Assembly (NCBI RefSeq): GCF_003206715.1
Contig: NZ_PZJU01000081.1
Location: forward strand, 9,490-48,519
Direction: 5' to 3'
DNA length: 39,030 nucleotides
Source of the DNA: Salinicola peritrichatus
GTDB taxonomy: Bacteria > Pseudomonadota > Gammaproteobacteria > Pseudomonadales > Halomonadaceae
Shown here: positions 1 through 39,030 of the stretch, piece by piece
How the letters are laid out: every line of letters begins with the position of its first letter
How positions within the stretch are numbered: the stretch's first letter is position 1
Made by a program: the position numbers and the translations under genes
The notes under the pieces: generated by a model
Seen by the model: only the letters and a program-made list of their open reading frames with translations
What the model was told of the DNA's origin: nothing
Database searches by the model: none

Positions 1-135
1 CTTCATCCTGCTCGCTGATTTATTCAGCGTTTCCTTAGGGCCTGAGTTGGCATCCGGCTCGTCCCGGGAACGTGAACGCTCAAGTCTCGCCGCGCGCCGC
101 CGATCTAGACGGAGATCTCCTGTTGGAAACCGAAG

Positions 136-1263
136 ATGGCGATGATTCGAACCCTGTCTCGGCGCAGCGGGCGCCGGTCGGGAGCAGGCGCTGCCCGGCG
201 GACGCCGCTCCTCGGCGCCGGCCTGATATGGCTGGCGCTCATCGCCATGCCGGCAAGCGCACTCACGCTCAAGCCCGACGCGCCGGCGCGCTATACCGTC
301 AGCGCCGGCGATACGCTGTGGGGCATCGCCGCGCGCTTTCTCGACCAACCCTGGCAGTGGCGCGAGCTATGGCGGCAGAATCCGCAAGTGGCGGCGCCCG
401 AGCGGCTCTACCCGGGCGACGTCATCGTGCTCGGCGGACCCGGAAATGGCGCGCCGCGGATCTCGCTGGAGCGGGCACGGGGACAAACGGTGCGACTTTC
501 GCCCAGCGTGCGTCGCGCGCCGGCCCGGGACGCCGTGCCAAGCCTGCCGCTGGATAGGATCAAGGTCTTTCTCGAGGCCTATCGGATCGTCGACCCCGGC
601 GTGCTCGAGGGCGCGCCGACGGTGATTGCCGGCGATGCCCAGCGCCTGCTGAGCGGGCCGGGCGACACGCTGTATGCCCACGGCAATCTGCCCGCCGCCG
701 GGACCACCCTCGGCGTCTACCGTCCGGGTACCGATTATCGCTCCCCCGAAGCCGACGAGTCCCTCGGCCTGGAGTTGCAGCGCCTGGGGCACGTGCGGGT
801 ACGCCGCAACGTGGGCGAGGTGGGCGAACTCACGGTACTCGATGCGGTCCAGGAAATTCGCAACGGCGACTATCTGCTGGCCCTCGACGAGGGCGGCATC
901 GCGACGCAGTTCATGCCGCGGGCGCCGGAGACGCCGGTGGTCGCCACGATTCTCTCGGTGCCGGAGGGCGTGCGTTTCATCGGCCGTTTCGATGTGATCG
1001 CGATCGACCGCGGCAGTGCCGACGGGCTCGAAACCGGCCATGTCCTCCAGGTCATGCGCCAGGGCGAGCGCGTCCGCGACGATCTGCACGATGCCTGGGT
1101 GACGCTGCCGGACACGCAAGCCGGTGCGGTCATGGTGTTTCGGGTTTTCGACCATGTCAGCTACGCCCTGGTGATGCGAGCGTCCCAGACGCTGGCGGTG
1201 GGCGACCGGCTGGTCGTGCCGCGAGACCTGCGCGAGGTAGTGACCCGCGGGAGCAGCCGTTGA
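136..1263 (+). CDS. LysM-domain envelope protein
   Basis: Secreted protein of 375 aa that probably binds peptidoglycan. Seen: an Arg-rich N-terminus, a hydrophobic stretch at about residues 25-40 and a signal-peptidase site near Ala42 (ASA). One LysM domain follows at about 53-99 (YTVSAGDTLWGIA, then PGDVIVL). The remaining 270 aa carry no motif I recognise. LysM domains bind GlcNAc-containing glycans; no catalytic domain is visible. It sits 28 bp upstream of dprA in the same orientation. In Pseudomonas the same gene lies between def (divergent) and dprA, so the 135 bp before it probably hold divergent promoters. ATG at 136 was chosen because a GGA lies 8 nt upstream; ATG at 142 is possible. 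Family call firm, precise role unknown. Confidence 0.85.
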   Translation: MAMIRTLSRRSGRRSGAGAARRTPLLGAGLIWLALIAMPASALTLKPDAPARYTVSAGDTLWGIAARFLDQPWQWRELWRQNPQVAAPERLYPGDVIVLGGPGNGAPRISLERARGQTVRLSPSVRRAPARDAVPSLPLDRIKVFLEAYRIVDPGVLEGAPTVIAGDAQRLLSGPGDTLYAHGNLPAAGTTLGVYRPGTDYRSPEADESLGLELQRLGHVRVRRNVGEVGELTVLDAVQEIRNGDYLLALDEGGIATQFMPRAPETPVVATILSVPEGVRFIGRFDVIAIDRGSADGLETGHVLQVMRQGERVRDDLHDAWVTLPDTQAGAVMVFRVFDHVSYALVMRASQTLAVGDRLVVPRDLREVVTRGSSR

Positions 1264-1291
1264 GCGCTGCTGGCCGCGTCGGAGCCGGCCG

Positions 1292-2416
1292 ATGATGCCG
1301 GGCGTTCGCGACTGGCTCGCGCTGCAGGCGCTGCCCGGTCTGGGGCCGGGAAAACTCGCACCGCTGCTCCGGCATTGGCGTGAGTCCGGAGAGCCGAGTT
1401 GGCCTCAGGGCTGGCTGGCCGCGCTGCCGGCGAATCTCGCTCAGCCGCTGCGGCTGTGGCTCGATCACCCCGCGCGCAGCCCGCTCGCCGCCAAGGTCGA
1501 CGCCGCGCTGGCGTGGGAAGCGTCGAACGATCGTCACCACTTGCTCTATCCCGGCCATCCGGCGTGGCCGGCGTTGCTCGATCAGCTTCCCGATCCGCCG
1601 ACGGTATTGTGGGCCAAGGGCGAGATTGGGACGCTGGCGTTGCCGGCCATGGCCATGGTCGGCACGCGGCGGCCGACCCGCGAAGGCCAGGACAACGCGG
1701 GGTATTTCGCCCGGGGTCTGGTCGAGCGCGGCTTCTGCGTGGTCAGCGGCATGGCGCTGGGGATCGATGGCGCCGCGCAACGCGCCGCGCTCAAGGCCGG
1801 CGGGGCGACCATCGGTGTGCTCGGCTGCGGGGTGGATGTGGTCTATCCGCCGCGTCACGCCGGGCTCTACCGCGAGTTGCTGGCGGGCAATGGCCTGCTG
1901 CTTGCCGAACATCCGGCGAATACACGCGCTCACCCGCGTTTCTTTCCGCGCCGCAATCGACTGATTACCGGTCTGTCATTGGGCGTGCTGGTAGTCGAGG
2001 CCGCCGAAAAGAGCGGCTCGTTGATCAGCGCGCGGCTGGGGTTGGAGCAGGGGCGTGAAGTATTCGCGTTGCCCGGGTCGATCCACAATCCACAAGCGAG
2101 CGGCTGCCTGCGATTGATCCAGCAGGGCGAGGCGGCGCTGGTGCGCCATGTCGACGACATGCTCGCCGAACTCGGCCACTGGCAGGCCGCTCCCGCCGAC
2201 GACCGGGCCCCGGCGCAAGTTTCCACGACAGTGTCGCCCGCTAGGCCACCGGATTCCCCGTTGCTGGCCGCGCTCAGCGACGCACCGACGCCCCTGGATC
2301 TGCTGGTCGAGATCACCGGGCAATCGGTGGCCGAGCTGCAACTGGCGCTGTTGGAGCTGGAGCTCGAAGGCCAGGTGGCGCAAGCCGCCGGCGGCTGGGT
2401 GCGGCGGGGACAGTGA
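1292..2416 (+). CDS. dprA: DNA-processing protein DprA
   Basis: DprA/Smf, 374 aa. It binds incoming single-stranded DNA in the cytoplasm and loads RecA during natural transformation. Seen: an N-terminal helical (SAM/HhH-like) region, then the Rossmann-like core with GTRRPT at 124-129, SGMALGIDGAAQ, the GCGVDVVYP strand and FPRRNRLITGLS, and a C-terminal winged-helix segment at about 320-372. Length is normal for the family. ATG at 1292 has GGAG 7 nt upstream. It probably shares a transcript with the LysM gene. The next gene converges from the other strand with only 51 bp between, and no clear terminator is visible there. Presence of dprA alone does not show that the organism is competent. Confidence 0.95.
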   Translation: MMPGVRDWLALQALPGLGPGKLAPLLRHWRESGEPSWPQGWLAALPANLAQPLRLWLDHPARSPLAAKVDAALAWEASNDRHHLLYPGHPAWPALLDQLPDPPTVLWAKGEIGTLALPAMAMVGTRRPTREGQDNAGYFARGLVERGFCVVSGMALGIDGAAQRAALKAGGATIGVLGCGVDVVYPPRHAGLYRELLAGNGLLLAEHPANTRAHPRFFPRRNRLITGLSLGVLVVEAAEKSGSLISARLGLEQGREVFALPGSIHNPQASGCLRLIQQGEAALVRHVDDMLAELGHWQAAPADDRAPAQVSTTVSPARPPDSPLLAALSDAPTPLDLLVEITGQSVAELQLALLELELEGQVAQAAGGWVRRGQ

Positions 2417-2467
2417 ATGTCTCCACGCAGTTCATTCCGGGCGGGGCTTTGATTCGCTTGCGACGAC

Positions 2468-3301
2468 TCAGTGCGTTGCCGGTCCGCCCCAGACTTGCAG
2501 ATGGTTGCGGCGGGCGCGGGATTTTTCCTCGTCGCTGAGGCTCCAGTCGCCGCCATAGAGCGCGCCTTCCCAGTCACCATAGGCCGGGTTGGGCAGCATG
2601 ATGTAGCGGCTGCCGAAGGCGTTGGCCTGGGCATTGACCGCGGCCCGCCGCGCCTGGGCGGTTGCGCGATCGAAACCGCTGGAGAAGTCGCCCAGGTTGT
2701 CGCCCATCAGCAAAATGATCCAGTGCGATTGCGCCACCTGCTGGCGGCGGGCTGTCTTGTCGCTGGCGTCGGTGCGCGGCATGAGATGCTCGCTGTCGGC
2801 GTCGGGAAAGCCCACCCGGGCGAGATTGCGCAAGGTGGCATCGCGCTGATCGTCGTCCCGGTTGGTGACGTAGAACACTTCGACTCCCCGCGAGGCCGCA
2901 TGATCGAGAAATGCCTTGGCGCCCGGCATCGCCACGGCGCTGGCCTTGTCGACCCATGCAGCCCAGCTGTCGCTGGCGTAGTTCTCGTCATTGGCGATCA
3001 GCCATGCCTCGTAGGGTGTGTTGTCCAGCACGGTTTCGTCGACGTCGACGATGATCGCCGGCGGGCGTCGATCGCTGCCTTCCGGTGCGGCCAGTGCCCG
3101 GTCGAGATTCATGCGTGCGAGATTGAACGCTTGATGGCTGAGTGCGGCGTATTCGCCGGAAGACTGCATCCAGAGCGTCGCCATCACCAACTCATCGGCA
3201 AGCGACGCTTGCGGCTCGGGCGGTTGCGCGGGCTGCTGGGCGCAGGCGGTGAGTCCGATGGCACAGATCAGTGGCAAGGGGGATAGCAATGAACGTTTCA
3301 T
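2468..3301 (-). CDS. 5'-nucleotidase / acid phosphatase, lipoprotein e(P4) family
   Basis: HAD-superfamily class C acid phosphatase, 277 aa, anchored as a lipoprotein and probably acting on nucleotides such as NMN or 5'-nucleotides outside the cytoplasm. Seen: a lipoprotein signal ending LTAC with Cys20; HAD motif I DVDET (Asp86 nucleophile, Asp88); motif II YVTNRD; a basic residue in SDKTARR; and motif IV GDNLGDF. These are the conserved blocks of the Haemophilus e(P4) family. The start at 3301 gives exactly the lipoprotein leader, although the frame stays open much further upstream; that extension would be antisense to tsaC. It is divergent from tsaC and convergent with dprA, so it is probably an independent transcription unit. 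Substrate not determinable from sequence. Confidence 0.9.
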   Translation of the reverse strand: MKRSLLSPLPLICAIGLTACAQQPAQPPEPQASLADELVMATLWMQSSGEYAALSHQAFNLARMNLDRALAAPEGSDRRPPAIIVDVDETVLDNTPYEAWLIANDENYASDSWAAWVDKASAVAMPGAKAFLDHAASRGVEVFYVTNRDDDQRDATLRNLARVGFPDADSEHLMPRTDASDKTARRQQVAQSHWIILLMGDNLGDFSSGFDRATAQARRAAVNAQANAFGSRYIMLPNPAYGDWEGALYGGDWSLSDEEKSRARRNHLQVWGGPATH

Positions 3302-3478
3302 TGTCGAGTCTCTGTCGATGAATGTTCCCGACGAGTCACTATGGCCGGCGACGCTCGGCTTCGCCAGTCCGGTGCGCGCCAGCGGGTGCGACGCTTGGGC
3401 ACGGCTCGCGGTCCAGGCGGCGTGATAGAATTCGTCCATCGTGAGACGGCGGATTCTCCGCCAGGAAGGTTCTGGGTT

Positions 3479-4027
3479 ATGCACAAATGGGCGAACGCCA
3501 TGGCGGCACTCGAGCGCGGCGGAGTGATTGCTTACCCCACCGAGGGCGTATGGGGGCTGGGCTGCGATCCGGACGATGAACGGGCGCTGGCGGCGCTGAT
3601 CGCGCTCAAGGGGCGCGCCAGCGACAAGGGCTTGATCCTGATCGCCGGGACGATCGAGCAGCTCGGCCCATGGCTCGAGGGCCTCGACGAGGCATCGATG
3701 GCGCGTCTCGATGCCAGTTGGCCGGGCCCCAATACCTGGCTGGTGCCCGACAACGGGCGCGCCAAACCGCTGCTGCGCGGCAGCCATCCGACGCTTGCCG
3801 TGCGCGTCAGCGACCATCCGCTGGTGCAGGAACTGTGCGGAAGCTGGGGCGGCCCGCTGGTCTCGACCTCGGCCAATCGCGCCGGCGAGGCGCCGGCGAT
3901 GAGCGCCGACGCGGTTCGCGAAACCTTCGGCGATGCCATCGACGCCATCGTCGAGGGGCCGCTGGGCGGACGCGACCGGCCCAGCACCATTCGCGATCTG
4001 ATGACCAACCGAATCCTGCGCGCCTGA
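3479..4027 (+). CDS. tsaC: threonylcarbamoyl-AMP synthase TsaC (YrdC/Sua5 family)
   Basis: Makes threonylcarbamoyl-AMP from threonine, bicarbonate and ATP, the first step of the universal t6A37 modification of ANN-decoding tRNAs. 182 aa, the short single-domain YrdC form (E. coli about 190 aa). Seen: GGVIAYPTEGVWGLGCD at the N-terminus, the nucleotide-binding LKGRASDKGLILIA segment, and STSANRAGEAP near the C-terminus. The start at 3479 has AGGAAGG 9 nt upstream; an in-frame upstream extension to 3341 lacks family similarity. hemF follows directly. A TAGAAT hexamer at 3426-3431 could be a -10 element but has no good -35 partner. High confidence. Confidence 0.95.
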   Translation: MHKWANAMAALERGGVIAYPTEGVWGLGCDPDDERALAALIALKGRASDKGLILIAGTIEQLGPWLEGLDEASMARLDASWPGPNTWLVPDNGRAKPLLRGSHPTLAVRVSDHPLVQELCGSWGGPLVSTSANRAGEAPAMSADAVRETFGDAIDAIVEGPLGGRDRPSTIRDLMTNRILRA

Positions 4028-5811
<1,784 letters not shown>

Positions 5812-5859
5812 CTTGGGGTTCGGCAAGGCAACGAATTCCAGCAGAATCAGCTTACTACT

Positions 5860-6135
5860 GACTGAGTCTCAACGACCCTCTTGCTCGTGATTGCGAGGGG
5901 CAAGCCCCTCGCGCTCCCCTTTTTGACGCCACAGACGGCGAAACCCTGAACGCCAATCGCCCGCGCTCGGGTCGGCGCGAAAGGGCATCCTGCCCAACGC
6001 GCCTCTTGCAACATCCCTGTTGCAAGACCCGGCACGGGCGATCGTCGTCCAGCGCCGTCTGGAAGGCGTCATTAGGGTGGCGGATTCAAGCCCATCGGTG
6101 CTACCTGCCAGCAACCTGTCCTGAAAATGCTGGCA
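5860..6135. repeat. hairpin-rich non-coding spacer, REP-like
   Basis: The 335 bp between aroE and the M48 protease hold no credible gene. Several perfect stems are visible: GCGAGGGG/CCCCTCGC at 5893-5912; GGGCA/TGCCC around 5983-5995; CTTGCAACA/TGTTGCAAG at 6005-6026; and TGCCAGCA/TGCTGGCA at 6106-6113 and 6128-6135. A short open frame through it is low-complexity and unlike a protein. Palindromes packed like this suggest a dispersed REP/BIME-type repeat, but copy number elsewhere in the genome cannot be seen here. Confidence 0.45.
5893..5912 (+). terminator. possible aroE terminator
   Basis: An 8-bp perfect GC-rich stem (GCGAGGGG/CCCCTCGC) with a CAAG loop lies 82 bp after aroE. It is followed 8 nt later by TTTTT. 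The gap before the T-run makes it an imperfect rho-independent terminator; it may instead be part of the repeat cluster. Confidence 0.35.
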
Positions 6136-6146
6136 AGCAGAGGCAT

Positions 6147-6953
6147 TTAAGCCTTGCAGTTGGGCTGCTTGCCCTCGGCCCTGGCCTGCTCGTAGCGCGG
6201 CACGGCTTCGTCGAGGCGATCGCGCAAGCCTGCCATGCGCTGGCTGTTGCTGGGGTGGGTGGACATCCACGCCGGCGGCTCGCCCTGGCTGTTGGCGGCC
6301 ATGTTTTCCCATAGGTCGAGGCTCGCGCGCGGATCGAAGCCGGCATCGGCCATCAGGTCCAGCCCGACCAGATCCGCTTCCGATTCCTGCTTGCGCGAGA
6401 AGGGCAGGATCACGCCGTACTGCGCACCGGCGCCGAGCAGGCCCATGACCTGTTCACCACCGGCCCCCTGCAGTCCGGCCACGGTCTGTAGCACCGAGAG
6501 ACCGCTTTGCGTTGCGGCCTGTGTCGAGACGCGCTCGTTGGCGTGATGCGCCAGCACGTGCCCTACCTCGTGACCGATGACCGCGGCGAGCTGGTCCTGG
6601 TTGGTGGCGACGTCCAGCAAACCGGTATTGACGCCGATATAACCCCCCGGCAGGGCGAAGGCGTTGGCGGTGTCGTCCTTGAACAGCTTCACCTGCCACT
6701 CTCCGATACCCTCGCTGGCAGGCACCTCGGCAGTGATGGCCTTGGCCACGCACTGTACGTAGTTCGCCTGGGCGCCGCTGACGCTAGGCAACTCCTGCTG
6801 GTACTGTTCGAAGCTCTGCTGGCCCATTTGCGCCAACTCGTCATCGGAATAGAAAGCCAGCTGGTTGCGGCCCAACGGCGAAGTGCTGCAAGCACTGAGC
6901 AGCGCGGCCGCGCCGAGGATGCCGAGCACGCGGCGGGAGGGTCTTCCTGACAT
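6147..6953 (-). CDS. M48-family metalloprotease lipoprotein (LoiP-like)
   Basis: Zinc metalloprotease of 268 aa, probably lipid-anchored on the periplasmic side of an envelope membrane and involved in envelope protein quality control. Seen: signal peptide with lipobox LLSAC, the HEVGH zinc motif (VIGHEVGHVLAHH), the downstream third zinc ligand in ESEADLVGLDLM, and the HPSNSQRM block typical of short M48 peptidases such as E. coli LoiP (YggG). No TPR domain, so not BepA. The start at 6953 has GGAGA 6 nt upstream and gives the correct lipoprotein leader; the longer in-frame extension to 7073 was rejected. It is divergent from the ATPase gene. Substrates unknown. Confidence 0.88.
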   Translation of the reverse strand: MSGRPSRRVLGILGAAALLSACSTSPLGRNQLAFYSDDELAQMGQQSFEQYQQELPSVSGAQANYVQCVAKAITAEVPASEGIGEWQVKLFKDDTANAFALPGGYIGVNTGLLDVATNQDQLAAVIGHEVGHVLAHHANERVSTQAATQSGLSVLQTVAGLQGAGGEQVMGLLGAGAQYGVILPFSRKQESEADLVGLDLMADAGFDPRASLDLWENMAANSQGEPPAWMSTHPSNSQRMAGLRDRLDEAVPRYEQARAEGKQPNCKA

Positions 6954-7137
6954 GGTGGTCTCCGGATCGTTGTGTCTCGTGGTCGGGGTTTTCCGCTGGG
7001 TATCAAGCGTGCCGTGCATGAGGCGAAGGTGCAATGCTGGACCCGCCGGTTCAAGGAGCCCAAGATACGCCATTCCGGCTATTCGCCATTCCTGTCATCG
7101 CCGAGTGCATCATGCGTCAACCCGAGGAGAATCGAAG

Positions 7138-8010
7138 ATGGATGGAGATCTGGCTCAACGCCTGAATCGCCTGCTGGACCGTGTCGAAGCCTGGCTGCCC
7201 GACCAGCCGGCAGCCGTGGACTGGAATCGTGACATCGCAGCCCTGTGGCAGTCGCATCCGCTCGGCGGGCAACTGGTGCCGGTTTCGCCCCGCGACGCGG
7301 TACGGCTGGAGGATCTGATCGGCGTCGAACGCCAGAAGCGCGCGCTGCTCGAGAACACTCGCGCCTTTCTGCAAGGGCATCCCGCCAACCATGCGCTGCT
7401 GTGGGGGGCGCGCGGCAGTGGCAAATCGTCGATGGTCCGCGCGCTGCTCAATACCCTGGCCGATGAGGGCTTGCGCCTGATCCAGGTCGACCGCCACGAC
7501 CTGGTAGCGCTGCCGGTGCTGGTTCAGCGCCTGCGCGATCAGTCCCAGCGTTTCGTCGTCTACTGCGACGACCTCTCCTTTGAGGGCAGCGACGATGCCT
7601 ACAAGGCGCTCAAGAGCGTGCTCGACGGCACCTTGACCGGCCCGCCGGAAAACGTGCTGCTCTATGCGACTTCCAATCGCCGTCACCTGCTGCCGGAATC
7701 GATGTCCGACAACCAGGAAACGAGGCTGGTGGAAGGCGAGCTGCATCACGGCGACGCGGTGGAAGAGAAGATCTCGCTGTCGGACCGTTTCGGCCTGTGG
7801 CTGGCCTTTCATCCGTTCGATCAGCAGTCCTATCTCGAGACCTGTCGTCACTGGGTGGTGCATCTTGCCGGCGAATCGGCCTGGAGCGAGGCCGCGAGAG
7901 CCGAGGCAATTCGCTACGCCACGCTGCGGGGCGTGCGCAGCGGTCGTGCGGCATGGCAGTTTGCCTGCCATTGGGTGGGGTCTCGCGCGATCTCGAACCA
8001 AGATCGCTAG
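7138..8010 (+). CDS. DUF815-family AAA+-like ATPase
   Basis: Cytoplasmic P-loop ATPase of 290 aa, matching the uncharacterised DUF815 family. Seen: an N-terminal helical part (1-75), Walker A in [12 protein letters not shown], a Walker B-like VVYCDDLSF, sensor-like [14 protein letters not shown], and a C-terminal helical lid. The [17 protein letters not shown]-type segment is characteristic of the family. The start at 7138 has GAGGAGA about 9 nt upstream; the frame is open further upstream but overlaps the M48 gene promoter region. Its stop overlaps the stop of der tail-to-tail by four bases (CTAG). Function unknown; the ATPase fold is secure. Confidence 0.85.
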
Positions 8011-9410
8011 CGGCGGTTCTTGCGTGCCTCGCGGGTGCGATCGAGCTGGCGGGCGCGGGCCTTCTCGCGGTCGCTGGCGCCGGCGTTGCTGTCGTAGGGA
8101 TTGTGGCCGGAGCGGAATTCGAAGCGGATCGGCGTGCCGCGTACCTTGAGCACCTTGCGGAAGGTGTTGGTGAGATAACGCTTGTAGGCTTCCGGCAGCG
8201 ACGCGGTCTGGTTGCCATGCACGACGATGATCGGTGGGTTGCTGCCGCCCTGGTGGGCCATGCGCAGCTTGATCCGGCGGCCGTGGATCAGCGGTGGCTG
8301 GTGCTCGCTGACCGCGTCCTGCAGGATCGTGGTCAGGCGGTTGGTCGACCAGTGGCTGTTGGCGCTGTCGAAGGCCTTGTCGACCGACTTGTAGAGATCG
8401 CCGACGCCGGTGCCGTGCAGTGCCGAAATGAAGTGCAGATCGGCGTAATCGGCGAAGCCCAGGCGGCGCTTGATGTCGGCACGCATCTTCTCGCGCACTT
8501 CGCTTTCCAGGCCGTCCCACTTGTTGACCGCCAGCACCAGCGCGCGACCGCTGCTGAGCACGTAATCGAGCAGGTGCAGATCCTGCTCCACCAGGCCGCT
8601 GCGGGCGTCGAGCACCATGATCGCGACATGGCACTCCTTGATCGCTTCCAGGGTCTTGATGATCGAGAACTTCTCGGCGGTCAGGCTGACGTTCTTGCGC
8701 CGCCGGATGCCCGCGGTGTCGACCAGCACGTAGGGCTTGCCGCGGCGCTCGAAGGGAATCTCGATGGCGTCGCGGGTGGTGCCGGCTTCGTCGAACACCA
8801 CCACCCGGTCCTCGCCCAGCATGCGGTTGACCAGCGTCGACTTGCCCACGTTGGGGCGGCCGATCACGCCGATGTGCACGCCTGGGTAGTCGCCGGCCGG
8901 CCCGGCATGCGGGTCGCGCTCGGGGAAGGGGGCCAGGACCTCGTCGATCAGCGCGGTGACGTTGCGCCCATGGGCGGCGGCGATCGGGCGCGGGTCGCCC
9001 AGGCCGAGAGCCCAGAAATCGGCCATCGCGGCGTGCTCGTCGAGTCCGTCGGTCTTGTTGACCACCAGATAGGTCTTCTTCTGATTGACCCGCAGATGAT
9101 TGGCGATCGCCTCATCGGCGCTGGTCAGGCCGGCGCGACCATCGACCATGAACAGCACGATATCGGCCTCGTCGATGGCGGTCAGCGACTGCTCCGCCAT
9201 GGCGGCGTCGATGCCGTGTTCGTCGCCGCTGATACCGCCGGTATCGATGACGGTATAGGCTTTATCGCCCAACTGGCCATTGCCGTACTTGCGGTCACGA
9301 GTCAGGCCGGGGAAATCGGCCACCAACGCATCGCGGGAGCGGGTCAGGCGGTTGAAAAGTGTCGACTTGCCGACGTTGGGTCGGCCAACCAGGGCGATAA
9401 CGGGGGTCAT
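8007..9410 (-). CDS. der: ribosome biogenesis GTPase Der (EngA)
   Basis: Essential double-GTPase that acts in 50S ribosomal subunit maturation. 467 aa. Seen: two G domains in tandem, the first starting at residue 5 ([23 protein letters not shown]) and the second near 180 ([23 protein letters not shown]), then a C-terminal KH-like domain ([27 protein letters not shown]) and a basic tail. It lies downstream of bamB on the same strand, as in E. coli, with a 205-bp gap containing a hairpin, so it may have its own promoter. Its last bases overlap the end of the ATPase gene on the other strand. Confidence 0.97.
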
Positions 9411-9563
9411 GGCGATTCGCAGAAAAAGGCGGTGGCAAGGGAGACGATCGAAGAGTGCGGCGATAGGCCCGATGTGGCCGACGCCCGATGTGACCGGAGA
9501 TAGTAGCGCGGCATTCTAGCATGCGAAAGCGGGGAAGTCCGAACATTCCCGTAAACGCCATCA

Positions 9564-9581
9564 GCCCCGCCGGAGCGGGGC
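9564..9581 (-). terminator. hairpin after bamB
   Basis: A 7-bp perfect stem GCCCCGC/GCGGGGC with a 4-nt loop lies 35 bp beyond the bamB stop and 154 bp before der. No run of T follows on either strand, so it is either a weak terminator or an mRNA-stabilising stem. Confidence 0.35.
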
Positions 9582-9615
9582 CGATGAGAAGCGTGTCGCT
9601 GTCGAAGACTGGCGA

Positions 9616-10776
9616 TCAGTCGGCGACATCCTTCAGGTCGTAGGCAACCAGGGTGCCGTCGTTGGTCAGCGCATAGAGCCGCTGGTTGCCGGTCAGCAGC
9701 GGCAGCGTCAGGCCGCTGTCATCGACATGGACGCGGCCACTCATCTCGCCGGTGGAGGCGTCGAGCAGATGCACATAGCCCTCGTAGTCGCCCACGGCGA
9801 TGTTGCCGTCGACGAACGAGGGCGCGGTCAGCCAGCGACCTTCCAGGGTATCGGAATCCCACATCACGCGGCCGGTATCGGCTTCGATGGCGAGAACATG
9901 GCTGGCATCGTTGACCGTGAACAGATAGTTGCCCACCACCAGCGGCGTCAGATAGCTCGACTCCTCACGCTCCCACAGGATCTTGCCGGAAGTCGCCTCC
10001 AGCGCCAGCAGGCGACCGTTGTAACTGGTCACGAACAGGCGGCCGTCCTGGGTCAGTACCGGCTGGCCGTCGAGGTCCACCAACTGGTCGACCTCGGTGC
10101 GCCCCTTGGGCACGGCGACACGCATGTCCCACAGGGTCTGACCGCTGCGGTTGTCCAGCGTGACCAGGCGGCCATTGGCGAATCCGGCGAACGAGACCGG
10201 TTCGATCACCCTCGGCGCGCCGGTGCCGCGTAGCGTCAGCGCCGGCTGCGCGCTGGTGTAAACCCACTGTTCGTTGCCGTCGAGCCGGTCGAGGGCGGTC
10301 ACGGCGCCATCGACGCTCTGTACCACGACCAGCTGGCTGTTGACCTGCGGCGGCGCCAGTACTTCGCTGGAGACCCGCGAGCGCCAGTCGATGCTGCCGT
10401 CCTCGCGATCCACCGCCAGCACTTCGCCGTTGCGGGTGCCGATATAGAGACGGCTGGTATCCGCACCGATGCCGCTGGAGATCGGCGTACCCAGTTCGAC
10501 TTCCCATTCGGTGTCGCCGCTGTCGGTGTCGATCGCGCGCAGATCGCCGGTCTGGTCGACGGCGTAAATGGTGCCGTCGTCGACGATCGGCGTCAGCGGA
10601 TACTGCGCACGTCCCAGGCCTTCGCCGATGCTCTGGTCCCAGCGCTCGTCGAGCTCGACCTTCGGTGTGAAGTCCTTGAGCTCCTTGGGGGGATACTGCG
10701 GCTCGACGCTACCGGCGCAGCCGGCCAGCAGCGTCGTGGTCAACCCGAGGGGCAGGAGTAGGCGGATCAATTTCAT
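9616..10776 (-). CDS. bamB: outer membrane assembly lipoprotein BamB
   Basis: Periplasmic beta-propeller lipoprotein of the BAM complex, which helps BamA insert outer-membrane beta-barrel proteins. 386 aa. Seen: lipoprotein signal with LAGC (Cys20), then repeated PQQ-type blades (for example GTIYAVDQTGDLRAID, SRLYIGTRNGEVLAVD, GRLLALEATSGKILWE, GNIAVGDYEGYVHLLD). Its ATG overlaps the yfgM stop by one base (TGATG on the minus strand), so the two are translationally coupled. The order yfgM-bamB-der is the conserved gammaproteobacterial one. Confidence 0.96.
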   Translation of the reverse strand: MKLIRLLLPLGLTTTLLAGCAGSVEPQYPPKELKDFTPKVELDERWDQSIGEGLGRAQYPLTPIVDDGTIYAVDQTGDLRAIDTDSGDTEWEVELGTPISSGIGADTSRLYIGTRNGEVLAVDREDGSIDWRSRVSSEVLAPPQVNSQLVVVQSVDGAVTALDRLDGNEQWVYTSAQPALTLRGTGAPRVIEPVSFAGFANGRLVTLDNRSGQTLWDMRVAVPKGRTEVDQLVDLDGQPVLTQDGRLFVTSYNGRLLALEATSGKILWEREESSYLTPLVVGNYLFTVNDASHVLAIEADTGRVMWDSDTLEGRWLTAPSFVDGNIAVGDYEGYVHLLDASTGEMSGRVHVDDSGLTLPLLTGNQRLYALTNDGTLVAYDLKDVAD

Positions 10777-11432
10777 CAGGTGGCGTCCTCCACACCGAGA
10801 TCGTCAAGCTTGAGCTGAAGGCCGTAGATCGTCTGGTCCGCGTCCTGCGCCAGAGTCTGGGCCTGCTGGTAGGCTTCGCGCGCATCGTCGGGGCGTTCAA
10901 GGGCGGCGAAAGCGTCACCGCGAACGTCCTGTCGCTGCGCCTCGAGCGCACTGGGTATCGTCTGGTCGAGCGTCTTCAACGCCGCGTCGGGATCGCCGTC
11001 GGCGATCTGCAGCCGAGCCAGATCGAGGCGGGCGAGACCTTGTATATAGGGGCGGTCGCTATTCTCGACGATCTCGTTCAGGGCTTGCCGGGCACGCTCG
11101 TTGTCGCTGCTGTCGACGGCCAGCCTGGCTTCGATGAGCCCGGCCAGATCGCCGTACAGTGAGCCGCCGTGATCGCTCTGCAACTTGTCGGCGAAGGTGA
11201 ACGCCTGCTGACGGGCGTTGTCGTCGATGTTGTCACTGCCGGCGATGGCGATCAGTTGCTGATAGGTCACCGAGGCTTCGGCGGCCTGAGTATTCTGATA
11301 GCGTTGCCACGCCTGCCAGCCAAACACGCCGGCCACGGCAATGGCCACGCCGACCAGCAGGGCGGTGCCGTTGGATTTCCACCACTGCTTGATCGCATCC
11401 AACTGCTCTTCTTCGGTTCTCAGCTCCGCCAC
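10776..11432 (-). CDS. yfgM: YfgM-family SecYEG accessory protein
   Basis: Inner-membrane protein of 218 aa with an N-in single transmembrane segment and a periplasmic TPR-like domain. E. coli YfgM associates with SecYEG and PpiD and assists periplasmic chaperoning. Seen: N-terminal RTEEEQLDAIKQWWKSNG typical of the family, a TM helix at about residues 23-42, and an Ala-rich helical C-terminal part. It starts with GTG at 11430-11432, supported by AAGGAG 7 nt upstream. It is followed without a gap by bamB and is separated from upstream hisS by a 111-bp spacer filled with a tandem repeat. Confidence 0.92.
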   Translation of the reverse strand: MAELRTEEEQLDAIKQWWKSNGTALLVGVAIAVAGVFGWQAWQRYQNTQAAEASVTYQQLIAIAGSDNIDDNARQQAFTFADKLQSDHGGSLYGDLAGLIEARLAVDSSDNERARQALNEIVENSDRPYIQGLARLDLARLQIADGDPDAALKTLDQTIPSALEAQRQDVRGDAFAALERPDDAREAYQQAQTLAQDADQTIYGLQLKLDDLGVEDAT

Positions 11433-11464
11433 GGGCGGTCTCCTTGCACTATTGCTTACGACTG

Positions 11465-11535
11465 GCGCCGGCTTCGGGGCGCTGTAAAAAGCCGCTACGA
11501 GCTACGCGGTTAGCGCCGGCTTCGGGGCGCTGTAA
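11465..11535. repeat. pair of REP-like palindromic repeats
   Basis: A 23-bp sequence occurs twice, identically, at 11465-11487 and 11513-11535, 48 bp apart, in the spacer between hisS and yfgM. Each copy has an internal inverted structure (GCGCC...GGCGC around a GGCTTCGG core). The spacer between the copies holds AGCTACG/CGTAGC-like symmetry. A related core (reverse complement CCGAAGCCGCGC) is present in the tgt-queA spacer at 36620-36676. This resembles REP elements that sit between co-transcribed genes and modulate transcript stability. Confidence 0.7.
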
Positions 11536-11543
11536 TCGGGTCG

Positions 11544-12821
11544 CTATAAAAGCCGTGCGAGCCAGGCGATGGCGTCGTCCAGCGCTAGCGTCTGCTGGTC
11601 GCCATCGTCACGCAGCGGTTTCAGCGTCAGGCGGCCATTGGCGATTTCGTCCTCGCCGAGAATCAGCGCGACCTTGGCGCCACTGCGATCGGCGCGCCGA
11701 ATCTGACTCTTGAAGCTGCCGCCGCCGCAGTGTACCTGAAGACGCAGCGCGGGCAGAGCGTCGCGCAGGCGCTCGCCGAGCAGCAGGGCTTCACGCTCGG
11801 CCGCTTCGCCCATGGCCAGCAGGTAGGCATCGGCGCCGCCCTTGGCTTCCTCGGGAATCAGCTCGAGGGTTTCCAGCAGCAGCATGAGGCGTTCGAGGCC
11901 GATGGCGAAACCGACGCCGGGCGTCGGCTTGCCGCCAAGCTGTTCGACCAGGCCGTCGTAGCGACCGCCACCGCAGACCGTGCCCTGGCTGCCGAGTGCG
12001 GTGGTGGTCCACTCGAACACGGTACGCGAGTAGTAGTCGAGACCGCGCACCAGCCGCGGGTTGATGCGATAGCCGATGCCGGCGGCGTCCAGCGTGGCCT
12101 TGAGCTGCTCGAAGTGATCGCGGGACGCCTCGTCGAGATGATCCAGCAACTGCGGAGCGCCGGCCAGCATGTCGGCCATCTCCGGGTTCTTGGAGTCGAG
12201 AATGCGCAGCGGATTGCTGATCAGGCGGCGCCGGGAATCCTCGTCGAGCACCTCGCGATGGGTCTCGAAATAGGCTACCAGCGCTTGCCGGTAAGCCGCG
12301 CGGGCCTCCGGCGAACCCAGCGAGTTGAGCTCGAGCGTGACGTGCTCGGCCATGCCGAGTTGGCGCCACAGGCGGGCGGAGAGGAGGATGATCTCGGCGT
12401 CGATGTCCGGCCCGGTCATGCCGTAGGCTTCGATCCCGATCTGATGGAACTGACGATAACGCCCCTTCTGCGGGCGCTCGTAGCGGAACATCGGCCCCAT
12501 GTACCACAGTCGCTGCGTCTGGTTGTGCAGCAGGCCATGCTGCATGGCTGCGCGTACCACCGCGGCGGTGTTCTCGGGGCGCAGTGTCAGGCTCTCGCCG
12601 TTACGGTCGTCGAAGGTGTACATCTCCTTCTCGACCACGTCGGTAGCCTCGCCGATAGAGCGTGCGAACAGCGCGGTCTGTTCGACGATCGGGGTACGGA
12701 TCTCGCGGTAATCGTAGCGATCCATCAGCGAGCGCAACTGGCGCTCGACGTATTGCCACACCGGCGATTGATCCGGCAGCAGATCGTTCATGCCGCGAAT
12801 GGCTTGTATCTTGTTGCTCAA
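11544..12821 (-). CDS. hisS: histidyl-tRNA synthetase
   Basis: Class II aminoacyl-tRNA synthetase charging tRNA-His; 425 aa (E. coli 424). Seen: [13 protein letters not shown] at the N-terminus, motif 1 region, motif 2 [16 protein letters not shown], the histidine signature [15 protein letters not shown], motif 3 [11 protein letters not shown] and a C-terminal anticodon-binding domain. The start is TTG at 12819-12821: alignment to the family begins exactly there ([10 protein letters not shown]) and AGGAG lies 6 nt upstream. The further upstream ATG-free extension has no ribosome site. Downstream of ispG by 85 bp in the same direction. Confidence 0.96.
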
Positions 12822-12906
12822 CTGACACTCCTGCCTATAGCGAAGCGCCACGGGCGGGCGGCCCGGGCGTTCGTCGGTTACTCTGGATGCGGGTGCCGAG
12901 GCGTCA

Positions 12907-14022
12907 TCAAGCCTCGCGGGCGATGACGGCGTCGTCGCGATTCTCTTTCTCGCGCGCCTTTTCGCGGATCAACGCCTCGAGATCGTCGATCAGATGATCG
13001 TTGCGCAGCTTGCTGGCCGGTTTGCCGTCGATGTAGACCAGGTTGGCCGGACTGCCACCGGTGAGACCGATGTCGGTTTCCTTGGCTTCACCGGGGCCGT
13101 TGACCACGCAGCCGATCACCGAAACGTCGAGCGGCGTCATGATGTCGTCGAGGCGCTCCTCGAGCGCGTTCATGGTGCCGATGACGTCGAAATTCTGGCG
13201 CGAACAGCTGGGGCAGGCGATGAAATTGATGCCTTTCGAGCGCAGCCGCAGGCTCTTGAGCATGTCATAGCCGACCTTGACCTCTTCGACCGGATCGGCG
13301 GCGAGCGAGACACGGATGGTGTCGCCGATGCCGTCCATCAGCAGCATGCCCAGCCCGATCGACGACTTGACCGTACCCGAGCGCAGGCCGCCGGCCTCGG
13401 TGATGCCGAGGTGCAGCGGTTGCTCGATCTGCTTGGCCAGCAGGCGATAGGCGGCGACGGCCATGAAGACGTCGCTGGCCTTGACGCTGACCTTGAAATC
13501 GGGAAAGTCGAGGCGGTCGAGGTGATCGATGTGGCGCATGGCCGATTCGACCAGCGCTTCCGGCGTCGGTTCGCCGTACTTCTTCTGCAGATCCTTCTCG
13601 AGCGAGCCGGCGTTGACGCCGATGCGGATCGGAATGCCGTGATGGCGCGCGGCATCGACCACGGCGCGCACGCGATCCTCGCGGCCGATGTTGCCGGGGT
13701 TGATGCGCAGACAATCGACGCCGAGTTCGGCGACGCGCAACGCGATCTTGTAGTCGAAGTGAATGTCGGCGACCAGCGGGACGCTGACCTGACGCTTGAT
13801 CTTGCCGAAGGCTTCGGCGGCATCCATGTCGGGCACCGAGACGCGCACGATGTCGGCGCCGGCCAGCTGCAGACGCTGGATCTGCGCGACGGTGGCAGCG
13901 ACATCGTTGGTGTCGGTATTGGTCATGCTCTGCACGGCGATGGGCGCACCGCCGCCGACAGGCACGTTACCGACATGGATCTGTCGAGAGGGACGGCGGG
14001 TGATCGGAGATGGCGTATGCAT
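12907..14022 (-). CDS. ispG: 4-hydroxy-3-methylbut-2-enyl diphosphate synthase IspG
   Basis: Radical-free Fe-S enzyme of the MEP isoprenoid pathway that converts MEcPP to HMBPP. 371 aa (E. coli 372). Seen: [68 protein letters not shown], and the [4Fe-4S] ligands in ACPSCSRQ plus the later Cys in GCVVNGPGE. The start at 14022 matches the family N-terminus ([18 protein letters not shown]); an upstream in-frame start would overlap rodZ. It follows rodZ by 7 nt, the usual order rodZ-ispG-hisS. Confidence 0.96.
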
Positions 14023-14029
14023 GGCGCTC

Positions 14030-15061
14030 TCAGTCTCCCAATGTGAAGCGGGCAACGTTGTTGCCGCCCGTGTATTGACTCAGGTCGATCGGCTCGCCGC
14101 GGTAGTCCAGCGTCACGCCGCTGGCGTTGCCGATGGTCAGGCGGAAGGGCGGCTCGCCTTCCGCGGTTGCCTGACTGCCGGCGGGCTGCAGGCCGCTGAA
14201 GATCCGATCGTCGTTGGCATCATAGATTTCGGTCCATGACTCTTCGCTGAAGGTCAGCGACAAGGTCGTGTCATCGCTCGCGGCAGCCGAATCGGAGGTT
14301 GCCGAATCGGTGTTCGGCGGCGTCTCGGAAGATGGCTCGACAGTATTCGCCAGGGTGGCGACTTGTTGGGCCTGTCGCTCGTCGGCATCGGGCGTCGAGG
14401 TTTCCGCCGAGGCCGAGACGCCGTCGCTGTTGGCAGCGTCGGAGGCGGTGTCGTCGGCCGGCAAGGAGGCTTCGTTGTCGACCTGCGGCGTATTCTGTCG
14501 GGTCGGCACCGGAGGTAGGACGGTGTCGGCATTGGGTTCCAGGCCGTTGTCGTCGCTGCCGGTGGTGTCGTCGTCGTTGAACGAGTCGACGGCGACGGGG
14601 GCATCGTCGCCACCACCGAAGACATCGTTGCCTTCACGGCTTTGCCACCACAACAGGGTCAGCGCGACCAGACCGATGATCACCAGCAGGGTAAAGAGCC
14701 GGAATAGCCACGCACCCACCCGGGAGGGGGGCTTGGCGGTGTTGACCGGCACCAGTTTGCGTTCGATGTCCGCCCGGCCATGGGTGGCATCATAGGCGTT
14801 GACGACGGCCGTCTCGTCCATCCCCATCAGGCGCGCATAGGCGCGCACGTAGCCGCGCCGATAGGCGGCGATCGGCACCTGGTCGAAGCGGTCCTCCTCG
14901 AGTCCGGCGACGACCGTCGGGCGCAGATTGAGCTGCAGCGCGACGTCTTCGAGACTCAGGCCCTGACGCTCGCGTTCGCGACGTAACATGACGCCTGCCG
15001 GTTCGTTTGGCGTCCGTGGTGCTTCTTGATGCTTCGGCTGCTGCTGGTCCATTTCGCTCAT
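14030..15061 (-). CDS. rodZ: cytoskeletal cell-shape protein RodZ
   Basis: Bitopic inner-membrane protein that links MreB filaments to the wall-synthesis machinery. 343 aa. Seen: cytoplasmic helix-turn-helix (Xre-like) domain at about 22-90 ([32 protein letters not shown]), basic juxtamembrane residues, one TM helix at about 115-137 ending LLWWQS, a long acidic Ser/Thr/Asp-rich periplasmic linker (about 140-255) and a C-terminal beta-rich DUF4115 domain ([19 protein letters not shown]...). ATG at 15061 has AGAAGGA 9 nt upstream. The linker is unusually acidic, which would fit a halophile (inference). Confidence 0.93.
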
Positions 15062-15088
15062 GAGCGAAAATCCTTCTGAATTCTAGGG

Positions 15089-15835
15089 TCAGTTCACCTT
15101 GGGAGCGCCAAGCTGTTGACGGTAAAAGGCGGCACGCGTCGAGTCTCCCTGAGCCGCGGCGATCTCGCTCGCCAGGCGCAGGCTCTCGGGATTCGTGCCA
15201 GCCACGGTGAAATAGCGCTGTAGACGCTCCCAGGCGCGTTGGTCGTTACCCTGCGTATGATCGATTCGTGCCAGGGCCAGCAGGCTGCGCGCATTGCGCG
15301 GATCGATATCGAGTGCCCGCTGATAGTGCGCTCGAGCCGCACTCGTGTCGCCCGTGGCCGTTTTACACTGGCCCAGATTCGCGAACAGCTGGGCTCTATT
15401 GGTATAGGTGATGTCCCGGCTGGCGAGTTCCAACTGCTCGCAGGCCTGCGCGTAGCGCTCGCGCTGATAGAGCAGGGCGGCATAATTGTTGCGAATCCGG
15501 GTCGCTGCGGGATCCGCTTGCAGTGCTCGTTGGAAGAAAGTCTCGGCCAGATCGAGTTCGTTCTGACGCTGATACAGCAGCGCCAATCCCTCGAGCGCGT
15601 CGCTGTCCTTGGCATCGAGCTCGAGGGCATGTTCCAGCGCCTGCTGGGCGCGTGGCAGGTTGTTCTCGGCGAGATAGGCCTTGCCGAGACGCGTATACGC
15701 TGCCGCCGCGTCTTCGGGATCGCTTCGGGACGGCCCGTTGGAGGCCACGGGCGTGGCACAGCCGCTCAGCAGACACGCCATGCCCATAGCGATACACAGC
15801 GCACGTATCGGGTAGGGACGGGGTTGGCGGGTCAT
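15089..15835 (-). CDS. pilF: type IV pilus pilotin PilF/PilW (TPR lipoprotein)
   Basis: Outer-membrane lipoprotein with TPR repeats that in Pseudomonas (PilF) is needed for assembly of the PilQ secretin. 248 aa, near the P. aeruginosa length. Seen: lipoprotein signal with LLSGC, then about six TPR units (YTRLGKAYLAENNLPRAQQAL, ALEGLALLYQRQNELDLAE, IRNNYAALLYQRERYAQAC, and so on). The start at 15835 yields the lipoprotein leader; the frame remains open further upstream without similarity. Position between rlmN and rodZ is the conserved one. Function in pili is inferred from the family; other pilus genes are outside this window. Confidence 0.9.
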   Translation of the reverse strand: MTRQPRPYPIRALCIAMGMACLLSGCATPVASNGPSRSDPEDAAAAYTRLGKAYLAENNLPRAQQALEHALELDAKDSDALEGLALLYQRQNELDLAETFFQRALQADPAATRIRNNYAALLYQRERYAQACEQLELASRDITYTNRAQLFANLGQCKTATGDTSAARAHYQRALDIDPRNARSLLALARIDHTQGNDQRAWERLQRYFTVAGTNPESLRLASEIAAAQGDSTRAAFYRQQLGAPKVN

Positions 15836-16012
15836 GTACGGCTCTCCCAGGGCTTGGGCTGTCGATGTTTGGCCGATCGAACCCCGAACGGCTGAAAATG
15901 AAGCGGTTTTGGGGCTCCCATCAAAGCGCCGCGCCGGGTTGAAGTCAAGGCAACCGCCGCGAGACATGGCGGCTCAACATCAGCCTCGGTAAGTGTCCTG
16001 CCATCCTCTGGT

Positions 16013-17146
16013 TCAATCGGCATCGAGCTGGATAGATTGAATGTAGCGTTCATGCCGCCGGGTCCGGTCCTTGACGCGCCCGACCAGCTGGCCGCAGGCC
16101 GCATCGATGTCGTCGCCACGGGTCGTGCGCACGGGAGCGGTGTAACCCAGTTCATAGAGCCAGCGCTGGAAACGCATGACCTGATTGCGCGACGGCTTTT
16201 CGTAACCCGAATGCGGGAACGGATTGAACGGAATCAGGTTGACCTTGCAGGGCAGCTCATCGAGCAGTGTCGCCAGTTGCCGGGCATGTTCCTGCTGATC
16301 GTTGACGTCCTTGATCAGGGTGTACTCGATGGTGATGTGGCGGGTGTCGCCGCACTTCTCGAGATAGCGCTGGCAGGCATCGAGCAGCTTGCGGATGTTG
16401 TACTTGCGGTTGAGCGGGACCAGCTCGTTGCGCAGCTCGTCGTTGGCGGCGTGCAGCGAGATCGCCAGGCTGACGTCGAGTTCGTCGCCGAGCTTGTCGA
16501 TCATCGGCACCACGCCGGAGGTCGACAGCGTGACGCGTCGCTTGGACAGGCCGTAGGCGTTGTCGTCGAGCATCAGCTTCATCGACGGCACTACGTTGTC
16601 GTAGTTGAGCAGGGGCTCGCCCATGCCCATCATCACCACGTTGGTGATCGCCTTGCGTCCATCGGCGGCGCTCATGCGGCCACCGGCGCGCTGCTGGGCG
16701 ACCCAGACCTGGCCGATGATCTCGGCACTGGTCAGATTGCGCTGGAAGCCCTGCTTGCCGGTGGAGCAGAAGCTGCAATCGAGCGAACAGCCCACCTGCG
16801 ACGACACGCACAGCGTGCGCCGGGTACCGTTGTCGGCGGGAATCAATACCGTCTCGACGTAGCTGCCATCCTCCACTTCCAGTACCCATTTGCGCGTGCC
16901 GTCGCTGGAGGTGCCTTCATAGACCACGCCCGGCCCGCGGATCTCGGCGTGTTCGGCCAGACGCGCGCGCAGCGGCTTGGAGAGGTTGGTCATCGACTCG
17001 AAATCGTCACAACCTTCCTGATGAATCCACTTCATGACCTGGGCGGCGCGAAACTTCTTCTCGCCCAAGGAGACGAAAAACGCCTCCATCTGCTCGCGAG
17101 AGAGCCCCAGGAGATTGGTGCGGGGAGTGGCGGTGGCAACGCTCAT
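16013..17146 (-). CDS. rlmN: 23S rRNA (adenine2503-C2)/tRNA methyltransferase RlmN
   Basis: Radical-SAM dual-specificity enzyme that methylates C2 of A2503 in 23S rRNA and A37 in a set of tRNAs. 377 aa. Seen: N-terminal [13 protein letters not shown]...[14 protein letters not shown], the radical SAM motif CSLDCSFC (Cys-x3-Cys-x2-Cys), [22 protein letters not shown], and the C-terminal catalytic Cys in [10 protein letters not shown]. It follows ndk at 82 bp, with a strong inverted repeat between them. All expected active-site residues are present. Confidence 0.97.
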
Positions 17147-17195
17147 GGCAACGGAGTCGGCTCGAGGATGGGTATCTGTGAGTGGAAGGAAGGCC

Positions 17196-17220
17196 CCGAC
17201 CGGCCGGATTGGCCGGTCGG
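17196..17220 (-). terminator. probable ndk terminator
   Basis: A perfect 10-bp inverted repeat (CCGACCGGCC/GGCCGGTCGG, 5-nt loop) begins 8 bp past the ndk stop. On the minus strand it is followed by a pyrimidine-rich GGCCTTCCTTCC rather than a pure T-run, so termination may be partial and rlmN may be partly read through. Confidence 0.45.
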
Positions 17221-17228
17221 ATGACGCA

Positions 17229-17657
17229 TCAGCCGCGCGGGCAGATTTCGTCGTCGCTGAAGAAATAGCTGACCTCGCGCGCGGCGGATTCGGGCGCGTC
17301 GGAGCCGTGCACGGCGTTGGCGTCGATGGACGACGCGAAGTCGGCGCGGATGGTGCCCGGCGCGGCTTCCTGCGGGTTGGTCGCGCCCATCAGTTCGCGG
17401 TTCTTGGCGATGGCGCTTTCACCTTCGAGGACCTGAACCATCACCGGACCGGAGGTCATGAAAGCGACCAGGTCGTTGAAGAAGCCGCGCTCTTTGTGCT
17501 CGGCATAGAAGCCTTCGGCCTGCTCCTTGGAGAGGTGCAGCATCTTGGCCGCGACGATGCGCAGACCGGCTTTCTCGAAGCGGCTGTAGATATCGCCGAT
17601 CACGTTTTTGGCAACGGCATCGGGTTTGATGATGGAAAGCGTGCGCTCGGTGGCCAT
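17229..17657 (-). CDS. ndk: nucleoside diphosphate kinase
   Basis: Transfers the gamma phosphate between nucleoside di- and triphosphates through a phospho-histidine. 142 aa (E. coli 143). Seen: [12 protein letters not shown] at the N-terminus, [14 protein letters not shown], the substrate-binding [18 protein letters not shown] and the active-site His in [15 protein letters not shown] at 17657 has AGGAGA 8 nt upstream. It is bracketed by two hairpins (17196-17220 and 17729-17760), so it may be a separate transcript within the isc-to-der gene run. Confidence 0.97.
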
Positions 17658-17728
17658 GACTTCGGTCTCCTGGCTGATAATGGTGAAACGACTGCGATTG
17701 GCAGTCGGAATTCGAACGGGTGATGCGA

Positions 17729-17760
17729 GACGACGCGCCACGAAGGAGTGGCGCGTCGTC
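17729..17760 (-). terminator. 13-bp perfect hairpin between iscA and ndk
   Basis: GACGACGCGCCAC pairs perfectly with GTGGCGCGTCGTC around a 6-nt loop, one of the longest stems in the window. It lies 131 bp beyond the iscA stop and 72 bp before ndk. No T-run follows on the minus strand. It may be a terminator, a processing site or a REP-like unit. Confidence 0.45.
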
Positions 17761-17890
17761 CGGAGTCATCGCTGGCCGGTGCCGAGTAGGATCGGCCCCG
17801 GCCGAAAAATCGCGCCATTGTAGCGCAAGCCCGCAGCCGACGCATCTCGCGCGGCGAAGCCGTGGGGCTGCGTTCAGACGCTGAAGCTTA

Positions 17891-18217
17891 TCAGACGCTA
17901 AAGCTCTCGCCGCAGCCGCATTCGTCGGTCACGTTGGGGTTATTGAAGCGGAAGAAGCGATTGAGCCCTTCGCTGACGTAGTCGACCTCGGTGCCGTCGA
18001 GGATCGCCAGGGCATCCTTGTCGACCAGCACCTTCACGCCGCGCTCCTCGAAAGCGACATCGTCCTCGCGCGCCTCGTCGGCGATGTCGAGCACGTAACT
18101 GTAGCCGGAACAGCCGCTGGGCTTGACCGCGACGCGTAGCCCCAGGCCGCTGCCGCGCTCCTCGAGCACGTGACGGATCTGATTGGCGGCGGCTTCACTG
18201 ATGGTGATGTTTTGCAT
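17891..18217 (-). CDS. iscA: A-type iron-sulfur carrier IscA
   Basis: HesB/IscA-family protein of 108 aa that carries iron or [4Fe-4S] clusters to apo-targets. Seen: [18 protein letters not shown] with Cys36 and the C-terminal CGCGESFSV with Cys100 and Cys102, the three invariant cysteines (E. coli IscA 35, 99, 101). The [17 protein letters not shown] ending is closer to IscA than to ErpA or SufA. In most gammaproteobacteria iscU lies between iscS and iscA; here iscA follows iscS by only 44 bp and no scaffold gene is present. Confidence 0.93.
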
Positions 18218-18261
18218 GGCATTTCTCCCTGCCGTGGATGAAGGGCAATGGAGCCTTCATC

Positions 18262-19437
18262 TCAACGATGATTCATGGTGGCCTCGGCCGGTTGGCGCAA
18301 TCCGCTCAGCGCGCGGCGGATTTCCTCGACCGCGCCGTCTATCTCTTCAATGGTGGTGAAACGGCCGAAACTAAAGCGGATCGACGCCAGCGCCTGCGAA
18401 TGGGGTACGCCGATTCCCTTGAGCACGTAGGAAGGCTCGACGCTGGCGGAGTTGCAGGCGGAACCGGTGGAAACCGCCAGTCCGCGCAGTGCTATCAGCA
18501 GCGATTCACCATCCACGCCATCGAAGGCCAGATTGACGATATTGGGCACGGCCTGCTCGAGCGGCGAATGGATGTGGATACCGTCGCAAGCCGACAGGCC
18601 ATCCAGAAAACGCTGCCGCAAAGCATGGGCGTGCTCGCCGTCGGCCTCGCGCTGATCGAGGGCCAGCGCGAACGCTTCGCCCATGCCGACGATCTGATGC
18701 GTCGCTAGCGTCCCCGAGCGCATGCCGCGCTCGTGGCCACCGCCGTGGATCAGCGCTTCGATACGCAGATCGGGATCGCGGCGCACGTAGAGCACGCCGA
18801 TGCCCTTGGGACCATAGACCTTGTGTCCTGAAACCGACATCAGATCGATACCCATGGCCTCGACATCGAGCGCCAGCCGGCCGGCAGCCTGCACCGCATC
18901 GGTATGAAAACGAGCGCCGAATTCATGCGCGACGGCGGAGAGCGCGGTGAGATCGTTGACGCTGCCGAGCTCGTTGTTGACCGCCATCAGCGATACCAGC
19001 ACGGTGTCCTCGCGCATCGCCTCGCGCAGTTGCTCGGGCGTGACGCGCCCGTCGGGTCCCGGTGTCAGCCAGGTCACCTCGAAACCCTCGGCTTCCAGGG
19101 CGATGGCGGTATCCACGATCGCCTTGTGCTCGATGATCGAGGTCACCAGGTGGCGCCCGCGGGCACGATTGGCACGCATGAAGCCGGTCAGGGCAAGATT
19201 GTCCGCCTCGGTGGCGCCCGAGGTCCAGACGATCTCGCGCGGATCGGCGCCGATCAGGTCGGCGACCTGACGCCGGGCGTTTTCGACCGCCTGCTCGGCC
19301 AGCCAGCCGGGCATGTGGCTGCGCGAGGCCGGATTGGCGTAGACGCCATCGAGTGTCAGATGACGCACCATCTGCTCGACCACTCGAGGATCGGCGGGCG
19401 TCGTGGCGGCGTAATCGAGATAGATTGGAGCGCTCAT
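18262..19437 (-). CDS. iscS: cysteine desulfurase IscS, short C-terminus
   Basis: PLP enzyme that removes sulfur from cysteine to supply Fe-S cluster assembly and tRNA thiolation. 391 aa. Seen: PIYLDYAATTPADPRV at the N-terminus, SGATEADNLA, the PLP lysine in SGHKVYGPKGIG, GGGHERGMRSGTL, and the mobile-loop catalytic Cys328 in STGSACNSAS. Family identity is strong up to LSGLR, after which the protein ends in a short unrelated tail (QPAEATMNHR). E. coli IscS (404 aa) has about 20 further residues there that contribute to IscU binding. Together with the missing iscU this suggests a changed partner. It follows iscR by 83 bp and is probably under IscR control. Confidence 0.95.
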   Translation of the reverse strand: MSAPIYLDYAATTPADPRVVEQMVRHLTLDGVYANPASRSHMPGWLAEQAVENARRQVADLIGADPREIVWTSGATEADNLALTGFMRANRARGRHLVTSIIEHKAIVDTAIALEAEGFEVTWLTPGPDGRVTPEQLREAMREDTVLVSLMAVNNELGSVNDLTALSAVAHEFGARFHTDAVQAAGRLALDVEAMGIDLMSVSGHKVYGPKGIGVLYVRRDPDLRIEALIHGGGHERGMRSGTLATHQIVGMGEAFALALDQREADGEHAHALRQRFLDGLSACDGIHIHSPLEQAVPNIVNLAFDGVDGESLLIALRGLAVSTGSACNSASVEPSYVLKGIGVPHSQALASIRFSFGRFTTIEEIDGAVEEIRRALSGLRQPAEATMNHR

Positions 19438-19520
19438 GGCACGTAAAGGTCTCTGAAAGTCGATCGAAATAGGAGGCGCTGCGCCACTCTATGACGTGGC
19501 TCATCCTATAGCGTAGCTGC

Positions 19521-20009
19521 TCAGTGCGACGATACCGTGATGGTGGCGGGATCATCCTCGAGCGTGGGGAGTTCGGCTTTGCGCTGACGCTGGGCGATGG
19601 TGCGAACCTCTTCCCGCCGCACCAGTTCCTGCAGGCTGATATCGCTCAGGAAACGCTGGATTTCGTCGGAAAGATCGCACCACAGATGATGCGTGATGCA
19701 CTTGCTGCCCTGCTGACAGTCCGCCTGGCCGTGACAACGAGTCGCATCCACCGATTCGTTGACCGCGTCGATGACCCCGGCGACCGAGATCGCCGCCGGC
19801 TCACGTCCCAGCCGGTAGCCACCGCCGGGACCGCGCACGCTGGTCACCAGCTTGGCCCGGCGCAGGCGTGCGAACAACTGCTCGAGATAAGAGAGCGAAA
19901 TGTCCTGGCGCTTGGAGATATCCGCCAGACAAACCGGCCCCTGATCGGCATTGAGCGCCAGATCGAGCATGGCAGTGACAGCATAGCGGCCCTTGGTGGT
20001 CAGACGCAT
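19521..20009 (-). CDS. iscR: Fe-S cluster regulator IscR
   Basis: Rrf2-family transcription factor of 162 aa that binds a [2Fe-2S] cluster and represses the isc operon when clusters are plentiful. Seen: [18 protein letters not shown], winged-helix DNA-binding region ([28 protein letters not shown]) and the cluster ligands Cys92, Cys98, Cys104 and His107, with the exact family spacing. A promoter overlapping an IscR type 1 site lies just upstream (20042-20074). No clear Shine-Dalgarno precedes the ATG at 20009; the predicted 5' leader is about 26 nt. Confidence 0.96.
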
Positions 20010-20041
20010 CGGCGGAGTTCGGCGGTCGCGAGGTTGCCGGC

Positions 20042-20074
20042 ATTATGGAAAAACCGAGTATCGTGGTCAACCAT
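20042..20074 (-). promoter_or_regulatory. isc operon promoter with IscR type 1 site
   Basis: On the minus strand TTGACC (20065-20070), a 17-bp spacer and CATAAT (20042-20047) form a good sigma70 promoter. The -35 lies inside TTGACCACGATACTCGG, which matches the E. coli iscR type 1 operator (TTGACC-N5-ACTCGG core) at the expected positions. Occupancy by [2Fe-2S]-IscR here would block RNA polymerase. Start point expected near 20035. Confidence 0.82.
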
Positions 20075-20155
20075 TCCGCCGCGGCGACAGCAGCGTGGGA
20101 GAGACGCTATCTCTCTGCCTATGTCATTCATGTGTCTATGCCATGACGTGGCGGT

Positions 20156-20926
20156 TCAGGATCTGTCCCCGAGTCGTTTGTCGATGGTGCCCAGGATGCC
20201 GCGCAGGATATTCATCTCCATGGTGTCGAGATGGGCACGCATGAACAGCCGGCGCAGGCGCGCCATCAACTGGCGCGGGTTGTCCGGGTCGTGGAACTCG
20301 AGGGTGGTCAGCGTGCTTTCCAGATGGGCGAAGAAGCGTTCCATGTCGGCGTGGGTCGCGGGGGGATTGTCCCAGGTCACGCCAAACGGCCGGGAATCGT
20401 CATTTTCCGCCGTGGAGGGGCTCTCTGCGGCCTCGAGGAAGGCCTGGCGACACTCATAGGCCAGTACCTGGACCGCGGCGGCGAGATTGAGCGAACTGAA
20501 CTCGGGGTTGGTCGGGATATGCACGTGGCGATGGCAGCGCTGCAGCTCGGCATTGGTCAGGCCGGTGTCCTCGCGTCCGAACACCAGCGCCACGCGGGAC
20601 TGTTCGGCCGCCAGCAGTTGCGGCAGGCTTTGAGCCAGCGGGCGCGGGGCGATCAGCGGCCAGGGCAGATGGCGCGAGCGGGCACTGGCGCCGACCACCA
20701 GCGTGCAGTCACCGACAGCGTCCTCCAGCGTTTCGAAGATAGCGGCACGATCGACGATGGTGTCGGCGCCGGAGGCGCGGGCGTAGGCCTCGCTGTCGTG
20801 CGGTTCGCAGCGCGGCGACACCAGCGCGAGGTCGTCCAGGCCCATGTTGCGCATGGCGCGGGCGGCACCGCCGATGTTGCCGGGATGGCTGGTGCCGATG
20901 AATACGATACGGATACGGTCGAGCAT
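20156..20926 (-). CDS. trmJ: tRNA (cytidine/uridine-2'-O-)-methyltransferase TrmJ
   Basis: SPOUT-class methyltransferase that modifies position 32 of several tRNAs. 256 aa (E. coli 246). Seen: RIRIVFIGTSHPGNIGGAARAM at the N-terminus, VVGASARSRHLPWP, the SAM-binding knot ALVFGREDTGLTNAEL and PEFSSLNLAAAVQVLAYE, then a C-terminal helical region with LRRLFMRA and ELNILRGI-like ending. The start at 20926 fits the family; the frame extends to 20986 without similarity. Its conserved neighbours are iscR (downstream) and suhB (divergent). Confidence 0.95.
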   Translation of the reverse strand: MLDRIRIVFIGTSHPGNIGGAARAMRNMGLDDLALVSPRCEPHDSEAYARASGADTIVDRAAIFETLEDAVGDCTLVVGASARSRHLPWPLIAPRPLAQSLPQLLAAEQSRVALVFGREDTGLTNAELQRCHRHVHIPTNPEFSSLNLAAAVQVLAYECRQAFLEAAESPSTAENDDSRPFGVTWDNPPATHADMERFFAHLESTLTTLEFHDPDNPRQLMARLRRLFMRAHLDTMEMNILRGILGTIDKRLGDRS

Positions 20927-20976
20927 GAGCGTCTGCTGGTCTGCTGAAAGCGTCTGGCGAAAGCGGGAAAACGCGT

Positions 20977-21014
20977 AGTCTAGCATGGCTGGCCAGACAG
21001 GCTTCTGCTAGACT
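20977..21014. promoter_or_regulatory. mirror-image divergent promoters of trmJ and suhB
   Basis: AGTCTAGCA (20977-20985) and TGCTAGACT (21006-21014) are exact reverse complements. Read outward, each is an extended -10 element (TG-N-TAGACT), one pointing to trmJ (minus) and one to suhB (plus). Start points would fall near 20971 and 21020. The -35 regions are poor, as often seen with extended -10 promoters. The two promoters share a 20-bp centre, so they probably compete for polymerase. Confidence 0.55.
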
Positions 21015-21059
21015 GCGCGGCGTTCTTTAACAGCTTTCGACTTCCCTAGGGCCCGATCC

Positions 21060-21854
21060 ATGCACCCGATGGTTCAATTCGCGCTGCGCGCCGCTCGCAG
21101 CGCCGCAGAGCAGTTCGTTCGTATCCGTGACCGTCTCGAGGTCAGTCACGACGAGCAGGCCACCGCCAGCCTGCTCCAGGACACCGCGCGCAACGCGGAA
21201 ACGCTGATCGTGCATCAGCTCTCGCGCGGTTATCCGCAACACGGCGTCTCCGGTCGTTTCACGCCTTACCGCGAAGGCAAGGGCGACGAACACGATACCG
21301 TATGGCACATCGAGCCCTTCCACGGCGAGTCCAACCTCGGCGTGGGGAGTCGTCAGTTCGCCCTCTCGATGGTCTGTCTGGTCAAGGGGCGTCCCGAACA
21401 TGCGGTGATCGTCTCGCCGTTCAGCGACGACGAATTCCTCGTCAGCCGTGGCCGTGGCGCCCAGGGCAACGGCAAGCGCATGCGCGTCTCCAAGGCGACC
21501 GGTGTCAACGGCGCGCGTATCGCGCTCGCCTGGCCCGGCGAGGAGTACCGTGCACGCTGGCTGCCGCAATACCTCCGCGTGGTCGAGCGCCTCGGCCCGC
21601 AGATCGATACCCTGGTCGGCAGCGGCTGTACGCTGCTGGATCTGGTCGAGTTCGCCGCCGGACGTACCGATGCCGCCTTCGTGCTCGGCCTCGAGGAGCA
21701 GGATCGCCTGGTCGGCTCGCTGCTGCTCAAGGAGGCCGGCGCGCTCTCCGGTGCCATCGACGGTTCGCCCAGCATCGAAGCGGGCGGCACGCTGATGGCC
21801 GCCGGTCCGCGTCTGTACAAGGTGCTGGCGCAGCAGCTCAAGGCCGGCGTCTGA
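21060..21854 (+). CDS. suhB: SuhB-family protein with degenerate catalytic site
   Basis: Inositol-monophosphatase-fold protein of 264 aa. E. coli SuhB joins NusA/NusB/S10 in rRNA antitermination and ribosome maturation, and this does not need its phosphatase activity. Seen: MHPMVQFALRAAR start and divergence from trmJ as in orthologues. The active site is altered: where E. coli has Asp44, Glu67, Asp84 and Asp87, this protein has Ala43, Arg66, Glu85 (WHIEP) and His88 (FHGESN). Only the distal Asp (in EEQDRLVGS, normally PWDFAAG) is kept. The metal-dependent phosphatase is therefore probably dead while the fold is kept. Ribosome site is weak. Gene identity is secure; loss of activity is inferred. 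Confidence 0.9.
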   Translation: MHPMVQFALRAARSAAEQFVRIRDRLEVSHDEQATASLLQDTARNAETLIVHQLSRGYPQHGVSGRFTPYREGKGDEHDTVWHIEPFHGESNLGVGSRQFALSMVCLVKGRPEHAVIVSPFSDDEFLVSRGRGAQGNGKRMRVSKATGVNGARIALAWPGEEYRARWLPQYLRVVERLGPQIDTLVGSGCTLLDLVEFAAGRTDAAFVLGLEEQDRLVGSLLLKEAGALSGAIDGSPSIEAGGTLMAAGPRLYKVLAQQLKAGV

Positions 21855-21980
21855 GAGCCTGCTCACAATCTGCTGCGCGTCGGCCAAACGTTGTTGAGCC
21901 GGAGCGCAGCGGAGACAACAGCCGAAGGCTGGCCCGTAGGGTGAGCAACGCGAATAAAACGACTGAGGAATACTCATTTA
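21855..21980. repeat. structured non-coding element after suhB
   Basis: The 279 bp between suhB and the dehydrogenase contain no gene. The first part folds extensively: outer arms TGCTCAC (21861-21867) and GTGAGCA (21942-21948), inner GTTGT/ACAAC, and AGCC-GAA-GGCT. It continues into TGAG/CTCA just after 21960. Its composition differs from the coding DNA around it. It looks like a dispersed palindromic repeat or a remnant of one; the number of copies in the genome cannot be judged here. The rest of the gap ends in a strong terminator. Confidence 0.45.
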
Positions 21981-22080
21981 CCCCGATGTAAACTCCGTGT
22001 CCTAAGCCGTTTTCGCCTAGTTTGACTCTAGCTCGCGAGATCGTGAGCGGGCTCTGAACGACGTCTCCGCGCTGAACTTC

Positions 22081-22116
22081 AAACGCCCTGTCGGCTCGCT
22101 GCCGGCAGGGCGTTTT
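22081..22116. terminator. bidirectional rho-independent terminator
   Basis: AAACGCCCTG-TCGGC pairs with GCCGG-CAGGGCGTTT around a 5-nt loop, a stem of about 15 bp with one G-T pair. TTTT follows on the plus strand and TTT on the minus strand. It lies between convergent suhB and the aldehyde dehydrogenase and would end both the suhB transcript and the seven-gene catabolic operon. Confidence 0.8.
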
Positions 22117-22133
22117 GCGTTGGTCGACGATGC

Positions 22134-23579
22134 TCAGGCCGGTCCAATCAAGTGCTTCATTTCCAGGTAAGCGGAGAGTCCCCAGGGGCCGAGTTCGCGT
22201 CCGATGCTGCTGCGCCCGAAACCGCCCCAACTGGCCTCCGGCATCACCACCTGTTCGCTGTTGAACCACACGCTGCCGGCCCGTAGCGCCCGGCCGACAC
22301 GGCGGGCGCGTTCGGTGTCGCCCGAGATCACGGTGGCAGCGAGCCCGAAGTCGGAGTCGTTGGCCAGTTCGATGGCTTCCTCCTCGCTGACCACGCTGCG
22401 TGCGCAGAGGACAGGCCCGAAGATCTCCTCGCGCCACAGCCGGCTATCGTGGGGCACGTCGCGGTAGAGCGTGGGGGCGACGAACTCGCCCTGCGCGGGC
22501 AACTTGCGATGCCGGGCATCGCGAACGGCGGTCAAGCCTTCCTCGGTGGCGATGGCGAGATAACGTTCCACGTTTTCGCGCTGGCGGACGCTGGTCATCG
22601 GCCCCATGTCGGTGTCATCGGCTAGGGGGTCGCCCAGGCGCAAGGCGTCGATCCGTTGACCGAGAGCCGCATAGAGAGGCTCGGCCAACGAATGATGGAC
22701 GATCAGTCGCGAGGTCGCCGAGCAAATCTGCCCGCTATTGAAGTAGATGCCCGCCATCACCCAGTCGGCGGCCTGGTCGATCTCGGCGTCGTCCAGCACC
22801 AGGATCGGCGACTTTCCGCCGAGCTCCAGCGAAACGCCACGACTCCCCTCGGCAGCGGCCTGCATGACACGCTCGCCCACGGCGTTGCTGCCGGTGAACG
22901 ATAGCTTGTTGATACCAGCATGGGCGCACAGCGGGGCGCCAATGCCTTCGCCATCACCGAGCACCAGATTGAACACCCCCGGTGGCAATCCGATCTCCAG
23001 CGCGATCTCGGTCAGCGCCAGCTCCGGCAGTGGCACCACTTCCGAAGGCTTGAACACCACGGTACAACCGGCGGCCAACGCCGGAGCAATCTTCCAGGCG
23101 CTGGTCACCAGCGGGAAATTCCAGGGCGTGATCAGCCCGACCACGCCTGCCGGGTCTTCGTAGATACGCGCCGCGACACCGTCCACGTCGTGTTCCACCA
23201 GGCGCCCTTGGCGGGCTTCGAGCGCTCGCGCTTGTCCGGCATAGTAACGGTAGCAGGCGATGGCGTCGTCCAGGTCGATGGCGGCTTCGGCCAGTGTCTT
23301 GCCGTTGTTGATGGATGACAGATGCATCAGCGTCTCGCGTCGCTCGGACAGTGCGCTGGCGAAGGCCTCGAGATAGCTGGCGCGCGCCTCGCCGCCGAGG
23401 GCCTGCCAGGCGGGCAGTGCACGACGGGCGGCCGTGACGGCGGCCTCGACATCGGCGGGGGCGCCGGCGGTAACCTCCGCGATCTGCCATTGGCGGTAAG
23501 GGTCCAGGACCGGCAGGCAGCGTGATCCATGGCTCGCGACCCACCGGTTGTCGATAAACTGCTGGATCAAACGTTGCAA
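22134..23579 (-). CDS. aldehyde dehydrogenase (aminoaldehyde/betaine-aldehyde type)
   Basis: NAD(P)-dependent dehydrogenase of 481 aa that oxidises an aldehyde to the acid; last gene of the sigma54 operon. Seen: TPWNFPL (Asn154), Glu252 in LELGGKSP and the nucleophile Cys286 in SGQICSATSRLIV. The CSATSRL context is typical of betaine-aldehyde and gamma-aminobutyraldehyde/guanidinobutyraldehyde dehydrogenases (BetB, KauB, PatD families). The start is TTG at 23577-23579 with GAGGAG 5 nt upstream; no ATG nearby suits. It follows the NCS1 permease by 34 bp and is followed by a strong terminator. Likely substrate, by context, is an amino- or guanidino-aldehyde; this is inference. Confidence 0.9.
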   Translation of the reverse strand: MQRLIQQFIDNRWVASHGSRCLPVLDPYRQWQIAEVTAGAPADVEAAVTAARRALPAWQALGGEARASYLEAFASALSERRETLMHLSSINNGKTLAEAAIDLDDAIACYRYYAGQARALEARQGRLVEHDVDGVAARIYEDPAGVVGLITPWNFPLVTSAWKIAPALAAGCTVVFKPSEVVPLPELALTEIALEIGLPPGVFNLVLGDGEGIGAPLCAHAGINKLSFTGSNAVGERVMQAAAEGSRGVSLELGGKSPILVLDDAEIDQAADWVMAGIYFNSGQICSATSRLIVHHSLAEPLYAALGQRIDALRLGDPLADDTDMGPMTSVRQRENVERYLAIATEEGLTAVRDARHRKLPAQGEFVAPTLYRDVPHDSRLWREEIFGPVLCARSVVSEEEAIELANDSDFGLAATVISGDTERARRVGRALRAGSVWFNSEQVVMPEASWGGFGRSSIGRELGPWGLSAYLEMKHLIGPA

Positions 23580-23613
23580 GGGAACTCCTCAAGCGGTCGG
23601 TGACAGAAACGGA

Positions 23614-24951
23614 TCATGCCCGGTTCCCGGTAGCGGTGCGACGGGTTGCATGGCTGGCCCGTGCCACCACCCAGTAGAGTGCGCCGGTGAGTACGAACAC
23701 AGGCAGCGAAGCGCCGATCGACAGCGGCGCGACCCAGTTCCAGTAGTAGGCCAGCACGGCGCCGATAGCATAGGCCGCTACCGCCTGCCAATTGATCCCG
23801 GGGAGTGCTGACTGCTCGCCGAGTAGCGACTCGGAAGTGTAGCGAGCATGGCGGTCGCCGAGCAGGTAGTAGTCGACGATCATCAGCGCGAAGGCCGGGA
23901 TGAAGACGCTACCGATGATCAGCAGGAAGGTCTGGAAACTATCGAGAATGCCGGGAATCAGCGATCCGAATACGGTGATCACGCCGATCACCAGTGCCGG
24001 TTTCCAGAAGGTTGAACGGCGTCGTGCGCTCATGTAGGAGAGCGTGGCGCTATAGACGCACATGACATTGGTGGTAAGCACCGAGAAGAAGATCACCAGG
24101 GCGGCGGGCAGGCCGAAGCCGAACTGGCTGAGCAACTGGGTTGGGTCGTAGGTGGCAGTCATGCCGTGGGCAACCGATAGCCCGGCCACCGCGGCACCCA
24201 GCCCCATGGCAATCATGGTGGCGGCAACATAACCACTCCAAGTACCGATCATGGCCACTCGATTGCTCTTGCAATGGCGGTTGTAGTCGGCGGCCAGCGG
24301 GATCCAGGAGAAGGCGGTGGCGATGACGATATCGAAGGCGCCACCCGGGGTCATGTCGCCTTGTGGCGCTACCTCGAGCAGGCTGGGGAGGTCGTAGTAG
24401 CGCCCAAGGGCATAGAGCACTACCACCGCCAGAGCCAGCATCAGAATCGCCGCCCACTTCTCGGCGCGTTCGATGCCTAGATGGCCGCGCAACGCGATCG
24501 CCACCACGAGGGTTTCGCAGATCACCGTGAACAACGCCACATTGGAGTAGCTGGTGAGATAGTTCACTGCGTAGTCGAGACTCATGCCGGCCAGACGTGC
24601 CTGGATCCAGCTCCAGGCGATCAGCGCCAGTAGATTGACCCAGGCCGGAACACCGGCGCCCATGCGACCGAAGGCGGCGCGCGCCAGCACCATGGTGGTC
24701 ATGCCGGTGCGGGAGCCCATCACGCCGATCAGTACCAGTGGCACGATGCCGATGGCTGAGCCTAGAAATACCAGCCACATCGCCGTGACGAAGGAGAGTG
24801 CCGGTACCAGCAGCATGCCGGTCAGCACGGTGGTGACGACGACGTTGGCGCCCAGCCACAGGGCGAAGGTACCGGACAGGCCCAGGCTGCGCTCGACATT
24901 ATCGTCGAGAGCATCCTGGCCGAAAGCCGTTGAGGTATCGAGGTGAGCCAT
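23614..24951 (-). CDS. NCS1-family permease (cytosine/purine permease-like)
   Basis: Inner-membrane secondary transporter of 445 aa, the CodB branch of nucleobase-cation-symport-1. Seen: about 12 hydrophobic segments, an N-terminal DDNVERSLGLSGTFALWLGANV typical of CodB-like proteins, GSRTGMTTMVLARAAFGRMGAGVPAWVN, and WIPLAADYNRH in the middle, followed by YSATLSYMSA. Known NCS1 substrates are cytosine, purines, hydantoins, allantoin and related small N-rich heterocycles, so a guanidino or ureido compound is plausible but not shown. ATG at 24951 has GAGGA 8 nt upstream. It lies between the ureohydrolase and the aldehyde dehydrogenase in the same operon. Confidence 0.87.
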   Translation of the reverse strand: MAHLDTSTAFGQDALDDNVERSLGLSGTFALWLGANVVVTTVLTGMLLVPALSFVTAMWLVFLGSAIGIVPLVLIGVMGSRTGMTTMVLARAAFGRMGAGVPAWVNLLALIAWSWIQARLAGMSLDYAVNYLTSYSNVALFTVICETLVVAIALRGHLGIERAEKWAAILMLALAVVVLYALGRYYDLPSLLEVAPQGDMTPGGAFDIVIATAFSWIPLAADYNRHCKSNRVAMIGTWSGYVAATMIAMGLGAAVAGLSVAHGMTATYDPTQLLSQFGFGLPAALVIFFSVLTTNVMCVYSATLSYMSARRRSTFWKPALVIGVITVFGSLIPGILDSFQTFLLIIGSVFIPAFALMIVDYYLLGDRHARYTSESLLGEQSALPGINWQAVAAYAIGAVLAYYWNWVAPLSIGASLPVFVLTGALYWVVARASHATRRTATGNRA

Positions 24952-25033
24952 GGTTGTTCCTCTTGTTCGATGGCGACGATTGTCGATAGCGGGGGTTCGG
25001 TTGGCGGTGCGCATATCGACGCACCGCCGTCGC

Positions 25034-26005
25034 TCAGGCGTGGCGCTTCACCCCTGGTAGTATGCAAAGCATCTCGAACAGCAGGTTGGCGGCGACCACC
25101 GCGGTCTGGCCGTGGGCGTCATAGGGCGGCGAGACTTCGACCAGGTCGCAGCCGACGATGTCGAGCCCGTGGGCGCCGCGAATGATCTCCAGCGCCTGGG
25201 GAATGGTCAGCCCGCCGATCTCCACCGTGCCGGTGCCCGGGGCATAGGCCGGGTCGAGGCTGTCGATGTCGTAGCTCAGATAGACCGGGCCACCGCCGAC
25301 CTTTTCTCGAATCTCGGCCATCAAGGGCGTCAGGCTCTTGTGCCAGCACTCCTCGGCGGGCACCACGCGAAAGCCCTGTGCGCGACCCCAGTCGAACTCC
25401 TCGGCGGAGTAGCCGGTGCCGCGCAGGCCGATCTGGGCCACGCGGTTGCCGTCGAGCAGGCCTTCTTCCACCGCGCGACGGAACGGCGTTCCATGCGCGA
25501 TGGCTTCTCCGAACATGTGCTCGTTGATGTCGGCGTGGGCATCGACATGGATCAGCCCCACCGGCCCATGCTTCTTGGCCATGGCGCGCAGGATCGGCAG
25601 CGCGATGGTGTGATCGCCGCCCAGGGTCAGCGGGATCACATCATGGGTCAGCAGTTCGTCGTAATAGCGCTCGATGATGTCGACACTCTTCTTGAGATCG
25701 AAGGTGTTGATCGGCACGTCGCCGATGTCGGCTATCTGCAGGCTTTCGAAGGGCGCGGCGCGGGTGGCCATGTTGTAGGGTCGCAGCATGCGCGACTCGT
25801 CGCGGATCTGGCGCGGCCCGAAGCGGGTACCGGGGCGGTTGGAGGTGCCGATATCCATCGGGATGCCGACGAAGCAGGCGTCCAGCCCGGCGGCGCTCTG
25901 CTGCGTGGGCAGGCGCATCATGGTGGCGGGGCCGCCGAAACGTGGCATCTCATTGCCGCCGAGGGGCTGGTTGAGCGGCGGGTTGAGAGCGTGTGGCGTA
26001 TCCAT
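25034..26005 (-). CDS. ureohydrolase, guanidinobutyrase/agmatinase family
   Basis: Binuclear-manganese hydrolase of 323 aa that should split a guanidino group to an amine plus urea. Seen: metal ligands His132 (GGDHTI), Asp155/His157/Asp159 (DAHAD) and Asp246/Asp248 (DIDSLDP). The N-terminus QPLGGNEMPRFGGPATMMRLP, RPYNMATRAAPFESLQ and ECWHKSLTPLMAE strongly resemble Pseudomonas guanidinobutyrase GbuA (4-guanidinobutyrate to GABA + urea) more than E. coli SpeB. ATG at 26005 has GGAG 8 nt upstream, and a small hairpin (CGGCATC/GATGCCG, 26034-26050) precedes it. Guanidinobutyrase is the best guess; guanidinopropionase, agmatinase or guanidine hydrolase remain possible. Confidence 0.9.
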   Translation of the reverse strand: MDTPHALNPPLNQPLGGNEMPRFGGPATMMRLPTQQSAAGLDACFVGIPMDIGTSNRPGTRFGPRQIRDESRMLRPYNMATRAAPFESLQIADIGDVPINTFDLKKSVDIIERYYDELLTHDVIPLTLGGDHTIALPILRAMAKKHGPVGLIHVDAHADINEHMFGEAIAHGTPFRRAVEEGLLDGNRVAQIGLRGTGYSAEEFDWGRAQGFRVVPAEECWHKSLTPLMAEIREKVGGGPVYLSYDIDSLDPAYAPGTGTVEIGGLTIPQALEIIRGAHGLDIVGCDLVEVSPPYDAHGQTAVVAANLLFEMLCILPGVKRHA

Positions 26006-26078
26006 ATCAGATGCTCCTTCTTTTGCTGGGTAGCGGCATCCGGGATGCCGTTTCTTGCGATGTCGGCCATGTAAGCGC

Positions 26079-27602
26079 TCAGCCCTGGGGCGGCTCCGGC
26101 GACAGGCCGATAAAGCGTTTCAGGCGTTCGTCGCCACCGGCGCGAATGGTTGCCGGCGAGGCGTCGGCCTGGATATGGCCGTGTTCCATGAACACCACCC
26201 GGTCGGCGATCGACATCGCGAACTCCATCTCGTGGGTCACGATCAGCATCGTCATGCCCTCGTCAGCGAGATCCCGGATCACCTTGAGCACGTCGCCGAC
26301 CAGTTCTGGATCGAGCGCCGAGGTCGGCTCGTCGAACAGCATGATCTCGGGGCGCATCGCCAATGCCCGGGCGATCGCCACACGCTGCTGCTGGCCGCCG
26401 GAGAGCTGGTGCGGATATTTGTTGGCATGGGCCAGCAGGCCGACCTTGTCGAGCAGTGCCAGCGCTGCCGGGCGCTCTGCCGCGCCGTCGCCGAGAGCGT
26501 GGTAACGCGGCCCCATCAGCACGTTGTCGACGATGGTGCGATGAGGGAACAGATTGAAGCTCTGGAACACCATGCCGATGCGGTGGATGCCGGCGTGGAA
26601 GGCGGCGGACTGGCGCTCGCCGGCGCGCAGGAAGCTCTCGCCGAACAGCACGATCTCGCCCTGGTTCAGCGTCTCCAGGCCGTTGACAGTACGGATCAGC
26701 GAGGTCTTGCCACTGCCGGAGGGGCCGATGATGACGATGACCTCGCCACTGGCCACCTTGAGATCGATTCCCTTCAAAACCTCATGGTCGCCGTAGCGCT
26801 TGTGGATATCACGCAGTTGCAGTGCCGGCGGCTGGCCGGGAACCTGGACTGCGCGGGCCGGGGTCGGAGGTGGCGGCAACCGGCGGCGGATATCGGCGAC
26901 CTCGTCGTCAGTCAGTGTCGCCGCGCGACGGCGTTGCAGATCGAGCCGGCGTTCCAGCCACTGCAGCAGCCAGCCGAACAGGGTGACGATCATCACGTAG
27001 TAGATCGCCACCGCGGCGAGGGTCTCCAGCACCAGGAAGTTGGAGGCGTAGAGACGCTGCCCAACCAGCAGGATCTCGGTCAGCGAGATCACCGACACCA
27101 GCGAGGTCAGCTTGACGATGGTGATGTACTCATTGGTCAGCGTCGGCAGGGCGATGCGGAATGCCTGTGGCAGCACCACCAGGCGCTGGGTACCGATCAG
27201 GCGAATACCGAGCGCCCGGGCGGCTTCGCGCTGGCCTTGGGGCACCGACAGCAGCCCGCCACGATGGATCTCCGCCATGTAGGCAGCTTCGGTCAGGATC
27301 AGCGAGATCAGGCCGGCATAGAAGGATTGCGACAACAGCCAGCGCAGCGATGGCACCAGCTGCGGTAGGTTGTAGAAGAAGATCAGCAGCACCAGCAACG
27401 GCACGCTGCGGAAGAACCAGACATAGATCGATACCGGCCAGCGCAGCCAGGCGTGGGAGGACTGCTTGGCCAGGGCCAGCAGAAAACCGATGGCCATGCC
27501 GATGAGCCAGGAGAGCAGGCTCAACTGGATGACCGTCAGGCAGGCGCGCCAGAACGCGCCCACCGAGAACAGCGAGAAGAAATAGGGCCAGTCGAATGGC
27601 AT
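26079..27602 (-). CDS. fused amino-acid ABC transporter permease-ATPase
   Basis: Single 507-aa polypeptide joining the membrane and ATPase parts of a polar-amino-acid (HAAT-type) importer. Seen: residues 1-222 are a HisM/GlnP-type permease with about five TM helices and the EAA loop (EAARALGIRLIGTQRLVVLPQ, from 126). A Pro-rich charged linker (225-258) follows. Residues 260-507 are the ATPase with Walker A GPSGSGKT (293-300), LSGGQQQR (400-407), Walker B IMLFDE (420-425) and the H-loop in IVTHE. The start at 27602 has GAGG 7 nt upstream. Only one permease is encoded, so the complex is probably a homodimer working with the adjacent binding protein. Likely cargo: a cationic or guanidino amino acid. 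Confidence 0.9.
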   Translation of the reverse strand: MPFDWPYFFSLFSVGAFWRACLTVIQLSLLSWLIGMAIGFLLALAKQSSHAWLRWPVSIYVWFFRSVPLLVLLIFFYNLPQLVPSLRWLLSQSFYAGLISLILTEAAYMAEIHRGGLLSVPQGQREAARALGIRLIGTQRLVVLPQAFRIALPTLTNEYITIVKLTSLVSVISLTEILLVGQRLYASNFLVLETLAAVAIYYVMIVTLFGWLLQWLERRLDLQRRRAATLTDDEVADIRRRLPPPPTPARAVQVPGQPPALQLRDIHKRYGDHEVLKGIDLKVASGEVIVIIGPSGSGKTSLIRTVNGLETLNQGEIVLFGESFLRAGERQSAAFHAGIHRIGMVFQSFNLFPHRTIVDNVLMGPRYHALGDGAAERPAALALLDKVGLLAHANKYPHQLSGGQQQRVAIARALAMRPEIMLFDEPTSALDPELVGDVLKVIRDLADEGMTMLIVTHEMEFAMSIADRVVFMEHGHIQADASPATIRAGGDERLKRFIGLSPEPPQG

Positions 27603-27636
27603 CAGCGACCTCGGGCAGCGTCGGAATGTCCGGGAG

Positions 27637-27670
27637 CCGGCTACCGCCTGCTGCATTCAGGCGGTGCCGG
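27637..27670 (-). other. stem-loop between binding protein and ABC permease genes
   Basis: CCGGC-ACCGCCTG type arms pair over 13 bp with one bulged T (27637-27650 with 27658-27670) in the 121-bp spacer. No T-run follows on the minus strand. Such stems after periplasmic binding-protein genes commonly protect the upstream mRNA or cause partial termination, giving more binding protein than permease. Confidence 0.5.
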
Positions 27671-27723
27671 AAGCGCCGGCGTTGGGCGCATGAACAGCGT
27701 CAGGGTTGGGCGAACACGCCGGA

Positions 27724-28536
27724 TCAGGCGGCCTCGAGGCTGTACTCGTCCAGCAGCGCTTGATACTCGTCGGTCTGCTTGAATTCGTTCACCGCCGCCT
27801 CGAGCGCCTGGAACAGCGCCTCGTTACCCTTCTTGACGTAGATGCCCAGGGTTTCCGGATAGAGCGCGTGCTCGGAGCTGATGACGATGCGTCCACGCGA
27901 CTTGTCGGCGATCGACTGCGAGGCGCTGACGATCTCCATGTGCGCCTGGATGTTGCCGGAGAGCAGCGCCTGCGAGGTTTCGGACGTGGTCGGGAATTCG
28001 CGCAGGGTGATCGCGCCCTTGCCATTGGCCTCGCAGTAGCTGGTGGAGAGGTCGTTGAGCTTGGCCACCCAGGAAGTGCCCTGCTGCAGGCCGACGGTCA
28101 GGCCGCAGAGATCCTCTGGCTCCTTGGGCATCACTTTGCTGTCGGCGGTGACCATGATCGCGGCTCCGGTCTGGGCATAGGGGATGGCGTCGGCCTGCTT
28201 GAGGCGGTCGGGCAGAATGTACATGCCGGAGATGATGGTATCGAAACGGCCGCTGTTGAGCCCCAGGATGAGATTGGGGAAGCGAGTATCGAAGTAGTCG
28301 ACCTCGAGTCCCATGCGCTCGGCCAGCGCGCTGGCGACATCCGGGTCGAAGCCGACGACCTTGTCGCCGTCATAGGATTCGAAGGGCGGATAGGCGATCT
28401 CCATGCCCACCGTCAGCACGCCTTCGTTGAGCGTTGGCGGCGTCTCGACCGCCTGGCTAGGCTGGACGGCCATCAGACCGAACAGACCGGTGGCGGTCAG
28501 GGTGGAAGCAGCGATCTTGCGGACGTTGAAGGTCAT
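27724..28536 (-). CDS. periplasmic amino-acid-binding protein (SBP family 3)
   Basis: Soluble solute receptor of 270 aa for the neighbouring ABC importer. Seen: Sec signal peptide with cleavage near PSQA-VETPP (residue 34 area), then the family 3 core: LTVGMEIAYPPFESYDGDKVVGFDPDVA, DTIISGMYILPDR, GLTVGLQQGTSW and a C-terminal YQALLDEYSL. A disulfide is likely between Cys residues in EDLCGL and STSYCEANG. The start at 28536 has AGGA 9 nt upstream; the open frame upstream to 28713 lacks a leader. Family 3 proteins bind polar or charged amino acids and opines; ligand not determinable here. Confidence 0.9.
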   Translation of the reverse strand: MTFNVRKIAASTLTATGLFGLMAVQPSQAVETPPTLNEGVLTVGMEIAYPPFESYDGDKVVGFDPDVASALAERMGLEVDYFDTRFPNLILGLNSGRFDTIISGMYILPDRLKQADAIPYAQTGAAIMVTADSKVMPKEPEDLCGLTVGLQQGTSWVAKLNDLSTSYCEANGKGAITLREFPTTSETSQALLSGNIQAHMEIVSASQSIADKSRGRIVISSEHALYPETLGIYVKKGNEALFQALEAAVNEFKQTDEYQALLDEYSLEAA

Positions 28537-28583
28537 GTCGGTCGTTCCTGTTGGGTTTGTTCTGGGTTGTCGTGGGCAACGTT

Positions 28584-29627
28584 TCAGTCTTGCTCTTGTG
28601 CATGCTTCAGATGGCCGAAGCTGGATGGCTTGCGGGCGCCATCCGGCAATGCCAGTTCGCCGGCCTCGACCTTGCGCTGAAGATAGCGATAGGTCTGCAG
28701 GGCCTGACCCCACATGTGATCGCCGACGGCGATCGCCTCGTAGTGGGGCTCGCTGCTGGCGAACTGAGGCAGCGGCTTGACCTGGGTGTGGTAATCGCAG
28801 GCATAGAACAGCGGGAAGGAGTAGCGCTCCTCCTGAACGCTGCGCACACGGTGAGCAGTGGCGACGAAGGCGCCGTCGGTCATCACCTCCAGCATGTCAC
28901 CGATGTTGACGACGAAGCCTCCTGCGACCGGCGATGCATCGATCCACTCGCCGAGGTCGTTCATCACCTCGAGTCCCGGCTTGCGCGAGTAGAGAATGGT
29001 GAAGCATTCGTAGTCGGTATGGGCGCCGATGCCGGGTGCGTCCCGGGCCTCGTCGTCGAACGGGTAGTGGATCAGGCGCAGTTTGGAGGGCGGCGCGGTG
29101 ACCAGCGCGTCGAAATAGGTCTCCGGCAGCCCCAAGGCCAGGGCGAAACCGTGAAACAGCCGGCGGCCGAGGGCGAAGACGGCGTCGTAATAGGCTTTGA
29201 CCGCTGCCCGAAAACCGGGCAGATCGGGCCACTCGTTGGGGCCGATCAGCGGCGTCCCGGCGACATAGAGCGGGTGATCCTCGGCGACCTCGAAGCCAAC
29301 GTCGAAGGCTTCCTTGTGGTCGGTCTTCTTGGAATAGACTTCCTCGCCTTCCGGGACGAAGCCCTTGTGGCTGCGGGAGTCGCCGATGTACTGGCGCATC
29401 TTGGCTGCCAGCGGCTGGGCGAAATAGGCCCGTGCGGCCTCATGTAGCCCTTCGATCAGCGCCGGGTCGATACCATGGCCGACGATGTGCAGGAAGCCGA
29501 CCTCGCGGGCGGCGCGGCCCAGCGCCTCGGCGACCGCTTGGCGGTCTTCCAGACGGTCGCTGAAGAGCCCGCCGATGTCGATCACGGGGATCTCGGTGAA
29601 GCGCTTGATGTTGTCGTTGTCAGGCAT
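28584..29627 (-). CDS. 2-oxoglutarate/Fe(II) oxygenase, isopenicillin N synthase-like
   Basis: Non-heme iron oxygenase of 347 aa. Seen: N-terminal DIOX_N region ([25 protein letters not shown]), then the jelly-roll with iron ligands His203 and Asp205 ([11 protein letters not shown]) and His259 (ATAHRV), and the Arg-x-Ser pair Arg268/Ser270 (RYSFP) that binds 2-oxoglutarate. All catalytic residues are intact. Relatives hydroxylate amino acids; some (ethylene-forming enzyme on arginine, plant homoarginine-6-hydroxylases) release guanidine after hydroxylating next to the guanidino nitrogen, which fits this operon. ATG at 29627 has GGAG 8 nt upstream; ATG at 29633 overlaps the upstream stop (ATGA) but is only 2 nt from GGAG. 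Substrate is inferred, not known. Confidence 0.87.
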
Positions 29628-29629
29628 GC

Positions 29630-30508
29630 TCATGGCTCCATGGATAGGGGCTGGTGAGTGGACCACCGATCGAAGTGGCGGCGTTCGCAGTCGGCCATCC
29701 AGCGGTTGAGTTGCCACAGGTTAGCGACGGGTACATCGGTGAAAGGCAGATGATGCAGGTAGCCATCGGCGCCGAATTCCGGCGTCAGGGTAGTGATCTC
29801 GCGGCCCTGGGCGCGCTGGGCTTCCCAGATCGCGGCCCAGTGGCGCTGATGAAAAGCCAGGGCTTCGGCGTGCTCCGGTGCGGCCGGGTGCGGCACCTGC
29901 GGCCCCTGGTCGTAGCCGACCCGGGCCTGGATGTGGTGGACGCGTTCGATGAACGCGGTGAGATCGTCCGCCGGATCGTCGAGCAGGCGCTCGCAGGTAA
30001 CCACCCAGTGGCTGATGTCACTGGTAAAGCGCAACTCGGGCAGTTGGCGGATCAATTCGAGTGTCACCCACGGACTGTAGAGCGAGCGTGCGCGATGGGT
30101 TTCGAATACGCAGGTAAGGCCGCTGTCGGCGGCGATCTCCAGGGCGCGGCCGAAGAACTCGACCTGGCTCGACAGCGGCCAGCGGTCGTTGCCGGCCAGC
30201 ACGTTGACGAAACGCGGTGCGAGTTCATGGGACCAGGCCAACTGGCGGGCGAAATCGTCGAGATGATCGGCGGGAGTATCGCTCTGCCGTGGCAACACCG
30301 GAGCGGAGGTGAACAGGATGCAGATGTAGGGCAGGCGCTCGGCCTGGAGGAAATCGGCCAGCGCGGTTCGCGTCCCGGCGTCGGCCGGCAGGCGCGCCTC
30401 GATGCCGTCAAAACCGGCGGCTCTCAGCTCGTCGCAGGCTTGCTGCCAGCGACCCTGAAAACCCCACAGGGTACGGAAGATTTCCAGCTCGAAGGGCTGG
30501 TCGGCCAT
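29630..30508 (-). CDS. sugar-phosphate isomerase/epimerase-like TIM-barrel protein
   Basis: Xylose-isomerase-like TIM barrel of 292 aa (AP-endonuclease family 2 fold) and first gene of the operon. Seen: FDGIEARLP (Glu37) and a likely metal site made of Glu136 (VFETHR), Asp164 (FTSDISHW), His191 or His192 (RVHHIQ) and Glu244 (TPEFG). Relatives include hydroxypyruvate isomerase, inosose dehydratase and many uncharacterised enzymes; the exact reaction cannot be assigned. The start at 30508 has AGGA 9 nt upstream; ATG at 30523 or 30538 are alternatives. Its stop overlaps the oxygenase start region, so the two are translationally coupled. Confidence 0.82.
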
Positions 30509-30565
30509 GGCTTGGATTCCTGTCATTGTGGTTGTCATGGTCGGCGTCTCGCCTCTACGACTAAA

Positions 30566-30580
30566 GCAGAAAGCGTGCCA
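30566..30580 (-). promoter_or_regulatory. sigma54 (-24/-12) promoter of the catabolic operon
   Basis: Minus strand TGGCACGCTTTCTGC matches the RpoN consensus TGGCAC-N5-TTGC with GG and GC exactly 12 bp apart, 58 bp upstream of the first gene. Start point expected near 30554. It points at the seven-gene operon and sits opposite the gene for a sigma54 activator. Confidence 0.8.
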
Positions 30581-30642
30581 ACTGCCGTCAGCGCGTGATC
30601 TGGCGCTTTCAGGGGCGGGAATCGTCGTACGGGCTTCTTTTC

Positions 30643-30658
30643 GATCCATTAATGGATC
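30643..30658. promoter_or_regulatory. 16-bp palindrome, probable activator (UAS) site
   Basis: GATCCATTAATGGATC is a perfect palindrome, 62 bp upstream of the -24 box and 34 bp before the regulator start. This is the usual distance for an enhancer bound by a sigma54 activator and would also allow autoregulation. A second shorter palindrome AATGATTCATT (30672-30682) may be a weaker site. Confidence 0.65.
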
Positions 30659-30691
30659 AAACTGGACCGACAATGATTCATTTTGGTATCG

Positions 30692-32131
30692 ATGATGCAA
30701 AACCGTATCGATGTGCAGGAGACTCTCGAACAGCGGATTCTGGAGACACTGATACAGACGGCCCAGGATCACCTGTTCATCGTCGACGAGAGCGGGCGAA
30801 TCCTGGCGGTCAGCCCCAGCAGTGCAGCGGTCTACGGCATGAGCCGCGAAGAACTGTGCGCGACCACGGTCCAGGCGCTGGAGTCCCAAGGGGTGCTGAC
30901 CCCCTCGGTGTCGATGGAAGTGATGCGTACCGGACGCTCGGCGCAGTTGCTGCAACGCACCGCCACCGGGCGCCAGGTGGTCGCCGAGGCGCACCCGGTC
31001 TACTGGCAGGGCAGGCTCAAGTGTATCGTCAGTCGCTCGATGGACATGACCGACGTGCGCTTGCTGCAGGACGAGTACGCGCTGCTGCAGCGGCGCTTCA
31101 GCGAGCATCTGGCGCGTGGCGGCGCGACGCCGGAACCGGCGGCAGGACTCGAGGACCTGGAAGTGCGCAGCCAGGTGATGCGGGAAGTCGCCCAGTTGCT
31201 GGAGCGGGTTGCGGTCACCGACGCCACCGTGCTGATGCTGGGCGAGTCCGGCGTCGGCAAGACCGCCTTCGCCCGCCAGTTGCATCGCTGGAGCCGGCGG
31301 GCCGACGGCGCCTTCGTCGACGTCAACTGCGCGGCGATTCCGGAGTCGCTGTTCGAATCCGAAATGTTCGGCTATCAGCCCGGCGCCTTCAGCGGCGCGG
31401 CCCGACAGGGCAAGGCCGGCCTGCTGGAACAGGCACACAAGGGCACGCTGTTTCTCGACGAGATCGGCGAGCTGCCGCTGGCAATGCAGTCCAAGCTACT
31501 CAAGGTGATTCAGGATGGCTCGCTGACCCGGCTTGGCGACACCAGGACGAGGCGAGTCGATTTCCGGCTGGTGGTGGCGACCAACCAGGACCTAGCCAAG
31601 CGGGTCGAGGAGGGGCGTTTCCGGCTCGATCTCTACTACCGTCTCAACGTGATCCCGGTCACGCTGCCACCGCTGCGCGAGCGCCGTGAGGACATTCCCG
31701 GGCTGGCCGAACGCCAGTTGGCGCGGCTCAACCGGCGCTACGGCGGCGAAAAGATGCTGCATCCCCGGGTACTGTCCGAGCTGATGAGCAACGACTGGCC
31801 CGGCAACGTCAGGGAATTGGAAAACTGGCTGGAGCGCGCCTGGTTGTCCGCCGACGAGGCACTCATCGGTGCCCCGGCCATGTCGGCGCCGACAATGACG
31901 AGGCCGTCAGCATCCGAAGCCGGGCAAGGAACGGTTGCGCCGCAAACCGAGCCCGATGCGCTCGCCCCGGGGCAAGGGTTGAAGGCGGCGCTGGATGCCT
32001 GCGAACGCCAGATTCTGGTTTCGTTGGCGGCGACCCATCGCACCACCTATGCCCTGGCCGAGCGACTCGGGATCAGCCAGCCCAGCGTGGTGCGCAAGCT
32101 CAAGCGTCACGGCATTGGGCTCAATTCCTGA
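30692..32131 (+). CDS. sigma54-dependent transcriptional activator (PAS-AAA+-HTH)
   Basis: Enhancer-binding protein of 479 aa, the likely switch for the divergent operon. Seen: N-terminal PAS sensor at about 15-125 (HLFIVDESGRILAVSPSSAAVYG); AAA+ domain with Walker A GESGVGKT (184-191), the sigma54-contact loop GAFSGA (231-236; usual form GAFTGA), Walker B GTLFLDEIGE (251-260) and the R-finger region YYRLNVIP; a variable linker (390-425); and a C-terminal HTH (452-475, YALAERLGISQPSVVRKLKRHG) of the TyrR/Fis type. No receiver domain, so control is probably by ligand at the PAS domain. Start not supported by a good ribosome site; ATG 30692, ATG 30695 and TTG 30683 are all possible. Confidence 0.92.
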   Translation: MMQNRIDVQETLEQRILETLIQTAQDHLFIVDESGRILAVSPSSAAVYGMSREELCATTVQALESQGVLTPSVSMEVMRTGRSAQLLQRTATGRQVVAEAHPVYWQGRLKCIVSRSMDMTDVRLLQDEYALLQRRFSEHLARGGATPEPAAGLEDLEVRSQVMREVAQLLERVAVTDATVLMLGESGVGKTAFARQLHRWSRRADGAFVDVNCAAIPESLFESEMFGYQPGAFSGAARQGKAGLLEQAHKGTLFLDEIGELPLAMQSKLLKVIQDGSLTRLGDTRTRRVDFRLVVATNQDLAKRVEEGRFRLDLYYRLNVIPVTLPPLRERREDIPGLAERQLARLNRRYGGEKMLHPRVLSELMSNDWPGNVRELENWLERAWLSADEALIGAPAMSAPTMTRPSASEAGQGTVAPQTEPDALAPGQGLKAALDACERQILVSLAATHRTTYALAERLGISQPSVVRKLKRHGIGLNS

Positions 32132-32151
32132 TCCAAGGTCGCCATGCAACG

Positions 32152-32178
32152 AAAAAGGCCTCCCGCGATGGAGAAGCC
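32152..32178 (-). terminator. secF terminator
   Basis: On the minus strand AGGCTTCTCC and GGGAGGCC form a stem (8 pairs, two G-T) followed directly by TTTTT, 22 bp past the secF stop. It would end the sec transcript, converging on the sigma54 activator gene. Confidence 0.65.
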
Positions 32179-32200
32179 TGGATGAATCGCCTGGTCGGAA

Positions 32201-33106
32201 TCAGGGCAGCTCTTCTTCCACGTTCTCTTTCTTGGCCGGAATCAGATCCTGGCGCTCGAGCTTGAACACCAGCAGCAACGCGGCGGCGACGTAGATCGAG
32301 GAGAAGGTTCCCGCGACGATGCCCAGGATCAAGGAGATCGAGAAATTGTGGATCATGTCGCCGCCGAGGAAGAACAGCGCGAACAGTACCAGCAAGGTGG
32401 TACCCGAGGTCGCCAAGGTCCGCGACAGCGTCTGGTTGATGGCGTCGTTGAAGATCTGCGCCATGTCATCGCTGCGAGATAGACGAATGTTCTCGCGAAT
32501 GCGGTCATAGACGATGATGGTGTCGTTCAACGAATAGCCGATCACCGCCATGATGCCGGCCAGCACGGTGAGGTCGAACTCCCACTGGAACAGCGCGAAC
32601 AGCCCCAGCACGATCAGTACGTCGTGAGCCAGCGAGATCAGCGCGCACAGGGCGAACTTGTACTGGAAGCGGAAGGCGACGTAGATCGCAACGCCCGCCA
32701 TGGCGACCAGCATGCCAAGACCGCTCTGGTCGCGTAGCTGGTCGCCGACCTGGGCGCCGACGAACTCGGCGCGGACCAGGTCGACCTGGGCGCCGCCGGC
32801 GTTCAAGGCCGAAACCACCTGGTTGCCAACGTTGTTGTCGAAGCTCTGCTGCAGGCGCACCAGTATTTCGTTGGCGGCGCCGAAGGTCTGGACCGAGAAG
32901 TTCTCGAAACCCTGGCCCGCAAGCAGGGCGCGTACGTCGTCCAGCGACGGCGCCGTGGCGTAATGGAGCTCGACCACCGTGCCGCCGGTGAAGTCGAGAC
33001 CGAGACTGAGATGGAGAAGGGCGAGGGCCGCGATCGACACGATCGTCAACACGATCGAGACGATGAAGGCGATGCGACGCTTGCCCATGAAGTCGAATTG
33101 GCGCAT
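32201..33106 (-). CDS. secF: protein translocase subunit SecF
   Basis: Inner-membrane subunit of SecDF, which uses the proton gradient to pull proteins through SecYEG. 301 aa. Seen: six TM helices, an N-terminal first TM followed by LSLGLDFTGGTVVEL (family D5-like motif), a periplasmic domain, and VIGYSLNDTIIVYDRIREN with the conserved Asp/Arg of TM4, then TLATSGTTLLVLFALFFLGG. ATG at 33106 has AGGAGA about 9 nt upstream, which overlaps the secD stop region (12 bp gap). Immediately downstream of secD. Confidence 0.96.
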   Translation of the reverse strand: MRQFDFMGKRRIAFIVSIVLTIVSIAALALLHLSLGLDFTGGTVVELHYATAPSLDDVRALLAGQGFENFSVQTFGAANEILVRLQQSFDNNVGNQVVSALNAGGAQVDLVRAEFVGAQVGDQLRDQSGLGMLVAMAGVAIYVAFRFQYKFALCALISLAHDVLIVLGLFALFQWEFDLTVLAGIMAVIGYSLNDTIIVYDRIRENIRLSRSDDMAQIFNDAINQTLSRTLATSGTTLLVLFALFFLGGDMIHNFSISLILGIVAGTFSSIYVAAALLLVFKLERQDLIPAKKENVEEELP

Positions 33107-33118
33107 TGCTCGCGTCTC

Positions 33119-34966
33119 CTAGATCCAGAGTTTCTTCACCGGCTTGCCGCCGATGGAGAGATTGACGAGGGCACGCGACACCAGGATGCCGGTGAACATC
33201 GAGGTCAGGATGCCGAGCGACAGCGTCACGGCGAAGCCTTTGACCGGCCCGGTGCCGATCGAGAACAGCACGACGGCGACCAGCAGCGTGGTCAGGTTGG
33301 CGTCGACGATCGAGGTGAAGGCACGCCCGTAACCGGCATGGATCGCCTGCTGCGCCGGCGTGTGCCGCCTCAGCTCTTCGCGTATGCGCTCGTAGATCAG
33401 AACATTGGCATCGACGGCCATGCCCAGTGTCAGCACGATACCGGCGATGCCGGGCAGCGTCAGGGTGGCCCCCAGCAGCGACATCGCGGCCGACAGCAGG
33501 ACCAGGTTGACGCACAAGGCCACGTTGGCGATCACACCGAAGGCCTTGTAGCGGATCAGCATGAAGGCCACCACCAGCAGGCCGCCAACGATGACCGAGA
33601 AGATGCCGCGCTCGATGTTCTGGGCGCCGAGACTCGGCCCGATGGTGCTCTCCTGAACGAAATAGATCGGCGCGGCGAGCGAGCCGGAGCGCAACAGCAA
33701 TGCCAATTCGCTGGCCTCGGTGGGGGAGTCCAGGCCGGTGATGCGGAAACGGTTGCTCAGAGCGCTCTGGACCGTTGCCAGGCTGATGATGCTGCGCTCG
33801 GTGGTCGGAATGCGCTGTTCGACCTGCTGGCCGTCTTCCATCACCGTGCGGGTCTGAGTGTTGTGCTCGATATAGAGCACCGCCATGTTGCGGCCGATAT
33901 TGGTCCGGGTCGCCTGGTTCATCAGCGAGCCGCCGGTACCGTCGAGGTTGATATTGACCTGCGGACGGCCGTTCTCGTCGAAGCTCTGGCTGGCACTGGA
34001 GACCCGGTCACCGGTGATGATGACGTCACGCGACAAGTCCGCCGTGCGCTGCGGATTGTTGCGGAACGGGAAGGTTTCGGTCTCGGAAGCCGGTGCGTCC
34101 GGGCGCGCCTCGAGGCGGAATTCGAGATTGGCGGTGGCGCCGACGATGCGCTTGGCTTCGGCGGTATCCTGCACGCCGGGCAGTTCGACCACGATGCGGT
34201 TGGGTCCCTGGCGCTGAACCAGCGGTTCGGACACGCCGAGTTCGTTGACGCGGTTGCGGATCGTGGTCAGGTTCTGCTTGACCGCGTAGTCCTGAATATC
34301 CCGAATCGACTGCTCGGTCAGGGTCATGTCGAGGAAGGCGCGGCGGCCTTCCTCGCGACTCTGGATCTGAAATTCGGTGAAACTCTGGCGAATCTGGTCG
34401 CGGGCCGCGTCACGCTCCTCGGCGTTGGCGAATTCGATATGCAACGCATTGTCGTCGACCTGGGTATTGCGGTAACGGATCCGCTCGTCGCGCAGATCGG
34501 CGCGGATGGCGCTGGCGGTGGCCTCGAGACGCTGCTGGACGGCGGCGTCCATATCGACTTCGAGCAGGAAATGTACTCCGCCGCGCAGGTCGAGACCGAG
34601 CTTCATCGGCGTCGCGCCCAGGCTGGTCAGCCAGTCAGGCGTGGAGTCGGCCAGGTTGAGCGCCACGGTGTAGTCGTTATCGAGGATGTCGTCGATCACA
34701 TCGCGGGCGGGAAGCTGCTGTTCGGCATCGTCGAGCCGAATCAGGGCATTGTTGTTGCCGGTCATGGCGGCCGATTTGACGGCAATGCCATCATCGGCGA
34801 GGGCTTGGGTCACTCGGTCGAGTTGCTGGCTGTCCAGGGTGCCATTGGTGGTGCTGATCTGAACGGCGGGATCCTGCGGATAAAGATTGGGTAACGCGTA
34901 AATGACGCCGACAACGAAAACGATGAGTATCAGCAGATACTTCCACAGGGGGTAACGATTGAGCAT
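33119..34966 (-). CDS. secD: protein translocase subunit SecD
   Basis: Large SecDF subunit, 615 aa, same length as E. coli. Seen: first TM (YLLILIVFVVGVIYALPNLYP), LGLDLRGGVHFLLEVDMDAAV, a large periplasmic P1 domain with VVELPGVQDTAEAKRI, then five TM helices with GIAGIVLTLGMAVDANVLIYERIREE, which carries the conserved Asp and Arg of the proton path. It follows yajC, but a terminator (35016-35047) stands between, and its leader carries a 12-bp tandem repeat (34983-35009). AGGA precedes the ATG. Confidence 0.97.
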   Translation of the reverse strand: MLNRYPLWKYLLILIVFVVGVIYALPNLYPQDPAVQISTTNGTLDSQQLDRVTQALADDGIAVKSAAMTGNNNALIRLDDAEQQLPARDVIDDILDNDYTVALNLADSTPDWLTSLGATPMKLGLDLRGGVHFLLEVDMDAAVQQRLEATASAIRADLRDERIRYRNTQVDDNALHIEFANAEERDAARDQIRQSFTEFQIQSREEGRRAFLDMTLTEQSIRDIQDYAVKQNLTTIRNRVNELGVSEPLVQRQGPNRIVVELPGVQDTAEAKRIVGATANLEFRLEARPDAPASETETFPFRNNPQRTADLSRDVIITGDRVSSASQSFDENGRPQVNINLDGTGGSLMNQATRTNIGRNMAVLYIEHNTQTRTVMEDGQQVEQRIPTTERSIISLATVQSALSNRFRITGLDSPTEASELALLLRSGSLAAPIYFVQESTIGPSLGAQNIERGIFSVIVGGLLVVAFMLIRYKAFGVIANVALCVNLVLLSAAMSLLGATLTLPGIAGIVLTLGMAVDANVLIYERIREELRRHTPAQQAIHAGYGRAFTSIVDANLTTLLVAVVLFSIGTGPVKGFAVTLSLGILTSMFTGILVSRALVNLSIGGKPVKKLWI

Positions 34967-34982
34967 GGAAGCCCTGTCCTTT

Positions 34983-35009
34983 CTATGACTGTCGTGGCTA
35001 TGACTGTCG
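34983..35009. repeat. 12-bp tandem repeat in secD leader
   Basis: CTATGACTGTCG occurs at 34983-34994 and again at 34998-35009, separated by TGG (15-bp period). It lies between the yajC terminator and the secD ribosome site. It could be an operator or an accidental duplication. Confidence 0.6.
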
Positions 35010-35015
35010 CGGAGG

Positions 35016-35047
35016 AAAAAGCGGCTGCCGATTGGTATCGACAGCCG
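35016..35047 (-). terminator. terminator between yajC and secD
   Basis: CGGCTGTCGAT and ATCGGCAGCCG (minus strand) form an 11-bp stem with one G-T pair and a 4-nt loop, followed by CTTTTT. It begins 6 bp after the yajC stop. It is a convincing intrinsic terminator in a place where many relatives co-transcribe yajC and secDF. Confidence 0.75.
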
Positions 35048-35053
35048 GGAGAG

Positions 35054-35386
35054 TTACAGCGACTTCAGTGTGCCTTTGGGGAGAACCGAGGCGACGGCGC
35101 TCTTTTGAACGTTGACCACGGTGCCTTCGGCGATCTCCATGCTGATGAAGTCATCGGTGACTTCGGTGATGCGGCCGAGCAGCCCGCCACCGATCACGAT
35201 TTCGTCACCCTTGGACAGGTTCGAGATCAGCTTCTTGTGCTCCTTGGCGCGCTTGGACTGCGGACGCCACAGCAGGAAGTAGAAGATCAACACGAAACCG
35301 ACCAGCATGATGATCTGGGCAATACCACCACCGGCAGGAGCTGCCGCATCCTGGGCGTGAGCCGCGGGGATGAAAAAGTCCAGCAT
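35054..35386 (-). CDS. yajC: preprotein translocase subunit YajC
   Basis: Small inner-membrane protein of 110 aa (E. coli 110) that associates with SecDF. Seen: short N-terminus MLDFFIPAAHAQ, one TM helix (IIMLVGFVLIFYFLLWRP), then the cytoplasmic domain with KRAKEHKKLISNLSKGDEIVIGGGLLGRI. The start at 35386 has GGAG 9 nt upstream; the upstream TTG at 35401 adds five residues without support. Order queA-tgt-yajC-secD-secF is conserved among gammaproteobacteria. Confidence 0.95.
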   Translation of the reverse strand: MLDFFIPAAHAQDAAAPAGGGIAQIIMLVGFVLIFYFLLWRPQSKRAKEHKKLISNLSKGDEIVIGGGLLGRITEVTDDFISMEIAEGTVVNVQKSAVASVLPKGTLKSL

Positions 35387-35470
35387 GAGATGACTCTCCA
35401 AAAGGTTGCGTAATGAGACTGGCTGGACCGGCTCGTCGGTGATTCTGCCCGACGGCCGGTTCGAATCGTA

Positions 35471-36616
<1,146 letters not shown>

Positions 36617-36619
36617 CTA

Positions 36620-36676
36620 TAACGCGCCCGAAGCCGCGCGAAAAGCGCTTGTCCTGTAACACGCCCGAAGCCGCGC
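36620..36676. repeat. REP-like repeat pair between queA and tgt
   Basis: A 20-bp unit occurs at 36620-36639 and 36657-36676 with one mismatch (TAAC[G/A]CGCCCGAAGCCGCGC). Its reverse complement contains GCGCGGCTTCGGGCG, the same core as the repeats at 11465-11535. Both pairs occupy spacers between genes of one transcript. Confidence 0.65.
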
Positions 36677-36690
36677 AAGGCGTTGGTGGC

Positions 36691-37728
36691 TCAGCTGGGC
36701 CGACGGGTCAAGAACATCGCGTCGCCATAGCTGAAGAAGCGGTACTTCGCAGCCACGGCCTCGCGGTAGGCGTGCATTACGGTATCGAAGCCGGCGAAGG
36801 AGGAGACCAGCATCAACAGCGTCGATTCAGGCAGATGGAAGTTGGTCACCAAGGCGTCGACGCAGCGCCAGCGATAACCGGGATAGATGAAAATGTCGGT
36901 TTCGCCGCGGTAGGGCATGAGTTCGCCGCTTTCGCTCTGGCTGGCGGTCTCCAGACAGCGCACGCTGGTGGTGCCGACGGCGACGATACGCTTGCCCGCG
37001 GCCTTGGCGCGGTTGACCTGATCGCAGACGCTTGCGTTCACCTCCAGCCATTCGCTGTGCATGGGGTGTTCGCGGATATTATCGACGCGCACCGGCTGGA
37101 AGGTTCCGGCGCCGACATGCAAGGTGACGAACGCCGTCTCGATGCCCTTGTCGCGCAGGGCCGCCATCATCGTCTCATCGAAGTGCAGCCCGGCGGTGGG
37201 CGCGGCAACGGCACCTTCGCGACGCGCATAGACGGTCTGGTAGCGCTCCCGGTCCGCCAGTTCATCCTCACGGGTAATGTAAGGGGGTAGTGGCATGTGG
37301 CCATGTTGCTCGAGCAGTTCGATCAGTGGCGTCTCGCCCAGAAAGCGCAGTTCGAACAGCGCATCGCGGCGACCTTCCACCACGGCACGCACGTCGCCTT
37401 CGAAGATCAGTTCGGTGCCCGGCTTGGGAGACTTGCTCGAACGCAGGTGTGCCAGACCGCGGTGGGCGTCGAGCGGACGCTCCAGCAGCATCTCGACCTT
37501 GCCGCCGCTCGCCTTGTGGCCGAACAGGCGCGCCGGGATCACGCGGGTGTCGTTGAACACCACCACGTCGCCGGGCTCCAGCCGATCCAGAAGGTCGGGG
37601 AAGCGAGCATGCTCGAGCGTGCCATCCTCGCCGTCGACGCATAGCAGGCGGCAATCGGTGCGCTGTTCTGAAGGGTAACGAGCGATCAACTCGTCGGGCA
37701 GATCGAAATGGAAGTCGGCGCGCTGCAT
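36691..37728 (-). CDS. queA: S-adenosylmethionine:tRNA ribosyltransferase-isomerase QueA
   Basis: Adds the cyclopentenediol precursor (epoxyqueuosine step) to preQ1-34 of tRNA, using SAM as ribosyl donor; acts just after Tgt. 345 aa. Seen: [70 protein letters not shown] and [21 protein letters not shown] at 37728 fits the family; it lacks a good ribosome site and the upstream in-frame region is not similar. A promoter lies at 37792-37820. Confidence 0.95.
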
Positions 37729-37791
37729 GGTATGGGTCACGGATCGGCTGAGGTGGGCTCTTCGCCCGGTGTCGTTCGTTGCGAGGGCGCC

Positions 37792-37820
37792 ATCATAAAG
37801 CACGCGCCGGATTAAGTCAG
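37792..37820 (-). promoter_or_regulatory. sigma70 promoter of queA
   Basis: Minus strand CTGACT (37815-37820), 17-bp spacer, TATGAT (37792-37797). It would start near 37785, 57 nt before queA, and drive queA-tgt-yajC. It lies back to back with the tRNA-Leu promoter. Confidence 0.6.
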
Positions 37821-37828
37821 CGTGATGA

Positions 37829-37856
37829 TTGACGCCAACCGGCGCGTCCGTATAAT
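37829..37856 (+). promoter_or_regulatory. sigma70 promoter of tRNA-Leu
   Basis: TTGACG (37829-37834), 16-bp spacer, perfect TATAAT (37851-37856), 11 bp before the tRNA. Strong stable-RNA type promoter. Confidence 0.8.
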
Positions 37857-37867
37857 GCGTTCCCGCT

Positions 37868-37954
37868 GCCGGCGTGGCGGAATTGGTAGACGCAGCGGAT
37901 TCAAAATCCGCCGCTGGAGACAGTGTGTCGGTTCGAGTCCGACCGCCGGCACCA
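37868..37954 (+). tRNA. tRNA-Leu (anticodon CAA)
   Basis: 87-nt class II tRNA reading UUG. Seen: acceptor arms GCCGGCG and CGCCGGC pair perfectly, with CCA encoded (ACCA at 37951-37954). It has D-arm GGAATTGGTAGAC, anticodon stem GCGGA/TCCGC with loop TTCAAAA, a long variable arm and T-arm GGTTCGAGTCC. A short open frame overlying it is an artefact. Its 3' side borders DNA with mobile-element remnants, so it may be or have been an integration site. Confidence 0.96.
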
Positions 37955-37983
37955 TCCGCATCTATTGAATACTCTTCCTATTG

Positions 37984-38004
37984 GCTCTCCCCCCCTTGGA
38001 GAGC
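37984..38004 (+). terminator. weak hairpin after tRNA-Leu
   Basis: GCTCTCC/GGAGAGC stem (7 bp, loop 7) starts 30 nt past the tRNA. No T-run follows directly; TTTTTT occurs only at 38079. Possible tRNA terminator, low confidence. Confidence 0.3.
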
Positions 38005-38010
38005 AATTGG

Positions 38011-38258
38011 CTCCACGGCAGGCACGTCTGGTCAGCGGGTAAAGAATGCCGCGAGCTTCGAGTCCGGTCGCCGTTGCCTTTTTTGACGATCATTAAATCC
38101 TCTTCCGTGAAATTTACGCACAAGGCTTCCATGTATTGCTGATTCCCTGCGGTGCGCCTGAAGTTTTATGGGTCCTCATCGAACGGCTTGGCCGCCTGGG
38201 TCATGTCGAAGTCGCCATTTTCACGGAAGGCGAGCATCGCAACCCGGGTGGTTGTGAG
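38011..38258 (-). pseudogene. broken KilA-N domain gene (phage/plasmid type)
   Basis: The minus strand encodes a recognisable but broken KilA-N domain. In one frame: FRENGDFDMTQAAKPF, a stop (TAA at 38166-38168), then NFRRTAGNQQYMEAL and IVKKGNGD; after a shift near 38055-38075, SKLAAFFTR, a stop where Trp is expected (38032-38034), then PDVPAV. The order matches the KilA-N pattern: RE-G-F-N-T-AAK, then T-Y-EAL, then KGGNG, then KLA-FFARW. KilA-N proteins are DNA-binding proteins of phages and plasmids. Two nonsense codons and a frameshift mark it as dead. It fills the otherwise empty space between the tRNA and the next gene. Confidence 0.72.
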
Positions 38259-38298
38259 CTATACAGAGAAGCAGATTGCATGGCAAGCAGGAGGCTAT

Positions 38299-38538
38299 AT
38301 GACCCGTACAGCACGTGTCGAACCCATCAAGGAAGAAACTCAAGAGAGTATTATTGTGTCTGGCTGGCGCGTGGTAGACGTCACGGATCCTGATGGGAAA
38401 CGCGAGATCTCTCGGCACGACACCGAGCCGCAGGCAATTGAGGCCGCACGCAATTACGAACGCGATACCTCTGACGAGCCTGGGTCGCAGCCGGACGATA
38501 CCCAGGACTATAACGGTTCCGAAATCCCCCGTAGCTAG
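38299..38538 (+). CDS. small acidic protein of unknown function
   Basis: 79 aa, not recognised with certainty. The central part (SGWRVVDVTDPDGKREISRH, followed by TEPQAIEAARNYERD) recalls DUF2188-type small proteins, in which a strand-rich start is followed by an AIEAAR helix. The C-terminus is polar and probably disordered. ATG at 38299 has CAGGAGG 4 nt upstream, an excellent ribosome site; an in-frame extension upstream overlaps the KilA-N remnant and is rejected. It lies in the AT-richer fringe after the tRNA. No operon partners. Confidence 0.65.
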   Translation: MTRTARVEPIKEETQESIIVSGWRVVDVTDPDGKREISRHDTEPQAIEAARNYERDTSDEPGSQPDDTQDYNGSEIPRS

Positions 38539-38590
38539 GCATGATAGCTAACGTCCAGGTATCCCGAGCTGGCGAGAGGTTGGAATTGGC

Positions 38591-38797
38591 TTGCCGGTGC
38601 CGGATGAAGACGGGCTTCGGGCCGGGTCGGACGAAAGCGCGTCGCGGCTGACAGCCGTCATCGGCTCCGATGAACTGCATCATTTGGGATGGGGGGACGC
38701 CTTTTTTCCCGTCGGGGCGGGGTGCGTACTGATGCTCTTCGTTGCCATCTTGGTCAACAATCTGGCTCGTCATCGTCGTTATCCGCTTCACTGGTAG
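38591..38797 (+). pseudogene. C-terminal remnant of an HPP-family membrane protein
   Basis: The frame encodes only the end of an HPP-family protein: SRLTAVIGSDELHHLGWGDA, then FFPVGAGCVLMLFVAILVNN and RHRRYPLHW. This matches the last loop, final TM helix and NNL-RRYP ending of that family, whose members normally have four TM helices in about 170-200 aa and a His-Pro-Pro motif. The first three helices and the HPP motif are missing and no trace is seen upstream. The only in-frame starts are TTG 38591 or GTG 38597 without a ribosome site. Probably a deletion remnant left by rearrangement. Confidence 0.6.
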
Positions 38798-38892
38798 TGA
38801 CCTGCGTTATCGTTTACGTCTGCCAGCCATAGAACCCTGTGCATGAAGCTTGGTAATTCCTTACCCTAGTAGCAGTTGAAGCGAGGGGCAGT

Positions 38893-39021
38893 ATGAGCAA
38901 ATGGCTGCTAGCGGCACTGTGTGGCCTAGCCATGGTGGGTTGCGATGCCGACGGCGATGGGTATGAAGCGATTGACGACCCAACGCCCAATGAAGTTAAG
39001 GCTGTAGCGGAGAAGGTGTAG
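38893..39021 (+). CDS. very small lipoprotein
   Basis: 42-aa protein with a complete lipoprotein signal: Lys4, hydrophobic LLAALCGLAMV and lipobox MVGC (Cys17), followed by an acidic mature peptide of 26 residues (CDADGDGYEAIDD...). GAGGGG lies 5 nt before the ATG. Entericidin-like or other small lipoproteins have this size, but there is no specific match I can name. It ends 9 bp before the window edge. Expression is plausible, function unknown. Confidence 0.55.
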   Translation: MSKWLLAALCGLAMVGCDADGDGYEAIDDPTPNEVKAVAEKV

Positions 39022-39030
39022 TGGTCTAAT

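Follow-up and report, generated by a model that had tools for sequence, protein, structure and literature searches.

Organization of the locus

The window (the whole 39,030-nucleotide stretch of DNA analysed here), which comes from Salinicola or a near relative, carries seven co-directional genes opposite a divergent gene for a PAS/AAA+ σ54-dependent activator (Table 1). Pfam searches and translation of the gene ends bear out the positions, families and arrangement of these eight genes given in a preliminary description. It saw here an operon that takes up a guanidino compound and degrades it oxidatively, and this view is supported. OXY lies between TIM and SBP and overlaps TIM by the sequence ATGA (29630–29633); the activator gene has an alternative open start, TTG, at 30683.

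Table 1 Genes and control elements of the locus (window coordinates)
Feature	Position	Strand	Details
REG, PAS/AAA+ σ54-dependent activator	30692..32131	+	479 aa from ATG; Pfam PAS + Sigma54_activat + HTH
Palindrome, probable activator site	30640..30661		TGATYCATTAATGRATCA type
σ54 promoter, −24/−12 element	30564..30581	−	TTGGCACGCTTTCTGCTT
TIM, xylose isomerase-like TIM-barrel protein, proposed hemiaminal lyase	29630..30538	−	302 aa; PF01261
OXY, MgdH-like 2OG-Fe(II) oxygenase	28584..29633	−	349 aa; DIOX_N + 2OG-FeII_Oxy
SBP, family 3 periplasmic binding protein	27724..28536	−	270 aa; PF00497 (SBP_bac_3)
ABC, permease and ATPase in one protein	26079..27602	−	ORF 525 aa, 507 aa from likely ATG; PF00528 (BPD_transp_1) + PF00005 (ABC_tran)
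URE, GbuA-type guanidinobutyrase (predicted)	25034..26005	−	323 aa; Arginase family
NCS1 permease, candidate 4-guanidinobutyrate importer	23614..24951	−	445 aa; PF02133 (Transp_cyt_pur)
ALDH, aminoaldehyde/betaine-aldehyde type, candidate 4-guanidinobutyraldehyde dehydrogenase	22134..23579	−	481 aa from TTG; PF00171 (Aldedh)
Closing hairpin, 3′ of last gene (ALDH)	22081..22115	−	

Both components expected of σ54 control, as proposed for the operon, were found: an AAA+ activator domain in REG (Sigma54_activat, 223.7 bits; Pfam cut-off 20.2) and a conserved −24/−12 promoter. By itself TTGGCACGCTTTCTGCTT is within chance, with one match against 0.45 expected for the canonical σ54 pattern at up to one mismatch. 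Twelve intergenic regions from gbu-type or TIM operons were compared, and 11 of them carry the motif TTGGCAYGN5TGC; the one without it is the region before TIM in locus L014. In eight whole loci (356,674 strand-bases), eight of the nine occurrences of the motif are at the promoter place. The palindrome matches once at up to three mismatches against 0.01 expected, using a pattern derived partly from locus L161, whose copy is perfect; it recurs at this threshold in 7 of the 12 regions and is thus less constant than the promoter. REG-like genes with 65–80% identity stand divergently next to gbuA or the module described below in Halomonadaceae. At the end of the unit, where a strong terminator had been described, there is a hairpin (−27.2 kcal/mol, z −5.8) with a short T run, which is unlisted by the terminator scan. 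The scan does list a terminator at 32156–32179, which follows secF on the minus strand.

A probable guanidinobutyrase unit with a putative four-gene insertion

The closest solved chain to URE is the guanidinobutyrase 3nio (532.6 bits), ahead of guanidinopropionase (321.1), proclavaminate amidino hydrolase (229.8), agmatinase (190.0) and arginase (127.5 bits), in agreement with its earlier description as a GbuA-like ureohydrolase; NCBIfam names it agmatinase (212.8 bits, above the cut-off of 174.3). Judged by these matches, URE is a GbuA-type guanidinobutyrase, with hydrolysis of 4-guanidinobutyrate as its predicted reaction. Five other Salinicola genomes have the activator and GbuA at the same place without TIM, OXY, SBP and ABC; three of these loci keep the flanking genes of the window on both sides, and the other two show them on one side, the contig or stretch breaking off on the other. 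The two remaining genes also occur with gbuA in loci that lack the module: NCS1-type genes at L163, L164, L166, L167 and L169, and an ALDH homologue (71–79% identity) at L163 and L164. We had considered the NCS1 permease a sign of a ring-shaped substrate and dropped this hint because such genes adjoin gbuA without the module too. For ALDH, all 25 NCBIfam models shown score below their cut-offs.

Among the best 80 loci of 401 relatives, a sample that leans to group I (the oxygenase group that includes the window), 79 keep the order TIM, OXY, SBP and ABC. The exception, L073, is without the oxygenase and is counted as a loss because a C-terminal remnant is readable between TIM and SBP. Of these same 80 loci (the best of 401), 30 include the ureohydrolase, 13 the NCS1 permease, 8 ALDH (counting one distant match about 9 kb off) and 3 the activator (counting one partial match of 52%). 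The gene set thus travels together elsewhere in so far as its first four genes are concerned, and the idea of seven genes forming one pathway is not supported. On gene order, the unit splits into a putative base 4-guanidinobutyrate unit and an inserted TIM-OXY-SBP-ABC module, which is found as a block across Pseudomonas and some Halomonadaceae.

At the level of whole genomes, GbuA (at least 67% identity) is present in all 35 group I module genomes searched and, in a family sample, in 17 of 17 module genomes versus 54 of 131 others (Fisher P = 1.2 × 10−6, ignoring kinship). A 5-guanidino-2-oxopentanoate decarboxylase-like cluster is present in 30 of the 81 loci clustered (859.1 bits for the single representative that was scored, against a cut-off of 500), and such neighbours fit an arginine-derived chain that is left intact. 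The genome of the window has no decarboxylase above the NF005712 cut-off (best 294.9 bits), so the entry point of the pathway differs between hosts, a point against the dealkylation scheme favoured below.

The oxygenase is related to genes in the MgdH position

The Fe(II) ligands and 2OG arginine of OXY (H202, D204, H258 and R267 in 346-residue numbering) are identical in all 91 group I sequences, window included, confirming by alignment that the ligand set is intact; the triad and the arginine are also kept in three of three MgdH-position and three of three group II sequences. OXY is 56–58% identical to three genes that directly precede an mgdL-like ORF in operons with guanidine carboxylase, the published operon place of MgdH. 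Tree building puts the group I OXY sequences into a single clade (99/99) that joins the three MgdH-position genes with support of 85/73, and together they are set apart (100/100) from two paralogous genes that the window's genome also has; the program warned of long branches meeting where group II joins the rest. MgdH, encoded beside mgdL in the guanidine-carboxylase operon of Vreelandella boliviensis, was shown to demethylate methylguanidine and was reported to be inactive with N-methylarginine and dimethylarginine (PMC12508155); the latter result speaks against the dealkylation scheme favoured below.

Position 181 (K181) holds lysine throughout the 91 group I sequences and glutamine in the MgdH-position and group II sequences (three each); group-specific residues of this kind may bind the carboxylate of the substrate. 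Further afield, OXY shares 40% identity with an EFE ancestor, reconstructed and nearly devoid of activity, and 38% with a functionally uncharacterized protein of P. aeruginosa. Kinship with the MgdH-position genes makes OXY a candidate hydroxylase of a guanidino N-substituent (N-methyl).

The TIM-barrel protein and its partners

TIM matches PF01261 (AP_endonuc_2; 46.1 bits, cut-off 31.1), and its predicted model (pLDDT 92.4) has the fold of D-tagatose 3-epimerase, AsbF and IolE; the fold searches give no assignable reaction, and a sequence search of solved structures returned no relative at E 0.01. Residues E146, D174, H177, H202, R206 and E254 are invariant in 30 homologues and include a candidate Glu/Asp/His/Glu metal site like that of D-tagatose 3-epimerase.

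An oxygenase-type gene is near TIM in 22 of 24 order-wide loci, window included (11 group I, 1 group II and 10 desaturase-type), and is absent near TIM in two distant loci, L144 and L145; a twenty-fifth locus, G478, was left out (short, internal stop). Relatives of TIM lie within or beside guanidine-carboxylase genes with guanidine riboswitches in L141 and L143, and behind FrmA and FrmB (formaldehyde detoxification) in L142. FrmA/FrmB were found in L142 alone among 129 loci scanned within about 10 kb for these two gene types, and in no group I locus, which argues against demethylation. L142 also has a Rieske gene, another possible formaldehyde source. In the TIM tree, group I is one clade (100/100) with the desaturase-type rows outside, in a branching order that long branches make unsure.

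That TIM is a lyase is a guess from gene position, and the enzymes for which this fold is chiefly known (epimerases, isomerases and dehydratases) speak against it. The least probable of the readings that we weighed takes up this point: TIM would be an isomerase or dehydratase acting on a guanidino acid that OXY hydroxylates at a chain carbon away from the nitrogen, like some arginine hydroxylases, and an aldolase would split the product. This reading fits the fold and the candidate metal-site residues, which are invariant and of the epimerase/isomerase type, and also a class II aldolase that some of the loci carry; yet relatives of TIM pair with a desaturase-type oxygenase and adjoin guanidine carboxylase, and the nearest kin of OXY occupy the position of an enzyme that demethylates.

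In six order-wide group I loci the module is followed by the class II aldolase (representative L047: NF005451, 324.6 bits, cut-off 207) and by a GhrA-like reductase (L109: 194.1 bits, below the cut-off of 403), a pair that demethylation leaves unexplained. These genes raise a further, improbable reading, N-dealkylation of a larger substituent (carboxyalkyl or sugar-derived, as in glycated arginine or opine-like compounds), in which TIM, sharing the fold of sugar epimerases, would be a sugar-type isomerase, and glyoxylate, pyruvate or a sugar fragment would pass to the aldolase and reductase. However, neither gene was matched beside the module in the close relatives of the window, the aldolase cluster covers only 16 of the 81 loci clustered, and the guanidine-carboxylase and formaldehyde contexts in which TIM relatives and their oxygenases stand suggest no sugar substituent.

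Fate of the guanidino group

A full-length guanidine/urea carboxylase is found in 32 of 41 module genomes and is absent in 9, two of them Salinicola; the same nine are without a Guanidine-I riboswitch match, and all nine have GbuA. These absences rest on the best first-look candidates (up to 17 per genome for the carboxylase; up to 68 per genome, under stricter filters, for the riboswitch). The carboxylase search alone cannot separate guanidine from urea carboxylase, and we read most matches as guanidine carboxylase because carboxylase and riboswitch are missing from the same nine genomes. The window's genome itself holds a guanidine-carboxylase operon (L011). With the MgdL-like protein of L015 as query, no mgdL-like gene was found in the 10 group I loci searched.

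These data bear on an alternative that we consider rather unlikely, in which the substrate is 4-guanidinobutyrate, agmatine or arginine: OXY would hydroxylate its chain carbon beside the guanidino group, TIM would split the hemiaminal into guanidine and a semialdehyde, ALDH would oxidize the semialdehyde, and GbuA would be a parallel exit for this substrate. EFE and plant 2-ODD-C23 enzymes hydroxylate arginine or homoarginine in this way (PMC11018352, PMC12508155). The guanidine-carboxylase operon of the window's genome would be a possible user of released guanidine, as would the carboxylase of the 32 module genomes, a point that also counts against demethylation, and relatives of TIM adjoin guanidine carboxylase. 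However, nine module genomes have GbuA and neither carboxylase nor Guanidine-I riboswitch match; the window has no guanidine riboswitch at the Rfam gathering score, where only a tRNA was found; ALDH is in only 8 of the best 80 loci; and it would be odd for two enzymes of one operon to compete for one substrate. Guanidine-releasing cleavage, as first suggested, is therefore the less likely course, the more so as the nearest characterized relative of OXY, MgdH, demethylates. Hydroxylation of homoarginine or arginine at C5, tried as the main reading, was lowered to a rival since the constant gene is GbuA, whereas guanidine carboxylase is missing from some genomes; nothing found points to homoarginine as the substrate.

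Discussion

Our observations concern the content and order of the genes, their conservation and control elements, family relationships and co-occurrence; from them we infer each reaction, the substituent and the substrate in the following scheme. We favour N-dealkylation because the kin of OXY are MgdH-position genes, those of TIM stand in guanidine and formaldehyde contexts, and GbuA is constant; at about even odds (roughly 0.5), the locus is a 4-guanidinobutyrate unit with a promoter-proximal insertion of an oxidative N-dealkylation module. SBP and the fused ABC protein would import an N-substituted guanidino acid, OXY would hydroxylate the substituent carbon bound to the guanidino nitrogen, and TIM, in the role that MgdL has for MgdH, would split the hemiaminal into an aldehyde (formaldehyde for a methyl substituent) and the free guanidino acid, which GbuA would convert to GABA and urea. 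The NCS1 permease would bring in free 4-guanidinobutyrate, and ALDH would oxidize 4-guanidinobutyraldehyde. The substituent is most likely methyl; the likeliest substrates are 4-guanidinobutyrate with an N-methyl group and methylated forms of its precursors agmatine or arginine. We advance a more specific form tentatively, as less probable than the general scheme: a plug-in module in which an MgdH-like OXY and a TIM of new activity (N-(hydroxyalkyl)guanidine lyase) demethylate free, methylarginine-derived methylguanidino acids for 4-guanidinobutyrate catabolism, much as a similar TIM with an unrelated desaturase-type oxygenase would serve guanidine carboxylase elsewhere: one lyase family, different oxygenases, two exits.

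We found no described pathway of this kind in the open-access literature, the nearest work being that on MgdH. The MgdH/MgdL system shares with the locus an oxygenase related to OXY, a second protein as partner, guanidino chemistry and an occurrence in Halomonadaceae. It differs in that the second protein here is a TIM barrel and an MgdL-like gene is missing from the module, the partner is GbuA instead of guanidine carboxylase, control is by a σ54 activator instead of guanidine riboswitches, and the importer is of an amino-acid type. EFE and 2-ODD-C23 are likewise 2OG-Fe(II) oxygenases that hydroxylate a carbon on a guanidino nitrogen (PMC12329707, PMC11018352), whereas the identity of OXY to P. 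syringae-type EFE is low (about 23%, structural match).

The 4-guanidinobutyrase GbuA belongs to Pseudomonas arginine routes. With the GbuA route (3nio) the locus shares the ureohydrolase and NCS1-type permease and, in relatives, the 5-guanidino-2-oxopentanoate decarboxylase-like gene; TIM, OXY, SBP and ABC are four extra upstream genes, and the regulator in Halomonadaceae is a σ54 activator, in contrast to the LysR regulator of Pseudomonas gbu loci.

If correct, the scheme would give bacteria a route to N-substituted guanidino acids, for which we found no oxidative pathway in the open-access literature, and TIM would be a second enzyme for splitting stable guanidino hemiaminals, the described example being MgdL. 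It would also explain the four-gene block of Pseudomonas and some Halomonadaceae, and would make methylated guanidino compounds a concrete candidate nutrient for these bacteria.

Layout of the operon and its control elements

The eight genes of the preliminary description are borne out, in family and place, by profile searches and by translation of the gene ends. Seven of these genes form an operon on the minus strand, running from a sigma54-type promoter to a hairpin, and the gene for the PAS/AAA+ sigma54-dependent activator has the opposite orientation. Taken singly, the promoter match is not above chance for a sequence of the window's size; the same element recurs, however, in 11 of the 12 intergenic regions compared. 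It occurs nine times in eight loci scanned whole, eight of these at this intergenic place. Upstream of the promoter is a palindrome of the type TGATYCATTAATGRATCA (1 match versus 0.01 expected), which is perfect in the Salinicola locus L161 and looser or not detected elsewhere among the comparable regions.

Control elements bounding the operon (window coordinates)
Feature	Position	Strand	Remark
Sigma54-type promoter	30564-30581	-	Element recurring in comparable intergenic regions
Hairpin closing the operon	22081-22115	-	End of the seven-gene unit

The TIM–OXY–SBP–ABC module and the gbu unit

Using the xylose isomerase-like TIM-barrel protein (TIM) as scan query, we took the best 80 of 401 relatives, the closest named ones being from Salinicola avicenniae and S. 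rhizosphaerae, which places the window in or near Salinicola. TIM, the MgdH-like 2OG-Fe(II) oxygenase (OXY), the family 3 binding protein (SBP) and the fused permease–ATPase (ABC) are encoded in that order in 79 of these 80 loci. The exception is a Pseudomonas locus in which the oxygenase is reduced to a remnant, only its C-terminal end persisting between TIM and SBP (L073:10850-11060). By contrast, a guanidinobutyrase-type ureohydrolase (GbuA) is found inside 30 of the 80 loci, the window's type of NCS1 permease in 13, the aldehyde dehydrogenase (ALDH) in 8 and the activator in 3 (one a partial match). Thus, of the gene set that had been proposed to form one pathway, the four-gene module travels together but the remaining genes often do not accompany it.

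Five other Salinicola genomes (L158–L162) have the activator and GbuA (93–95% identical) without the four module genes. Three of them (L159, L161 and L162) share the window's neighbours on both flanks (iscS-iscR-trmJ-suhB and secF-secD), and in L158 and L160 one flank is visible before the contig ends. A further two loci from Halomonadaceae, L163 and L164, carry activator, GbuA, NCS1 and ALDH without the module, along with a gene that shares 55% identity with the decarboxylase representative. These module-less loci indicate that TIM–OXY–SBP–ABC is an addition to a 4-guanidinobutyrate unit of activator, GbuA, permease and ALDH. Pseudomonas genomes have the module either attached to a gbuA locus with a LysR regulator, gbuA then preceding or following the four genes, or at some other genomic site. 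At four module-less loci (L165, L166, L167 and L169) gbuA is adjoined by a LysR gene 77–88% identical to the LysR gene used as query.

The gbuA-side transporter varies within Salinicola: the window has NCS1 and ALDH, the next gene after activator and GbuA in L161 encodes an SSF symporter (8118-9500), and an L162 ORF (7963-9345) has a nearly identical start. In L164, whose genome has no module, a further MgdH-like stretch (44% identity; 13799-14572) lies some 2 kb past the gbu activator. An SDR-family dehydrogenase gene directly follows the ABC gene in 22 of 81 clustered loci (for example, L064:14451-15239).

Co-occurrence with GbuA

GbuA is present at at least 67% identity in all 35 genomes searched that carry group I, the TIM/OXY clade holding the window's genes (14 from genome sets and 21 selected for a TIM locus lacking GbuA). 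Of seven genomes whose TIM belongs to another group, one (G045) has it. An even sample of 148 genomes from the family of G181, which includes Pseudomonas and Stutzerimonas, contains TIM in 21 (E 1e-60) and GbuA in 71 (E 1e-120). Assigned from loci read or from the oxygenase adjoining TIM, 17 of the 21 TIM-bearing genomes are group I, every one of them with GbuA; the remaining four, of group II (L170) or desaturase type (L171–L173), have none. Among the 131 genomes lacking group I, 54 carry GbuA (Fisher's p 1.2e-6 for co-occurrence, kinship ignored). The group I oxygenase (at least 71% identity) occurs in 16 of the 148 genomes, and TIM accompanies it in each; G946, which completes the 17 group I genomes, corresponds by contig position to the genome that keeps the oxygenase remnant. 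The converse dependence fails, GbuA being frequent where the module is missing (first sample: 22 of 54 relatives).

Relatives of the oxygenase and the TIM-barrel protein

Three genes 56–58% identical to OXY, in the window's own genome (L011) and at L015 and L016, lie inside guanidine-carboxylase operons and adjoin an mgdL-like ORF, the arrangement that PMC12508155 gives for methylguanidine hydroxylase MgdH and its partner MgdL in Vreelandella boliviensis. The names MgdH and MgdL are applied here provisionally, by gene neighbourhood. The L011 operon (G000:C74:6000-25999) also has a Guanidine-II riboswitch. Among solved structures, OXY comes closest to a reconstructed EFE ancestor, nearly inactive according to PMC12329707, and to a P. 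aeruginosa protein without known function.

The confidently predicted model of TIM (pLDDT 92.4) shares its fold with D-tagatose 3-epimerase, AsbF and IolE. Outside group I, TIM relatives are accompanied by a second MgdH-like gene together with a binding protein of guanidine type (L017, above the TIGR03427 cut-off; L110 and L170, by similarity), or have as partner a fatty-acid-desaturase-type protein (PF00487 in 3 of 3 tested). In L143 this TIM–oxygenase pair sits within a set of import genes and a guanidine carboxylase; in L141 it lies beside a guanidine-carboxylase operon on the opposite strand, and in L142 downstream of FrmA and FrmB. TIM thus pairs with an oxygenase, partly in guanidino chemistry, the position that MgdL occupies; TIM is proposed to be a lyase.

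The units with the binding protein comprise three genes, TIM–binding protein–oxygenase (L110:7328-10320, L017:9848-12932 and L170:7433-10482), with no permease or ATPase gene directly adjoining that of L110. The L143 operon (3791-18222) includes a creatininase-family gene, a desaturase-type oxygenase and a type III glutamate-ammonia ligase (644.9 bits versus a cut-off of 469.6), with a Guanidine-II riboswitch, marginally above the gathering score, before the carboxylase. FrmA, FrmB, TIM relative and desaturase-type oxygenase are consecutive at L142:5181-11595, near a gene judged by eye to be of Rieske type, on the opposite strand.

Fate of the product and proposed mechanism

Guanidine carboxylase is not a constant companion of the module. 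Nine of 41 group I genomes have no full-length guanidine/urea carboxylase; they are exactly those with no Guanidine-I riboswitch match, and all nine have GbuA (five by genome search, four in the locus itself). This gene content favours a product passed on to GbuA over free guanidine as the needed product, although the carboxylase is present in the other 32 genomes.

In the mechanism that we propose, SBP–ABC would import the compound, OXY would hydroxylate its N-substituent, TIM would split the hydroxylated product and GbuA would release GABA and urea. We give N-dealkylation ahead of GbuA a probability of about 0.5; that the substituent is methyl, with TIM as lyase, is a more tentative proposal. 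In six loci (L109, L131, L132, L134, L135 and L136) the module is followed by a class II aldolase and a GhrA-like reductase, which demethylation leaves unaccounted for. Each enzyme family of the operon is already known, and we found no description of this combination in the open-access papers searched. The window's genome has no decarboxylase above the NF005712 cut-off, whereas the decarboxylase cluster is present in 30 of 81 clustered loci, so hosts may differ in the compound that enters the pathway.
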